Source: a virus | Direction: 5' to 3' (one strand) | IMG/VR virus record: IMGVR_UViG_3300047322_000673 | Span: 1-44,050 of that record | Length of the DNA stretch: 44,050 nucleotides | Part shown: positions 1-44,050 of the stretch, one piece after another | How positions within the stretch are numbered: position 1 is the stretch's first letter | Layout of the letters: every line of letters starts with the position of its first letter | Translations under genes and position numbers: made by a program | Notes under the pieces: generated by a model | Database searches by the model: none | Told to the model about the DNA's origin: nothing | The model's input: only the letters and a program-made list of their open reading frames with translations

Positions 1-127
1 TCGGGCTCGCTGACGGCCACACGGTCGGCTGCCGGCGCCGGGGGTGCCCGCCGCAGACGCGGCTTCTCGGGCTCCGGGGTGGCGTCGGCGACGAGTGCCG
101 GCTCGCGTGCGTCGGCGGTCGCCTCGG
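1..127. repeat. 127-bp terminal overlap, left copy
   Basis: These bases are identical to 43924-44050. The repeat lies inside the capsid reading frame, and joining the two ends through it gives one uninterrupted frame of 594 codons including the stop. An odd length of 127 matches a common maximum assembler k-mer. The simplest reading is a circular assembly (permuted or circularised genome) of 43,923 bp, not a biological terminal repeat. Confidence 0.95.
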
Positions 128-500
128 CCTCGGCCTCGGCGTCGTCGTCAGTCGCGGCCTCTTCCTCGGTCGCGGCCTCTTCCTCGGCCTCTTCCTCGTC
201 GGCCTCGGCCTCGGCCTTGACTTCCGGCTCTTCGACCGATGCGGCGATTTCGTCGATGCGGCTCTCGAACGACTCGGCCGCGTCCACGCGGGCCTGCGTC
301 TCGGCCTTCAGCGCCTTGATCGCCTCCGCGCCGGCCTCGTACTGCTCGATGATCTGGTCGGCGGTGAGGTCGCCGAGGTACTCGGCGTCCTTGTCCTTGA
401 TCTTCTGGTGCCCGACCATTGCCTCGTCGAGCAAAGCTGCGAGCTCGTCGTCGGACAGCGTAGTGATGTCCTTCGGGAGCGTCGGGAATAGCCCATCCAT
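1..500 (-). CDS. Major capsid protein, N-terminal scaffold-like part (continues at 43923)
   Basis: The ATG at 500 follows a good ribosome site (AGGAG five bases upstream). The frame runs off base 1 and continues on the other side of the circle to the stop at 42642, giving 593 residues. This N-terminal part (about residues 1-165) is predicted helical and acidic: roughly residues 15-90 look like a coiled coil, followed by a very acidic Glu/Ala/Asp linker and a Pro/Arg stretch. In HK97-type phages without a separate scaffold gene, the capsid protein carries such a delta domain, which the prohead protease removes; the protease is two genes upstream. No separate scaffold gene was found. An exact 18-bp tandem duplication (151-168 and 169-186) lengthens the acidic linker in frame. 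Confidence 0.85.
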   Translation of the reverse strand, partial: MDGLFPTLPKDITTLSDDELAALLDEAMVGHQKIKDKDAEYLGDLTADQIIEQYEAGAEAIKALKAETQARVDAAESFESRIDEIAASVEEPEVKAEAEADEEEAEEEAATEEEAATDDDAEAEAEATADAREPALVADATPEPEKPRLRRAPPAPAADRVAVSEP

Positions 501-592
501 GTGAACTCCTGTCGTCGCGTTATGTAACGCGCCGTTTCTCTATGGATCGGGCTGACGCCGGTTGGCCGCTAAGGACCGTTTGCGCTGCGTGC

Positions 593-603
593 CTTATACC
601 ACA
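593..603 (-). promoter_or_regulatory. Possible extended -10 promoter for the capsid gene
   Basis: On the minus strand the 117-base gap between the glycosyltransferase stop (618) and the capsid ATG (500) contains TGGTATAAG, an extended -10 match. No convincing -35 lies 17 bases upstream. This is the only sizeable gap in this part of the operon, and the capsid is the protein needed in largest amount, so a booster promoter makes sense. A near-palindrome at 518-529 lies between it and the ribosome site. Confidence 0.35.
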
Positions 604-617
604 GTCGGCCGGACGGA

Positions 618-1274
618 CTACGCTTTTGACCAGTCGTAGGCGCCGGCGTCCTCGGCCAAGTGCGCGGCCGTGCGCGGAACCGCCTTGCTGTGAGCTGACC
701 GCTTCCCGATGGTCGAGTCCACTTCGTCGGGGTGCTCGATGATCGAGGGAACGCAGGCGTAGACAGCCTGCCGAGTGACCATCTTCCACCGGCCCCCAAC
801 GGCGTCATCCGAGCGAGGTTCGCCCCTAACGCCCGGTAGTTGTGACCCTCCCTGTGTCCATTCGAGGAACTCTTCGGCCTTCGCTCGCGGCCAGAGGACG
901 GCGACGACGGGAAGGAACGACCGAAGCGCCAGCCTGACGTAGCGGCGGTCGTCGGTGAGGGCGCGGCGGGCCTCCATCGAGGCGTCCCGAGGGAGCCGGC
1001 CGAGGAAGAGGCACACGGGGGCGTTCGGGTGGGCCTGCGCGATCTGCTTGACGGCCTTCGCGAAGTGCGGGGCGGGAACCGTATCGTCCTGCACGATTAG
1101 CAAGTGCGTCACAGCATGTGGAATGTCGGCGAGGCACTTCTGGTAGCCGCCCCACGGCGACGGCGGCACGGACTCGTGCGTGACGACCTCGATCTTCAGC
1201 GGTCGCAGGCCGCGCTTCAGCGCAGGGAGCAGCTCGGCCCGCGACGGGTGGTGCTGGATGCGAGCGAGGATCAA
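618..1274 (-). CDS. Glycosyltransferase-like protein next to the capsid gene
   Basis: About 218 residues. The TTG at 1274 overlaps the upstream stop as TTGA, the coupling seen throughout this operon. The middle has a hydrophobic strand ending in an acidic pair (LLIVQDD), the usual look of the metal/nucleotide-sugar site of GT-A fold glycosyltransferases, followed by a conserved-looking WP and a C-terminal HPDEVDSTIG segment. No membrane segment or signal peptide is visible, so it should act in the cytoplasm. It lies between the 28-residue membrane peptide and the capsid gene, away from the main glycan cassette, so the capsid is an attractive acceptor; that is inference from position. It could instead be a degenerate sugar transferase of unknown specificity. 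Confidence 0.6.
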   Translation of the reverse strand: MILARIQHHPSRAELLPALKRGLRPLKIEVVTHESVPPSPWGGYQKCLADIPHAVTHLLIVQDDTVPAPHFAKAVKQIAQAHPNAPVCLFLGRLPRDASMEARRALTDDRRYVRLALRSFLPVVAVLWPRAKAEEFLEWTQGGSQLPGVRGEPRSDDAVGGRWKMVTRQAVYACVPSIIEHPDEVDSTIGKRSAHSKAVPRTAAHLAEDAGAYDWSKA

Positions 1275-1357
1275 CCCCAAACGTGCGCCATGTAGACGCA
1301 TTGGGCGAGCAGGATCAGCGCGAGCAGAACCTCGGCCAGTCCGATCTTGAACGTCAT
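1271..1357 (-). CDS. 28-residue single-span membrane peptide
   Basis: ATG at 1357 overlaps the protease stop (TGATG), and its own TGA overlaps the next start (TTGA). The peptide is almost entirely one hydrophobic helix (about residues 6-24, rich in Leu/Ala/Val), with a Lys near the start and a Trp near the end. It could anchor or regulate a membrane-associated step. The function is unknown; the main support is perfect coupling to both neighbours. Confidence 0.5.
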   Translation of the reverse strand: MTFKIGLAEVLLALILLAQCVYMAHVWG

Positions 1358-2253
1358 CAGTCCCCCCCTCCGCAGCCGAGCGCCTTGCCGCGCTTGGCGA
1401 TGTGGGCCTCGACAGCAGCGCGCTTTCCCGGCGACGTGCGTCCGATGGCCTGCCGTGCGTTCGACCAGTCGGAGCAGTTGCGGATCGGGTAGCTGCCGTC
1501 CGACATCGCGGCGCCCGTGCCGGCGAGCCGCTGCCGTTCCTTCGCTGAGAACGTCGCCGCGACCATCGCGTCGTAGTCGCCCTCTTCCTCGATGCCGGCC
1601 GCGATCAGATCGCGCCGACGAATGAAGCTGCGGTCCGTGACCGGCGTTTCCATCTCTTCCCCTTCGTCCGAGAAGCCCTGAAGGATCAGGGCGTCGATTT
1701 CTCCCGAGTCGGCGGCGGCGACCATCGCCGGAATCCCGTAGCCGGGAACCGGGACGGCGAGCGCGCCGACGAGCTCGAGGTTGTGGTTCAGATTGCGCCA
1801 GTCGCCGGACGGCAAGTTGGCGCGGAGGTCGCGGAGCTGCTCCGGGCTGATGTCGCTTCTGACGGCCCCGGAAAGAAAGATGCCGTGCTTTCCGTCTCGC
1901 GCTCGGACGAAGGCGCCGACGGAGCCCGTCTTGTCGTAGTGCGTCGAGGCCGCTTGCAGCGTCGCGCGGAGGTCGGCGTGACGCGCCTGCGAGCCGACGA
2001 CGACCTTGCCGACCGGGATCGCGGAGCCGTCCTCGAGCTCGAGCTGGCCGAGATGGAACATGCGGTAGGACGTGTTCGAGCGCGGCGGCTTCACGCAGGA
2101 GCTATCCCTGCCGTTCACCATGCCGGCGTGACAGCCGTTCCAGGGGGCGAGATGGCCGTGGATGCGTCCGTCGGCCTCGACGGTCAGCGGCTCGGCGAAG
2201 TCCGGCTCGGGCTGGTCGAACCAGTCGGCCGGCGGCTTGAGCGGAGCGGTCAC
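1357..2253 (-). CDS. Capsid maturation (prohead) protease
   Basis: 298 residues; GTG at 2253 overlaps the portal stop as GTGA. Near residues 25-45 is the pattern GRIHGHLAPWNGCHAG, typical of actinophage prohead proteases, followed by a histidine in an STHYDKTG context near residue 105 and a hydrophobic ILQGF strand near 200. The C-terminus (after about residue 215) is a separate basic, Cys-containing region. It should cleave the scaffold-like domain of the capsid protein and itself during head maturation. The order portal-protease-capsid is the classic head gene order. The catalytic residues are assigned by resemblance only. Confidence 0.8.
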   Translation of the reverse strand: MTAPLKPPADWFDQPEPDFAEPLTVEADGRIHGHLAPWNGCHAGMVNGRDSSCVKPPRSNTSYRMFHLGQLELEDGSAIPVGKVVVGSQARHADLRATLQAASTHYDKTGSVGAFVRARDGKHGIFLSGAVRSDISPEQLRDLRANLPSGDWRNLNHNLELVGALAVPVPGYGIPAMVAAADSGEIDALILQGFSDEGEEMETPVTDRSFIRRRDLIAAGIEEEGDYDAMVAATFSAKERQRLAGTGAAMSDGSYPIRNCSDWSNARQAIGRTSPGKRAAVEAHIAKRGKALGCGGGD

Positions 2254-4061
2254 AGTTGGGCCAGCTCTCCCATATCGAGGGCGTGCTCGACGTGGCTCGC
2301 GAAGCCGGGGGGAAGGTCGGGCGTGTTCGGGTCGAACAGCGTCCGGGCCGCATACGCCTCGAGCAGCTCGCAGAGGACGGTCGTGTTCGACGCCGGGACG
2401 CCCCACTCTTCGAGGGTCGCGCGGAAGTCGTCGGTGCCGCCGTGGACGAGCTGGATCGGGTCGCGCTTCGCCATCTTCTCAAGCTGATCCGCGATCCCCT
2501 GCATCCCGAGGACAGAGGCGACGATGGCGTTCGGGACGCCGTTGATCGAGTCCTGACACTCGGAGCAGCGATGCTCCTGCGTCGCGGTGCGGAGACGGGC
2601 GCCGGCCTTCGACCGACACTGACGCAGGGCCATGTGCGCGGCACCGTTGATCGACGCGATGCGCGCTTCCTGCCGGGAGACGACTCGCCCATTCGTGGGC
2701 GCTGGCGGCGTTCCCGGCTGAGCCTGATGCACTCCTGGCGGCGCGGTCGGGCCTGCCACCGGGGGCGCCTGCTTCTCGAGCCCTGCGACCACCGGGTCGC
2801 GTGTCTTGAGCCCGAACACGAAGTCTTTTTCCTCGGTCGAGGGGGCCATATCTTCGGGGATGCCCTTCAGCTTGCGGTAGCCCGTGAACGAGATGGCCGC
2901 GCGATCCATCGCCTCGTCAGCGACGGCCGTCTGATCCGGCGACACGACGACTTGCGAATCGTCGTAGCCGATGTAGATGTCCTCGTAATCCTCGTTCTCT
3001 TCCTTCAGCGCCGGCCGAAGGTAGGCGTCGTTCATATCCATCGCGAACTGGTCGGCGAGCGGCTTCCCGTGCGTCTGCCACATATCGAACTTCACTTGCT
3101 GGCCCGTCCAGTGGTTCGCGTCCGACAGTCCCTTCAGGGCTTCCGGCGGGAGGTCGAGGCCGAGGGCGAGGCGGTCGATGGCCTCGAGCCGTAGGTCCTT
3201 CTCCATGTAGTCGGTCGCCGTGTTGTGCAGCTCGATCCAGCGCACCCGGTCGATGTAGTCGTAGCCGCCCTCCATGTAGAGCGGCGTCTGCGCGGAGGCT
3301 GAGCCGGGGTCCTGAATCTGCGCCGTGATGTGCTCGACCAGCTTCTGCGTGAATACGTTGAGCTCGGGGTCCTCGTCGAGCCCGTCCTCCGGGGGAGCAG
3401 GGGCAATCTCTGACGGGACGACGATGATCCCCTTCAGCACGCGCGAGACGGCGGTCGAACGCACGGCGGCGGTGAGCAGGATGAGCTCTTCGGCGATGTC
3501 GAGGACGGCGCGCAAAGGCGAGTCGGCGCGGTCTGACCACATCGGGTGCGGCGTCCACATTCGGTAGCCGACGCCGACCTCGGTCGTCAGCCCGCCGAAC
3601 GAGTCGCGGCGCGTGCATTTTCCGGTCTGATCGTCGATCCTGACTTCGCCGCGCCAGAGGAACCGCCACCGCTCGCCCGAGTAGTCCTGGTCGTTCAGAT
3701 CGGTGCCGAGCAGAACACCCTCGCCGGTGACGAACATGAGTCGGCCGTAGTCGTACTGGATGCGCTTGCGCCCGCCGCCGGGGTCCTGAATCCGGTTGAG
3801 CAACTCCACGGCGGGGCCGTCCTTGATCTGCTCGAGTTTCCCTTCGGCGTTCAGCTTGGCCGGCCAAAAATCGACACGGCTCAGCATCCTGGCGTAGAAC
3901 TGGGAGCAGAAGCGAATCTCGCCCACGTTGTCGTAGAAGCCGAGCGCCCGGTACTGCCACAGCTCTTCCTGGCGCTTCTGGTACTGCGCGTTGTCAGGCG
4001 TCAGCTTCGCCGCTGAAGCGACGAGCGATGGGCGCGGTGCGCGCCGCCTTCTCAGTTGCAC
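2250..4061 (-). CDS. Portal protein
   Basis: 603 residues from a GTG at 4061. It forms the dodecameric ring at the head vertex through which DNA is packaged and ejected. Supporting features are its size, position between terminase and protease, a WQYRALGFYDNVGEIRF N-terminal segment typical of actinophage portals, and a central region with a GLDLPPEALKGLSDANHWT-like stretch that is common in portal cores. After a Pro-rich linker (about residues 425-455) comes a C-terminal extension with a CRSKAGARLR...CSEC cysteine cluster, which could be a small metal-binding or clip/barrel domain. The stop is coupled to the protease start. Confidence 0.88.
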   Translation of the reverse strand: MQLRRRRAPRPSLVASAAKLTPDNAQYQKRQEELWQYRALGFYDNVGEIRFCSQFYARMLSRVDFWPAKLNAEGKLEQIKDGPAVELLNRIQDPGGGRKRIQYDYGRLMFVTGEGVLLGTDLNDQDYSGERWRFLWRGEVRIDDQTGKCTRRDSFGGLTTEVGVGYRMWTPHPMWSDRADSPLRAVLDIAEELILLTAAVRSTAVSRVLKGIIVVPSEIAPAPPEDGLDEDPELNVFTQKLVEHITAQIQDPGSASAQTPLYMEGGYDYIDRVRWIELHNTATDYMEKDLRLEAIDRLALGLDLPPEALKGLSDANHWTGQQVKFDMWQTHGKPLADQFAMDMNDAYLRPALKEENEDYEDIYIGYDDSQVVVSPDQTAVADEAMDRAAISFTGYRKLKGIPEDMAPSTEEKDFVFGLKTRDPVVAGLEKQAPPVAGPTAPPGVHQAQPGTPPAPTNGRVVSRQEARIASINGAAHMALRQCRSKAGARLRTATQEHRCSECQDSINGVPNAIVASVLGMQGIADQLEKMAKRDPIQLVHGGTDDFRATLEEWGVPASNTTVLCELLEAYAARTLFDPNTPDLPPGFASHVEHALDMGELAQL

Positions 4062-4067
4062 GGTTGC

Positions 4068-4124
4068 CTACTTCGCCGGTTCAGCGGGAGCCGGCCGAGG
4101 CTTCTTCTTGCATCCACAGCCCAC
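4068..4124 (-). CDS. 18-residue Cys/Lys/Pro peptide
   Basis: A GTG at 4124 opens an 18-residue peptide (MGCGCKKKPRPAPAEPAK) ending seven bases before the portal GTG. Tiny peptides with a CGC-KKK start seem frequent just upstream of portal genes in actinophages; that is a recollection, not a search. The frame continues upstream in the same phase as the DUF1360-like gene after its stop, so a longer version by readthrough or an unusual start is possible. Function unknown. Confidence 0.35.
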   Translation of the reverse strand: MGCGCKKKPRPAPAEPAK

Positions 4125-4157
4125 GGCCGGGATTGTAGGGGTGAACGTCGGACGACG

Positions 4158-4442
4158 CTAGTCGGTCAGACGCTCGACGAGCGGCAGAAGCGCCGTGACC
4201 GCGATGGCGCTCGCGGCGATGATCGCGCCGTGCGGCCAGAGCTGGAAGGCGCCCCACCACATGAGCGCGATCCAGAACCCGGAGCAGTACGGGCACTCCA
4301 CGAACTCCGTGATCTTCACGCCCTGCCGCTCCACGATGACCTTGCGTGGCCGGTTCGCGATGTCGTCGCGGGAGACGAGCACCCATGTTCGCCACGCGGC
4401 CAGGGAGAGCAGGACGACCTCGTACCAGCTAGGGATCGTCAT
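4158..4442 (-). CDS. DUF1360-like small membrane protein
   Basis: 94 residues. The ATG at 4442 overlaps the stop of the Lys-rich upstream frame (ATGA). Two or three hydrophobic segments are visible: an N-terminal one around YEVVLLSLAAWRTWVLV, then a central CPYCSGFWIALMWW motif and a C-terminal Ala/Ile/Val helix. The CxYCxGFW pattern is the hallmark I associate with DUF1360 membrane proteins, found in many actinophages and Firmicutes; their function is unknown. It sits between the glycan cassette and the portal. Confidence 0.65.
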   Translation of the reverse strand: MTIPSWYEVVLLSLAAWRTWVLVSRDDIANRPRKVIVERQGVKITEFVECPYCSGFWIALMWWGAFQLWPHGAIIAASAIAVTALLPLVERLTD

Positions 4443-4579
4443 TTCTTCTTCTTGGGCCGAGGCGGAGCGAACCCCACGGGACGTTTCTTCTTCTTGCGAC
4501 CGACGTTTTCGCTGACGGCAAAGGCCGATCCCGTGCCGAGTTTCGCGGCCCACTCTAGGTCAGGAAGATGCGTGGAAAT
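4439..4579 (-). CDS. Possible 46-residue Lys-rich peptide, start unclear
   Basis: An open frame ends with RPKKKK and a TGA that overlaps the next ATG as ATGA, the operon's usual coupling. It contains a second basic run (GRKKKKRP) and looks like translated sequence. Its frame is closed upstream by a stop shortly before 4579, and no ATG, GTG or TTG is available; the only near-cognate start is ATT at 4579. The start may be non-canonical, or the peptide may be made by frameshift from the upstream glycosyltransferase. Confidence 0.3.
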   Translation of the reverse strand: MSTHLPDLEWAAKLGTGSAFAVSENVGRKKKKRPVGFAPPRPKKKK

Positions 4580-5321
4580 ACGTCACCACTCCGTCCGTGA
4601 GGCTCAGGCCCGGAGGCCATTTCCGTTCGCTGATCTGGACCTTCTCGTCCGGCCACATGATCGAGTCCAAGTGCCGCCGGTTGTGGAACTTGCCGCCGTC
4701 GGCCTCGACGTACCGCTGGTAGCGCGTGGCGCGCTCGGCTTCGTTCGCCCACCCGAAGTGCAGAACCTCCGTGCCGGTCGGCCTCGGTCGGCGCATCCCT
4801 CGGATCGCCATTGGCTCGCGACCGCACGCGAGGGCGCGATCCTGAATCCGCCACAGAGAGGGGTCGGGGTCCTTCACCGTGTAGAGGATCGGGACGGGAT
4901 GCTCGCGCCAGCCGCCGTCCTGCCGGATGCCGAGATGCTTCCCGTCCATCGTCCAGACCTCTTGCATGATGAGTTGGCCGAGCGGGAGCGGCAGCTCGCA
5001 GAACTGGCGGATCATCTGGCCCTTCGCGACGAACTCGTCGGCGTCGATGGCGAGGACGTGCGTCGGCGTCTGCTCCATCGTGAAGTCCAAGAGCGCCTGA
5101 CGGCGGCGTCCCTCGTGGGCGGCGAAGAATCCGTCCTCCGCGTCGATGTGCTTCACGACCATCCGGTCGTCGGCGTTGTCGTCGAGCCACTCGCCGGTTC
5201 GGTCCGTGGAGCCGTCGTCGAGGACGGCCACGAGGTCGCAGAACTCGCGGAGGCTTCCGATGCACGCTTGGAGGTAGCGGCCGAGCTCGTTCTTCACGAT
5301 CAACGAGGCGACGAGGTTCAC
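4560..5321 (-). CDS. Family 2-type glycosyltransferase
   Basis: 253 residues from the GTG at 5321, which overlaps the upstream stop as GTGA; an upstream GTG at 5333 would add four residues. The GT2 signature is clear: an N-terminal strand LVASLIVKNE, then VLDDGSTDRT (nucleotide binding), then AIDADEF (DxD metal site), with a DFTMEQTP helix between. It should transfer a sugar from an activated nucleotide sugar in the cytoplasm. The C-terminal part contains LHFGW and ERATRYQRYVE, seen in GT2 enzymes related to lipopolysaccharide core glucosyltransferases. It is the last transferase of the cassette before the DUF1360 and portal genes. Confidence 0.85.
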   Translation of the reverse strand: MNLVASLIVKNELGRYLQACIGSLREFCDLVAVLDDGSTDRTGEWLDDNADDRMVVKHIDAEDGFFAAHEGRRRQALLDFTMEQTPTHVLAIDADEFVAKGQMIRQFCELPLPLGQLIMQEVWTMDGKHLGIRQDGGWREHPVPILYTVKDPDPSLWRIQDRALACGREPMAIRGMRRPRPTGTEVLHFGWANEAERATRYQRYVEADGGKFHNRRHLDSIMWPDEKVQISERKWPPGLSLTDGVVTYFHASS

Positions 5322-6013
5322 TTCGGCCACCACTCCCAGTAGTCAGCGCGCTCGTGGTACTTCCCCCACGGCCTCGCCCACTCCTTCTCGATGTACCGCT
5401 GCGCCAGCTCGTCCCACGGATCGAACGGCACGCGGTCGAGCGACACGACGGGGAGGTCAGGGTTGATCCACCCTCGGACGGGGTTGTATTCGTGCTGCCA
5501 TTCCGTGAACCCGTACCGGCCCGTGGCTTCGACCATGCGCGTCCGACGCCGGAACGCATCGACCTTCAACAGTCCGACGCCGCCCATGTGCGACCCCGGC
5601 TCGAAGCGGTAGATGCCGTCCCACTCGGGCGTGACCGGCAACCCTCGGCCAGCCTCCATGCCGAGCAGCTCGACGGTCGGGTCGCCCTCGATCACTTCGA
5701 GCATCGCCTCGAGCCAGCCGGGGGGGACCACGATGTCGTTGTCGATCTTCGCGAACCAGTCGGCCTCGGAGCGGGAGACGTAGAGGTTCATCACCGCCGG
5801 CGGGGAGTGGCGCTCGTTCTGCCAGAACTCGCACTCGACGGGCGCGTGGAGGGACATATGCGAGAGGAACTTCTCGGTGCCGTCCTGCGAGTTGTCGTCG
5901 TAGATGATGAGTTTCGAGACGCGATCCCAGTCGGTGTTCTGTAGGAGCATCTCGAAGCTGAACTCGGTGAACTCCAAGCGGTTCCAGGCGACGTAGAGAA
6001 TGTCTAGCGACAC
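5318..6013 (-). CDS. GT-A fold glycosyltransferase
   Basis: 231 residues; GTG at 6013 overlaps the upstream stop by 10 bases. Motifs in order: LDILYVAWNR at the N-terminus, LIIYDDNSQDGT (about residues 36-48, nucleotide site) and AKIDNDIVVPPGW (about 92-104, with DND as the DxD metal site), followed by a GGVGLLK segment. This is a GT2 family layout. No membrane segments are seen. It is coupled both ways, so the cassette is probably translated as a set. Donor and acceptor are unknown. Confidence 0.82.
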   Translation of the reverse strand: MSLDILYVAWNRLEFTEFSFEMLLQNTDWDRVSKLIIYDDNSQDGTEKFLSHMSLHAPVECEFWQNERHSPPAVMNLYVSRSEADWFAKIDNDIVVPPGWLEAMLEVIEGDPTVELLGMEAGRGLPVTPEWDGIYRFEPGSHMGGVGLLKVDAFRRRTRMVEATGRYGFTEWQHEYNPVRGWINPDLPVVSLDRVPFDPWDELAQRYIEKEWARPWGKYHERADYWEWWPK

Positions 6014-6606
6014 TTCGCCACCAGCTTTCGCATCTCGGCTCGCTCAGGAACATGCTCGGGCTGCTTCCACATTCGGTCGGGGGCTGACGCCCAGGGAAGA
6101 TCGCTGTGAGCCACATCGACAAGGATGCGCTTCGTGAGTGACGTGAACACGATGTCGCACGTTCGCATGAACTCGTCGCGGCGGATTGTGAATCCGTCGG
6201 TCCAGAAGTCGATCCACTCGCCGCCGTAGTCGAACACGGGCGATGTGAAGAACTTGCCGAACGCCCGATTGGGCAGATCGCGGTCGAAGATCGCGCCGAA
6301 GCCGACGAGACAGTGATCGGTGTAGAAGTCGTGGCGGAACCGCTCGGGCATGTTCGCCGTCAGCGCGCCCGGTCGGTAGGCGTTCAGGAGCGTGTCGAAG
6401 CCGGCGGGCTCAAGGACGCAATCGTCGTCCTGCACGTAGATCACGTCGGCGTCGGTGAGCTCGATGGCGGCGTAGCGTCCGTAGACGGCGAGGTCATCCT
6501 GCTTCGAGTTGTCCCACACGACGACTTCCCACTCGTCGGGGATGGAGTCGATGATCTTGGTCAGAGAGACGTTGCCGCGCGTGACGATGCAGGCTGCTAC
6601 ACGCAT
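6004..6606 (-). CDS. Glycosyltransferase-like protein
   Basis: 200 residues, ATG at 6606 overlapping the methyltransferase stop by 10 bases. The N-terminus MRVAACIVTRGNV followed by IIDSIPDEWEVVVWDNSK is the first strand-helix-strand of a GT-A fold, and VIYVQDDDCVLEP supplies the acidic DxD-like cluster at about residues 75-87. The middle carries a GFGAIFDRDLPNRAF stretch. It is short, so the acceptor domain is minimal. Likely a cytoplasmic sugar transferase of the same decorating pathway. Confidence 0.75.
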   Translation of the reverse strand: MRVAACIVTRGNVSLTKIIDSIPDEWEVVVWDNSKQDDLAVYGRYAAIELTDADVIYVQDDDCVLEPAGFDTLLNAYRPGALTANMPERFRHDFYTDHCLVGFGAIFDRDLPNRAFGKFFTSPVFDYGGEWIDFWTDGFTIRRDEFMRTCDIVFTSLTKRILVDVAHSDLPWASAPDRMWKQPEHVPERAEMRKLVAKCR

Positions 6607-7097
6607 GGCAGCGGCTTGTAGAAGATGAACCAGCGCGTGCCTAGCCCTTTTCCGTTACGGGCGCTCCGCGTGCCGACGATGGGCTCGGCCGGGAAATGGG
6701 GGTACACCCGGTCGAGAGCTCCGGCCCATTTGAATACGAGCGTGCCGCCGGGTGCGAGAACTCGCCAGCACTCTTGGAATCCGTTGCGGAGGTCGAACTG
6801 CTCGGTCGCAGGGTCGAGCGCGCCGTACTGCATGGCGGTGTCGCCGCTCGGATTGGGACGCGCGATGTGTGGTGGGTCGAACACGACGAGCTGGAACGCG
6901 CCATCGTCGAACGGCATATCGCGGAAGTCGCCGATGACATCTGGCTCGCACTTCCAGTTGGGGCGGTGGCTGTACGTGCCCGCTGCTGCTTCGCGCTTGT
7001 CCATGTAGAGCGCGAGAGGGTGCGCTTTGTCCCACCACCACATGCGCCCGCCGCAGCACGCATCGAGAATCTGTGCTGTCTCGACAGTTGTGCTCAC
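6597..7097 (-). CDS. Class I SAM-dependent methyltransferase (FDPPH type)
   Basis: 166 residues if the GTG at 7097 (GTGA overlap) is used; an ATG at 7103 adds two. Near the start is ILDACCGGRMWWWDK, the SAM-binding loop of a phage/prophage methyltransferase group, and then DFRDMPFDDGAFQLVVFDPPH, where FDPPH sits at the catalytic position. The C-terminal LAPGGTLVFKWAG and WFIFYKPL strands complete the Rossmann fold. Family members are often labelled DNA methylases without proof. Its place among sugar enzymes suggests that it may methylate a sugar, but DNA remains possible. Confidence 0.82.
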   Translation of the reverse strand: MSTTVETAQILDACCGGRMWWWDKAHPLALYMDKREAAAGTYSHRPNWKCEPDVIGDFRDMPFDDGAFQLVVFDPPHIARPNPSGDTAMQYGALDPATEQFDLRNGFQECWRVLAPGGTLVFKWAGALDRVYPHFPAEPIVGTRSARNGKGLGTRWFIFYKPLPCV

Positions 7098-7765
7098 ATG
7101 CATCCCCGCTCCGCGAGGATCACGGCCATCGCCTCGGGGTCGCCGTCGGCGCTGCGGTAGTGCGACGCGAGCGCGTTGTTGGCCGGGAGGTCGTCGCGGT
7201 CCTCGTTCGTCGGATGCGTCAAGTGGTAGGCGCCGCCCTTGATCCGGCTCTTCGGCCCGCCCATCGTGGAGGCCGCGACGAGGAACGCGATGTCCTCGGC
7301 ACCCCATCCGAGGAAGCGCGGGTCGAAGCCGCACACCTTCCAGAAGAGCTCGGTCGGGATCGCGAAGCAGTTGCCCCATATCAGGGCTACGTTCTCGATT
7401 TCGTGGGTGCGGTGCCAGTTGCGCCCCTCGCGGATCGCGTTTGTGCCCTGTTGGTTCATCACGCGCATGAAGCTGAAGCAGACGACGTAGGCGCCGTCGC
7501 GGAGCGCGTCCTCGGCGCCCTGGACGGCCTGCCTGTTGTTTTCGAGCAGGAAGTCACTGTCGCTGATGATGAGCACGTCGGCGCCGTCGTCGGTCGCCTC
7601 TCGAGCTGCGTTGTTGATCGCCTCGCCCCGGTTGAAGCGTTCGCCGTCGGCGTCGGCGAGATGGACGGGCCAGCCGAGCGCCTCCCACTGACGCACGGTG
7701 CAGGCGAGGTTCTCGACGCGCGCTGAGTCGGCCGGCCGGAACGGGATACAGACGTGAGGGTTCAT
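7094..7765 (-). CDS. Family 2-type glycosyltransferase with GWGxED motif
   Basis: 223 residues, ATG at 7765 overlapping the previous TAA by one base. Begins with the IPFRPAD strand; FNRGEAINNAAR lies near residues 45-60, VLIISDSDFLL (DSD metal site) near 65-75, and GWGAEDIAFL near 140-150. The last motif (GWGxED) is characteristic of galactosyl-/N-acetylgalactosaminyl-type C-terminal domains of GT2/GT7-like enzymes, where the Glu-Asp pair helps catalysis. The fold is well supported; the sugar is not. Cytoplasmic, no membrane segment. Confidence 0.82.
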   Translation of the reverse strand: MNPHVCIPFRPADSARVENLACTVRQWEALGWPVHLADADGERFNRGEAINNAAREATDDGADVLIISDSDFLLENNRQAVQGAEDALRDGAYVVCFSFMRVMNQQGTNAIREGRNWHRTHEIENVALIWGNCFAIPTELFWKVCGFDPRFLGWGAEDIAFLVAASTMGGPKSRIKGGAYHLTHPTNEDRDDLPANNALASHYRSADGDPEAMAVILAERGCM

Positions 7766-8241
7766 TAGCGCCTCCTGAATGATGCGACGGAGCCGTGAAC
7801 GGCGTGGGGGTCGCCGAACATTTCGGTCGCGGCTTTTTTGACATCGGAAAAGTCATAGTCGTGGAACGCGACGACGGGCGGATCGACCCATAGCGTGAGG
7901 ATGATGTCGCGCTGCACTTCGGCGTACTCGTGCTGGCCGTCGATGAACACGAGGTCGAACGCTTCGGCCAGGAGCGGCACGAAGTCTTGGAAGTTGGCGA
8001 CGACCATCGCGACGTTACGTAACGGCCGGATCGCTTCGAGGTAGTCGGCGAGGCTGTCGTCGTCGCCGACCGGGACGCCCTGATGCCGGTCCACCGAGAC
8101 GACGTACTTCGCCACTTCGGAGAGGACGGCGGTCGAGCGGCCCTTGTAGGCGCCGAGCTCAAGGACGGTCTTGCCGGCGCCGAGGCGTTGCAGCTCGGCG
8201 ATGTCGGCCCGTGAGAGCCAGCCCTCGGGGAGCTCAGTCAT
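7765..8241 (-). CDS. Class I SAM methyltransferase (MTase_24 type)
   Basis: 158 residues. The SAM loop VLELGAYKGRS (about residues 27-36), the acidic strand end VVSVDRHQG (about 48-55) and FIDGQHEYAEVQRDI (about 99-113) are the three hallmarks of the Methyltransf_24 group, which often methylates sugar hydroxyls or small molecules. HDY near residue 128 is another expected position. The start ATG overlaps the acetyltransferase stop by 8 bases. It probably caps a sugar in the glycan pathway. Confidence 0.83.
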   Translation of the reverse strand: MTELPEGWLSRADIAELQRLGAGKTVLELGAYKGRSTAVLSEVAKYVVSVDRHQGVPVGDDDSLADYLEAIRPLRNVAMVVANFQDFVPLLAEAFDLVFIDGQHEYAEVQRDIILTLWVDPPVVAFHDYDFSDVKKAATEMFGDPHAVHGSVASFRRR

Positions 8242-8893
8242 ACCACTTGTGCAGCCAAACGCTGCTCGACTCGATGCGGAACCCTGCCGCTGTGAACGCG
8301 CGCTGCGACGGAATGTTGCAGCCTTGCGTGACGACGCTGATCTTGGGGATGCCGAGATGGTAGGCGTGGTTCACGGCGGCGCGTGCGAGGTTCGCGCCGA
8401 TGCCGCGACCGCGTGCGTGCTCGGCCACCGCGATCAGAACGATGGACGCGACCTCCGTGCGGAGGTCGATGGTGACGAAGCCGGCGGGACCACCGCCGTC
8501 GCCGACCATGAGAATGTCCACCGCGTCGTCCACGACGTTCTCGCGGAACCAGCCCTCGTAGAAGTCGTCGCACCGCTCGTCGTCGAAGCGCGGGTCGGCG
8601 TAGAACCGCGACAGGCCACGGAACGCTGTGCGCGAGATGGCCGCGAGCTCGTCCACGTCGGCGGTGGTGATCGGCCGTGCGATTCCGACCTCGGGGCCGG
8701 TGTCGCGGGCGTACTCGACGCGGAAGTCCATGAACTGCGCGCCGTACTCTTCCTCGGCCTGAATCGCATCGTGGTCGGTTGCCGGGATCAGGAACCACGC
8801 GCAATCGACGGCAACATCGCCCACGACCGGCTCATGCTCGGCGCGACCGATCTTCACGCCCCAAAACGCGCTGTCCCACGGTTCGACCTTCAT
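8234..8893 (-). CDS. GNAT N-acetyltransferase, WecD-like
   Basis: 219 residues; ATG at 8893 overlaps the previous stop as ATGA. The first ~70 residues (MKVEPWDSAFWGVKIGRAE...) resemble the N-terminal domain of TDP-fucosamine acetyltransferase, where the phrase 'WDS.FFG..ig' is typical. The GNAT core follows with motif A ARGRGIGANLAR (about residues 160-171), which binds acetyl-CoA, and a C-terminal SQRAFTAAGFRIES motif B. It likely acylates the amino group of an amino sugar. It is one gene away from a PIG-L deacetylase that could free that amine. Confidence 0.82.
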   Translation of the reverse strand: MKVEPWDSAFWGVKIGRAEHEPVVGDVAVDCAWFLIPATDHDAIQAEEEYGAQFMDFRVEYARDTGPEVGIARPITTADVDELAAISRTAFRGLSRFYADPRFDDERCDDFYEGWFRENVVDDAVDILMVGDGGGPAGFVTIDLRTEVASIVLIAVAEHARGRGIGANLARAAVNHAYHLGIPKISVVTQGCNIPSQRAFTAAGFRIESSSVWLHKWYD

Positions 8894-9564
8894 CGGAGCT
8901 GCGGCGGGTAGACCTTCGTGCGGCGGAAGTGCGCGACCATGATTTCCCCTCTCCCTTCGAGTAGCCGGCCGTCCTTGTCGTAGTGGACGGTCGAGAAGTC
9001 GTTGAGGTCGCGGGTCTGCCACGACACGTACTCGCGCCTGAGCAGACCGACCTCGTGCGAGGCGTCCACGACCTCGCTATAGGCGGTTTCGACCCATCCT
9101 GTCGTCGCCGGGTTTTCGAGGTAGCCCCGCCAGTCCTGAACCAAGTGGAAGAGCTGGTTGATCTTCGGCGTGTTCCGGTAGAGCGACCACGGCCCGCTGA
9201 CGTAGGTGGCGTGGTTCGAGAAGATGTCGTATTTGCCGAGCACGTCGTCGGGGAGGAAGTACCCGACGCGGCCGTACACACAGTCGAGGTCGGTGTGGCC
9301 CCAGTAGTCGTAGCCGTCGAGCTCGTCGGCGTAGAGCTCTCCGAAGGCGCAGCGGTAGTCGCAGACCTTGTAGCCGTCGCCGCGCGGGTACTTGACGCCG
9401 AGTACGTCGTGGACGCGCTCGGCGAAGGTGTCCTCAATCGTCTCGAAGAGCAGCTCGTATCCGTCGTCTCGGAGCCGCTCGATGTTCGAGTACCAGAGCG
9501 GAAACCACTCGGGGAGGTCGCCGAAGTACGGGCAGATCAGCAGCTTACGAAGCGACGAACTCAC
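8890..9564 (-). CDS. DUF6625-like glycan-synthesis protein
   Basis: 224 residues from a GTG at 9564. The order of motifs CPYFGDLPEWFPLWYSN, then GDGYKVCDYRCAFG, then YDYWGHTDLDCVYG matches the DUF6625 family, which sits in capsule and O-antigen clusters and looks like a GT-A fold transferase with a DxD (DLD) site. The start overlaps the deacetylase stop by 20 bases and its own stop is coupled to the acetyltransferase. A sugar transferase or mutase-like role is likely. Recognition is from memory of the family pattern. Confidence 0.72.
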   Translation of the reverse strand: MSSSLRKLLICPYFGDLPEWFPLWYSNIERLRDDGYELLFETIEDTFAERVHDVLGVKYPRGDGYKVCDYRCAFGELYADELDGYDYWGHTDLDCVYGRVGYFLPDDVLGKYDIFSNHATYVSGPWSLYRNTPKINQLFHLVQDWRGYLENPATTGWVETAYSEVVDASHEVGLLRREYVSWQTRDLNDFSTVHYDKDGRLLEGRGEIMVAHFRRTKVYPPQLR

Positions 9565-10105
9565 GTTGGTCCTCCCCGAACCACGGTGCGGTCGGAGGGT
9601 GGTTGCGCTGCGACTCGTAGCAGCGGAGAGCCGCCGCCTTCTGCGCGCGCTCGGCCGGCGTCGGGATCACTTCGACGCCGGCCTCGGTGCGGCCGTGGCC
9701 GCGAGCGTAGGTGTAGTAGCGGATCATCTTGAGGTCGAAGTTTCCGACGACCCGCGTGCAGATCGAAGCGAGCGCGTTGTGGTCCTCGTGCCCGCCTGAT
9801 TCCCACGCGGGGAAGATCACCAAGTCGGGCTGGTTGAGCCGCACGTAGGCATCGACGCCCTCGGCGATGCCGTCCCAGTCGGGGGCGTCATCGGTGAAGT
9901 CCGTCCACTGCCAGTATCCGACGCCGGCGGTGTTCGTCGCGCAGAGCGTCTCGGCCTCGCGCGTGCGGGCCGTCGGGCCCCGCTGTGAGAACTCCTGACG
10001 CATGGAGCGGAGGACGACGACGACATCGGCCTGATTCCTGACCATCGTGTAGAACGCGAAGAGCGTCTCGTCGTCGTTGTGGGGGCTGAAGAGGACGGCG
10101 CTCAC
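9545..10105 (-). CDS. PIG-L/LmbE-type N-acetyl-sugar deacetylase
   Basis: 186 residues, GTG at 10105 overlapping the previous stop as GTGA. The zinc-binding motif SPHNDDE (residues 7-13; usual form xPHPDDE) and the second metal motif HEDH (residues 106-109) are both intact. These enzymes remove the acetyl group from GlcNAc or related amino sugars; in Actinobacteria, MshB (mycothiol) is a relative. In this cassette the substrate is probably an N-acetylhexosamine in a precursor or a growing glycan. Cytoplasmic. Its pairing with the nearby GNAT enzyme suggests exchange of the N-acyl group. Confidence 0.86.
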   Translation of the reverse strand: MSAVLFSPHNDDETLFAFYTMVRNQADVVVVLRSMRQEFSQRGPTARTREAETLCATNTAGVGYWQWTDFTDDAPDWDGIAEGVDAYVRLNQPDLVIFPAWESGGHEDHNALASICTRVVGNFDLKMIRYYTYARGHGRTEAGVEVIPTPAERAQKAAALRCYESQRNHPPTAPWFGEDQREFVAS

Positions 10106-10302
10106 TGGCGCGGCATCTTCTGAACGACTTGGATGCCGGTGATCGCGGCGAGCATCCCGTCGGCGGTCTCCTGCCCGAACGAGAGCCAGAGAACCTCCCG
10201 CGTGCGGTCGTCCGTTAGCGAGAGCCGGTAGACGGGGTGGCCGTTGTGCGGCTCGATCTGCTCAATGCCGATCCGAACGTCTCGTAGCTCGGTGATCTTC
10301 AT
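10102..10302 (-). CDS. Small protein of unknown function, 66 residues
   Basis: The ATG at 10302 has a strong ribosome site (GGAGGGAGAGAGC) and overlaps the glycosyltransferase stop as ATGA; its own stop overlaps the deacetylase GTG. The protein looks like a small mixed alpha/beta domain (MKITELRDVRIGIEQ at the start, a YRLSLTDD hairpin and a C-terminal helix). No catalytic motif is recognised. It could be an accessory subunit of the deacetylase or transferase. Confidence 0.6.
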   Translation of the reverse strand: MKITELRDVRIGIEQIEPHNGHPVYRLSLTDDRTREVLWLSFGQETADGMLAAITGIQVVQKMPRQ

Positions 10303-10988
10303 GCTCTCTCCCTCCAACGCCGGCGTCTCGCTTTGAAGAGCGCGGCGTCCCGGTGGAACTCTTTCTGACCCTTCTCGTATATCACATCTCTGACCCCTTT
10401 TGGCTTGCCGCGCTTGTCTCGCCAGAGATAGTGAAGGTGCTCGACGTGCGAGTCGAACGCGAACGCGAAGGCGTCACGCATCATGGCCGTCTCGATGAAC
10501 TCGGTGTCACAGAAGTTGTGGTGGTAGCCCTCGTGGAGCAAGTTGTGAGGCTCGTCGATGGTGCCGAGCTCTAGGTAGGAGCGGTGGACGAGCGAGTGCG
10601 TCGCGTGCTTGCCCGCGATCACGGTCGGGTTGCCGAGGTCGTTCGTGCCGATGACCGGCTTCCCGGTTTCGTGGAAGAGGTCGATGGCCGCTGTGTCCCA
10701 CCCCCGGTGAAAGAAAAGGTCGTCGCCGCCGATGAAGATGAAGTCCGGCGGCGTGTTCCCGATCCGTAGACGCGCGCCGGCGTTGATCTTGCGCGGGTAC
10801 TGGTGGTCGTCGCCGTGGACGATCCAGACGACGGACCCGGTGCCCTTGCACGCCTCGATCTGCTCGTCGTCGCCGGGGGTGACGAGGAACACGATGCGGT
10901 GATCTTCCTCGGTGTTGGCGTGGATCGACTCGACGAGCGGCTGCGCGTTCTTCGGCCGGCCGAGGACGGGGATCAGGAGCTCGATCAT
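10299..10988 (-). CDS. GT-A fold glycosyltransferase, first gene of the glycan cassette
   Basis: 229 residues, ATG at 10988 overlapping the large terminase stop as ATGA. It opens with MIELLIPVLGRPKN, the first strand and loop of a GT2-like enzyme; FIFIGGDDLFF near residues 88-98 is the acidic metal site, and a run of His/Asp residues follows in the acceptor half (HEGYHHNFCDTEF). Basic C-terminus (FKARRRRWRERA). It directly couples glycan enzymes to the packaging gene, so the cassette is expressed late with virion genes. Confidence 0.8.
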   Translation of the reverse strand: MIELLIPVLGRPKNAQPLVESIHANTEEDHRIVFLVTPGDDEQIEACKGTGSVVWIVHGDDHQYPRKINAGARLRIGNTPPDFIFIGGDDLFFHRGWDTAAIDLFHETGKPVIGTNDLGNPTVIAGKHATHSLVHRSYLELGTIDEPHNLLHEGYHHNFCDTEFIETAMMRDAFAFAFDSHVEHLHYLWRDKRGKPKGVRDVIYEKGQKEFHRDAALFKARRRRWRERA

Positions 10989-12562
10989 CGGCCTGCCGCC
11001 GCCGAGAAGATACGGCCCCGGCTGACGGGGCGCGAGCTGATCCAGTTCATCGCCTGCGACCACGCATCTATGTCGTCGTCGTACCGGGCGTTCGGGAAGC
11101 GGGCGCAGTTGTCTACGAAGTCCACGATTTCGGCGGCGTTCCGGGCATCGTCGGGCATGGAGAGCTCGTCGATGCCTTCGCGGAAACCGGGGAGGAACTG
11201 GTTGCCGGTCTCGAGGCCGGCGGCGGCGGATTCGGCCCTGAGCACCTTGTCGCCTTCGTGGGCGCGGCTGAGTTTCTTGCAGCCGCTCAGGATGCTCTTC
11301 AGCTCGTCGTAGAGCTCGACGCCGTAGCCGGCGCCCTCGATCAGCACGTGGTAGCCGGCGCTGCCGAAGCGTTTGCGGTCGCGCACGTAGCGGGCCTGCT
11401 CGATGATCGCGCGCTTCGCCTGCCCCTTATTCATATGGCCTTTCTTCAAGTCCAAGAGGTAACAGTCGGCGCCGGCGACGCCCCACGCTTGGATCGCTAC
11501 GAGGTCGTTCGATTCCTTGTCCTTGAGGGGCGTGTCGATGGACTGGACGATCATCGTGAACCGGGGCCGTCGGCTTTTCAGCTTTTCGTTCGTGAACAGC
11601 TCGGGGTGGTAGAAGCGCCACCAGTACCGCTTCAAGAGGTCGCCCTCGCGGGAGCTCGGCCGCTGCTGCATCTGGCCGGCGGCTCGGTAGCCGAGCGCCT
11701 TCGCCAGCTTGTCCGATTCCTTGTCGCCGCGACGGTCGGGCCACAGGAGCTCACCGTCCTCGGTGCGCGGGTCCCCGCCCCACACGAACGGGTGGTCGGG
11801 CTCGTAGCGCTCAGGGAGGCAGAGGATCGTCCAGTCGTCCGGTTCCTTCTCGAAGGCGTGCGCGGCCAAGTCGTTCTCGTGGAGGCGCTGCATGATGATG
11901 ACGATGGCCGTCGATTTCGGGTCGGCCTTCGACCCTTCCACCGTCGCGTCGTACCACTCGTTCGTGGAGTCGAGCATCACCCGCGATGTGGCGTCGGCGG
12001 CGAGCGCGTTGATCGGGTCGTCGATGATGATGCGGTGGCCGTGCTCGCCGAGGCCGGTCGAGCCGGGGGCGGTCGCCATGCGCGTTCCGCCCTTGTCGTT
12101 CGTGAGGTACTTCTCGGCGTCCTTGACGATGCGGAACTTGTGACCCCACCGGGCCTGATACCACTCGGAGAGCATGAGGTTCCGGCTCATGCCGGCGATC
12201 CGGCCGGCGAGCCCGAGCTCGTAGACGGCCGTCCAGTAGCGGAGCCACGGGTTCCTCGTCCACTCCCACGCCGGCCAGAACACGCTCACGTTCAGCGATT
12301 TCATCGTCCCGCGCGGCACCCATATCTGCAACCGCGTGATTTCGCCTCGTGAGACGGCTTCTAGGTGCTCGCAGATCGCGTCGATGTGCCAGTTGTCCTT
12401 GAACCGCTCGACGGGCTTCAGGACGCCCCAGGCGGCGCGTCCGAACGCTCTGAGGTCGCCGGCGAGCATCTCGGCGTCCTCGCGTGCGCGCCGGCGTTCG
12501 AGCTCGACCCGGATCAGCTCTTTGCGGTAGTCGTCGCCGTCTAGATTCGCTTGCGACGCCAA
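10985..12562 (-). CDS. terL: Terminase large subunit
   Basis: 525 residues; a TTG at 12562 is the likely start, overlapping the small upstream gene by 22 bases. The ATPase domain carries a Walker A-like PRGTMKS (about residues 83-89) and Walker B IIIDDP (about 178-183); the nuclease domain has the RNase H-type acidic residues in SIDTP (Asp343), LIEGAG (Glu409) and YDDDIDAW (about 494-501). It cuts and pumps DNA into the prohead through the portal. The Walker A is unusual, with Thr-Met where most terminases have Gly/His-x. The small terminase lies two genes upstream. Confidence 0.92.
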   Translation of the reverse strand: MASQANLDGDDYRKELIRVELERRRAREDAEMLAGDLRAFGRAAWGVLKPVERFKDNWHIDAICEHLEAVSRGEITRLQIWVPRGTMKSLNVSVFWPAWEWTRNPWLRYWTAVYELGLAGRIAGMSRNLMLSEWYQARWGHKFRIVKDAEKYLTNDKGGTRMATAPGSTGLGEHGHRIIIDDPINALAADATSRVMLDSTNEWYDATVEGSKADPKSTAIVIIMQRLHENDLAAHAFEKEPDDWTILCLPERYEPDHPFVWGGDPRTEDGELLWPDRRGDKESDKLAKALGYRAAGQMQQRPSSREGDLLKRYWWRFYHPELFTNEKLKSRRPRFTMIVQSIDTPLKDKESNDLVAIQAWGVAGADCYLLDLKKGHMNKGQAKRAIIEQARYVRDRKRFGSAGYHVLIEGAGYGVELYDELKSILSGCKKLSRAHEGDKVLRAESAAAGLETGNQFLPGFREGIDELSMPDDARNAAEIVDFVDNCARFPNARYDDDIDAWSQAMNWISSRPVSRGRIFSAAAGR

Positions 12563-12687
12563 AACGGGCCTCTCAGCTTGCGAGCGGTCAAGTAGCGCGC
12601 GTCGCGCTGCGTCGGGGAGGGTGCGACCGTCCGTTTGATCCCGGCCATGCGTTCCAGCTCGTTCCAGTCCTTCGGAAGTTGTCTCAT
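12541..12687 (-). CDS. 48-residue basic protein between the terminase subunits
   Basis: ATG at 12687 overlaps the small-terminase stop as ATGA. Starts MRQLPKDWNELERMAGIKRT and ends in a strongly basic tail (RGPFWRRKRI), with a net positive charge suggesting DNA or protein contact with terminase. No known motif. The coupling on both sides supports expression. Confidence 0.55.
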   Translation of the reverse strand: MRQLPKDWNELERMAGIKRTVAPSPTQRDARYLTARKLRGPFWRRKRI

Positions 12688-13151
12688 GCCTGCTGACCCC
12701 CTTCGATCAGCGCCAGGGACGTGTCGGCGCCCTTCTCGGCCTCGAGCTCGGCGTAGGCGCGTTCGAGCTCGGCCGTGGAGATGTGCGGCATCATCCGGGC
12801 GAGCAGATTGACGTTCACGTTGAGGTTCTGGTTGCGGATCGAGGCCCAGTCGGGGTCGTAGATCATCGCCAGCTTCTCGATCATGCGTGTGTCGCCGCCT
12901 CGGGCCTTGTCCCACACGAGGTCGCGGATTTCTTCGAGCCGGCCCTGCTCGTGCGACTCCGACGTGATCGCGACGCGGTAGGCGTCGGCGAACGAGGCGT
13001 CGTAGTGCTCGGAGGTCGGGTTGCAGAGGCGGCGAAACTGGGTTCCGGTCGAGTCGAGCTGCTCTGCGGCCTGCTGGCGGTTCTGGCCTTCGTAGACGGC
13101 CTTGAGGAAGTCGGCCTTGTCCTCAGCGGTGATGTCGCCGGCGTATTTCAC
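12684..13151 (-). CDS. terS: Probable terminase small subunit
   Basis: 155 residues from the GTG at 13151, chosen because it overlaps the upstream stop as GTGA; a GTG at 13199 would extend it. An N-terminal helix-turn-helix-like segment (about residues 13-45: DKADFLKAVYEGQNRQQAAE followed by a Thr/Gly turn and a FRRLC helix) suits recognition of packaging sites. A helical middle and an acidic C-terminal helix (ELERAYAELEAEKG) suit oligomer formation. Position one short gene before the large subunit agrees. Sequence identity in this family is low, so the call is by layout. Confidence 0.68.
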   Translation of the reverse strand: MKYAGDITAEDKADFLKAVYEGQNRQQAAEQLDSTGTQFRRLCNPTSEHYDASFADAYRVAITSESHEQGRLEEIRDLVWDKARGGDTRMIEKLAMIYDPDWASIRNQNLNVNVNLLARMMPHISTAELERAYAELEAEKGADTSLALIEGGQQA

Positions 13152-13465
13152 GTGGAAATCGTACTTTCGGGATCGGCGCTCTCGTATGGGACCTCCCACG
13201 AGAACGGTGCCTTGTCGAGCGGGTGGGCGGCGCTCTGCCGGTCGGGGTCCTCATCGGACGAGAGAAGGGAGAGAGCCCGTAGCTCGTCCGAGTGCGCCCC
13301 CGACCGGCGCAGCGCCGCTGCCATTTCGAGCATAGCCTGTTCGAGCCGCGCCTGACCGCGTTCGAGCGCCTCGATACGTTCTTTCGCGTGCCGGTGCATC
13401 GTCAGGAGGCCGTTCAGTTGGAAGCCGAGCGAGGCGAGACGGTTTTTCAAGGCCCGGTCGAGCAT
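13148..13465 (-). CDS. 105-residue coiled-coil protein
   Basis: ATG at 13465 overlaps the nuclease stop (TGATG). Residues 1-65 form a basic helical region with heptad-like Leu/Ala spacing (NRLASLGFQLNGLLTMH..., then ALERGQARLEQAMLEMAAAL), probably a coiled coil; the rest is low-complexity and polar. No catalytic motif. It lies between a nuclease and the small terminase and could be a packaging accessory; this is inferred from position only. Confidence 0.55.
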   Translation of the reverse strand: MLDRALKNRLASLGFQLNGLLTMHRHAKERIEALERGQARLEQAMLEMAAALRRSGAHSDELRALSLLSSDEDPDRQSAAHPLDKAPFSWEVPYESADPESTIST

Positions 13466-13848
13466 CAGATCAGGCGCTTCGACTTGAGGATCGTCTCGAT
13501 GGTCGCCTGATCCTCGGGGAGCCATGCGTAAACGCCGACCCTGAGCTCGTTGTAGTAACCCCGTCCAGGCTCGAACACCATCGCCGGCGCTTCGGCCACT
13601 TCGCGGGCAAGGCGTAGGAACTCCTGCTGCTTGTCGGACAGCTTGCCGCCGCTGCCTTTCACTTCGGCGATGACCATGCGCGGCGGGTCGTCGTGGAGTA
13701 GGAAGAGGTCGGGGAGTCCCGCCGCACGGGGACTCCCGACGAACCCTCCCTTGCGATTTGCGACCATCGGCGCCGGGACGTGCCACACCTTCCATCCGGT
13801 CGCTTCGGCGCACGCGACGATCCAGTTGAGGAAGTCGCGCTCTTTCAC
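13465..13848 (-). CDS. VRR-NUC family nuclease
   Basis: 127 residues; GTG at 13848 overlaps the previous stop as GTGA. The PD-(D/E)XK-type site is visible: GSPRAAGLPDLFLLH (Asp of GxPD) followed by MVIAEVKGSGGKLSDKQQEFL (ExK plus the family's S-x-x-Q helix). VRR-NUC proteins resemble Holliday junction resolvases and cut branched DNA. In phages they often sit near the terminase and may clear branched replication products before packaging. A basic N-terminal helix precedes the core. Confidence 0.85.
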   Translation of the reverse strand: MKERDFLNWIVACAEATGWKVWHVPAPMVANRKGGFVGSPRAAGLPDLFLLHDDPPRMVIAEVKGSGGKLSDKQQEFLRLAREVAEAPAMVFEPGRGYYNELRVGVYAWLPEDQATIETILKSKRLI

Positions 13849-14027
13849 TCGTCGTCCCCTAGTGGCCGATGTGGAACCAGTGGTACGGGTTCAGATGGAA
13901 CAGCCAGGAGTATGGGTCGCCGATCAGCGATGCGACGATAGCGGTCAAGAAGTTCGCCTCCCTTCCGTAGCGCGCTTAGAGGGACGGTGACGCCGGTCAG
14001 TGGGTCGCGTGCGAGGAACAGTGGCAT
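13845..14027 (-). CDS. 60-residue protein with a strong start site
   Basis: ATG at 14027 follows CCGAAGGGAGAGAG, the start-associated box shared by many genes here, and the stop overlaps the nuclease GTG as GTGA. The product (MPLFLARDPLTGVTVPLSAL...) is basic and Pro/Leu-rich, with no motif recognised. Another open frame (13859-13948) is nested in its second half with its own ribosome site, so one or both may be translated. Confidence 0.45.
   Translation of the reverse strand: MPLFLARDPLTGVTVPLSALRKGGELLDRYRRIADRRPILLAVPSEPVPLVPHRPLGDDE
13859..13948 (-). CDS. Nested 29-residue aromatic membrane-type peptide
   Basis: A TTG at 13948 lies eight bases after GGAAGGGAGG, a near-perfect ribosome site placed inside the 60-residue gene but in another frame. 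The peptide (MTAIVASLIGDPYSWLF then HLNPYHWFHIGH) is hydrophobic and rich in Trp/Tyr/His, unlike a random shadow frame. It could be a small membrane-active peptide. Expression would need to be shown. Confidence 0.4.
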   Translation of the reverse strand: MTAIVASLIGDPYSWLFHLNPYHWFHIGH

Positions 14028-14046
14028 ATCTCTCTCCCTTCGGTGG

Positions 14047-14226
14047 TTACTTGTGGCCGATCTTCCTGACGAGCTCGTCCACTTGATCTTCGAGCGTGTC
14101 GATTTCGTCGAAGAGCTCGCGCAGCTCGAACGTGCTGAGCCGAATGTACGGGTTGCTCCGTTCGCCTTCGATCTTTTCGAGCCGGTCTCGGATGCTGCTG
14201 AAGCGGTCGTATTCGTTCACGGTCAC
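14047..14226 (-). CDS. 59-residue coiled-coil protein
   Basis: GTG at 14226 overlaps the upstream stop as GTGA. Almost the whole protein is charged helix with heptads (RLEKIEGERSNPYIRLS then TFELRELFDEIDTLEDQVDEL), ending KIGHK. Likely a short oligomerising adaptor; function unknown. Confidence 0.6.
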   Translation of the reverse strand: MTVNEYDRFSSIRDRLEKIEGERSNPYIRLSTFELRELFDEIDTLEDQVDELVRKIGHK

Positions 14227-15005
14227 GGCTTCGTCCAGGCCGCGTAGGTGTCCCAGTCGTCGGAGGTCATCCGGCCCCCGGTGTAGATGGAGCAGCCGGC
14301 GCGCAGGCCGGCCGGCATGTTCTCGTAGGCGGCGAGCGGAATGTAGCCGCCGACGTTCGCGTCCCGGTCGATGTAGAAGCACGCGCTCGTGATGTTCACG
14401 CCCTGCGCGGAGTAGGACGGGTCGGGTGCCATGACTTCGCCGATGAACGCGATAGCGCCCTTGTTGGAGAGCGCGATGGCGTCACGTAACGAGTTGCCGA
14501 GGTTCGCGGGGTTGCCGATGATGTGGCGAGCGCCCCCGCCGATGGCTTCGAGGTACTGACCCTCGTCCTCGGCCTGCCCGCCGGCGAACGCGAGGTTGCG
14601 CTGGTCGGCCATGCGTTGCGCGGCTGTGTATGGGGTGGCGGAACAGTCGCACCATGAGCCGACGATGACACCGGCGTCCTTGAGCATCGCGATCTGCGTT
14701 CCCGAGACGTAGTAGGCGCCGCCGGGGACGGACTCGTTCAGATCAGCGGAGAAGAGCGCGGTGTAGCCGCGCCCGAGCTGGCAGAGACGACTGATCGACG
14801 GCTGCGTGACGTTGGAGAAGTAGACGCAGCGTGCTCCGGGCGGGTGTTGCGGCGGGTTCGGCACGGGGGGCGGCACGGCGTTCACGATTCTGACTTCGTG
14901 GTCGGCGGCGGCGACCATTCGGACGAGCCGCGCTTCGACGGCCGGCGTCATCGTCTGGTTCTTGAGGATGAGCTGCCCGTCGCGGTACGTGTCGAAGCGT
15001 TTCAC
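14223..15005 (-). CDS. Probable TIM-barrel protein, possible glycoside hydrolase
   Basis: 260 residues; GTG at 15005 overlaps the previous stop as GTGA. The first ~50 residues are a separate region ending in a Pro-rich linker (VPPPVPNPPQHPPG). The rest alternates strands and helices like a (beta/alpha) barrel: RCVYFSNV, YTALFSADLNE, AGVIVGSWCD, NLAFAGGQAEDEGQ, AIAFIGEVMAPD and TSACFYIDRD. The acidic residues at strand ends are typical of glycoside hydrolases such as lysozyme-like GH25 or GH114, but I cannot name the family. It could cleave a glycan on the host surface or trim the phage's own glycan. No signal peptide. Confidence 0.5.
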   Translation of the reverse strand: MKRFDTYRDGQLILKNQTMTPAVEARLVRMVAAADHEVRIVNAVPPPVPNPPQHPPGARCVYFSNVTQPSISRLCQLGRGYTALFSADLNESVPGGAYYVSGTQIAMLKDAGVIVGSWCDCSATPYTAAQRMADQRNLAFAGGQAEDEGQYLEAIGGGARHIIGNPANLGNSLRDAIALSNKGAIAFIGEVMAPDPSYSAQGVNITSACFYIDRDANVGGYIPLAAYENMPAGLRAGCSIYTGGRMTSDDWDTYAAWTKP

Positions 15006-15199
15006 TTCAGACGCTCCCGCTTCGACTGTTCGACACAGAGCGCGTACAGATCGTTTGCGACCCGTTCAGCGGCACCCCAGTCGAACGTGAGCTCAACCGT
15101 CGGCCGGTATCCGTCCATCGCCTCGCGTTCGCCCCGGTACTGAATCTCGACGCCGCCGGGGAGCGCGATGATCTTCTCGATGTCAGAAGCCTGGATCAT
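15002..15199 (-). CDS. 65-residue hypothetical protein
   Basis: ATG at 15199 and a stop overlapping the next GTG. It begins MIQASDIEKIIALPGGVEIQ and contains a YRPTVELTFDWGAAERVANDLY segment, consistent with a small alpha/beta domain, and ends in a basic tail. No family recognised. Coupled on both sides within the minus-strand operon. Confidence 0.5.
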   Translation of the reverse strand: MIQASDIEKIIALPGGVEIQYRGEREAMDGYRPTVELTFDWGAAERVANDLYALCVEQSKRERLK

Positions 15200-15407
15200 T
15201 GAACAGCGTCTCCTTCTGCTTGACCTTCGACCGGGACGGCCATGTGGACGGCAGCCCTGGCGGGTGTTTCCGCAGAGGCGCGTCAGGGTCGTTACGTAAC
15301 ACTTCGCAGCCGCCGCAGAGCCAGATGTTCCCTTCGCCGTGCGTGACGACGTGGGCGTCGGAGCCGCCACAGTCGGCGCAGAACGGCCGGCGCCCGCCTT
15401 TAGCCAC
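15183..15407 (-). CDS. Small zinc-ribbon protein
   Basis: 74 residues from a GTG at 15407. Two CxxC knuckles are clear (FCADCGG near residue 10 and WLCGGCE near residue 30), the spacing of a zinc ribbon. The C-terminal half is basic and Pro-rich. Such proteins usually bind DNA or RNA or act as adaptors. It overlaps the membrane peptide gene by 8 bases and contains one copy of the CGTTACGTAAC palindrome (15290-15300). Confidence 0.6.
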   Translation of the reverse strand: MAKGGRRPFCADCGGSDAHVVTHGEGNIWLCGGCEVLRNDPDAPLRKHPPGLPSTWPSRSKVKQKETLFNDPGF

Positions 15408-15585
15408 GGTGACACTCGGCGGCGCTGATTGCGCCCGTCGGCGTGTAGATGATCCCGCTGTCGGTGCAGACGATTCCGGGCGGCGCAGCCACGGCCTTGT
15501 ACGTCCAGTAGCCGCACGCGCCGAGCAGAACGACGACGTAGGCGACGATCAGCCCCCACACGAGGACGGAGAGCCGGTCGGTCAC
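15400..15585 (-). CDS. 61-residue single-span membrane protein
   Basis: GTG at 15585 overlaps the previous stop as GTGA. After MTDRLS comes one hydrophobic helix (VLVWGLIVAYVVVLLGACGY, about residues 7-26), then a short tail with two Cys (IVCTD and AAECH) that would face the outside if the N-terminus is inside. Function unknown; a membrane sensor or exclusion-type protein is possible. Confidence 0.55.
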   Translation of the reverse strand: MTDRLSVLVWGLIVAYVVVLLGACGYWTYKAVAAPPGIVCTDSGIIYTPTGAISAAECHRG

Positions 15586-15851
15586 GGCCTGAGCCTCAGC
15601 GTGACCGTGCTGATGCGGGAGACGCCGATGCGTGTCTGCTCGGTCTCGTGCATCATTTCGAAGTCGGTTTCCATCCCTGTGGCGATGATGACGCCGAAGC
15701 CGGTCGCACGCCAGTCGCGAATGTGGTCGTTGGGAACCTCGAACATTTGCCGCTGCATCGTCATCTGCGGCTTGTCGCCGGCGACGGCACGGATTGCATC
15801 GACGAGGGCCTGCTCGTCCATGCCTAACAGCTCGGCGAGCTCACGGATCAT
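15582..15851 (-). CDS. 89-residue hypothetical protein
   Basis: ATG at 15851 directly follows one arm of a 14-bp inverted repeat. The protein has an N-terminal helix pair (ELAELLGMDEQALVDAIRAV) and a C-terminal half made of strands (FGVIIATGM, RISTVTLRLRP). No motif known. It is the first gene after the RHH regulator in the minus-strand operon. Confidence 0.5.
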   Translation of the reverse strand: MIRELAELLGMDEQALVDAIRAVAGDKPQMTMQRQMFEVPNDHIRDWRATGFGVIIATGMETDFEMMHETEQTRIGVSRISTVTLRLRP

Positions 15852-15980
15852 GTTGAGCGCCGGCGCACGGGTAGGAGGGGGCTACCACTGCAAGAAATCC
15901 CCGCCCTGCGTTGTCGCGCGTCACCGACGAGATAACCGGCAGAGCCCGTTACGGCCAGATCGCCCACGCCGGCGCTCAAC
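15852..15980. repeat. 14-bp perfect inverted repeat, arms 101 bp apart
   Basis: GTTGAGCGCCGGCG (15852-15865) is matched exactly by its reverse complement at 15967-15980. One arm abuts the start codon of the 89-residue gene and the other contains the stop codon of the RHH gene. The enclosed sequence has a small G-rich hairpin (GGTAG, seven bases, CTACC). In RNA the arms could pair and hide the downstream start; as DNA they could bind a protein pair. Nothing else is seen in the interval. Confidence 0.6.
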
Positions 15981-16317
15981 TCTTCGACCCCGGTTTCGGG
16001 TCAGGCTTGAAAGAGCCGGCGGCAGGCGAGGCCGAAGCCACGTCTCTTGTGCCGCCGCCGGCCCCCGCGAGCACGTCCGGGGTCAGGGCCGCGCTCGACG
16101 GAGGGGACGAAGCAACCCGAGGCGCTTCGACAGCCGAAACCGTGGGGGCACTACTCGCGCCGTCCCCACTCCGGTTCCCACCGCTCGGTTCCCCTCCGTC
16201 CAACGCGCGCTCCAACAACACACCCGCGTACCCCGACATCGACAAACGCTTCGCCGCCGCCTCAAGCCGCAACAGATCGTAAGCGTCCTCCGTCAACGTC
16301 ACCGACACCCTCTGCAT
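15976..16317 (-). CDS. Ribbon-helix-helix transcriptional regulator
   Basis: 113 residues from the ATG at 16317; an in-frame ATG at 16329 would add four. The N-terminus MQRVSVTLTEDAYDLLRLEA followed by a KRLSMSGYAGVLLERAL helix is a ribbon-helix-helix fold: a beta strand (RVSVTL) that reads DNA and two helices that dimerise. The remaining ~70 residues are a disordered Ser/Pro/Gly/Ala tail. It is the first gene of the minus-strand unit, and its promoter spacer carries two exact tandem octamers, the kind of site RHH proteins bind, so autorepression and control of the divergent promoters are likely. Confidence 0.75.
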   Translation of the reverse strand: MQRVSVTLTEDAYDLLRLEAAAKRLSMSGYAGVLLERALDGGEPSGGNRSGDGASSAPTVSAVEAPRVASSPPSSAALTPDVLAGAGGGTRDVASASPAAGSFKPDPKPGSKS

Positions 16318-16325
16318 CACGCGCA

Positions 16326-16353
16326 GCATTACAGCACTACAGCACCGTGTCAA
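16326..16353 (-). promoter_or_regulatory. Promoter of the minus-strand unit with tandem octamer operator
   Basis: On the minus strand TTGACA (16353-16348) and TAATGC (16331-16326) are 16 bases apart. The spacer holds GTGCTGTA twice in direct tandem (16345-16338 and 16337-16330), with a partial third copy (16329-16322) in the same 8-base register. Transcription would begin close to 16319, almost on the ATG at 16317, so the message may be leaderless. Tandem 7-8 base repeats inside a promoter are the usual operator form for RHH repressors. Confidence 0.6.
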
Positions 16354-16655
16354 GATGCAGCACCGCAGCAGCACATCACTCTGCTGTGTGAAAAAAACAC
16401 GGGTGGGGTCGCGCCCTCCCCCGAACGTTCGTTCGTATCGGTAGCAGCAAAGTTTCCCCCTGCCGACGCCGGCGCGAGCGAGCGCCTCGAGCGCGCCTCG
16501 AGCTCCGCTGCTACGCCTCGAGCGCGCACGCCGGCGCCTCGAGCTCGCACGCTACGCCGCATAGGTACGCGCCTCGAGCGTAGGCGCCTCGAGCACTACG
16601 CCGGCGCCTAAGACGCATTGACAATCACCCTAACGAGGGATATACACTGTAAAGG
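16330..16655. other. Divergent intergenic control region
   Basis: This gap separates the two transcription units. From left to right it holds the minus-strand promoter and octamers, an A7 run (near 16391), and a stretch from about 16475 to 16610 with six copies of GCCTCGAGC embedded in palindrome-rich sequence, and it ends in the plus-strand promoter (TTGACA at 16618). No gene could be supported within it. The repeats may bind a regulator, but the same word is common across the neighbouring island. Confidence 0.6.
16618..16646 (+). promoter_or_regulatory. Strong sigma70-type promoter of the plus-strand unit
   Basis: A perfect TTGACA (16618-16623) is followed after exactly 17 bases by TATACA (16641-16646). 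The expected start of transcription is near 16653, only a few bases before the first possible ATG (16656), which would make a nearly leaderless message. This is the best consensus promoter in the window and probably drives early genes by host polymerase. Confidence 0.75.
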
Positions 16656-16946
16656 ATGCTAGACGATACTCTGACTATGGCGCGCGAGGGACTAGGCGAG
16701 GGTACGCGCGGAAACCGTGGGCTATTTGAAGGGATGGGTTCTGGTATGTCTGCTACGCCGGTAGTTCTGACTAGTGATGGTGAGGCGTGCGCGCTACGTC
16801 TCGCGCTCGAGGGTTCTATGGTCGCACGTGTCGCGCTACAGGGCTATGACGGTTCTTGGCCTATCGCGCACGTGGAGACCGCTATTAAGACTTGCAACGA
16901 GTTCGGCGCTAGGCGCGTGCGCGCGGAGGCTAGCGACAATGCCTAG
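16656..16946 (+). CDS. Hypothetical protein, first gene of the plus-strand unit
   Basis: 96 residues if the ATG at 16656 is used as a leaderless start; 66 if translation begins at the ATG at 16746, which has GAAGGG twelve bases upstream. The later part (SATPVVLTSDGEACALRLAL then a WPIAHVETAIKTCNEFG helix) looks like a small folded domain, while the first 30 residues are Gly/Arg-rich, so the shorter form is possible. No family recognised. Composition is that of the island. Confidence 0.5.
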   Translation: MLDDTLTMAREGLGEGTRGNRGLFEGMGSGMSATPVVLTSDGEACALRLALEGSMVARVALQGYDGSWPIAHVETAIKTCNEFGARRVRAEASDNA

Positions 16947-17373
16947 CCCCTACCCTTACGGTCCCCTAGACGTTTGGGGTCCTAATCCACGTGCGGCGCT
17001 AGTAGGGGAGTCTGATTACCTTCCCCTGCGCGCTCCGCTCGCGCCTACGCTCGCGGAGAGGCGTGCGGAGCTCGAGGGTAGGCGTATTGCGGCGCTAGGC
17101 CGCCTCGAGGCGCGCGCTCCGCTTGATATCCCGCACGCCTCGGACGCCTACTACCCTGCTACGCCGGTAGGGGCTAGCGAGACTTGCGAGGATTGTGGCG
17201 AGACCATTCCGTCCGAATCGTCTTGGCTAGGTGACTATGGGTGCCCGGTTTGTTATCCCGATTCGGCGCCGGTAGGGGATTCTGATACCGCTCCGCTCGA
17301 GCGCGCCGACGTAGTGCCCGGTATGCGGCGCCTCTCCGATGGACGATGGTACTACTCCGCTAGGTGGCTATGA
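16939..17373 (+). CDS. Small zinc-ribbon protein, 144 residues
   Basis: The ATG at 16939 overlaps the previous stop by 8 bases. The N-terminal half is Pro/Tyr-rich (MPSPYPYGPLDVWGPNP). The second half has CEDCGE and CPVC knuckles about 25 residues apart, a zinc ribbon. It ends with a GMRRLSDGRWYY segment. A role in nucleic-acid binding or as an early host-takeover adaptor is plausible but unproven. Island-type codon use. Confidence 0.5.
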   Translation: MPSPYPYGPLDVWGPNPRAALVGESDYLPLRAPLAPTLAERRAELEGRRIAALGRLEARAPLDIPHASDAYYPATPVGASETCEDCGETIPSESSWLGDYGCPVCYPDSAPVGDSDTAPLERADVVPGMRRLSDGRWYYSARWL

Positions 17374-17603
17374 TCGGCGCCGGAGCTCTCCTAGACCCTT
17401 GGCTAGCCTCGCACGTTTACGTCGTTATCGCGCTCTACGTGCTCGCGGTCCTCGCGGTCTCATGGGACTACGCGCGCGAGTATTGGCACATATGGCGGAT
17501 TAGGCGCCTAATCAGGAGAAACCGCGAGCGCGCGGAGCACTACCGGCGCGAGCTCGCACGCCTCGAGCGCCGGCGCGCCTCGACTGAAGGGAGAGAGCAC
17601 TAA
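17370..17603 (+). CDS. 77-residue membrane protein with basic coiled-coil tail
   Basis: The ATG at 17370 overlaps the previous TGA as ATGA. Residues about 10-32 form one membrane helix (HVYVVIALYVLAVLAVSW), followed by a long Arg/Glu-rich helix (RRLIRRNRERAEHYRRELAR) that should lie in the cytoplasm. Such a layout suits a membrane anchor for another early protein, perhaps the 720-residue product of the next gene, whose start overlaps this stop (TAATG). Confidence 0.5.
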   Translation: MIGAGALLDPWLASHVYVVIALYVLAVLAVSWDYAREYWHIWRIRRLIRRNRERAEHYRRELARLERRRASTEGREH

Positions 17604-19765
17604 TGCGCGTTTTAGACATGGACCGGATAACACTTTCGGACGTTATCGGCGCGCTCGAGGGTAGGCCGCACGGGTCCGAGCGCGAGGCTATCCGTACCTT
17701 TCCGCGCGGACAAATCACCTACGATCTAGGCCGGCGCGAGGCATACTCCTACGGCAGACACTTTCCCCTATTCCGTCAAATAGGGAAACCCACGCGCCGA
17801 TACCCGCGCGGTAGGTGGCTAATCAACGGAGAGCGATGGTCCGGCGCCGGTAGGGGCTGGAATCCCTCGCGCACGCCGGACCATCAGGCGATAGTCAGAG
17901 ACTATCTAGCAGAGGCGCCTACCATTACGCTCCCGTTCGGCGCGCTGCTAGGCGCCGGTATCGAGCTCGAGTCTATCCGCGCGCTCGAGGTTTCCGACGA
18001 TACGTGGATAGAAGTAGAGCGCGAGGCGCGCTCCCTCGCGGAGCTCCCCCTATGGCGCCGGCGCGAGACGTATACGGTAGTGCTCGAGGCGTCGGAGCTC
18101 GAGCGCGTACCGGAGCGTAAGCGGAAACTATGGCGCGAGGCTACGGAGAGCGAGCGCGCGGAGCGCGAGGCGCGCACGCCGGAAACGCATAGACGTTTCC
18201 TAACCTCGCACGATTCTCTACCGCTGCTACCGGACGCCGATGGTCTCTACCGATGGAAAGAGGACCGTACGCGCACCGTTAGCCCCGATTCCGACGGAAT
18301 CTACCGCTATACGGAATCCGCGCACGTGCTCGGAGAGGCTACCTTTAGCGCGGTCCGGCCTATCGGCGAGAGGCGCCGGCGTGCTAAGTACCTATCGGGT
18401 TTCGACACTAACGAGGCGCCGGCGCTCTACTTTCTCGCGGAGCTCCCTACCGGCGCGCCTAGCGATATTGAGGGAGCGCGCCTCGCGCTCGCTCCCCCTG
18501 CGGTCCATGCCGCACTAGCGCGAGGGAGAATCGTAGAGAGGCAGGGAGATATCTTTCTCGTGGATACCGCGCTAGACCGCGCGGAGCTCGAGGCGCGCGG
18601 TGCTATCTTTGCGCGTTTTACCCTCTGGTCTAGAGACGCTAGGCCAAAACGCGGAGAGGCTACCTACCGCGCTCCGCTCTCGCCTAAGACTCGAGACCGG
18701 CGCGATAGGCGCGAGCGCGCACGCCGGCGCGAGATATGGCGCGAGACTTTCCGCGCATGGACCGCTGAAACCGCTACCTATAGCGAGGCGCGCGAGCTCG
18801 AGGCGCGCGAGGCGCGCGAGGCTATGCGCGCTAGGTGGCGAGAGCTCGAGGCGCGCGAGCGCGCGGAGCGCGCACGCTACGGACCAGAGGCGCTAGGCGC
18901 GTGCGACACGTGCGGCGCCGGTATCGGCGAGGCGTGCGCGAGCCTACCGGATAAAGAGAGCGCGCCGGCCGGCCTACCAGAGAGGCTATTCGGCGCTCCC
19001 TGCCCTGGGGAGCGTAGGCGCCGCACGCTAGGAGAGCGGTACCGCTCGGAGCGGTCCGAGCTCGCGCACGCCTCGCGCCGACGTACTACGCCGGCCTATC
19101 TTGCTCCGCGCTCGAAAGAGGGAATCCGCGCACGCCGGCGCGAGGCGCTCGAGCGCGCAGAGGCGCGCCTAGCGAAAACGCGCGCCGATATACGGAGCGC
19201 CGTTTTCTCCGGCGTAGAGCTCCGGACCGATTGGTCCCGGCCTAGCGAGGGATACGGATACGCGCTCCGTATGCCGACGCCTAGCGAGTCCCGTCAAACG
19301 CTGCTAGACCGCATAGGGAGAGCGCGGAGCGCCTATACCGGCGCCTATGGTGCGCTCGCGGAGTACCGGCGCGAGCTTTACAGGGGAGCGCGCGCAGAGG
19401 CGCGAGACGAGACCGCACGCGCTCCGCGCATATGCGTCGCTCTCGAGCTCTACCGGCGCGCGTGCGAGACCGCGCGCGCGGAGATTAGGCCGGAAACCGT
19501 GGATACCGGCGCGCGGTTTCAGAGTAGGCGAGACGCTATCCGTAGCGCGGTCTCTATCTACGGGACCGCGCATACCGCTACGGAGCTCGCGCGCGTGCGC
19601 GGAGCGGTATACGTGCGCGGAGTGGTCTCGCATAGGCCGGAGCTCGAGCGCGGTAGGTTCGGCGCGCCGGACCATAGACCGCTACGCCTTACGCCTGATA
19701 GGTGGTACCTAGCTATCCGTAATACGGTCCCGCGAGCGCGAGGCGTAGACACTAATGGCGCCTAG
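17603..19765 (+). CDS. Large Arg/Glu/Ala-rich protein of unknown function, 720 residues
   Basis: The ATG at 17603 follows CTGAAGGGAGAGAG at the usual distance. Residues about 40-100 (YGRHFPLFRQIGKPTRRYPR then GRWLINGERWSG and TPDHQAIVRDYL) look like a folded domain that I associate loosely with actinophage hypothetical proteins. A cysteine cluster CDTCGAGIGEAC...PCPG near residues 434-475 resembles a zinc knuckle. Much of the rest is charged helix, some of it coiled-coil-like. It has only six Gln and few His, in line with the DNA bias of the island. It is the largest early gene; a replication or host-takeover role is a guess. No enzyme motif is recognised. Confidence 0.55.
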   Translation: MRVLDMDRITLSDVIGALEGRPHGSEREAIRTFPRGQITYDLGRREAYSYGRHFPLFRQIGKPTRRYPRGRWLINGERWSGAGRGWNPSRTPDHQAIVRDYLAEAPTITLPFGALLGAGIELESIRALEVSDDTWIEVEREARSLAELPLWRRRETYTVVLEASELERVPERKRKLWREATESERAEREARTPETHRRFLTSHDSLPLLPDADGLYRWKEDRTRTVSPDSDGIYRYTESAHVLGEATFSAVRPIGERRRRAKYLSGFDTNEAPALYFLAELPTGAPSDIEGARLALAPPAVHAALARGRIVERQGDIFLVDTALDRAELEARGAIFARFTLWSRDARPKRGEATYRAPLSPKTRDRRDRRERARRREIWRETFRAWTAETATYSEARELEAREAREAMRARWRELEARERAERARYGPEALGACDTCGAGIGEACASLPDKESAPAGLPERLFGAPCPGERRRRTLGERYRSERSELAHASRRRTTPAYLAPRSKEGIRARRREALERAEARLAKTRADIRSAVFSGVELRTDWSRPSEGYGYALRMPTPSESRQTLLDRIGRARSAYTGAYGALAEYRRELYRGARAEARDETARAPRICVALELYRRACETARAEIRPETVDTGARFQSRRDAIRSAVSIYGTAHTATELARVRGAVYVRGVVSHRPELERGRFGAPDHRPLRLTPDRWYLAIRNTVPRARGVDTNGA

Positions 19766-20045
19766 CGCGCGGATTATCGAGGCGCCGGCCGGCGCTCCCT
19801 ACGCCTACGCGCTCGAGCGCGCCGGCGTCATACTCGCCTACCGCGCGGAGCGCGCGGAGCTCGAGGCGCTAGCGCGCTATCTAGGCGCGTGCGAGCTTAA
19901 TAGCGCGAGGCGCGAGCTCGCGCGAGAGCTCGCGCGCCTCGAGCGCGCTAGGGAGCGCGCACTACAAAGATTCGAGGCACTACGCCTCGAGGGAGAGGCG
20001 CTAGGTAGCGTCTCTGAAACCGCTAGCGAGACCGCTAGCTACTGA
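19755..20045 (+). CDS. 96-residue helical protein
   Basis: The ATG at 19755 overlaps the previous gene by 11 bases. A short N-terminal strand region (ARIIEAPAGAPYAYALERAG) is followed by a long Ala/Glu/Arg/Leu helix (residues about 30-80), probably a coiled coil. Function unknown; island-type composition. Confidence 0.45.
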   Translation: MAPSARIIEAPAGAPYAYALERAGVILAYRAERAELEALARYLGACELNSARRELARELARLERARERALQRFEALRLEGEALGSVSETASETASY

Positions 20046-20059
20046 AGGGAGAGAGAATA

Positions 20060-20281
20060 GTGGATACCACTACGCTCGAGCGCCTCGAGGCGCCTACGGA
20101 GCGCGAGGCGCCTATGGCGCCGGCGTGCGAGGCGTGCGGTACTACCCTCGCGCCTAACGGGTCCTGCCTCGAAGTAGGCGAGTGCTCCGACGCCGACGCC
20201 GACGCTACGCGCTCCGCTGCTAGGCGGACCGCGAAATATGCGGCGCCTCGCGCATGGACCGTCAGAGGCGGCGTAGATTGA
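20060..20281 (+). CDS. 73-residue protein with a cysteine cluster
   Basis: A GTG at 20060 follows CTGAAGGGAGAGAGAATA, a strong start box. CEACGTTLAPNGSC near residues 23-36 suggests a half zinc ribbon, with a further Cys (GEC) six residues later. Last gene of the island; a terminator follows 56 bases downstream. Confidence 0.5.
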   Translation: MDTTTLERLEAPTEREAPMAPACEACGTTLAPNGSCLEVGECSDADADATRSAARRTAKYAAPRAWTVRGGVD

Positions 20282-20336
20282 CCTAGACCGCGCGCTATAG
20301 GCGCGCCATAGACCGCTACGACGGTAGCGGGTATAG

Positions 20337-20369
20337 GGGAGAGACGCCGGCGCGTCTCTCCCTTTTTTT
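20337..20369 (+). terminator. Intrinsic terminator after the island genes
   Basis: GGGAGAGACGC (20337-20347), a four-base loop, and the exact complement GCGTCTCTCCC (20352-20362) form an 11-bp perfect stem, followed by seven T (20363-20369). This is a textbook factor-independent terminator and ends the first plus-strand transcript. Confidence 0.93.
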
Positions 20370-20640
20370 GTTGGCCGACGCCGGCCGGCCGGAGCTCTAC
20401 CTAGCAGGGAAAGAGAGGCGCCTATCGGCCGGCCGGAATAGCAGAGAGGGAGCGGAGCGCGCGCTAGGCGTGCGAGCGCCTCGAGCTCGAGCGGAGTAGG
20501 CCGGAGTAACGGCCGACGCCTCGCGGAGCGCGAGCGCGCCTCGCACGCCGGCGCGCGCACGCCTCGAGCGGAGCTCGAGCGCGCCTAGCGCCTCGAGCTC
20601 GAGCGCGCCGATACCGGCGCCGGCGCCTCGCGCGCTCGAG

Positions 20641-20740
20641 TCCCTCGAACGAGTTAGGGGAGCACCCCTACCCTGTAGGGGTGTCCCTCGAACGAGTGAC
20701 ACTCGAACGGGGTACCCCCATCGAGGGACACTCGAACGAG
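20641..20740. repeat. Cluster of CTCGAACGRG repeats and inverted repeats
   Basis: CTCGAACGAG occurs at 20644-20653, 20687-20696 and 20731-20740, and CTCGAACGGG at 20702-20711; the first two lie inside identical 14-mers (20641-20654, 20684-20697). Between them are a 9-bp perfect inverted repeat with a 3-base loop (20663-20683) and the palindrome GGGGTACCCC (20709-20718). Iterated sites plus hairpins in 100 bases suggest a protein-binding complex such as an origin, partition site or immunity region. Confidence 0.7.
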
Positions 20741-20770
20741 GGACGAACAGGCGTTCCGGGGTGGCCGAAC

Positions 20771-20838
20771 TATTTCGCGTTCAGGAAGCCCCTGTAATCC
20801 TACGGCGATTTTTTCCGTTCCTGAAGATCCTGTAATCC
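20771..20838 (+). promoter_or_regulatory. Two copies of a bipartite regulatory element
   Basis: Copy A: TATTT (20771-20775), 15 bases, CCTGTAATCC (20791-20800). Copy B: TTTTT (20809-20813), 15 bases, CCTGTAATCC (20829-20838). The spacers share GTTC followed by GAAG. Related copies are at 23026-23055 and 26460-26489. TGTAAT resembles a -10 box 17 bases after the T-rich element, so each could be a phage-type promoter; repressor binding is the alternative. Confidence 0.55.
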
Positions 20839-20898
20839 TGCGCGGTTCCTATGCTCGCGCGCACGCACGCGCGCACGCGCGTAGATAATAGAGAGGGG

Positions 20899-20927
20899 TT
20901 GCGATATACGCGAGACCGTGTTAGTGT
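20899..20927 (+). promoter_or_regulatory. Possible promoter for the second plus-strand transcript
   Basis: TTGCGA (20899-20904) and TAGTGT (20922-20927) are 17 bases apart, and the ATG at 20967 follows 40 bases later with a full start box. The -10 is a weak match. A promoter is needed here because a strong terminator precedes this gene set. Confidence 0.4.
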
Positions 20928-20966
20928 GAAGTTTGCTAGACCACCGTGACACTGAAGGGAGAGAGC

Positions 20967-21236
20967 ATGACGAGCATGACGCAAGAACGTTGGAACAGCA
21001 TGACGCCGGCCGAGAAAGAGCAGGAGCGCGATCTTTCCGGCCTTAGCCCGCAGCTAGTCGGGCTCGAGGGATGGAGAGTCGAAGTCGTGACCACCTACGG
21101 GGAGACACGGCGCTTCTACGTCGGAAGGTCTACGGGATGGAAGCCGTGTCATATCGAAGTCTGCCGGCGCGACTCGTCCGGTGGGCCGGGAGCGGAGCGC
21201 AGCTACGCCTCCGTCAAACGTCTCTACCAACGCTAG
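20967..21236 (+). CDS. 89-residue hypothetical protein
   Basis: The ATG at 20967 follows ACTGAAGGGAGAGAGC. After a polar, acidic N-terminus (QERWNSMTPAEKEQERDLSG) comes a strand-rich region (WRVEVVTTYGETRRFYVGRS) and a basic C-terminus. First gene after the control region; composition has returned to the genome norm. No family recognised. Confidence 0.6.
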   Translation: MTSMTQERWNSMTPAEKEQERDLSGLSPQLVGLEGWRVEVVTTYGETRRFYVGRSTGWKPCHIEVCRRDSSGGPGAERSYASVKRLYQR

Positions 21237-21252
21237 GAAGGGAGAGAGAGGA

Positions 21253-21576
21253 ATGAGATACATGAACGAGTGGGACATTGACCGCGCGGAGGCCCGCTAC
21301 GCAGGGCATCCGATTCTCGAGCCGGCCGTGAGGACGCTTCGCAGCCTCGTGGAGTGGACGAACCGCAATAGCGACGGGTGGGCCTACTGGCCGAAGCCGT
21401 GTCGCGCGGCCGCGAGACTGATGGAAATGATCGAACGCGACGGGACGAATCGGTACTTCGACGATAGCGAGCGCGGAGACGTGACGGTGGCAGAGTACCG
21501 CGCGGCGCTACGGCCGATCAAAGCGTTCCGGACCCGGCAAGGCGCTGACTTCGAGATTCTCGAGGTAGCGGCATGA
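21253..21576 (+). CDS. 107-residue hypothetical protein
   Basis: The ATG at 21253 follows GGAAGGGAGAGAGAGGA. Mostly helical, with Trp/Tyr/Arg-rich segments (VEWTNRNSDGWAYWPK) and a C-terminal AALRPIKAFRTRQG stretch. The stop overlaps the next start as ATGA. No known motif. Confidence 0.6.
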   Translation: MRYMNEWDIDRAEARYAGHPILEPAVRTLRSLVEWTNRNSDGWAYWPKPCRAAARLMEMIERDGTNRYFDDSERGDVTVAEYRAALRPIKAFRTRQGADFEILEVAA

Positions 21577-21815
21577 TCGTCTACGTCGTCGCTTTCCAGC
21601 ACAAGACTCCCGGCGAGGGAGTCGGCGGATTCGATTGGTACTCCGAGCTGTCGGACGCCGAGAAAGCCGAGCTCGAGCGCGTCGAGTCCGGCTTCTACGG
21701 TCCCGACTACGAGCACGCGATCCTCACCTACGAGGCCGATGGTCTGACTGGCGACGAGCTGACGCGGGCTATCGACGCCGAATACATTGACCTACTCTGC
21801 GAGGCGGTGGCCTGA
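21573..21815 (+). CDS. 80-residue acidic hypothetical protein
   Basis: ATG at 21573 (ATGA overlap). A short strand (MIVYVVAFQHK) precedes acidic helices (SDAEKAELERVESG and TGDELTRAIDAEY). Small acidic early phage proteins often bind host enzymes or mimic DNA; there is no direct evidence here. Its stop overlaps the next ATG (TGATG). Confidence 0.55.
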   Translation: MIVYVVAFQHKTPGEGVGGFDWYSELSDAEKAELERVESGFYGPDYEHAILTYEADGLTGDELTRAIDAEYIDLLCEAVA

Positions 21816-22084
21816 TGCCCGTCTACACGATCAAGCTGCTACTGCCGGCCGAGAACGAGTACGGCATGGACGAGACGGAGCAGATCGTCGCCGATCTTGA
21901 CGCGGCGATCAACGACCACGGCCTGCTCGGAGGAAACTTCCTCGTCACCGAAGTCACCGAGGACGAGGTTACGTTCGAGCGCGCGTGGTCGGCCAAGATG
22001 ATGCACGCCGAGCTCGACGCGGAAACGCTCGCCGATCTAGCGCGCGAGCGCGCCGGGATTCAGTCTCTCAAAGGGAGAATCTAA
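21815..22084 (+). CDS. 89-residue acidic hypothetical protein
   Basis: ATG at 21815 overlapping the previous TGA by one base. Looks like a small alpha/beta fold: strand VYTIKLLLPAE, a helix with IVADLDAAINDHG, strand FLVTEVTEDEVTFERA, then a C-terminal helix. No family recognised. Translationally coupled in a run of small genes. Confidence 0.55.
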   Translation: MPVYTIKLLLPAENEYGMDETEQIVADLDAAINDHGLLGGNFLVTEVTEDEVTFERAWSAKMMHAELDAETLADLARERAGIQSLKGRI

Positions 22085-22260
22085 TGGCGAATCCCGACCG
22101 CTACGGACGCGAATGGGACCTCCCCGCGAGCGAGCTCTGCCCCACGTGCGGGCAACCGGATAACTGCGGGGACTGTAATCACGAGCCCTACACCGACGAC
22201 GAGGCCGCGTGTCTGCGCGGCGACATCACGATTGACGAAATGATGGAGGCGCGGCCATGA
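22084..22260 (+). CDS. 58-residue zinc-ribbon-like protein
   Basis: ATG at 22084 overlaps the previous TAA. CPTCGQPDNCGDC near residues 19-31 gives a CxxC plus CxxC pair in a short loop, a compact metal site. The rest is acidic. Function unknown. Confidence 0.55.
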   Translation: MANPDRYGREWDLPASELCPTCGQPDNCGDCNHEPYTDDEAACLRGDITIDEMMEARP

Positions 22261-22739
22261 GAGCCCTTCGCGTTTCCATGTACGGGCCGGACCTCGTTCA
22301 GCCGATCACGGCCGTCATGGTCGAGGGTGAGATAAACGTCACCATCGAAGAGGCCGTCGCCGAGCAGCGAATCCTTCCCGGAGGCTACGTCGTATGCGAC
22401 GTGTTCGAGGCGCCGGACGACGGCAACGGCAACGAGACGCGCGTCATGCGCGCCACGCTCGAGGCCATGCGCCGGCAAGCCGAGCGCGCCGAGCTCGAGG
22501 GGTACGCGGCGATGCTCTACCACTACGACGCCTCGTGCCTCGAGCGGTGCTCGACGTTCGGCGTCATCACGGCGACAATCCCGGCACCGCTGGACGCCGA
22601 GACCATCATCGACGTGTTCGAACAGCTCGCGCACCACCCGCGCTATCAGCATCAGCTCGTCGTCGGTATCAGCCAAGACGAGCAGATCGTCACTATGCGC
22701 GACGGGACCGCAAAAATCACGACGGAGGCGCCGGAATGA
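22257..22739 (+). CDS. 160-residue hypothetical protein
   Basis: ATG at 22257 (ATGA overlap). Begins MRALRVSMYGPDLVQPITAV; the middle has a long helix (RATLEAMRRQAERAELEGYA), and the C-terminal half alternates strands (FGVITATIPAPL, HQLVVGISQDEQIVTM). It may form a two-layer domain. No catalytic motif is visible. Its stop is coupled to the helix-turn-helix gene. Confidence 0.55.
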   Translation: MRALRVSMYGPDLVQPITAVMVEGEINVTIEEAVAEQRILPGGYVVCDVFEAPDDGNGNETRVMRATLEAMRRQAERAELEGYAAMLYHYDASCLERCSTFGVITATIPAPLDAETIIDVFEQLAHHPRYQHQLVVGISQDEQIVTMRDGTAKITTEAPE

Positions 22740-22945
22740 TCCTTTTGGAGAGGGTCCGAAAAGCGCGGAGAGCTCGTGACAAGGCCGAGGCCGCGTTCGT
22801 GGAGTCGTTGCGGGCCGCGCGTCCGGTTCACTCGCTCGCCGAGATAGGCGACGCGGCCGGCATGACGAGACAAGGCGTTCGGTACCTCACGAACGACGAG
22901 AACGAGCGCCGGCGTGCGCGTAAGAACGGAGGCTCGAGTGACTGA
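22736..22945 (+). CDS. Small helix-turn-helix protein
   Basis: 69 residues, ATG at 22736 (ATGA overlap). A basic N-terminal helix (VRKARRARDKAEAAFVESL) precedes SLAEIGDAAGMTRQGVRYL, a clear helix-turn-helix with the usual Ala-Gly turn and a recognition helix starting TRQGV. It is likely a DNA-binding regulator, possibly of the nearby bipartite elements, one of which is 100-300 bases downstream. That link is inference. Confidence 0.7.
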   Translation: MILLERVRKARRARDKAEAAFVESLRAARPVHSLAEIGDAAGMTRQGVRYLTNDENERRRARKNGGSSD

Positions 22946-23084
22946 CTACGAGCAGACGGAGCAAGACTTCAGGGAGCTCGAGCGGCGGCACGACGAGGCG
23001 CCCGACGAGAGGCCGGAGCCTGAAGTATTTGAGAGTGAGGACGATCCTGTAATCGTGGACGGAGAGAGCGATGACGTTACATAA
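22938..23084 (+). CDS. 48-residue acidic peptide
   Basis: A GTG at 22938 overlaps the previous gene by 8 bases; the peptide is very acidic (over a third Asp/Glu: EQTEQDFRELERRHDEAPDE and more). The frame contains a copy of the bipartite element and ends 14 bases into the next gene. Supported mainly by tight packing and start overlap. Confidence 0.45.
   Translation: MTDYEQTEQDFRELERRHDEAPDERPEPEVFESEDDPVIVDGESDDVT
23026..23055 (+). promoter_or_regulatory. Bipartite regulatory element, third copy
   Basis: TATTT (23026-23030), 15 bases, CCTGTAATCG (23046-23055). It lies inside the 48-residue gene and ends 15 bases before the ATG at 23071. As a promoter it would start transcripts near 23060 and give that gene a very short leader. 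Confidence 0.45.
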
Positions 23085-23478
23085 CGCCGAGTTCGAGACG
23101 CCCGAGCCGAGGTTCAGACTCTATCGCCTTTGCGCGTGCGGCGCGTGCGGCGGCTCGGGCCATGAGACGGTGGTCCGTCCGGGCTCGGGAATGATCGGCC
23201 CGGTGGCGAGGCGCGGCGACCGCTGCAAGGAATGTCGCGGCGAGGGTCGCGTAAGAGAGCGCGTCGCCGAGTGTGACTCCCCGCAAGACGTGGGAGTGGC
23301 GCTCATCACCCTCGGACGTGAAGGCGAATGGTCAGAGTGTCCGTTCGGGCTACTCGACACGCAGGGAGAGACGGGCCAGAAGTGGCTCGTCAGTCCGTGG
23401 CTTCCATCGGCGCGGAACATCAGCGACGCCGGCCGCACGCTCGCCGGCGCTCGTCATCAGAAGGGAGAGAGAACATGA
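23071..23478 (+). CDS. DnaJ-type zinc-finger protein, 135 residues
   Basis: ATG at 23071 after GGAGAGAGCG. Residues about 22-60 hold CACGACGGSG and CKECRGEGRV, two CxxCxGxG-like repeats of the zinc-binding domain of DnaJ. No J domain is present, so it is not a full co-chaperone; such domains may bind unfolded proteins or nucleic acid. The C-terminal half (VGVALITLGREGEWSECPFG) may be a separate small domain. The 12-mer CGTTACATAACG spans codons 2-6. Confidence 0.65.
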   Translation: MTLHNAEFETPEPRFRLYRLCACGACGGSGHETVVRPGSGMIGPVARRGDRCKECRGEGRVRERVAECDSPQDVGVALITLGREGEWSECPFGLLDTQGETGQKWLVSPWLPSARNISDAGRTLAGARHQKGERT

Positions 23479-23753
23479 GCAGGGCATCAGTAACGGTGGC
23501 GGTGTACGACACGGACGCCGCGACGTGGAAGGCGCTCGCGCAGGCGTTCGAGCCCATGAGCGGCGACACGGCGACGTGGGTCAGAATCACCGACGCCGCG
23601 ACGGGAATCGCCGTGACGTTCTTCAAGTCGCACGACTCCGACGCCGAGTGGAGCGAGGACGACGACCACGGCGCCGGCTGCGCGACGCATGGATCGTCGG
23701 CGGCTGAATGTACGTGCGGCAAGGCCGACGCGCTCGCCGAGGCGTCGGCATGA
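23475..23753 (+). CDS. 92-residue hypothetical protein with C-terminal Cys/His cluster
   Basis: ATG at 23475 after AGAAGGGAGAGAGAA, overlapping the previous gene by one codon. Residues 1-55 alternate strands and a helix (SVTVAVYDTDAATWKALAQA then TWVRITDAATGIAVTFF). The C-terminus is acidic with CATHGSSAAECTCG, a possible metal site. No known family. Confidence 0.55.
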   Translation: MSRASVTVAVYDTDAATWKALAQAFEPMSGDTATWVRITDAATGIAVTFFKSHDSDAEWSEDDDHGAGCATHGSSAAECTCGKADALAEASA

Positions 23754-24070
23754 TCCGCGTGGAGCAAGTCAAGATCGAGTCCGACGAGAACGGCTTCGAG
23801 CTCCACCTAATCGTGGACGACGACGTGACCGTGGACGAGGACGGTCGCGTGATGCTGAACATTCACGGCGTCGCCGAAGAGCTCTACGACGCGGTGAAGG
23901 CGGGAATCGGGCCGTGGCTCTACGAAATGGAGCAGGCTCGAGCCGAGTACCGCGCCGGCGTTCGGCCGGCCGGTCTCACCGACGCCGAGCGCGAAGAGGA
24001 AGAGCGGTGCGCGGCGCTCGGGCTCGAGGGTCCGAACGTGAAGATGTACCGCTACGAGCAGGCTCAGTGA
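23750..24070 (+). CDS. 106-residue acidic hypothetical protein
   Basis: ATG at 23750 (ATGA overlap). The N-terminal half is a beta-rich acidic region (FELHLIVDDDVTVDEDGRV), then helices (YDAVKAGIGPWLYEMEQARA and TDAEREEEERCAALG). No catalytic motif. Its TGA overlaps the next ATG. Confidence 0.55.
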   Translation: MIRVEQVKIESDENGFELHLIVDDDVTVDEDGRVMLNIHGVAEELYDAVKAGIGPWLYEMEQARAEYRAGVRPAGLTDAEREEEERCAALGLEGPNVKMYRYEQAQ

Positions 24071-24267
24071 TGATGTACCGGAGGTACGTCATCGTGGAGG
24101 ACGTGGACGGCTGGCGGATATGGGATGACCGGGACGGCGCGTGGATGGGCAAGTATGCCGAGCCCGACCCTTCCTACCGGGCCACGACGAGAGAGGTTGC
24201 CGAAATGCGCGTTCGTGACATTCGGCTCATCCATGAAGTTTGGCAGGCGTGCGGAGGCCCACAATGA
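24070..24267 (+). CDS. 65-residue hypothetical protein
   Basis: ATG at 24070 overlaps the previous TGA; a second ATG follows directly. Starts with MMYRRYVIVEDVDGWRIWDD, a beta hairpin rich in Trp, and continues to a helix (REVAEMRVRDIRLIHEVWQA). The pattern resembles small Trp-rich phage proteins of unknown role. Confidence 0.55.
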   Translation: MMYRRYVIVEDVDGWRIWDDRDGAWMGKYAEPDPSYRATTREVAEMRVRDIRLIHEVWQACGGPQ

Positions 24268-24434
24268 GCGAGCTACTGCCGGCCGGCTACGACGCATGGA
24301 AGAGCTCCGGGCCACCCGAGGGTGAGACGGAAGAGGAAGAGCAAGAGCGCCTCGACGCCGAGGCTCGAGCCGAGAGCGCGGCCGAGGATCGGGCGATGGA
24401 GGCGTACTACGAGCGGAAGTACGGCCATGCCTAA
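24264..24434 (+). CDS. 56-residue acidic helical peptide
   Basis: ATG at 24264 (ATGA overlap). The second half is a strongly acidic helix (ETEEEEQERLDAEARAESAA) ending in YYERKYGHA. Overlaps the next start by 8 bases. Function unknown. Confidence 0.5.
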   Translation: MSELLPAGYDAWKSSGPPEGETEEEEQERLDAEARAESAAEDRAMEAYYERKYGHA

Positions 24435-24639
24435 GCAGCTCGACAACGGCAACATTCCGCTCGATTCTGACTATTGGGCTCAGTCACTCGCCGCCGCTAT
24501 TGGCATGGCGCTCGTGACTAAGCCCTTCGAGCTCAGCAAGGCCGCTCTTCGACGCGCGCTTCAAGACTTCGCGCGGTCGCAGGCGTGTAACGCCGAGCTC
24601 CGCACGTACCTACGAGACAAGCTGAAGGGAGAGAGATGA
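24427..24639 (+). CDS. 70-residue hypothetical protein
   Basis: ATG at 24427, overlapping the preceding gene by 8 bases. A short helical protein (YWAQSLAAAIGMALVTKPFE is moderately hydrophobic) with a basic C-terminus (RTYLRDKLKGER). Its last codons double as the start box for the next gene. Confidence 0.5.
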   Translation: MPKQLDNGNIPLDSDYWAQSLAAAIGMALVTKPFELSKAALRRALQDFARSQACNAELRTYLRDKLKGER

Positions 24640-24848
24640 ACGAGCAGAAAAATCACGAGTACGAGGCACGTGTCTGGAAGGACGAGGACGGCCAGTGGAG
24701 CGCGAAGGTGCTCCGTAACGAGTGCTACTACGACTCGCGTTCGTGTTTCGCGTCGCGCGACAAGGCGCTCGCGTGGGCGCAAGAGACGGCCGACGCCGAC
24801 CGGCTTTCCGTGGCGCACGAGCGCAAGGCCGAGCGGGTGACACTATGA
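24636..24848 (+). CDS. 70-residue hypothetical protein
   Basis: ATG at 24636 (ATGA overlap) after CTGAAGGGAGAGAG. The product begins with a strand pair (YEARVWKDEDGQWSAKVLRN) followed by a Cys/Tyr-rich segment and a helix. Directly coupled to the ERF gene; could assist recombination, but no motif supports this. Confidence 0.5.
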   Translation: MNEQKNHEYEARVWKDEDGQWSAKVLRNECYYDSRSCFASRDKALAWAQETADADRLSVAHERKAERVTL

Positions 24849-25750
24849 GCGAGGCGGCGAGAGAGGCGCACCAGAAGATGACGGTCGTTCAGGCGCTCGC
24901 CGGCGTCATGGAGCGCGTCCAGTCCATCAGCAAGGACTCGAGGAACCAGCAGCAGAACTTCAACTTTCGAGGGATCGACGCCGTGATGAACGCGGTGGGT
25001 CCAGCTTTTCGTGAGTGCGGAGTGATCTGTATTCCTGTGCGCGCCGAGTGGCACGACGAGCGGTACGAGACAAAGAGCGGGACGCACATGCGAGGCGTCA
25101 CGGTAACGGTGACGTTCCGCTTCTACGGGCCGGACGGAAACTACATCGAGGCGCAGGCGTGCGGCGAGGCATCCGACGCCGGCGACAAGGCGATCCCGAA
25201 GGCCCATTCGGTCGCGTACCGGACGATGCTCTTGCAGGCGTTGTGCATCCCGACCGACGAGGCCGACCCGGACGCGGCGGTGCATGAGCGGGCCGCTCCG
25301 CGCCGGCAGGAAGGGCCACCGCCGGTGCCGGCGCCGAAGGGGTGGGGCGAGCTCGAGCAGCTCGTCAAGGGTTCCGACAATCCCGAAGAGGCGTGGCTGC
25401 TCTTCCAGGCGTTCGTGCGGGCTGCGTCCTACCATCTGTTCGGCAAGACGGATTCGGCCGAGCTCGACCAGGGCCAACGCGACGTGATCTGGCAAAAATC
25501 AGTCGGCGCCGGCCTTTGGCTCGCGTCGAACGTGACCCACGACGGGCCGTTCTTCTTCTACGACGAGGACGCGCAGCGCAAGGCGTGGGCGTTCGTGCTC
25601 GAGGGTGCGCCGGCGCTGGCGATCCCCGACTACGAGCCGCTCGAGCCCGAGCTCGACCCGGCCGCGCAGGAAGAGGCCGACCGTATCGCGGCGGAAGTGT
25701 TCGCCGAGGCCGGCGAGCCCGAGCCGCCGGCGAGCTCGAGCTCCGAGTAA
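24845..25750 (+). CDS. erf: ERF-family single-strand annealing protein
   Basis: 301 residues, ATG at 24845 (ATGA overlap). The ERF core is clear: MTVVQALAGVMERVQSISKD at the start, NFNFRGIDAVMNAVGPAF, then GEASDAGDKAIPKAHSVAYR (the family's signature Gly-Glu-Ala-x-D-x-GDKA) and LLQALCIPTDEADPD. ERF forms rings that anneal complementary single strands during recombination-dependent replication and circularisation. An acidic, Pro-rich C-terminus may bind SSB. It is the only clear recombination/replication protein in the genome, and a hairpin follows it. Confidence 0.92.
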   Translation: MSEAAREAHQKMTVVQALAGVMERVQSISKDSRNQQQNFNFRGIDAVMNAVGPAFRECGVICIPVRAEWHDERYETKSGTHMRGVTVTVTFRFYGPDGNYIEAQACGEASDAGDKAIPKAHSVAYRTMLLQALCIPTDEADPDAAVHERAAPRRQEGPPPVPAPKGWGELEQLVKGSDNPEEAWLLFQAFVRAASYHLFGKTDSAELDQGQRDVIWQKSVGAGLWLASNVTHDGPFFFYDEDAQRKAWAFVLEGAPALAIPDYEPLEPELDPAAQEEADRIAAEVFAEAGEPEPPASSSSE

Positions 25751-25762
25751 GAAGTACGCAAA

Positions 25763-25795
25763 GAGCGGGACTCTCGCTTAGGGAGGGTCCCGCTC
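25763..25795 (+). terminator. Hairpin terminator after erf
   Basis: GAGCGGGACTCTC (25763-25775) pairs with GAGGGTCCCGCTC (25783-25795) in a 13-bp stem with one G-T pair and a 7-base loop. It begins 12 bases after the erf stop. There is no proper T run afterwards, as is common for actinobacterial terminators. Confidence 0.7.
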
Positions 25796-25865
25796 ATTTG
25801 CAATCCAGTCCAGAGGGGACTAGTGTCTTGGACTCGTGACGTTCAAGACGAGCAGAGACTAGCTG

Positions 25866-26000
25866 ATGCGTCGGCGTGTGCCTGCGTCTCCGCATGAAAC
25901 GACGTGCCCGCGCTGCCGCCGGCAATACATCTCTCGGTGGGTCACGAGCGGGCGCACGCTTTGTCCTGCCTGTTGGAAGAAATCCACAAGCGGCTCGTAG
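25866..26000 (+). CDS. 44-residue zinc-ribbon peptide
   Basis: The ATG at 25866 opens a short basic protein with TCPRCRRQY and LCPACWKK knuckles 15-20 residues apart, a minimal zinc ribbon resembling small phage transcription adaptors. It is separated from neighbours on both sides and lacks a good ribosome site, so the call rests on the intact Cys pattern. Confidence 0.5.
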   Translation: MRRRVPASPHETTCPRCRRQYISRWVTSGRTLCPACWKKSTSGS

Positions 26001-26081
26001 CTCGGCCAGCCGGCCAGCCGAGCCCATGAGGGTCGGAGCCGTCTGGAACCTACCCCGCTCCATACGCTCGAGCTGACCCCA

Positions 26082-26100
26082 GGGGGGGGGTAGGGGGGGG
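26082..26100. repeat. Paired G-tracts (G9 and G8)
   Basis: Nine G (26082-26090) and eight G (26093-26100) are separated by TA in a non-coding gap of 184 bases (26001-26184). Such runs can form a G-quadruplex or slip in replication, and the run lengths may also be sequencing-sensitive. No coding frame crosses them. Confidence 0.7.
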
Positions 26101-26133
26101 CGAACCCTTGCGAGAAAGATGTTCAAGCGGTTT

Positions 26134-26161
26134 CGGTTTTCGAGGCGAACACCGAAAACCG
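26134..26161. promoter_or_regulatory. 9-bp inverted repeat upstream of a zinc-finger gene
   Basis: CGGTTTTCG (26134-26142) and CGAAAACCG (26153-26161) are exact complements with 10 bases between, ending 23 bases before the ATG at 26185. It could be an operator or a leader hairpin. A dyad with half-site spacing of about two turns fits a dimeric repressor. Confidence 0.55.
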
Positions 26162-26184
26162 GGCATTGACGAAAGGAAGTAGCG

Positions 26185-26439
26185 ATGGAGCACCCGAGAC
26201 GCGCGCTCTGGAAGGCGCTAGACGCGCTCGAGTACCACTCGAGGCGCATGACCCTCGCCGCCACCGAGGTCCGGGCTCAGCTCGCCGGCCTCGCCATCGA
26301 ACCGCCACCACCGGAAGGCCCAAGTTTTTCGTGTTCCTGTGATCGTGTATTCCTGTCGGAGCGGGAGCTCGCCATCCACCGGGCGAACGTCCACGACGGG
26401 CCGGCGGTGCCGCTCGACGAGGCCGAGCTCGCCGGTTGA
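26185..26439 (+). CDS. C2H2 zinc-finger-like protein, 84 residues
   Basis: ATG at 26185 after AAGGAAGTAGCG. The N-terminal half is a basic helix (RRALWKALDALEYHSRRMTL). Near residues 49-70 is CSCDRVFLSERELAIHRANVH, which has the C-x-C...H-x4-H arrangement with the hydrophobic core residues of a C2H2 finger. Classical C2H2 fingers are rare in bacteria (Ros/MucR type) but occur in some actinophages. Likely DNA-binding; a 9-bp operator-like repeat lies just upstream. Confidence 0.65.
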   Translation: MEHPRRALWKALDALEYHSRRMTLAATEVRAQLAGLAIEPPPPEGPSFSCSCDRVFLSERELAIHRANVHDGPAVPLDEAELAG

Positions 26440-26489
26440 ATGTCCGGTGGCACGTGATATATTTACCGTTCCTGTCGATGCTGTAATCC
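26436..26489 (+). promoter_or_regulatory. Promoter with the fourth bipartite element over its start site
   Basis: TTGAAT (26436-26441) and TATATT (26458-26463) are 16 bases apart, a good sigma70 promoter. The bipartite element (TATTT 26460-26464, 15 bases, GCTGTAATCC 26480-26489) begins in the -10 box and covers the expected start of transcription near 26470. Here the element looks more like an operator than a second promoter. The gene at 26501 follows. Confidence 0.6.
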
Positions 26490-26500
26490 GAAGGGAGAGA

Positions 26501-26662
26501 ATGGCTGAAGTTACGTCGTATCGCGGGTACCGGATCATCGTGGACGAACGCAACATCGTGTGCGTCGCTCCGAACGGCGATGTCTGCTGCTTCCCGTCGA
26601 TGCAAACGATCCGCACATGGGTCAGACGACACAGAAAACTCCACCGAAGGGAGAGAACATGA
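26501..26662 (+). CDS. 53-residue hypothetical protein
   Basis: ATG at 26501 directly after CCGAAGGGAGAGA. A short strand-rich protein (MAEVTSYRGYRIIVDERN, then a CVAPNGDVCCFPS hairpin) ending in a basic helix (WVRRHRKLHRRERT), suited to binding nucleic acid. Its stop overlaps the next ATG as ATGA. Confidence 0.6.
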   Translation: MAEVTSYRGYRIIVDERNIVCVAPNGDVCCFPSMQTIRTWVRRHRKLHRRERT

Positions 26663-26952
26663 GTGGTGCTACCGGACCAGTCGTAGGCGCCGAGCTGACG
26701 GGGCTTGCTGGCAAGAGCCGGCTCGACCTCGCCATGCGTTCGTACACCGTCGCGTGCGCGCGCATACGGGCGCTCGAGCAGGAGGCCAAGTCGTCGTTCG
26801 CCGAGTATCACGACGCCCGCGAGCGTCTCAACGACGAGCATCAGATCGTCTCCGATATGAAGATGAGCGCCGGCATCGAAGCGGCCTACTCCACGTACAA
26901 GCAGGAGCTCGCGCGAGCGGAGGGACGTTCGATAGCGAGGACGGAGGTTTGA
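26659..26952 (+). CDS. 97-residue helical protein
   Basis: ATG at 26659 (ATGA overlap) after CCGAAGGGAGAGAA. Mostly one long amphipathic helical region (residues about 22-90, ARIRALEQEAKSSFAEYHDA and onward), likely a coiled coil. No motif known. Its stop is coupled as TTGA to the lysozyme-like gene. Confidence 0.55.
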   Translation: MSGATGPVVGAELTGLAGKSRLDLAMRSYTVACARIRALEQEAKSSFAEYHDARERLNDEHQIVSDMKMSAGIEAAYSTYKQELARAEGRSIARTEV

Positions 26953-27317
26953 GGCGCCGCGTGTGGAGCGTCCCGATCTATCTGTGGGCGTACATGGCGG
27001 TGGCCTCGGTCGCGGTCGCGCTGTGGCTGACCGTCGCCGGCGGCGCAGCGGGCGCGTCGAAGCCGCCGCACTACTCGATGTGGCTGTGCATCCACGAGCA
27101 CGAACACACCGCATGGAACGATCCTGGCTCGCCGTACTGGGGTGGGTTGCAGATGGGCTCATGGTTCCTGGCGACGTACTCTCACCCGCCGGGGACGCCC
27201 GATCAGTGGTCGCCGCTCACGCAGATGTGGGTCGCGGAGAACGCCTACAAGCGGCAGCGCTACTCCCGGTCGTGGCTCGCCGGCCAGTGGCCCCCGTCGC
27301 GCGGCTCGTGCTTCTGA
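26949..27317 (+). CDS. Secreted lysozyme-like (Rpf/transglycosylase-type) protein
   Basis: 122 residues from a TTG at 26949 (TTGA overlap). A basic start (LRRRVW) and one hydrophobic segment (about residues 9-30) ending GAAGAS look like a signal peptide or anchor. The mature part starts MWLCIHEHEHTAWND, where the Glu after Cys-Ile-His is the catalytic acid of resuscitation-promoting-factor/lysozyme-like domains; YWGGLQM and a final WPPSRGSCF agree with that fold and a Cys4-Cys disulfide. It would cleave peptidoglycan glycan strands outside the membrane. It lies in the early unit, far from the late lysin. Confidence 0.75.
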   Translation: MRRRVWSVPIYLWAYMAVASVAVALWLTVAGGAAGASKPPHYSMWLCIHEHEHTAWNDPGSPYWGGLQMGSWFLATYSHPPGTPDQWSPLTQMWVAENAYKRQRYSRSWLAGQWPPSRGSCF

Positions 27318-27640
27318 TGGCGAAGCCGCTCGTCCCGTATCTGCTGAAGGGACTCTCGTACACCGAGCGGAGGCTGCTCAGCGAATCAGCCGCCACTCGA
27401 AACGTCTCTGTTGCCGACGTGGTTCGGTCGATCCTCTGCGACCGCTACCGCCTGCGCTGCCCGCAACAGTCCATGCGCTACGACGCCGCGCGGGACAAAG
27501 GCTCAACGACTCTGCTTCTGCGTCTGCACCCGAACCTCGACGCGAAGCTAAAGAGGGAGCGCGCCCGGACGGGCCGCTCTCAACGCCGCCTCATCCTCGA
27601 GGCGATCCAGGCCCACTACAAGGAAGGGGAACCCTCGTGA
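27317..27640 (+). CDS. 107-residue basic protein, possible RHH-type
   Basis: ATG at 27317 overlaps the previous TGA. Two similar helical segments, LSYTERRLLSESAATRNVSV and TTLLLRLHPNLDAKLKRERA...GRSQRRLILEAI, each resemble the strand-helix-helix of ribbon-helix-helix proteins (the second more so). It may be a regulator that binds DNA as a dimer or has two RHH units. Confidence in the fold is moderate. Confidence 0.5.
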   Translation: MAKPLVPYLLKGLSYTERRLLSESAATRNVSVADVVRSILCDRYRLRCPQQSMRYDAARDKGSTTLLLRLHPNLDAKLKRERARTGRSQRRLILEAIQAHYKEGEPS

Positions 27641-27927
27641 GCGAAACCGCTCAGGAACCACTCGCGTCAGTACCGGACCCGCCGCCGGCCGAACCGGAGC
27701 CGAAGGCCGCGAAGCAGGACACCGCCTACCTCGTGCTGTCGAAGGACGCCGACAAGGATTGGTGGATCGCCGCCGGCACGTACAACGCCGCCTCGTCGAA
27801 GGCCGCTGTGTCAGCGCACGTCAAGGCGAAGGGCTCGACGGTCGGCACGTTCGTCGCCGTGCCCGAGCGGTCATGGCACCCGCTCACGCTCAAGGTCGAG
27901 ACGCAGCCGAAGATCACGCTGACGTGA
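27637..27927 (+). CDS. 96-residue hypothetical protein
   Basis: GTG at 27637 (GTGA overlap). A disordered Pro/Glu/Ala N-terminus (about 30 residues) precedes a small domain (YLVLSKDADKDWWIAAGTYN, then a helix with KAAVSAHVKAKG, then VGTFVAVPERSWHPL). The same layout is common in actinophage hypothetical proteins. Function unknown. Confidence 0.55.
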   Translation: MSETAQEPLASVPDPPPAEPEPKAAKQDTAYLVLSKDADKDWWIAAGTYNAASSKAAVSAHVKAKGSTVGTFVAVPERSWHPLTLKVETQPKITLT

Positions 27928-28406
27928 CAGAAGCGCCGGCGTCTCTTGCGCTACTTGTCGAGCTCGAGAAGGCCGGCGCCATCTCGGAGGTCGGGCTGCA
28001 CCTATCGCGGCCCGACCTCACCTACGACGAGTTCGAGGCGATCTGCGTCCTGCTCGGCCGGATGCACGAAGCCGTCCGGTTCGCCATCGGCGACCTCATC
28101 ATCCTCGGCGAGCAGCTCTACAAAGAGCAGGCGTACCAAGCCCTCGAGCGTCTCAACCTCTCCGAGAAGGGGCGGCTCGAGTACGTGCGCGTCGCCGAGA
28201 AGGTCGCGCGTAGCGTGCGTCGGAAAGACCTCTCGTGGAGCCACCACAGGGCCGTGGCTGCCCTTCCACCGAAGGAACAGCGTCAGTGGCTACGCGAGGC
28301 CAGCCAGAAGGGTTTGAGCCACCACGAGCTACGAGAGGCGCTCAGGGATGGCGCTGCGCCCGAGCCCACGGTTTGCCGCTGCTGTCACAGACCCCTCGAT
28401 GGCTGA
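27924..28406 (+). CDS. ParB/KorB-like DNA-binding protein
   Basis: 160 residues, GTG at 27924 (GTGA overlap). The segment RRKDLSWSHHRAVAALPPKE followed by QRQWLREASQKGLSHHELREAL matches the helix-turn-helix region of plasmid/phage ParB-like proteins, with its helices running 'S.sH...va.l....q..wl..A...g.s..eLr..i'. There is no visible nuclease or CTPase domain. A terminal CRCCHRPLDG may bind zinc. Role probably regulatory or in replication control. Confidence 0.6.
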   Translation: MTEAPASLALLVELEKAGAISEVGLHLSRPDLTYDEFEAICVLLGRMHEAVRFAIGDLIILGEQLYKEQAYQALERLNLSEKGRLEYVRVAEKVARSVRRKDLSWSHHRAVAALPPKEQRQWLREASQKGLSHHELREALRDGAAPEPTVCRCCHRPLDG

Positions 28407-28956
28407 GCTGCTCGACAACGGATGGGTACTTCTGCCCGTCACACCGGCGATGATCGCGGCGGCACGACAGCGCCACGCTGAGATGATGGACGAGGCCGCG
28501 ACGAGACCCGTGAAGGTGCGCGCGGTTGCTGACCCGGAACGGCGCTCGTGGGGTGTCGTCGCCGAGTTTGCCCTGCGACGGTGGCTGACGGAGCAGGGCA
28601 CCCACGTCATCGCCTACGGTGGAGTGGACGGAAGGCCCGACCTCGAAGTGAACGGCGTCTCGGTCGGCGTCAAGTTTGCCCGCTATCGGGGCATGTACCG
28701 GATGAGCAACAACGTCCACGTGTTCGACGCGCACCGAGGCAGCGCGCTCCAATGGGCGTTCCACGGCAACGCCGGCGACCGCACAGACGCGATCCTGCTT
28801 CTAGGGTTCGCCTCGTGCGATCAGATCGCCGCCGGCCGGCCCGCCGCCGCCGGCGTCCCGCAGCCGAGCGGCTTCGTCCCCGCCGAGGATATGCACGAGC
28901 TGTATGTGTCGGAGCTCATGCCTCCGACAGAATGGTGCCGTGTCCTCTCACCCTAG
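28399..28956 (+). CDS. PD-(D/E)XK nuclease-like protein
   Basis: 185 residues from the ATG at 28399, which overlaps the previous stop by 8 bases (an earlier ATG at 28348 would overlap more). SWGVVAEFALRRWL supplies the Glu helix, and DGRPDLEVNGVSVGVKFAR gives the D...E-x-V-x..K pattern of a PD-(D/E)XK core, though the usual ExK is spread to Glu...Lys. The C-terminal half carries a strand ILLLGFASCDQ and a loop region. It could cut DNA or be an inactive relative. Confidence 0.55.
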   Translation: MAELLDNGWVLLPVTPAMIAAARQRHAEMMDEAATRPVKVRAVADPERRSWGVVAEFALRRWLTEQGTHVIAYGGVDGRPDLEVNGVSVGVKFARYRGMYRMSNNVHVFDAHRGSALQWAFHGNAGDRTDAILLLGFASCDQIAAGRPAAAGVPQPSGFVPAEDMHELYVSELMPPTEWCRVLSP

Positions 28957-29155
28957 ACCGCCGAAGCGGGTCAAGGACAAGGCGCTCCTGGCCGAGCTGC
29001 ATCTCGAGCTCGTGAACGAGCCGTGCGACCGATGCGAAGAGCGCGCCGGCGTCGCGCTCCACCACAAGGCGTTCAAGTCCCAGGGAGGTAGCGACGTGCG
29101 CGAGAACCTCGAGTGGCTCTGCCAGCCCTGCCATGACGAGGCGCACGGGTTATGA
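28940..29155 (+). CDS. HNH endonuclease
   Basis: 71 residues from a GTG at 28940. A full HNH core is visible: CDRCEERAGVALHHKAFKSQ and then NLEWLCQPCHDEAHG, with the two CxxC zinc pairs, the catalytic His of LHH and the His of HDEAH. In other phages a small HNH protein beside the terminase is required for packaging; here it lies at the far end of the early unit, just before the convergent junction. It could also act in recombination or on host DNA. Confidence 0.85.
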   Translation: MSSHPRPPKRVKDKALLAELHLELVNEPCDRCEERAGVALHHKAFKSQGGSDVRENLEWLCQPCHDEAHGL

Positions 29156-29256
29156 CCGGACACCCCGCTTCGACTCTGCTCGTCGTGGCGTTCCTGGCGC
29201 TTGTGATCGACGCCGCCATCGTCTACGGCATCTACCAGCTCGTCCTCTGGCTCTAG
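29152..29256 (+). CDS. 34-residue membrane peptide at the end of the plus unit
   Basis: ATG at 29152 (ATGA overlap). After MTGHPAS it is one membrane helix (LLVVAFLALVIDAAIVYGIY and beyond). The stop TAG (29254-29256) shares a CTAG with the stop of the gene on the other strand. A small holin-like or antiholin-like peptide is possible. Confidence 0.5.
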   Translation: MTGHPASTLLVVAFLALVIDAAIVYGIYQLVLWL

Positions 29257-29495
29257 GCCGGCGGGTCGGGCGGCTTGCTCATCCTCGACCCGACGGCGAC
29301 TCCGGTGAGCCCGCCGCCGAGCGCGATCAGCGCGTCCCGTAGGGTGGCGACCGCGCTCGGGTCGGTGCCGACGAGCGTGACGGTAGTGAAGCAGCCGAGC
29401 ACGGCGAGGAACGCGATCAGGATGACGTAGATGTGATCGGTGGGCAGCTTCACGGCCTGCCGAAAAGTATCCGGCGACCACCGGACGGAATACAC
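29253..29495 (-). CDS. Two-span membrane protein, probable holin
   Basis: 80 residues from a GTG at 29495 after GAGGA. Two hydrophobic segments (about residues 22-42, IYVILIAFLAVLGCFTTVTL, and 53-69, ALIALGGGLTGVAVG) with a charged C-terminus (SRMSKPPDPPA), the layout of a class II-type holin. It is the last gene of the minus-strand unit, beyond the lysin and a glycosyltransferase. Lysis-gene assignment is from size, topology and position. Confidence 0.6.
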   Translation of the reverse strand: MYSVRWSPDTFRQAVKLPTDHIYVILIAFLAVLGCFTTVTLVGTDPSAVATLRDALIALGGGLTGVAVGSRMSKPPDPPA

Positions 29496-29635
29496 TCTGA
29501 GTCCTCACTGATTGCCGTCAGTCGAGATGAGAGGGATGGATGGGTTGGAGTGCGCTTCAGCAGGGAATAGTCCCGTCATGCCCTCGTGGGTTTCATGGTG
29601 GACGAGTAGCTCGCCGCCGATCAGGAGCATGGTGA

Positions 29636-29860
29636 GTGCAGCGCGCGACCGTCGCCTGGACGTGGGCGAACATCAGTCGGGCAGCGGGCCTCTTCGTGAT
29701 CCTCAGTCTGCTCATGGCGTTCCTAGCGTCCTTCATCATCGACCGGCCGCTGGACCCAGTGGTGACAGGCGCGTTCCTCGGCGTCGCAACCTTGCTCGTC
29801 GGGGGGCCGAGTGGATTACAGGCGGTGCTACGGAACGGCAACGGCGCTGCTCCGAAGTAG
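29636..29860 (+). CDS. Two-span membrane protein, possible holin or lysis partner
   Basis: 74 residues on the plus strand from a GTG at 29636, eight bases after AGGAG and directly after an in-frame TGA. Residues about 16-35 and 41-58 form two hydrophobic helices (LFVILSLLMAFLASFII and VVTGAFLGVATLLVGG). It sits between two minus-strand genes, so it needs its own promoter, which I could not identify. A minus-strand version of CCTGTAATCC (29822-29813) lies inside it. Holin/antiholin pairing with the neighbour is possible. Confidence 0.55.
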   Translation: MQRATVAWTWANISRAAGLFVILSLLMAFLASFIIDRPLDPVVTGAFLGVATLLVGGPSGLQAVLRNGNGAAPK

Positions 29861-29912
29861 TCCTCGTCGCAATCGTCTGGACGCTATGGGCGCTTCAGCA
29901 GTTCGTGATCTT

Positions 29913-30767
29913 CTAGGCCAACTGCTCTAGGAACAGAATGTCGTCGTTCTGCGACTTCCGGTGGATGATCCGGCCGGCCTCCGTGAGCGGCTCGTGACGC
30001 CACGGCCGCTGACGCCAGCACTCGATCAGCGCCTCGACGTTCTCGCGTAGCGCGGCGGCGCGGTAGGTCGCGTACCACCGCTCTTCCTCGAATCCGTCAA
30101 GCCGAGCTCGTTCCTCAAAGACGATACGAGCAGCATCGGTGTTGCCTGCGAGCGCGAGGGTCTGCGCCATGTAGAACGTCGCTCGCGGTTCGCGCGCCTT
30201 GTAGCCGGGGTTCAGGAGCTCGATGTACCGCATCAGCTTCGCCGGCGTGTCCTCGGGGCCGGGGAAATGGGTGAACTCAAGCCCGAGGATCGGCCTGACG
30301 TTTCTTCCTGCCCCGACGAGATACTCGTGGACGGGCTCGGAGTATTCCCAGTCCAGCCCGCCCCGCATGAGCAGCGGAAGCAGCCATCGGGCGTTGCCCC
30401 CGTGGAGCGGGACCCACCATGCGTCCGTGGCGGGGTCGGTGTTCTCCGCGAGCCACTCTCGCGTGCCTTCGTGGTAGCGGGTCAGGGCCATATCGTCGTC
30501 GGGGAAGATGAGCCACTGGGCCGTATCCTTCGCGCGGGCCATCGCGAGTGTCCGGTTGTGGCCGAAGTTGCGCCACTTGTGGTCGTAGAGTCGGCCGGGA
30601 ATGTCGCGGAGCATCTTGCGGATCAGCTTCCGCGTGCCGTCCGTCGAGCCGGTGTCGCAGATCGTCCATGTGTCGATGTACGGCAGGAGCGATTCAAGGG
30701 TGAGCGGGAGTGTTTCCTCGCCGTTCTTGGTAATCATCACGAGGCCGAGCAGCGGCTTGTCGGCCAC
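29913..30767 (-). CDS. Family 2 glycosyltransferase next to the tail-tip and lysis genes
   Basis: 284 residues; the GTG at 30767 overlaps the lysin stop by one base. GT2 motifs are strong: LLGLVMITKNGEETLPLTLE, then TICDTGSTDGTRKLIRKML, then WLIFPDDDMALT (DDD metal site). The C-terminal half (LLNPGYKAREPRATFYMAQTLA...) is helical and repeat-like, as in GT2 enzymes with TPR-type tails that act on proteins. It follows the collagen-like fibre and tail genes, so a tail fibre is a plausible acceptor. Cytoplasmic. Confidence 0.85.
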   Translation of the reverse strand: MADKPLLGLVMITKNGEETLPLTLESLLPYIDTWTICDTGSTDGTRKLIRKMLRDIPGRLYDHKWRNFGHNRTLAMARAKDTAQWLIFPDDDMALTRYHEGTREWLAENTDPATDAWWVPLHGGNARWLLPLLMRGGLDWEYSEPVHEYLVGAGRNVRPILGLEFTHFPGPEDTPAKLMRYIELLNPGYKAREPRATFYMAQTLALAGNTDAARIVFEERARLDGFEEERWYATYRAAALRENVEALIECWRQRPWRHEPLTEAGRIIHRKSQNDDILFLEQLA

Positions 30768-31273
30768 TACGCCGGCCCGATGCCGCTGACGTTCAGGAAC
30801 GTGACGGGAGGCCGGTGGAAGCGCCGCTCGACGGAGAGGCGAACCAGGATCGGGCCACCGTTGAAGCCGTGCGACCAGAGCAGCGGGTCGCTCGTCCCCT
30901 CGTCGGCGATGACGAAGCATCCGTGGTCGCCGGCGCCGGGGCCGAAGATCACGATGGCAGCTTTGCGCGCCCTCGTCGGGTCGGTGTAGTGCTTCAGGGC
31001 TTGGAGCATCGTGCCGGTCGTTCCCGGCCACCCGATGTTGCCCGACGGATTTTTCATCCCTGCCCACTTGTAAACGCACGCGATCCCCTGGGAACAGTCC
31101 ATCGTCAGATGCTTGCCTCCCGCGAGCCGCGCCTTCATCTGCGCGCCCGAGAGCGCCCACGTCGCGGCGTCGAGCGGGCCGCGAACGTCGTGGGTCGGGT
31201 AGTCCACCAGCGGCTCGTGTGAGACGAGCAGATGGCCGATGTCGCAAATCTTCTGCCTCTGCGCGATGTTCAT
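30767..31273 (-). CDS. Endolysin, NlpC/P60-type peptidase
   Basis: 168 residues from the ATG at 31273, after CTGAAGGGAGAGGAA. HLTMDCSQGIACVYKWAG places the catalytic Cys at about residue 60 in the D-C-S-x-G motif of NlpC/P60 enzymes; the His in GDHGCFVI (about residue 117) is the second catalytic residue. These cut peptide links in the cell wall. No signal peptide, as expected for a holin-dependent lysin; no clear wall-binding domain. Closely linked to tail and membrane genes. Confidence 0.82.
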   Translation of the reverse strand: MNIAQRQKICDIGHLLVSHEPLVDYPTHDVRGPLDAATWALSGAQMKARLAGGKHLTMDCSQGIACVYKWAGMKNPSGNIGWPGTTGTMLQALKHYTDPTRARKAAIVIFGPGAGDHGCFVIADEGTSDPLLWSHGFNGGPILVRLSVERRFHRPPVTFLNVSGIGPA

Positions 31274-31284
31274 TTCCTCTCCCT

Positions 31285-32136
31285 TCAGTTGTCGATGCTG
31301 CCCGAGCACGTCGCCCCTGCCATATCGCAGCAGTAGTCGGGCGCGGGGCAGCTCGGGTCGGGCTTCGCTATATCACCACCATGCCCTCCGAGGATACTCG
31401 CGGTGATGCCGAGACTCAAGGCGTTCACGGCATCCTTGACGTTCGTGTACGTCTTGGTCAGGGCGCCGCAGTTGTCCGTGCTGAGCGCGATGTAGAGGCC
31501 GGCGTCCACTTCGCACGGCGGGCGCCACTGGATCGTGAACGGTTGCAGCGGCGCGTAGGTCGCAAGCGGCGCCGTGTTCGCCACCCACTGAATGTCGAGG
31601 ATGCCGTCCGTGATCGTTACGGTGTTGCCGGTCGGGTCGAAGTTCGTGTAGAGGGTCTTGAGGATCAGCTCTTCCGCCGAGTTGAACGCGCAGCGGCATG
31701 GCGAGCTTGTGATGTCGAAGAACCCGGAGTCGTAGACCCCGAAGATCGGACCCGGCTTCGCGCCGCAAGCTGTGGCTACCCCGACACCGAGGCTTCCCAC
31801 CGACGTTCCCCCACTGGCCGTGAAGCGCACGCGGGCCTGAAGTTTGTACCCGGACAGATAGCCGTCAAGGAAATCGAACACGCGCACGAACGGCCACTGA
31901 GCCTCCGTCGGTGACGAGCCACCAGGCCCCGGCGTCGTCGTGAACGACAAGAGCTGGTAGCTGCTGATGACGGCCGACGGCACGATGGGGGAGAAAATCT
32001 CCGCGTCGATGCAGACTGGGAATCCGTTCCACTTGCACGAGCCGTCGTCGGACGTGAACTTGATCTGCGGATCGTGGGCGCTTCCGTCGCCGAGCTCCAC
32101 GAACGCCGCCGAGCCGACTGAGAACGGGTAGCTCAC
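31285..32136 (-). CDS. Minor tail protein
   Basis: 283 residues; the GTG at 32136 overlaps the collagen-like gene stop as GTGA. Strand-rich with no catalytic motif; a cysteine-dense C-terminus (CPAPDYCCDMAGATCSG) and internal CRC and CGA pairs recall other minor tail proteins of this genome. The middle has YKLQARVRFTASGG. Probably part of the tail tip or a fibre-attached adsorption protein. Confidence 0.6.
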   Translation of the reverse strand: MSYPFSVGSAAFVELGDGSAHDPQIKFTSDDGSCKWNGFPVCIDAEIFSPIVPSAVISSYQLLSFTTTPGPGGSSPTEAQWPFVRVFDFLDGYLSGYKLQARVRFTASGGTSVGSLGVGVATACGAKPGPIFGVYDSGFFDITSSPCRCAFNSAEELILKTLYTNFDPTGNTVTITDGILDIQWVANTAPLATYAPLQPFTIQWRPPCEVDAGLYIALSTDNCGALTKTYTNVKDAVNALSLGITASILGGHGGDIAKPDPSCPAPDYCCDMAGATCSGSIDN

Positions 32137-33794
32137 CAGGAGAAAACGTAGACCGCGCCGTTGCCGCCCGTGCCGCCCGCGCCACCCGACGTAGCTCCGC
32201 TCGTCGTGGCCGCTCCACCGCCGCCCCCGCCGCCGGCGGGAATCCCGCCCCACCCGCCCTTGCCGGCCGAGCCGGTGAGCCCTCCGGTGTATGATCCGCC
32301 CCCGCCGCCGCCAGCGCCGCCGTAGTTCAGATTTCCGGCCGCGCCCGTAGCACCGTCACTCGTCGGGCTAAGCGCCGCCGCCGCGCCAGCCGCCCCGCCG
32401 CCACCAGCGTTCGTATCGTCGAAGGCGTGTTGCGCGCCGCCTGTGCCGCCAATCACCCCAATCGGCGAGGGCGTCACTAGGCCACCACCGCCCCCGCCGC
32501 CGCCGCCGCCGTTCCTCGACGTTCCCCCCTTGCGTGCCACCGCGTCGGTACGTGTCCCACCAGCCGCCCCTCCACCCTGCATCGCCGAATGACCGATAGC
32601 GGAAGAGACGCCGCCGCCGCCGAACTCGCCGAAACCCACCGTGCCAGCCGAGGGATTCCCACCGCCGACCGTACTCGTGCCGGCCGAACCGCCGTCACCG
32701 CCGTTGGCCTCGTTGCCGCCGCCCGCGCCGCCGGGATTGTTTGACCCCGATCCTCCATGCCCACCACCGCCAGCCACAGCGATGACAGGGTTGCCGAAGC
32801 TGGAAGCCCCGCCAGCGATGCCGTTTCCGCCCACCCCGCCAGCGGCCACGCCACCCGCCCCGCCCGTGCCGCCCTGACCAACGATGACTTGCTCCTGCGC
32901 CGCCAGAAGAAACGCCTCGAACATTCGCTCGATCCTGCCGCCACCGCCGCCGCCGGAACCGCCCGATCTGAAAGCCACGGCGCTACCCGACTGACCGCCT
33001 GCGCCGCCGCCGCCAGCGCCGAAGAGGATGACCTTGACGGCCGTGACGCCGGCAGGCTGAACCCATCCCGACGCGCCCGTGAATGTCCCTGGGTCCGTGA
33101 AAGACTGAAGATCGACAGCGACGCCACCGCCGCCCGCACCCGTGATTCCTTGCGCCCCTTGAGCTCCCGTGGCCCCGGTGGGACCCGTGATGCCCTGGGA
33201 GCCCTGAGCACCCGTGGCACCCGTGGGACCCGTGACTGTCGCGCCTGTGGCGCCTGTGGCGCCCGTGGGTCCCGCCACCGTCGAGGCTGCGCCCGTCGCT
33301 CCCGTGTGACCCGTGATCGACGCGCCCGTTGCACCCGTCGCTCCGACGAGTCCCTGGGCGCCCGTGGCACCCCGCGAGCCCGTCGGCCCCGCAGGACCGG
33401 ACGAGCCCGTCACGCACGCGACGGCGCACAGACTCACATCACCCGTGGAGGCATCCACGATCCACGCGACCGGCTGATTCGACGAGTCCGACCCGATGAT
33501 GACCAGATCGCCTCCGGGCCTCGACCCGACCGGCAGCGTGAACACGACGGAACAGTCGGCGCCCCCGGTGACGAACCCCTCGATTTCGAGGTCGTCGTCG
33601 CAGAAGCGGTAGCGGAGGTCTTGCCACGGCGCACCGACGTTCGCCCAACTGTTCTGAAAGACGGTTACGTCCGTGAACGCACCGCAGCCTGCGCCGCCCG
33701 CAGCGCCCGGAGGCCGGCGCTGAAGCTGGTACTGGCCGAAGCCCTGCTTGACGACGGTGCGCTCGAGGCGGGGCTCAATGAGGGGCCGGCTCAG
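32133..33794 (-). CDS. Collagen-like, glycine-rich tail fibre protein with CTG start
   Basis: 553 residues. The frame must begin after the stop of the preceding gene, and the CTG at 33794 both overlaps that stop (CTGA) and follows GGAGGG by six bases; no ATG, GTG or TTG fits. Residues about 1-120 are a folded head, then about 95 residues of Gly-X-Y repeats (GPAGPTGSRGATGAQG...), a short domain near 240-280, and a long Gly-rich tail (GGGG runs, GGAGG) ending AVYVFSW. Collagen-like shafts form trimers; Gly-rich tips occur in phage receptor-binding fibres. Thr-rich X-Y positions would offer O-glycosylation sites. Confidence 0.72.
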   Translation of the reverse strand: MSRPLIEPRLERTVVKQGFGQYQLQRRPPGAAGGAGCGAFTDVTVFQNSWANVGAPWQDLRYRFCDDDLEIEGFVTGGADCSVVFTLPVGSRPGGDLVIIGSDSSNQPVAWIVDASTGDVSLCAVACVTGSSGPAGPTGSRGATGAQGLVGATGATGASITGHTGATGAASTVAGPTGATGATGATVTGPTGATGAQGSQGITGPTGATGAQGAQGITGAGGGGVAVDLQSFTDPGTFTGASGWVQPAGVTAVKVILFGAGGGGAGGQSGSAVAFRSGGSGGGGGGRIERMFEAFLLAAQEQVIVGQGGTGGAGGVAAGGVGGNGIAGGASSFGNPVIAVAGGGGHGGSGSNNPGGAGGGNEANGGDGGSAGTSTVGGGNPSAGTVGFGEFGGGGVSSAIGHSAMQGGGAAGGTRTDAVARKGGTSRNGGGGGGGGGGLVTPSPIGVIGGTGGAQHAFDDTNAGGGGAAGAAAALSPTSDGATGAAGNLNYGGAGGGGGGSYTGGLTGSAGKGGWGGIPAGGGGGGGAATTSGATSGGAGGTGGNGAVYVFSW

Positions 33795-35251
33795 TTGAAT
33801 CCCTCCTGATCGGACGAGACTTGCAGCTCGGACAGGGCCGGGACGGACTCTTCGGCGTCCCAGGCAATCGTGAACTCGTAGATGCGCTGCACGCCCGAGA
33901 AGCCGCCCTTGACCTCGGACGCGGCCTCGACGAGCACGAGGTCGGCGATGTCGAACGACCCGATTTCGGTGTCGCGCGTCGGGGTGATGTGGACGAGGTT
34001 GCGGGGGAAGTTGCGAATCCACGACTCGTTCGTCCAGAGCACGCGGAAGAGGTCCTGGCCGACGACGCCGGCGTTCCCCACACAGTCCACGCCGTCGCCG
34101 GCGCGACTCTTCGAGTCCCACACTTGAATGTCCATGCGAACGTCGTAAGCCTGCTGCGACAGATAGCGCGACACGCCGAGCGGATTGTTAGTCGAGCTCG
34201 CCGGGGGCGATAGGCGTCCACCGGGAGGGCAGCGCCAGTACGTCCAGAAGTCTTGCCACGTCGCGCCGACACCGGGCTCGCTCGTCGCGGCAGACGTGTG
34301 GGACGTGATGCAGATGTATTCGTAGGAGCCGTGCGACACGCGATCAGCGGTGGCGCCGTCCACATACGGGGTCGCGAGCGCCCACGCGCCGGCGTTCGTC
34401 GCGTTCGGGTTGAAGGCGGGCTCGTCGCCCGTGATGTTCGCCTGCCAGTGTTGGTCGTCGCACTTCGGGCCGAGGTAGTACCACAGCTTGTTACAGACGT
34501 TCGACATATCCTCGTTCCAGCGGAGCGCCCTAATGTTGTAGGCGCCCATGCCGTACTGGAAGGCGATGCTCGAGTGGAGGTCGAGGCCGGCGGAACCCTG
34601 GTAGATGTCGAGCTGCCCGTAGTTGTCGGACACGTCGAACTCGATGGGCGTGCAGACCAGATCGAGGTAGCCGGTGCCGATCAGGAGCGAGGCGAACTCG
34701 GCCATCGTCATAGGCCAGTCCGTCGGGTCAGCGCCGATAGGCACGGTGCCGCCCTCGACGCTGTTCAGCCGCATCCGTAGCGGCCCCTCGGCGTCGGTCG
34801 GCGGGGGGCCACCGCCACCCGTCGTCGTGTTCTCCGAGTTGTTGAACATCGCCTGCGCGGTCTGCGGCGCGAAGATGTACGTCTCAAGCAACGTCGGCAT
34901 CGAGAAGTCGCCGTCGTCGTCACGGACGGGCCGGTGCTGCCACAGCTCGAACGGGTCGGACGAGTTGAACACGGTGTAGCCGCCGTTCTCGTCGGCCGTC
35001 GTCTCACAGTCGAGGACGCGGCCGTGGTGAATGAGGCCAGCGTTCGTCGGCCACGTCGAGAGGTAGATTTTGAGGTACGACCCGGCCGTCGGAAACTGCG
35101 TGCCGAACACGTCAGCGATGGCCTGCATGTTCAGCGTCACCGACGCGGTGCTCGTCCGGTTCAGCCTCTTCGTGACGGAGCCGGCCGTGCAGAGCGAGGT
35201 CACGTCCACGTCGTCGAGCACGACAGTCGCAATCGTCCCCTGCGTCGTCAT
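33791..35251 (-). CDS. Tail tip / baseplate hub protein (Tal-like)
   Basis: 486 residues from an ATG at 35251. An N-terminal VVLDDVDVTSLCTAGSVTKR then LNRTSTASVTLNMQAI resembles the first domain of siphophage baseplate hub proteins. The body is strand-rich with repeated WQDFWTYWRCPPGG-like aromatic segments. It follows the Dit-like gene, the normal order tape measure-Dit-Tal. It likely closes the tail tube and contacts the host. Confidence 0.72.
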   Translation of the reverse strand: MTTQGTIATVVLDDVDVTSLCTAGSVTKRLNRTSTASVTLNMQAIADVFGTQFPTAGSYLKIYLSTWPTNAGLIHHGRVLDCETTADENGGYTVFNSSDPFELWQHRPVRDDDGDFSMPTLLETYIFAPQTAQAMFNNSENTTTGGGGPPPTDAEGPLRMRLNSVEGGTVPIGADPTDWPMTMAEFASLLIGTGYLDLVCTPIEFDVSDNYGQLDIYQGSAGLDLHSSIAFQYGMGAYNIRALRWNEDMSNVCNKLWYYLGPKCDDQHWQANITGDEPAFNPNATNAGAWALATPYVDGATADRVSHGSYEYICITSHTSAATSEPGVGATWQDFWTYWRCPPGGRLSPPASSTNNPLGVSRYLSQQAYDVRMDIQVWDSKSRAGDGVDCVGNAGVVGQDLFRVLWTNESWIRNFPRNLVHITPTRDTEIGSFDIADLVLVEAASEVKGGFSGVQRIYEFTIAWDAEESVPALSELQVSSDQEGFN

Positions 35252-35254
35252 CGG

Positions 35255-35737
35255 CTACGTGCTCTCAACCCACGCCGGGTCTTGCGCGAACAGGCCGAAG
35301 TTGAACGTCCTCACCGAGTAGTTCTGATCCGGGGGACACTCGAGCGGCACGTCGTTACGGACGACGAGCTGGCGCTGTGTCTGACCCGTCGGCCTCCACG
35401 TCAGCGTCCCCGTCGCCGTCTCAAGCGCGGAGATACTGTCGAGCGCGATGCGGAGCTCGTCCTCCATATCGTTCCAGAGAGTCATCTGCGCCGGCGAGCA
35501 GAGCGGCTCGGAGAGGACAAGGAACACGCCGTCGATAGCGATGTGCCTGCCGCGCTTCCACCAGTTGTACGTGAGCGATCCGTCGCCGAAGCCTACGGAG
35601 TCGATGGGCGCGCTGATCGGGGCGCCGGCGAGCCCGGTCGGAATGTCCTGAATATAGAACTGGTCGGTCGCGCCGCTGTTGAACGTGATCGTCCCGGCGG
35701 GAGTGACGAGCACGTATTCGACGGAGAGGTCAGGCAT
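35255..35737 (-). CDS. Distal tail protein (Dit-like)
   Basis: 160 residues, ATG at 35737 overlapping the tape measure stop by one base. Begins MPDLSVEYVLVTPAGTITFN with a following TDQFYIQDI strand, a beta-rich N-terminal domain like that of Dit proteins, which form the hexameric ring at the tail tip. GRHIAIDGVFLVLSEP and YSVRTFNFGLFAQDP are further core strands. The order after the tape measure supports the call. Confidence 0.75.
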   Translation of the reverse strand: MPDLSVEYVLVTPAGTITFNSGATDQFYIQDIPTGLAGAPISAPIDSVGFGDGSLTYNWWKRGRHIAIDGVFLVLSEPLCSPAQMTLWNDMEDELRIALDSISALETATGTLTWRPTGQTQRQLVVRNDVPLECPPDQNYSVRTFNFGLFAQDPAWVEST

Positions 35738-38688
35738 CAGACGGTATCCGTCGCGGTGGCCTGCGTGGTGCGCTGATGCGTCGCCTCCGGGTGCGTGCGC
35801 TGCGCGACGACCCGCATGAGGACGGTGAGCATCTGCCGCTGGACGTGGATCAGCGTGGACATCTGGCTCATGCTCGCACCCTTCTGAGCGACGTGCGTCT
35901 GCGTCGCCGTCGAGACGGCGCTACCAAGATGCGTGCCCCCCGCCGGCACCGGCCCGCCGAGGCCCGCCACGGCGCTCACGCCGATCCCACCGCCGGCGCC
36001 GCCGCCGACCGTGCCCGCAGCGACGTTCGTCGGGATGAGGTTCGACAGGAGGTTCCCGACGAACCCGGCTCGAGCGGTCAGGAAGAGGAACTGGGTTTCC
36101 TTCACGGCGTCGTTGCGCTTCGCGAGCTCCTTGTTGAGCGCCCTGATCGCGGCGTTCTGCTCGGCGATGTCGTTGCGGAGGCGCTTCGTCGCGATGATGT
36201 CGCCACGGACGGCGTGCTCGCGTGCCACGTCGAGCGCGATCCGCCGCTTCCGCGCGGCAATCTCGGCTTGCTTGTTGTTCTCCGTCTGCGCGAGCGAGAT
36301 GTCGAGGTCGATGCTCGTCGCCGCGAGGTTGAACGCATTGGCTCGACGCTGCTGCCTGTTCTGCGCGATCTGCGCGTTCAGCGCCTTCTCCGCGATCTGC
36401 GACGTGACGAGCTGGACGGTCAAGTCGTGGATCGTGGCGGTTCGCAGCTTCACGTCGATGATGCTGCGTGCAAGGACGAGCCGATTCTTGATACTCGCCT
36501 GCCGCGCGTTTTCGAGGGCTATGTTGTCTTGCAGGCTTGCCGTCGCGTCGGCGCGAAGTTGCGGAATGTCCAGCTTCCCGGCGAGCCCGCTGATCGCGTC
36601 GATGATGTTTTGGTCGGCCTGAGCGATGAGGTCCTGAACCGTCTGCACGGCGGCGGCTGCATCGGCCTGGATTTGCTTCGCGGCGTTCGTCGCGTCGTCG
36701 GCGATCTGCTTCCTGATCGTGCGCTCCTGCTCGATGATCGCGAGAAGGTCCGTGCGCTTCTGACGCAGCGCCTTGACCGCCGTGTCGTGTCCCGGCCCTC
36801 CTGCTGTGGCAGCGGCGGCTACGCCTGCTGCGGCAACAGCGGCCCTCGCCGTCGCCTCCTGCTTCGCGAGATTTGCGAGCTGCTCAGCAGGGCCACCACC
36901 CTTGATCTGGATTTGGACCGCCTGATCTTGCAGCTTCGCCAGCGTCCCGCCGAGCCTGACGCCAATCGCGTTCGCTGCCGCGAGTGCTGCTGACTCGACG
37001 GTGCCGATGGCCTCGGCGAACGCCAGGACTTTCTTCGTCTCGAAGGCGTTCTCCGCGTCGGCGTGTAGCTTGTTGAAGCCGACCGAGAGGTCGTGCTGAT
37101 TTCCGGCGACCTCGATGAGCGCCCGGTCGAAGATTCTCGGATCGTGGTCCCGGAACGCCTTGACAGCCGCCTCGTGCAGCTTGTCGAGGTCGGTGGTGCC
37201 GCTCTTGAAGGCGTCGTTGATTCCCTCGATCTGCCGCTTGGCCGCTTGAATCTGAGCGGGCAGACTCGACTTGGCGAAGTTCAGGAGGTCGCTGAAGAAC
37301 CCGCCCTTTTTGTTGCCGCCCGATAGCTTGTTGAGGTCGGCGGCGAGCGAGGTCGCCTTGTCGTCGATCTTCTGGAAGATGCCTACAACGTCCTTGCCGG
37401 TTTTCACCGTGTCGGTCAGGAGCGGGACCAGCTTCTCGCCGATGGCGGCGCCGAGGTTCGTGATTTCGGCCTTGAGGATGCGCGAGCTCCCGGCGAGCCC
37501 TTCCTGCCGGCGCTGCGCTGCACCCTGCGCGTTGGCCGTCTGCTGGAACAGCAGCGTTTCGCGCGCGAGTGTGCGGTCGGCGTTCGTCAGCTCGCTCGTC
37601 AGCTTCTTGCCCGACTCGGCGAGCGCCTCCGCGTTCACAGCAGACGCGCTCAGATTGACGCCGAACTGACGGAGGCCGCGCGAGTTGCCTGCCAGCCCGA
37701 GAGCAATCGCCTTCAGCGTTTGATCGACCGGCACGTTCGCGAACGCCGCCAGATCAGCGCCTAGCTTTACGAGGTCCTCCGAGAGCTTGGGGAGGTTCTG
37801 GTGAGTGACCTTCGCCGCCTCAAGAATGTTCCCGATCTGCCCCTCGAACTTCAGAGCCTCGGTCGCCGAGATGCCGAACGTGGCGGCAAGCCCGCGAGCG
37901 TCGTGCTCGAGGCTGGCAGCCGCCTCGCCGAACACCTTCTCTACGCGCGCCCCTGCCTCGATTTCCTTGTTGGCCTCGTCGAGCGCCTTTGCGATGATGG
38001 TGACGGCCGCAGCGCCGAGCAGGAATCCGCTCGACGCCGCCAGCGTCGCACCCCTGATCTTGAACAGCGACAGCGTGTTCGCCTCGATACCGCGCCTGAG
38101 CTGCTCGTTGCGCCTGACTTGAGCGGCCGAAGCGCGCTCGTTCTCGATCTTGGCGGCGGTGTCGGCCTCTAGCGCGACGGCCTCCGCTTTGGCGGCGAGA
38201 GCCGCCTCCAACGTCGCGGCGGCGTCGGCCTGCTGTGACTCAGCGCCCTTCAGCCCTGCCGCCGCGACAGCCTTCTCGCTGGACGCGACCGCCGCGTTCG
38301 CCGCCTTGAGTACCGAGCGAGCCTTCGCGAGCTCTGTTGTCTTGCCGATGGCCGCTGTCGAAACCGCCGTGACCCGCTCCTGAGCCACGCCGACGAGTTG
38401 CTCGGCTTTCCCGAGGTTCGCCTCCTGCGTCGCGAGCTCGCGGTCGGTGATGATCTGCTGCGTCCGGGTCTTAGTCAGCTCTTTCGTCGCCACGGACGCC
38501 TGGGTCGCCGACGCTGCCGCCGCCTGATTCGCCTTGACGACGGTCTGAGCACCCTTCGTCTCCGCGACGACTGGGATACCGACGACGACCCCTTCCTGCG
38601 CCTTCCGAAGTTGGGCGATCAGGCTCGCCCGGAACTTGCTCGTGTCCGGCGTGATGAGGACTGACGCTTCAGCTAGGAACTCGCTCAC
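35737..38688 (-). CDS. Tape measure protein
   Basis: 983 residues from a GTG at 38688 that overlaps the chaperone stop as GTGA. A long Ala/Lys/Glu/Leu-rich helical protein with extended coiled coils (about residues 50-200 and 660-880) and a hydrophobic segment near 215-235 (GATLAASSGFLLGAAAVTII), typical of tape measures, whose length sets tail length (known rule of about 1.5 angstrom per residue, here near 150 nm). The C-terminus is Gly/Val/Ala-rich, then Thr/Gln-rich. It is the largest gene in the window. Confidence 0.9.
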   Translation of the reverse strand: MSEFLAEASVLITPDTSKFRASLIAQLRKAQEGVVVGIPVVAETKGAQTVVKANQAAAASATQASVATKELTKTRTQQIITDRELATQEANLGKAEQLVGVAQERVTAVSTAAIGKTTELAKARSVLKAANAAVASSEKAVAAAGLKGAESQQADAAATLEAALAAKAEAVALEADTAAKIENERASAAQVRRNEQLRRGIEANTLSLFKIRGATLAASSGFLLGAAAVTIIAKALDEANKEIEAGARVEKVFGEAAASLEHDARGLAATFGISATEALKFEGQIGNILEAAKVTHQNLPKLSEDLVKLGADLAAFANVPVDQTLKAIALGLAGNSRGLRQFGVNLSASAVNAEALAESGKKLTSELTNADRTLARETLLFQQTANAQGAAQRRQEGLAGSSRILKAEITNLGAAIGEKLVPLLTDTVKTGKDVVGIFQKIDDKATSLAADLNKLSGGNKKGGFFSDLLNFAKSSLPAQIQAAKRQIEGINDAFKSGTTDLDKLHEAAVKAFRDHDPRIFDRALIEVAGNQHDLSVGFNKLHADAENAFETKKVLAFAEAIGTVESAALAAANAIGVRLGGTLAKLQDQAVQIQIKGGGPAEQLANLAKQEATARAAVAAAGVAAAATAGGPGHDTAVKALRQKRTDLLAIIEQERTIRKQIADDATNAAKQIQADAAAAVQTVQDLIAQADQNIIDAISGLAGKLDIPQLRADATASLQDNIALENARQASIKNRLVLARSIIDVKLRTATIHDLTVQLVTSQIAEKALNAQIAQNRQQRRANAFNLAATSIDLDISLAQTENNKQAEIAARKRRIALDVAREHAVRGDIIATKRLRNDIAEQNAAIRALNKELAKRNDAVKETQFLFLTARAGFVGNLLSNLIPTNVAAGTVGGGAGGGIGVSAVAGLGGPVPAGGTHLGSAVSTATQTHVAQKGASMSQMSTLIHVQRQMLTVLMRVVAQRTHPEATHQRTTQATATDTV

Positions 38689-39289
38689 CGCACCCCGCCC
38701 ATCATCTTCTGCAACTCGGCGAGCGCCCGCGCGTTATCGACCGGGGTCGGCAGATTCGGTGCTTCCAGAGCGTCGAGGCCGAGGCTCTGATCGACGTTCG
38801 ACGTGGCTGTGAGCAAGTCCATTCCGATCCTCACGTAGCTTTCGACGGCCAGCGCGTAGCCGGCGTTGAGTGCATCTCCGATGGTGAGGGACTCCGCATC
38901 GCCGCCGGCGAGCGTTACGCGCCCTTCGATGAGCCGGCGGTTTTCCCAGGCCCAGGCTGCGAGGCTACGGAGTCCGTCGTAGGGAGGTCAGACTGAGCCT
39001 CCCACGTCCACCGCGCCAGCTCCAAGAGCTCGCCGTAGGAGGGACCCGCGTCGCCGGAGCAGAGCTCACGCCACCGCTTCGAGGCGCCGTTGCCGTCCTC
39101 TACTGCGTCGGCGATCCGGTCAATGCACATCTGCGTGAACGCATCGGTGTCGTCTGTCTTGACGAGCGACTCGCGCTCCGTCCATTCGCCGATCATCTTC
39201 AGCGGCATCATGTGGATCGTGAACGTGTTGCCCCCGAGGACGAAATCGAGGTCGCGCTGCTTTCTCAGCTCGTCGAAGTTACGCGGCAT
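38685..39289 (-). CDS. Tail assembly chaperone, long frameshifted form
   Basis: A second frame runs from just after a TGA at 38990-38988 to 38685 without its own good start and is -1 relative to the short chaperone. Its product (PYDGLRSLAAWAWENRRLIE and 80 more residues) is that of a typical T-extension. The slip must occur between 38988 and 38915; a P-site slip at CTC-CCT (near 38986-38981), where the Pro tRNA re-pairs with CCC, gives a smooth 201-residue fusion. The GGGAAAA at about 38940-38946 is in the wrong phase for a classic slippery site. Confidence 0.7.
38915..39289 (-). CDS. Tail assembly chaperone, short form
   Basis: 124 residues, ATG at 39289. Starts MPRNFDELRKQRDLDFVLGG, followed by a strand FTIHMMPLKMIGEW and a helical acidic core, as in gpG-type chaperones that coat the tape measure during tail assembly. 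Just upstream of the tape measure, as usual, and overlapped by the frameshifted extension. Confidence 0.75.
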   Translation of the reverse strand: MPRNFDELRKQRDLDFVLGGNTFTIHMMPLKMIGEWTERESLVKTDDTDAFTQMCIDRIADAVEDGNGASKRWRELCSGDAGPSYGELLELARWTWEAQSDLPTTDSVASQPGPGKTAGSSKGA

Positions 39290-39310
39290 GTGAGGGTGAC
39301 GCCCCTTTCT

Positions 39311-39880
39311 CTAGGAGGTCTCGAGGTCGTCGTAGCCGTCGAGCGCCGCGCGTAGCGTCATCGTCCACCCCGCGCACTTGCCTTGCTCGCCGACCGACTG
39401 TGCTCCCTCGAATACCAAGTTGGAGCAGAGACTAAGGAAGTCACCGGACCTCCACATGGAGAAGATGTGGTTATAGAGCGCCCAGGCGTCGGCGTTCGTC
39501 TGTTCCGCCGCCGCCTCGAGGTCGCTCGTGAGCGGCATGGTAGTGAGGATTTGGCCCGTCCTCGAGTCCGGTACGCACCGGATGATCGTCGTCACGAGCC
39601 GCACGTAGATTTTCTTCCCCGTGACGTTGCGCTTGCCGGCGTTCAACCCTCCCGGCGACACGTCCATATCGCCGATGTCGCGCACGTGAACGGTGAGCTG
39701 CGGGCAGCAATCGAACGAGGGGATGCCCGGAGACACGAAGGCCCGCTCCGGGGCACCCTCGAGCCCCGGAGCGAGCACAGGGATCGTGTTGAGCGCATCC
39801 TCGTCGGCTGCGAGCAGCTCGAGCGCGAGCGCCTGAAGGTCAGGAGGACCGGCCAAAGCGGAACCCATCTCTGAGGGCAT
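39311..39880 (-). CDS. Tail terminator / completion protein
   Basis: 189 residues from the ATG at 39880, overlapping the neck gene by 41 bases; a second ATG at 39868 is possible. FDCCPQLTVHVRDIGDMDVSPG then KKIYVRLVTTIIRCVPD is the Cys-rich beta core I associate with actinophage tail terminators, followed by a helical C-terminal half (LTSDLEAAAEQTNADAWALY). It caps the tail tube at the neck. Confidence 0.72.
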   Translation of the reverse strand: MPSEMGSALAGPPDLQALALELLAADEDALNTIPVLAPGLEGAPERAFVSPGIPSFDCCPQLTVHVRDIGDMDVSPGGLNAGKRNVTGKKIYVRLVTTIIRCVPDSRTGQILTTMPLTSDLEAAAEQTNADAWALYNHIFSMWRSGDFLSLCSNLVFEGAQSVGEQGKCAGWTMTLRAALDGYDDLETS

Positions 39881-40172
39881 CGGTCAGCCAGGGCCGGCCG
39901 TTCTGGTCGTGGAAGGCCGGGTAGTTGAAGTCCTGCCGGGGGCTGAGCGCGTCTGTGCCGATGACGGCGAAGAGTCCGACGGCGCTCGAGTCGATGCTCG
40001 CCTTGATCCCGTCCAAGAGATGCCGCGACCGGATGCCGATGATCGACCCGGAGGCGTTGTGCCGTGCCTGCTCTTCGACGCTGAAGGCGCGCGTCGCGAG
40101 GTCGATTCCTACCGGCCCGTTTGTCGAGCGGAGGAACCTCGTCAGCGCAACGTCATTGACGACAACGGTCAC
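39840..40172 (-). CDS. Neck / head-tail joining protein (HK97 gp10-like)
   Basis: 110 residues from the GTG at 40172 (GTGA overlap with the adaptor stop). The start is chosen by that overlap; upstream open frame is a shadow of the adaptor gene. LATRAFSVEEQARHNASGSI then HLLDGIKASIDSSAVGLFAV and a terminal RPWLTDALRDGFRF match the general pattern of gp10-type neck proteins ('...RPFL..AL'). Confidence 0.65.
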   Translation of the reverse strand: MTVVVNDVALTRFLRSTNGPVGIDLATRAFSVEEQARHNASGSIIGIRSRHLLDGIKASIDSSAVGLFAVIGTDALSPRQDFNYPAFHDQNGRPWLTDALRDGFRFGRSS

Positions 40173-41026
40173 GTCGCCGTCGGCAGACCGACCGCCTGCG
40201 CGAACTGAAGCTCGCGCGTCGGCGTCCAGAGCATCGGGAGCCGGACGAGGCCCGTCGGGTTGTAGGCGTTCAGGAAGGCATCGACGGCGGGAATGTTCGT
40301 TTTCCAGCCGCGCGGGATCGAGCGTCCACCCTTCTCGAACGCCCACCCGATGAACGAAGGCTTTTCGACGACGAGCCCCTGACGGAGCACGCGGATCGTG
40401 TCCTGCGGAAGATCGCACGGCGCGCTCACACACTGTTTGTAGAGCTGGCACGCGAGCTGCTCAGCGGCCAGCTTCCCCGACGCCGGCACTTCGCGGCCGT
40501 AGGTGTACGTGACGGCCCACGTTCCCGGCTGCGTCTCGTCCAAGTCCATGTTCTGACACCCCGGCCAATGCTCCCACGTCTCGTCAGAGGCGTCGGCTCG
40601 CACACGAACGAGCCAGCGGTTGCGATCCACCCGGTACGTCGCCGGATCGACCACGGCGCCGTCGATCAGAACCTCGACGACCTCTTGCACGTAGCCGGCG
40701 AGCAGCGTCCTCGAGAGCGGTCGGCAGCCGCAGCGGTCTCCGCTGCATCCCCACGCCCCGTAGCCCCATCCGTACAGCGGATCGACGAGGTACGGGTTCC
40801 AGACGATGTGGCCGCGCGAGAGGATTTGCCACGGGCACGCGCACGAGTCGGAGCAGGGCCGGACGGTGCGCTCGCAGATGCCGGGGAACAGTCGGAGCGA
40901 ATACTGGAAGAGCAGCTCGGAGGCGATGTCGGCCACCGCGTCGAAGATCGTCGCGTCGGAGGCGTCATCGACGGAGCAGCACTCGGCTACGTCGGCACCG
41001 TCAATCCAGGGTGTGCAGAGCGGCAT
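40169..41026 (-). CDS. Head-to-tail adaptor
   Basis: 285 residues, ATG at 41026 after GGAGGCGCC. It has the typical actinophage adaptor layout: Cys-rich middle (CGCRPLSRTLL), then VVEVLIDGAVVDPATYRVD, then LVRV...WPGCQNMDL, GTWAVTYTYGREVPASGKLA with an ELA helix, LPQDTIRVLRQGLVV, and a C-terminal PAVDAFLNAYNPTG. It forms the ring below the portal. Cysteines are unusually frequent (about 16). Confidence 0.85.
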   Translation of the reverse strand: MPLCTPWIDGADVAECCSVDDASDATIFDAVADIASELLFQYSLRLFPGICERTVRPCSDSCACPWQILSRGHIVWNPYLVDPLYGWGYGAWGCSGDRCGCRPLSRTLLAGYVQEVVEVLIDGAVVDPATYRVDRNRWLVRVRADASDETWEHWPGCQNMDLDETQPGTWAVTYTYGREVPASGKLAAEQLACQLYKQCVSAPCDLPQDTIRVLRQGLVVEKPSFIGWAFEKGGRSIPRGWKTNIPAVDAFLNAYNPTGLVRLPMLWTPTRELQFAQAVGLPTAT

Positions 41027-41051
41027 GGCGCCTCCATTGTTGCCGAGTGGT

Positions 41052-41086
41052 CGGAGAGCGCCTCGTTCGGGACGAGGCGCTCTCCG
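41052..41086 (-). terminator. Strong hairpin between tail tube and adaptor genes
   Basis: A 15-bp perfect stem (41052-41066 with 41072-41086) with loop TCGGG lies 9 bases after the tail tube stop, in the 68-base gap before the adaptor gene. There is no T run, so it probably acts as a partial terminator or RNA stabiliser that keeps capsid and tail tube messages more abundant than those downstream. Confidence 0.75.
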
Positions 41087-41094
41087 TTACGAGT

Positions 41095-41751
41095 CTACGA
41101 AGTCGCTGTGACGTTCTGCTTCGCGCACTCGGCGGTCGGAGGATCGTGGTCTGTCATCCACCAGCCGCCCTCTTCGATGTGCGTGTTGTCCGGCGGGCCG
41201 TCACCATACGGCCCGACTCCCCACAGCGGGTTCGTCTGCGAGTAGCCGGCGAGCACCGGCTGTGTGAGGTCCTCGCCGAACGAGTTGTTGCCCAAGTGCC
41301 AGATCGTCCTCGGAAAGACGAAGTGGAACCAGGGCAGCGTGGAGTCCTGCGCCGACCCGTTGATGTTCTGCGTCCAGAACTCGAACGCAACGGCGTCCTG
41401 ATCCGTGTCGCAATCGAGAGCGCCGGGATAGTTCACACCCACGGTGTCGGAACCGTCGAGGATGCCGTCAGCCCCGAGCATGAACTCCTGCACGACGGGC
41501 TCAAGCGATCCGTCGGTGAACTCGAACTCGAACCAGTTGAACGTGTCCGGTGCCTTGAAGCGGGCCAGCGAGCAGCCGCACCCGTTCCGCAGGCTGAACG
41601 TGTTGCCGGTGTCGATGTTCGGCGTGAGCGTTACCGTGACGGGCTTGTCCGTGACGTAGCTGTTCGCGCCTGCGATCACCGAGCCGCGAGAATCGACCCT
41701 CGTGAGACGGATGGTGCAGACTCCGAACGAGACTCCGCATGTAACTGACAT
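41095..41751 (-). CDS. Major tail protein (tail tube)
   Basis: 218 residues, ATG at 41751 after a GAGAGGGGAGGA site. MSVTCGVSFGVCTIRLTRVD and the strand pairs around CGCSLARF, then FEFEFTDGSLEPVVQEFMLGAD and the later WFHFVFPRTIWHLGNNSF follow the pattern of actinophage tail tube proteins. The position directly behind the capsid genes and before the neck genes is unusual, as tail tube genes usually come after the terminator gene. A hairpin follows. Confidence 0.75.
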   Translation of the reverse strand: MSVTCGVSFGVCTIRLTRVDSRGSVIAGANSYVTDKPVTVTLTPNIDTGNTFSLRNGCGCSLARFKAPDTFNWFEFEFTDGSLEPVVQEFMLGADGILDGSDTVGVNYPGALDCDTDQDAVAFEFWTQNINGSAQDSTLPWFHFVFPRTIWHLGNNSFGEDLTQPVLAGYSQTNPLWGVGPYGDGPPDNTHIEEGGWWMTDHDPPTAECAKQNVTATS

Positions 41752-41781
41752 CTGTTCTTCCTCCCCTCTCTACGAGGTCGT

Positions 41782-42606
41782 CTACGGCGCCCAATCGACA
41801 AGGACGCCAACTTGGAGCGCCGTGTCCCAAGTGGCGAGAGCAGCGCGCTCAGCACGGAACGTGACCGTGTTGTCCGAGCGGTCGAGCGACGTGCGTAGAT
41901 CGGAAAGGGTCGGAGCTCCGAGTCGGACCTCCACCGCGCCGGTCGCGTAAATCCAGTCTTGCCCGTCTCCGGGGCCGGCCTTTCCTGTCGGGTGGACGCC
42001 GATGTAGCCGCCGCCCGAGACGACGGGCGTGCCGTTCAGCGTGAAGAGGTTGCCCTCTTCGTCGCCTTCCAGCTTGTCGCCTTGAAGAAGAGAGATGACG
42101 GCCGGCGTCGCGTGGATCATTCCCCTGATCCCCGTCTCGCCGATGGCGTTCTCGAGCCGTGCGAGTCCCTCAGCAGCCGAGATGCCGTTAGCCCCGAGCT
42201 GCACGAGGTTCACGTCGCCGAGCGCCGGGTTGCTGAGCCCGACGACGCCGTGGGCCAGTCCGAACTCGACGCCCCACGACCCGTTCGCCTCGAACGCGAC
42301 ACGGGTCATTTCGCGCAGGCCGTTCGACGAGAACATCGAGCACGTCGTCGGGACGTACACGACGAACGCATCGAATGTCGGGAGCGGCCTGTTGTTGCCG
42401 TCCTCTTTCACCCTTGTCGTTCCTCCCGCGCACGGGTCCCACACGAACGGCGGGTCGGTCGGGAAGGTGTCGAGGACAACACCGTTCAGCCAGCGGCCGT
42501 CGTCGGCAACGACGACCCCCGGCGTGTTCAAGAGCGAGTGCGGTGGGGCGACCGGACGGGGGCCGTCTAGATCGAGCCTCACCCCTGCTGCTGTCAGTGT
42601 GCTCAT
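41782..42606 (-). CDS. Capsid-associated structural protein, 274 residues
   Basis: ATG at 42606 after GGAGGCTGATAC, 35 bases behind the capsid stop. Parts resemble HK97-fold capsid proteins: GMIHATPAVISLLQGD, LFTLNGTPVVSGGGYIG, DWIYATGAVEVRL and a C-terminal VTFRAERAALATWDTALQVG strand-helix. It could be a second shell protein, a penton, or a decoration protein. No known name. Expressed with the capsid as a tight pair. Confidence 0.55.
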   Translation of the reverse strand: MSTLTAAGVRLDLDGPRPVAPPHSLLNTPGVVVADDGRWLNGVVLDTFPTDPPFVWDPCAGGTTRVKEDGNNRPLPTFDAFVVYVPTTCSMFSSNGLREMTRVAFEANGSWGVEFGLAHGVVGLSNPALGDVNLVQLGANGISAAEGLARLENAIGETGIRGMIHATPAVISLLQGDKLEGDEEGNLFTLNGTPVVSGGGYIGVHPTGKAGPGDGQDWIYATGAVEVRLGAPTLSDLRTSLDRSDNTVTFRAERAALATWDTALQVGVLVDWAP

Positions 42607-42641
42607 GTATCAGCCTCCGTCCGGTCGTTTCCCTCAGTCGC

Positions 42642-44050
42642 TCAGTCGCAAGTCCGAACTGTTCCGAGCGGCGGGTACTGGCCGCTGGCGCAGATGTCGG
42701 TCGTCTCCCAGTACGCGGCCTGTGCAGGCCCGATCCGGGCGACGTTCTCGAACGACTCACCGAAGATTTGGAAGTCGTTCGTGGAGTTGAGCGTCGAGTC
42801 GCGCACGATGCCGAGCTCGAGCGACGCCATATCGAGATGCAGGAACGTCCCGGCGGGGAACATGCCCCACTGGATCACGTCGGGGAACGCCTCGAGCGCG
42901 GCCTGGTCGCCCTGTGCTGCGTCGGCGATCATGCTCGGCCCGTCGGTGCCGACCCCGTTGCCCAGGAGCGGCGTATCCATGTACCACGTCACGTCGATGC
43001 CGACCGAGGCGAGGTAGCCCTCGATGTCGCCGCGCGTGCGGTACGAGTCGAACTGCTTCTGCACCGTGTCGAGCAGGAGAATGTCGAGGGCGACGCGCGG
43101 CAGGAGCGCCACGAACCGGGCCTCGTTCGGAAGGCGCAGGCGGGACCGAATCCCGAACTGCGTCTTGGTGATCGCGTCCATGAGGTACGTCAGCGCCGAG
43201 AGCGTCTCCGCGCCCGACGAGACGTGAACGGACAGCGACTTGATCTGGCCGAGAATGTAGCCCTCGGCGACCCGCGCGTGCGCGGCCATCGTGAGCTCAT
43301 TCTCGTGGGCGATCTTCTCGGGCCACGCCATCGCGTTCAAGTTGCCGAACTCGCGGCAGTGGGAGATGACCGTGACCGCGTACTCGGTGTACGTCGGGCA
43401 CGACATATCGAGGCACGACTTGGTGGCGAACGTGCCGCCGAGCTCGTCCTCTGCCGCCGTGATGACCGTGATGGCGCCGGCTGCGTCGGCGATGGTCGTC
43501 GGCGTCGGGACGTTCACGCCGCCGCGCTGTGCGCGGAAGTTCGGCAGGGCGTCCCGCACCGGCCGGTCACGCGATGCGAGCTGCGGCATCGAGTAGATCG
43601 GCTCCAACGGAGCACAGAACCCGCCGGATGCGACCAGCGCGTCGAGGCCGGTGTCGCCCAGGAACGGCGATCCGACGGCCGCGATCTTCTCCGAGTTGCC
43701 CTGCCAGTCGGACGGGTTCAGGACCCGCTCTTCCGGGTAGTTCTCGGAGTAGTCGAGCGACGCGACGAGCCACCGCTCTTCACGGCCTCCTGCGACGTGC
43801 GACGGAGGCCCGAGAGCCTTCGCCATCTTGCCCACCGCGTCGGCGAGCTCTCCGCGTGTCTCCAACTGCGTGCCGGGGACGGTCGCGGGGATCAGACCGG
43901 AGGCCACGAACGCGAGCGCCTTCTCGGGCTCGCTGACGGCCACACGGTCGGCTGCCGGCGCCGGGGGTGCCCGCCGCAGACGCGGCTTCTCGGGCTCCGG
44001 GGTGGCGTCGGCGACGAGTGCCGGCTCGCGTGCGTCGGCGGTCGCCTCGG
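42642..44050 (-). CDS. Major capsid protein, HK97-fold part (continues from 1-500)
   Basis: This part carries residues about 167-593 of the 593-residue capsid protein; bases 43924-44050 duplicate 1-127. Known features of the HK97 fold are seen: a helical start (EPEKALAFVASGLIPATV), strand-rich domains with PIYSMPQLASRDRPVRDALP, a GVNVPTPTTIADAAGAI stretch, a spine-helix region near MAAHARVAEGYILGQIKSLS and a C-terminal FLHLDMASLELGIVRDS. The stop is at 42642-42644. It forms the icosahedral shell. Confidence 0.88.
   Translation of the reverse strand, partial: EATADAREPALVADATPEPEKPRLRRAPPAPAADRVAVSEPEKALAFVASGLIPATVPGTQLETRGELADAVGKMAKALGPPSHVAGGREERWLVASLDYSENYPEERVLNPSDWQGNSEKIAAVGSPFLGDTGLDALVASGGFCAPLEPIYSMPQLASRDRPVRDALPNFRAQRGGVNVPTPTTIADAAGAITVITAAEDELGGTFATKSCLDMSCPTYTEYAVTVISHCREFGNLNAMAWPEKIAHENELTMAAHARVAEGYILGQIKSLSVHVSSGAETLSALTYLMDAITKTQFGIRSRLRLPNEARFVALLPRVALDILLLDTVQKQFDSYRTRGDIEGYLASVGIDVTWYMDTPLLGNGVGTDGPSMIADAAQGDQAALEAFPDVIQWGMFPAGTFLHLDMASLELGIVRDSTLNSTNDFQIFGESFENVARIGPAQAAYWETTDICASGQYPPLGTVRTCD
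43924..44050. repeat. 127-bp terminal overlap, right copy
   Basis: Identical to bases 1-127. Counting both copies inflates the genome by 127 bp; the unique length is 43,923 bp. See the left copy. Confidence 0.95.

Follow-up and report, generated by a model that had tools for sequence, protein, structure and literature searches.

A candidate virion-protein glycosylation cassette between the terminase and portal genes of an uncultured phage

Described systems and layout of the locus

In glycosylated mycobacteriophages, hiding from antibodies is reported as an effect of the modification. A passage of PMC12363180 citing Freeman et al. 2023 names two transferases, Che8 gp110 and Corndog gp38, as essential for glycosylation of the capsid. 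In Che8 the set consists of three genes, gp108–gp110, at the right end of the genome; gp108 includes a methyltransferase domain, and PIG-L, GNAT and DUF6625 genes are not part of the set. In Corndog and cluster O, gp35–gp38 (an O-methyltransferase and three transferases) are located in the head operon and were proposed as capsid modifiers, and capsid peptides recovered from Corndog virions were unexpectedly few (PMC4351075). These four genes lie between portal and protease, with no deacetylase or acyltransferase described. Seven transferase/methyltransferase genes are found directly upstream of the terminase in Caudovirales GX15bay (MK557849, mangrove soil).

The window analysed here is the whole 44,050-nucleotide stretch of virus record IMGVR_UViG_3300047322_000673, which was found to be a complete genome with an exact terminal repeat of 127 bp; the capsid gene runs across the joint of the genome ends. 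Between the large terminase and DUF1360/portal, 11 genes form a cassette that was described previously in a sequence-only reading as running from 10988 down to 4560 on the minus strand with shared orientation and overlapping starts and stops. This description was borne out, each junction overlapping by 1–20 bases, and both flanking genes had been named correctly; a 71-aa ORF had been left off the earlier list. The coupling to the packaging gene that had also been claimed consists of position and translational overlap, with nothing further found. Cassette genes common to the window and to L136, the nearest relative found, gave dN/dS values of 0.18–0.44, indicating purifying selection, and the ORFs are therefore not chance ones. 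A near-identity search of phage records with the cassette region returned no match. Features are listed in table 1.

Table 1. Positions of the cassette genes, their flanks and the transferases located elsewhere in the window.
Feature	Position	Strand	Basis
Large terminase	12562-10985	-	phrog_38
GTe, GT-A glycosyltransferase	10988-10299	-	AlphaFold pLDDT 93.8; Foldseek; alignment of homologues
71-aa ORF, function not assigned	10317-10102	-	homologues in L136, L089, L117
PIG-L family de-N-acetylase	10105-9545	-	Pfam 1.5e-12; metal-binding motif
DUF6625 protein	9564-8890	-	Pfam 3.7e-31, over cut-off
WecD-like GNAT	8893-8234	-	Pfam 7.1e-13, over cut-off; PRK10975; PDB 2fs5
Methyltransf_24 SAM methyltransferase	8241-7765	-	Pfam 1.2e-13, over cut-off
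GTd, galactosyltransferase-like, homologue of Che8 gp109	7765-7094	-	Pfam Glyco_transf_7C over cut-off; phrog_1721
phrog_954 DNA-methyltransferase-like protein	7103-6597	-	phrog_954 1.2e-50; DPPH motif
GTc, GT-A-like transferase	6606-6004	-	QDDD motif
GTb, GT2 glycosyltransferase	6013-5318	-	Pfam 9.3e-10, over cut-off
GTa, GT2 glycosyltransferase	5333-4560	-	Pfam Glyco_tranf_2_4 2.8e-8, over cut-off
DUF1360 membrane protein, fixed gene separating cassette and portal	4553-4158	-	Pfam 1.3e-5
Portal	4061-2250	-	phrog_776
GTi, transferase homologous to Che8 gp110, encoded between head protease and capsid	1301-618	-	phrog_854
GT2 transferase, far end of late genes	~30770-29913 (start approximate)	-	Pfam 3.9e-8; phrog_13126

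Two of the window transferases are homologous to the Che8 enzymes. GTi and gp110 both belong to phrog_854 and were aligned by hhalign over 181 columns with E=7.2e-10 (best of 40 shuffles 0.028), while GTd and gp109 both belong to phrog_1721 and were aligned over 187 columns with E=1.5e-11 (best of 40 shuffles 0.044); the remaining window transferases gave E values of 0.004 or worse against gp109 and gp110 in profile alignment. With blastp, GTd was 30% identical to gp109 (E=1.7e-14) and GTi 25% identical to gp110 (E=5e-5). Unlike in Che8, the homologues are split here between the terminase–portal cassette (GTd) and the capsid neighbourhood (GTi). The window thus holds two of the traits of a Che8/Corndog-type system, homologues of virion transferases (GTi and GTd) and an accompanying methyltransferase (Methyltransf_24); a third trait of such systems is a transferase-dependent glycan on capsid and tail-tube proteins. 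Compared by description, not by sequence, the cassette also resembles the Corndog genes in lying inside a late head operon. GX15bay has a homologue of GTa (32% identity), although its genes are located on the other side of the terminase and no deacetylase or acyltransferase is annotated there; we know of no function reported for its transferase genes.

GTi was kept in all portal-retrieved contigs with the protease-to-capsid stretch in view, and in one variant (L101) it was inverted and placed upstream of DUF1360. The GT2 transferase at about 30770-29913 is possibly part of the glycosylation system as well; GTi is the stronger clue. The pathway had been confined to 4560-10988 in the sequence-only reading, and a probable glycan set does lie there, but its extent had been drawn too narrowly, since GTi and probably also this GT2 gene extend the pathway beyond those coordinates.

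Enzymes of the cassette

By single sequence, no Pfam match was obtained for GTe. Its AlphaFold model matched GT-A transferases including SpsA, WrtF and TarP in Foldseek, and its predicted fold is GT-A. GTc, with a weak Pfam match by single sequence (E=0.036), was assigned as GT-A-like because its QDDD motif is invariant across nine aligned homologues. Homologues of the DUF6625 protein conserve a DxD within the motif GHTDxDCVYG, and the alignment suggests that the protein is probably a further glycosyltransferase; its AlphaFold model (pLDDT 41.6) was discarded as unusable, and a single-sequence search of viral contigs with this protein gave no match. No transmembrane helices were found in the cassette transferases, and the enzymes of the cassette look soluble.

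The PIG-L protein scored 48.5 bits against a Pfam cut-off of 28.2, placing it in the family, and its metal-binding residues (H, DDE and the later H..H) were invariant in seven homologues. Neither PIG-L nor GTb had a match among cultured phage records. The GNAT aligned with WecD, a TDP-fucosamine acetyltransferase, along its full length (PDB 2fs5, 8.4e-9) and matched NCBIfam PRK10975 with 1.9e-24 and 86.8 bits, which is below the equivalog cut-off of 219 bits; it is WecD-like, is not assigned as WecD, and by these matches is a candidate amino-sugar N-acyltransferase. The PIG-L protein likewise resembles the BshB1/PIG-L deacetylases in its metal-binding residues and scores below the NCBIfam equivalog cut-off. 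Since both enzymes stay below these cut-offs, exact substrates are not assignable to them. The Methyltransf_24 protein, with homologues in L103, L117, L130 and L136, is a candidate sugar O-methyltransferase. Among the scanned ORFs of the window no nucleotide-sugar synthesis gene was found, and host donors are therefore presumed.

The second methyltransferase was assessed differently. It narrowly passed the Pfam cut-off for Methyltransf_11, and by profile match and DPPH motif it belongs to phrog_954, a family named DNA methyltransferase; the motif is that of amino-methyltransferases. The protein shares 43–49% identity with phage proteins, among them those of Streptococcus, Pectobacterium and Lactobacillus phages, and in the two contexts viewed such relatives are encoded within the replication regions of unrelated phages. 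The otherwise syntenic L136 cassette is without the gene, GTd running straight into GTc. It is best understood as a gene that was inserted separately into the cassette and, judged from family and synteny, probably lies outside the glycan pathway. Of the two SAM methyltransferases originally counted as glycan enzymes, the Methyltransf_24 protein remains as a candidate, and the phrog_954 protein was removed on the grounds of its DNA-methyltransferase family and its absence from L136.

The site in related phages and competing explanations

Relatives were collected by portal search (26 contigs, some of them near-duplicates), and more by GTi search. The closest one found was L136, a MAG contig with a terminase 93% identical to that of the window; it was the only MAG contig found with a portal alignment and is possibly misbinned. 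The search for the same gene order, which had been proposed as a check, showed terL – GTe – variable cassette – DUF1360 – portal – protease – GTi – capsid to be common. GTe was found in every relative with the terminase end in view, DUF1360 adjoined the portal in relatives too, and cassette size ranged from about 2 to 9 kb. At this site, 39/143 ORFs of the relatives matched GT2, compared with 1/55 scanned ORFs elsewhere in the window, and 8/143 matched NAD-dependent epimerases, so that some relatives bring epimerases of their own; further matches were to FkbM, rhamnosyl O-methyltransferases, other methyltransferases, PIG-L and asparagine synthase. HNH genes were also present at the site in some relatives. 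Almost all cultured-phage relatives of the portal are actinobacteriophages. The nearest, Sunfish and TurkishDelight, lack a transferase cassette in the terL–portal interval; in TurkishDelight a transferase adjoins the major tail gene.

Complete GTe-to-DUF1360 intervals fell into two states. PIG-L, GTc, a close GTb and GTa were all present in 7/7 module-bearing intervals (the window, L087, L089, L092, L103, L109 and L136), whereas PIG-L, GTc and GTa occurred in 0/11 of the others; these intervals encode other transferases, and their GTb relatives are all distant. On the portal tree, well-supported branches force at least three changes of module state, and PIG-L, GTc, GTb and GTa have therefore been gained or lost as a unit; common descent accounts for part of the co-occurrence. 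DUF6625, GNAT and Methyltransf_24 had the same order in the window, L136 and L103.

From the homologies and gene contents above, a phage-encoded pathway for glycosylation of virion proteins is in all likelihood the best explanation. Modification of the host surface, in which host cell-wall polysaccharide would be altered during infection (receptor masking or serotype conversion), was considered as an alternative. Sets of transferases, acyltransferases and deacetylases are typical of surface polysaccharide loci, and the fold of GTe resembles, among others, the wall teichoic acid transferase TarP. The search for transmembrane helices in the cassette transferases and for PF00953 gave no sign, however, of the membrane flippase and polyprenyl-linked transferase of a GtrABC-type serotype conversion system: the cassette has no membrane-anchored transferase, its transferases being free of transmembrane helices, and the window has no polyprenyl-phosphate initiating transferase (PF00953). 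The cassette moreover sits in the late virion operon, and GTi and GTd are homologous to virion enzymes of Che8. A host-surface target is disfavoured and appears unlikely. A gathering of unrelated accessory genes at a permissive terminase–portal site is less probable still: unrelated genes do enter, as seen from the HNH genes of relatives and the phrog_954 gene, but the many sugar enzymes encoded there in relatives, the co-occurrence of the module and the order conserved in L136 and L103 argue against a mixed island. DNA hypermodification, with the transferases glycosylating modified phage bases and the phrog_954 methyltransferase as part of the set, is likewise disfavoured and the least credible of the three. 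Virus-encoded transferases are reported to place diverse glycans on DNA (Pyle et al. 2024, as cited in a passage of PMC12619734), and a gene of a DNA-methyltransferase family lies inside the cassette. However, no C5-methylase (PF00145) or thymidylate-synthase (PF00303) match was found in the window, including its 55 scanned ORFs, and no TET/JBP (PF12851) match was found either (a weaker absence, the positive control being equally silent). The DPPH motif of the phrog_954 protein, moreover, is the one seen in amino-methyltransferases, and the L136 cassette does without this protein.

Proposed pathway and its meaning

Glycosylation of virion proteins remains the preferred reading: a glycan assembly and tailoring set acting on virion proteins, as first proposed, agrees best with the homology of GTd and GTi to gp109 and gp110, once the phrog_954 protein is taken out of the set. 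In this pathway the soluble transferases GTi (encoded next to the capsid gene) and GTe (next to the terminase gene), which occur across the whole phage group, would act in the host cytoplasm, drawing on nucleotide sugars of the host, and would start the glycan on one of the abundant virion proteins. GTd, GTc, GTb, GTa and probably the DUF6625 protein would lengthen it, PIG-L would take the N-acetyl group off a GlcNAc-type residue, the WecD-like GNAT would acylate an amino sugar, and the Methyltransf_24 enzyme would cap a hydroxyl by O-methylation. For substrates, order of reactions and acceptor protein, this scheme is what we infer from the gene set.

Two tail proteins were considered as acceptors, and neither is supported. 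The collagen-like tail protein (34121-32133) was rejected as an obligatory acceptor, as no PF01391 match was obtained in the module-bearing L103 and L109. The major tail protein ends in a Ser/Thr-rich C-terminus, which had a conservation of 0.66 compared with 0.70 for the whole protein and is a candidate only; this end is partly similar in phiAsp2, where no transferase is annotated in the region viewed.

Because relatives fill this site with different cassettes, the glycans on the virion would differ from one phage to the next, much as O-antigens do among bacteria. That the site is an O-antigen-like, exchangeable locus for the particle surface, and that a deacetylase and an acyltransferase of the phage give virion sugars with free amines or new N-acyl groups, is proposed tentatively. 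To our knowledge, such tailoring by deacetylation and re-acylation has no precedent in phage virions or in gene sets of this kind. The pathway would carry virion glycosylation, known from a few cultured phages, into an uncultured lineage that is tied by homology to the Che8 enzymes, and would add deacetylation and re-acylation chemistry to what is described for Che8/Corndog-type systems. The genes behave as an exchangeable locus, and with defined modules it becomes testable how differences in phage surface chemistry arise.

Genome ends and virion proteins

The first 127 bp of the window (1-127) are repeated exactly at its end (43924-44050), and the contig is circular and complete; the joint of the contig ends falls inside the major capsid gene, whose product has an acidic N-terminal part. 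In the tail-fibre-like protein a short Gly-X-Thr collagen-like repeat is followed by a glycine-rich region, and long collagen-like proteins were also seen in several related contigs. The major tail protein carries a VTATS-like C-terminus, similar across the major tail proteins of the phage group. No integrase was seen among the assigned genes of the window.

Tail, nuclease, recombinase and ParB-HTH genes in the window
Feature	Position	Strand
VRR-NUC nuclease	13465-13848	
ERF recombinase	24722-25750	
ParB-HTH protein	27759-28406	
Tail-fibre-like protein	32133-34121	-
Major tail protein	41095-41751	-

Gene placement in relatives

Cassettes of four relatives without the PIG-L module (L094, L097, L098 and L111) contain ORFs of ~490-520 aa ahead of the membrane protein gene DUF1360, with Asn_synthase matched by three ORFs and Peptidase_M23 by three, both counted over the ORF set as a whole. 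In L005, which likewise lacks the module, positions 961-1827 hold a gene resembling the GT2 glycosyltransferase GTa; it is placed not within the usual interval but on the upstream side of terminase. The homologue of the transferase gene GTi in L101/L134 (3300048070_000176) is inverted and located upstream of DUF1360 and portal, not between protease and capsid.

Host label of a close relative

L136 (JAHFCU010000051.1), a close relative of the window phage, is located in a MAG labelled Gemmatimonadetes, whereas the hosts of cultured relatives are Actinobacteria; the contig was possibly misbinned.

Follow-up and report, generated by a model that had tools for sequence, protein, structure and literature searches.

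A restricted DNA vocabulary in an island at the head of the early operon of a 44-kb phage

Type II restriction-site avoidance in phages takes the form of a strand-symmetric absence of short words, and the same absence runs through the phage genome analysed here (IMG/VR record IMGVR_UViG_3300047322_000673; the whole stretch of 44,050 nucleotides is referred to as the window). One island in this genome departs from that pattern: many asymmetric words are avoided locally as well, and TA is in surplus, unlike in the rest of the genome. T7 and T5 use a leading-segment form of evasion, in which early DNA enters before the restriction sites do. The window may resemble them in working principle only: its early operon probably lies close to a virion end and would be short of target words, whereas no anti-restriction gene was identified in the island and REBASE sites taken together are no rarer there. 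Phages that infect CRISPR-bearing hosts show PAM depletion (Kupczok and Bollback 2014, PMC4246573), which likewise involves selection against short asymmetric motifs, and all three islands described below have less AAG/CTT. In that study, however, the depletion was described for individual known motifs of phage genomes and not for a 4-kb block with altered vocabulary. The longest gene of the island belongs to the phrog_29643 family, most members of which lack both the dialect and the ~300 extra residues of the window copy and its closest homologue (locus L112). To our knowledge, no stretch of 66% GC in which rho(TA) exceeds 2 and persists through ~50% protein divergence has been reported, and a literature search returned nothing similar.

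Extent and signature of the island

The window has a 127-bp terminal overlap and is therefore circular in assembly, with late genes on the minus strand and early genes on the plus strand starting at ~16.6 kb (Table 1). The island occupies the head of this early operon. A two-state HMM trained on the window delimits it to ~4.2 kb with a detached piece beyond; its left edge is sharp and its right side tapers over ~20.7-22.5 kb. TA is normally among the scarcest dinucleotide steps, and the original observation, from hand counts, was of an island with TA excess and TG/CA depletion. The effect is real and stronger than those counts: rho(TA) is 2.12 in the island (local peak 2.6) against 0.49 outside, and rho(CA/TG) is 0.43 against 0.88. 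From 16.5 to 20.5 kb, sliding 1-kb windows give 1.7-2.6 for rho(TA) and 0.34-0.63 for rho(CA/TG), compared with 0.10-0.90 and mostly 0.7-1.05 elsewhere in the window, so the sharp change foreseen near 16.4 and 20.8 kb is present, with a fade on the right. In the same windows the TA/CA bias is greatest at 18.5-20 kb, not at the operon start. Meanwhile, GC content is unchanged (0.63-0.69 in the island, 0.63-0.72 outside).

CTAG, which had been noticed as frequent, has 42 sites in the 4.2-kb island against ~27 in the remaining ~39 kb, a 14-fold rise, and GATC is reduced to two sites (7% of the outside rate). The suspected influence on amino-acid use was borne out, as Gln makes up 0.7% of residues in the island against 4.1% outside and Leu is encoded by CTA in 37% of cases against 5% and by CTG in 6% against 26%; Arg reaches 15.3% of residues against 6.3%. 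The bias crosses genes and gaps, as first observed: it is seen on both strands, in coding and non-coding DNA including the non-coding flanks, and at all codon positions (CA 0.31 at positions 1-2, TA 2.22 at 2-3 and TA 2.96 at 3-1), and is therefore a property of the DNA and not of the proteins. Chance is excluded as its source. Most trinucleotide counts, those of depleted words included, are roughly equal on the two strands, and a strand-specific RNA cause was rejected for this reason.

Table 1. Features in and around the island (window coordinates)
Feature	Coordinates	Strand	Basis or remark
Portal (late gene)	2,250-4,061	-	
Terminase (late gene)	10,985-12,562	-	
Divergent RHH (CopG-like) gene, FKPDPK in C-terminal region	15,976-16,374	-	Pfam RHH_5, E 2.4e-6; outside the dialect
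Non-coding leader, dense CTCGAG, GGCGCC, GAGCTC	16,440-16,655	.	presumed early promoter region
Dialect island	16,474-20,670	.	HMM; TA, GC, CG up, CA/TG down; reduced strand-symmetric vocabulary
ORF, 96 aa	16,656-16,946	+	without family match
ORF, ~141 aa, Cys pairs	16,948-17,373	+	zinc-finger matches only sub-threshold
ORF, ~77 aa, one hydrophobic stretch	17,370-17,603	+	ORF translation
ORF, 720 aa, phrog_29643	17,603-19,765	+	E 7e-35
ORF, 96 aa, Arg/Ala/Glu-rich	19,755-20,045	+	ORF translation
ORF, 73 aa, Cys-containing, C-terminal WTVRGGVD	20,060-20,281	+	alignment and tblastn
Non-coding, palindrome-dense island end	20,282-20,745	.	includes CTCGAACGAG repeats at ~20,640-20,745
Small detached dialect piece	20,796-20,924	.	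HMM; weaker bias fading to ~22.5 kb
Major head protein (late gene)	42,642-43,943	-	

Words avoided in the island and palindromes avoided in the genome

The island re-uses a small set of words. Distinct 8-mers number 2,275 against 3,058 in trinucleotide-preserving shuffles (z -44), compared with z of -5 to -14 for other 4.2-kb windows of the same genome, and words recur about equally often as direct and as inverted copies, whatever the distance between them. Markov models of order 4-5 were needed to reproduce it, which indicates words of 5-6 bp. A count of all 6-mers had been proposed as a means of finding an avoided word, and it found many: 44 of the 184 testable asymmetric 6-mers in the island reach no more than 15% of their expected count, whereas each equal-sized control window has 1-4 such words and simulation 0.3. 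The avoided set covers a wide range of 5-6-mers (GGAGG, GGCGG, GGCTC, CGGCT, GGGCG, CTTCG, GCCGCG and GGATC, for example), while TA and GCGC are plentiful and CA/TG scarce. Among the three causes originally offered, avoidance of a TG/CA-containing target comes closest, in that words are avoided, but what is avoided is not TG/CA as such and consists mostly of asymmetric 5-6-mers.

Palindromes are dense in the island, with 237 6-mer palindromes against 178±15 under an order-1 Markov model and 33 10-mers against 18±5. Their density fits the order-3 expectation, so they form part of the vocabulary; the earlier view of them as a by-product of self-complementary CG and TA steps holds in part, although not purely, given the order-1 excess. 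A hairpin or structured-RNA array was rejected, since inverted copies are no more frequent than direct ones and show no dependence on distance, and RNA folding z (-0.87/-0.70) is close to that of controls (-0.50/-0.24). Rfam and tRNA scans of the locus gave no match.

Recognition palindromes are missing from the window genome beyond what composition would give, as in type II site avoidance. Outside the island (1-16000 and 21500-44050), 22 hexamer palindromes occur zero times against 401 expected, and bipartite type II sites, GCCNNNNNGGC and GACNNNNNGTC among them, are likewise at zero. The non-palindromic words ACCTG (43 expected), GCGGAC (27) and CTCCTC (20) are also missing outside the island. 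GAAGAC is a further word absent from these two regions. Within the island, the banned palindromes number seven against 34-41 expected: one is CGTACG and six are GCTAGC, which has no copy outside. The closest terminase relative (L012, 1-15877; 75%) bans other palindromes, GCCGGC, GCGCGC and CTCGAG among them, these three being common in the window, and this difference suggests a rapid turnover of restriction pressure. We read the genome-wide absence of palindromes as the probable result of strong and changing selection by restriction systems.

Asymmetric 5-6-mers are strongly depleted in the island relative to the genome, whereas known defence sites as a whole are not: the sites of 590 REBASE specificities sum to 3,333 in the island against 3,558 by dinucleotide expectation, only 6% below, and a general purge of REBASE sites is unsupported. 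Asymmetric REBASE sites are poorest in TA (0.71) and carry a CA load of 1.02. Dinucleotide enrichment between island and outside correlates negatively with asymmetric-site load (-0.56, -0.89 and -0.84), a correlation that partly restates the island's preference for self-complementary steps.

Relatives of the island and candidate explanations

Megablast of the locus against phage records gave no match, nor did a scan of IMG/VR with the single 720-aa protein, and a profile was needed to find homologues. It led to L112 on a 62-kb phage contig (G001), where a full-length homologue of 764 aa (46% identity) lies within a TA island of its own at 27.7-31.5 kb of the contig, with rho(TA) of 1.2-1.9 against ~0.2-0.7 outside. 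This island is homologous in place, beside the RHH and terminase genes, and synteny is kept: the contig shares the adjacent divergent RHH gene, whose FKPDPK tail is conserved in the alignment, and the 73-aa Cys gene. Island proteins are 39-57% identical between the two phages and core proteins 39-54% (terminase 45%, portal 39%, major head protein (MCP) 54%). A model trained only on the G001 island recovers 16.5-20.5 kb when run on the window, with no comparable segment elsewhere. In G001, 9 of 104 asymmetric 6-mers are nearly absent, against 0-1 of ~59 in controls. Island DNA is thus confined to a small strand-symmetric vocabulary that was kept while the two phages diverged to ~39-54% protein identity. 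The comparison with relatives called for at the outset was also informative in a more distant family member (G401, MCP 38%), which has neither module nor island; the terminase-based relatives L012-L014 do not span the module and say nothing about the island.

A third, weaker island surrounds homologues of the same two genes, the 720-aa and 73-aa genes, in CALMZP010000084.1 (L130 on contig G002), a phage-like contig binned as Acidobacteria with no detected core gene in common with the window. The 73-aa gene is conserved next to the 720-aa homologue in both L112 and L130 (alignment and tblastn). Asymmetric-word avoidance barely exceeds controls in G002, and a search of 396 genomes of its phylum returned only G002 itself. 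The known islands are two strong ones and a weak one. No other GC-rich locus with a comparable block was found among 180 fetched loci (2.3 Mb). Islands occur at three of the 24 homologue-bearing loci, the other 21 having neither an island nor such extreme palindrome avoidance. The three have the lowest palindrome ratios of the 24 (0.27, 0.29 and 0.52; next 0.55) in a post hoc comparison whose overall rank correlation is not significant (rho -0.13, p 0.55); observed/expected hexamer palindromes are 0.30 in G001 and 0.27 in G002. The shorter phrog_29643 homologues of annotated Gordonia and Microbacterium phages lie close to the right end of the genome and lack the dialect; that of Microbacterium phage OneinaGillian is ~4 kb from the right end, with the terminase near the left.

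The dialect is maintained; it is neither the decaying trace of a foreign origin nor a scar left by C-to-T mutation nor an array of hairpins. Island and core genes have apparently diverged together by vertical descent with the dialect intact, so something maintains it. Origin in a very different phage, as a recent event, does not agree with the data, since genome-banned words were not carried in and the island is not missing in relatives, G001 (54% MCP) having the homologous one; a local anomaly in genome signature does not by itself prove horizontal transfer. It is also improbable that the module originated in a group of unsampled phages with a genome-wide dialect and was acquired, possibly separately, by the window phage and G001. 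The module must be mobile, as it is also found in the unrelated contig G002, and some phage contigs do have excess TA and too little CA throughout, one being L183 (1-12379, 58% GC) with a milder TA-rich dialect (TA 1.10, CA 0.60). However, that dialect differs from the island's (AA 1.40, AG 0.51, GC 1.02), the island obeys the palindrome ban of its own genome, the equal divergence of island and core proteins with synteny kept suggests vertical descent, and amelioration should have erased the bias during the divergence of the window phage and G001. More improbable again is a local mutational process, such as C-to-T change at CA/TG or templated quasipalindrome correction near an origin. Such a process is consistent with the dense palindromes and the gradual fading on the right, and the joint fall of CA/TG and rise of TA is what C-to-T change at CpA is expected to give, but a drop in GC should accompany a change of CA to TA and is not seen, which also rejects a RIP-like scar. 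Furthermore, the constraint reaches 5-6-mer order, deeper than the neighbour-dependent substitution bias of the originally proposed base-specific mutation would leave, the inverted-repeat excess is neither short-range nor greater than the direct-repeat excess, and RNA folding is near that of controls. With a simple mutation bias, recent import and hairpins argued against, selection on double-stranded DNA words remains.

The explanation we favour, albeit tentatively and as something short of probable, is negative selection on asymmetric defence targets in an immediate-early, perhaps first-injected, segment, for which we infer both agent and mechanism. The whole phage genome would be purged of palindromic (type II-like) targets and the leading operon additionally of asymmetric 5-6-bp targets, candidate readers of which are type I, IIG and III enzymes, BREX-like systems and CRISPR PAMs. 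The island would be the segment first expressed and probably first injected, and by analogy with OneinaGillian the operon may lie next to a virion end. After the early products are made, defence systems may cease to matter, leaving the rest of the genome to keep its asymmetric words, and TA, GCGC and CG would accumulate in the island as leftover words. This selection is consistent with the strand-symmetric re-use of 8-mers, the constraint at order ~5-6, the nearly absent asymmetric 6-mers, the bias in non-coding DNA and at every codon position, the palindrome ban that the island obeys, the homologous island of G001, the restriction of islands to the three strongest palindrome avoiders and the negative correlation with REBASE load. 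Against it, the REBASE total is hardly depleted, CA/TG depletion is not predicted by the CA load of asymmetric REBASE sites, the bias does not peak at the operon start, the G002 island is weak, the Gordonia and Microbacterium homologues at genome ends lack islands, and the six copies in the island of GCTAGC, absent outside, make TA look favoured. Given the weak REBASE signal, confidence in word avoidance is low. If selection by host defences on the first-entering or first-expressed DNA is nevertheless correct, the avoided words would be a readable log of the asymmetric-target systems of uncultured soil hosts, and leading and trailing phage DNA would be under different selection.

Positive selection for the vocabulary is the main rival to negative selection, since the islands tolerate TA-containing palindromes that are otherwise banned (GCTAGC in the window and G002; GATATC in G001). 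Island DNA would then be a degenerate TA/GCGC-rich binding or marking substrate for a phage or host DNA-binding protein, possibly one of the module's own products, with a role in timing, packaging or self-recognition; we regard this as doubtful. The dialect travels with the 720-aa and 73-aa genes, and the word deviations of the three islands intercorrelate (5-mers, orders 1-2; rho 0.17-0.33, perhaps partly through shared peptides), those of the window and G001 islands being uncorrelated with their own genomes. However, there is no single dominant motif, the top 8-mers differing between islands (CGAGGCGC versus CGGCGCGC), most phrog_29643 homologues have no island, and Pfam, PHROG and PDB fold searches of the island genes gave no match with a function and no known DNA-binding fold. 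It is rather unlikely that the island DNA is itself a functional yet sequence-degenerate element whose TA/GCGC vocabulary is actively required, for example because a protein encoded in the module uses it to recognise the leading DNA of its own phage. On this reading the vocabulary would have survived deep divergence and moved between phages together with the phrog_29643 module.

Genes and repeats of the early operon

The 720-aa protein contains the conserved phrog_29643 cores SYGRHF, RQGDIF, GTAHTATE and NTVP. It also has ~300 extra Arg/Ala/Glu-rich residues, predicted to form long helices, in a family otherwise of ~320-550 aa; the L112 copy has a similar charged helical extension. A PDB fold search with the predicted model of the protein (pLDDT 71) gave no significant match. 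At the downstream edge of the island (20,640-20,745), repeats of CTCGAACGAG / ACTCGAACG are clustered around a GGGGTACCCC palindrome, and this cluster is a possible operator or set of iterons. A near-identical, Shine-Dalgarno-like GAAGGGAGAGAG leader precedes several early genes (~17587, 20045, 20955 and 21238), both inside and outside the island.
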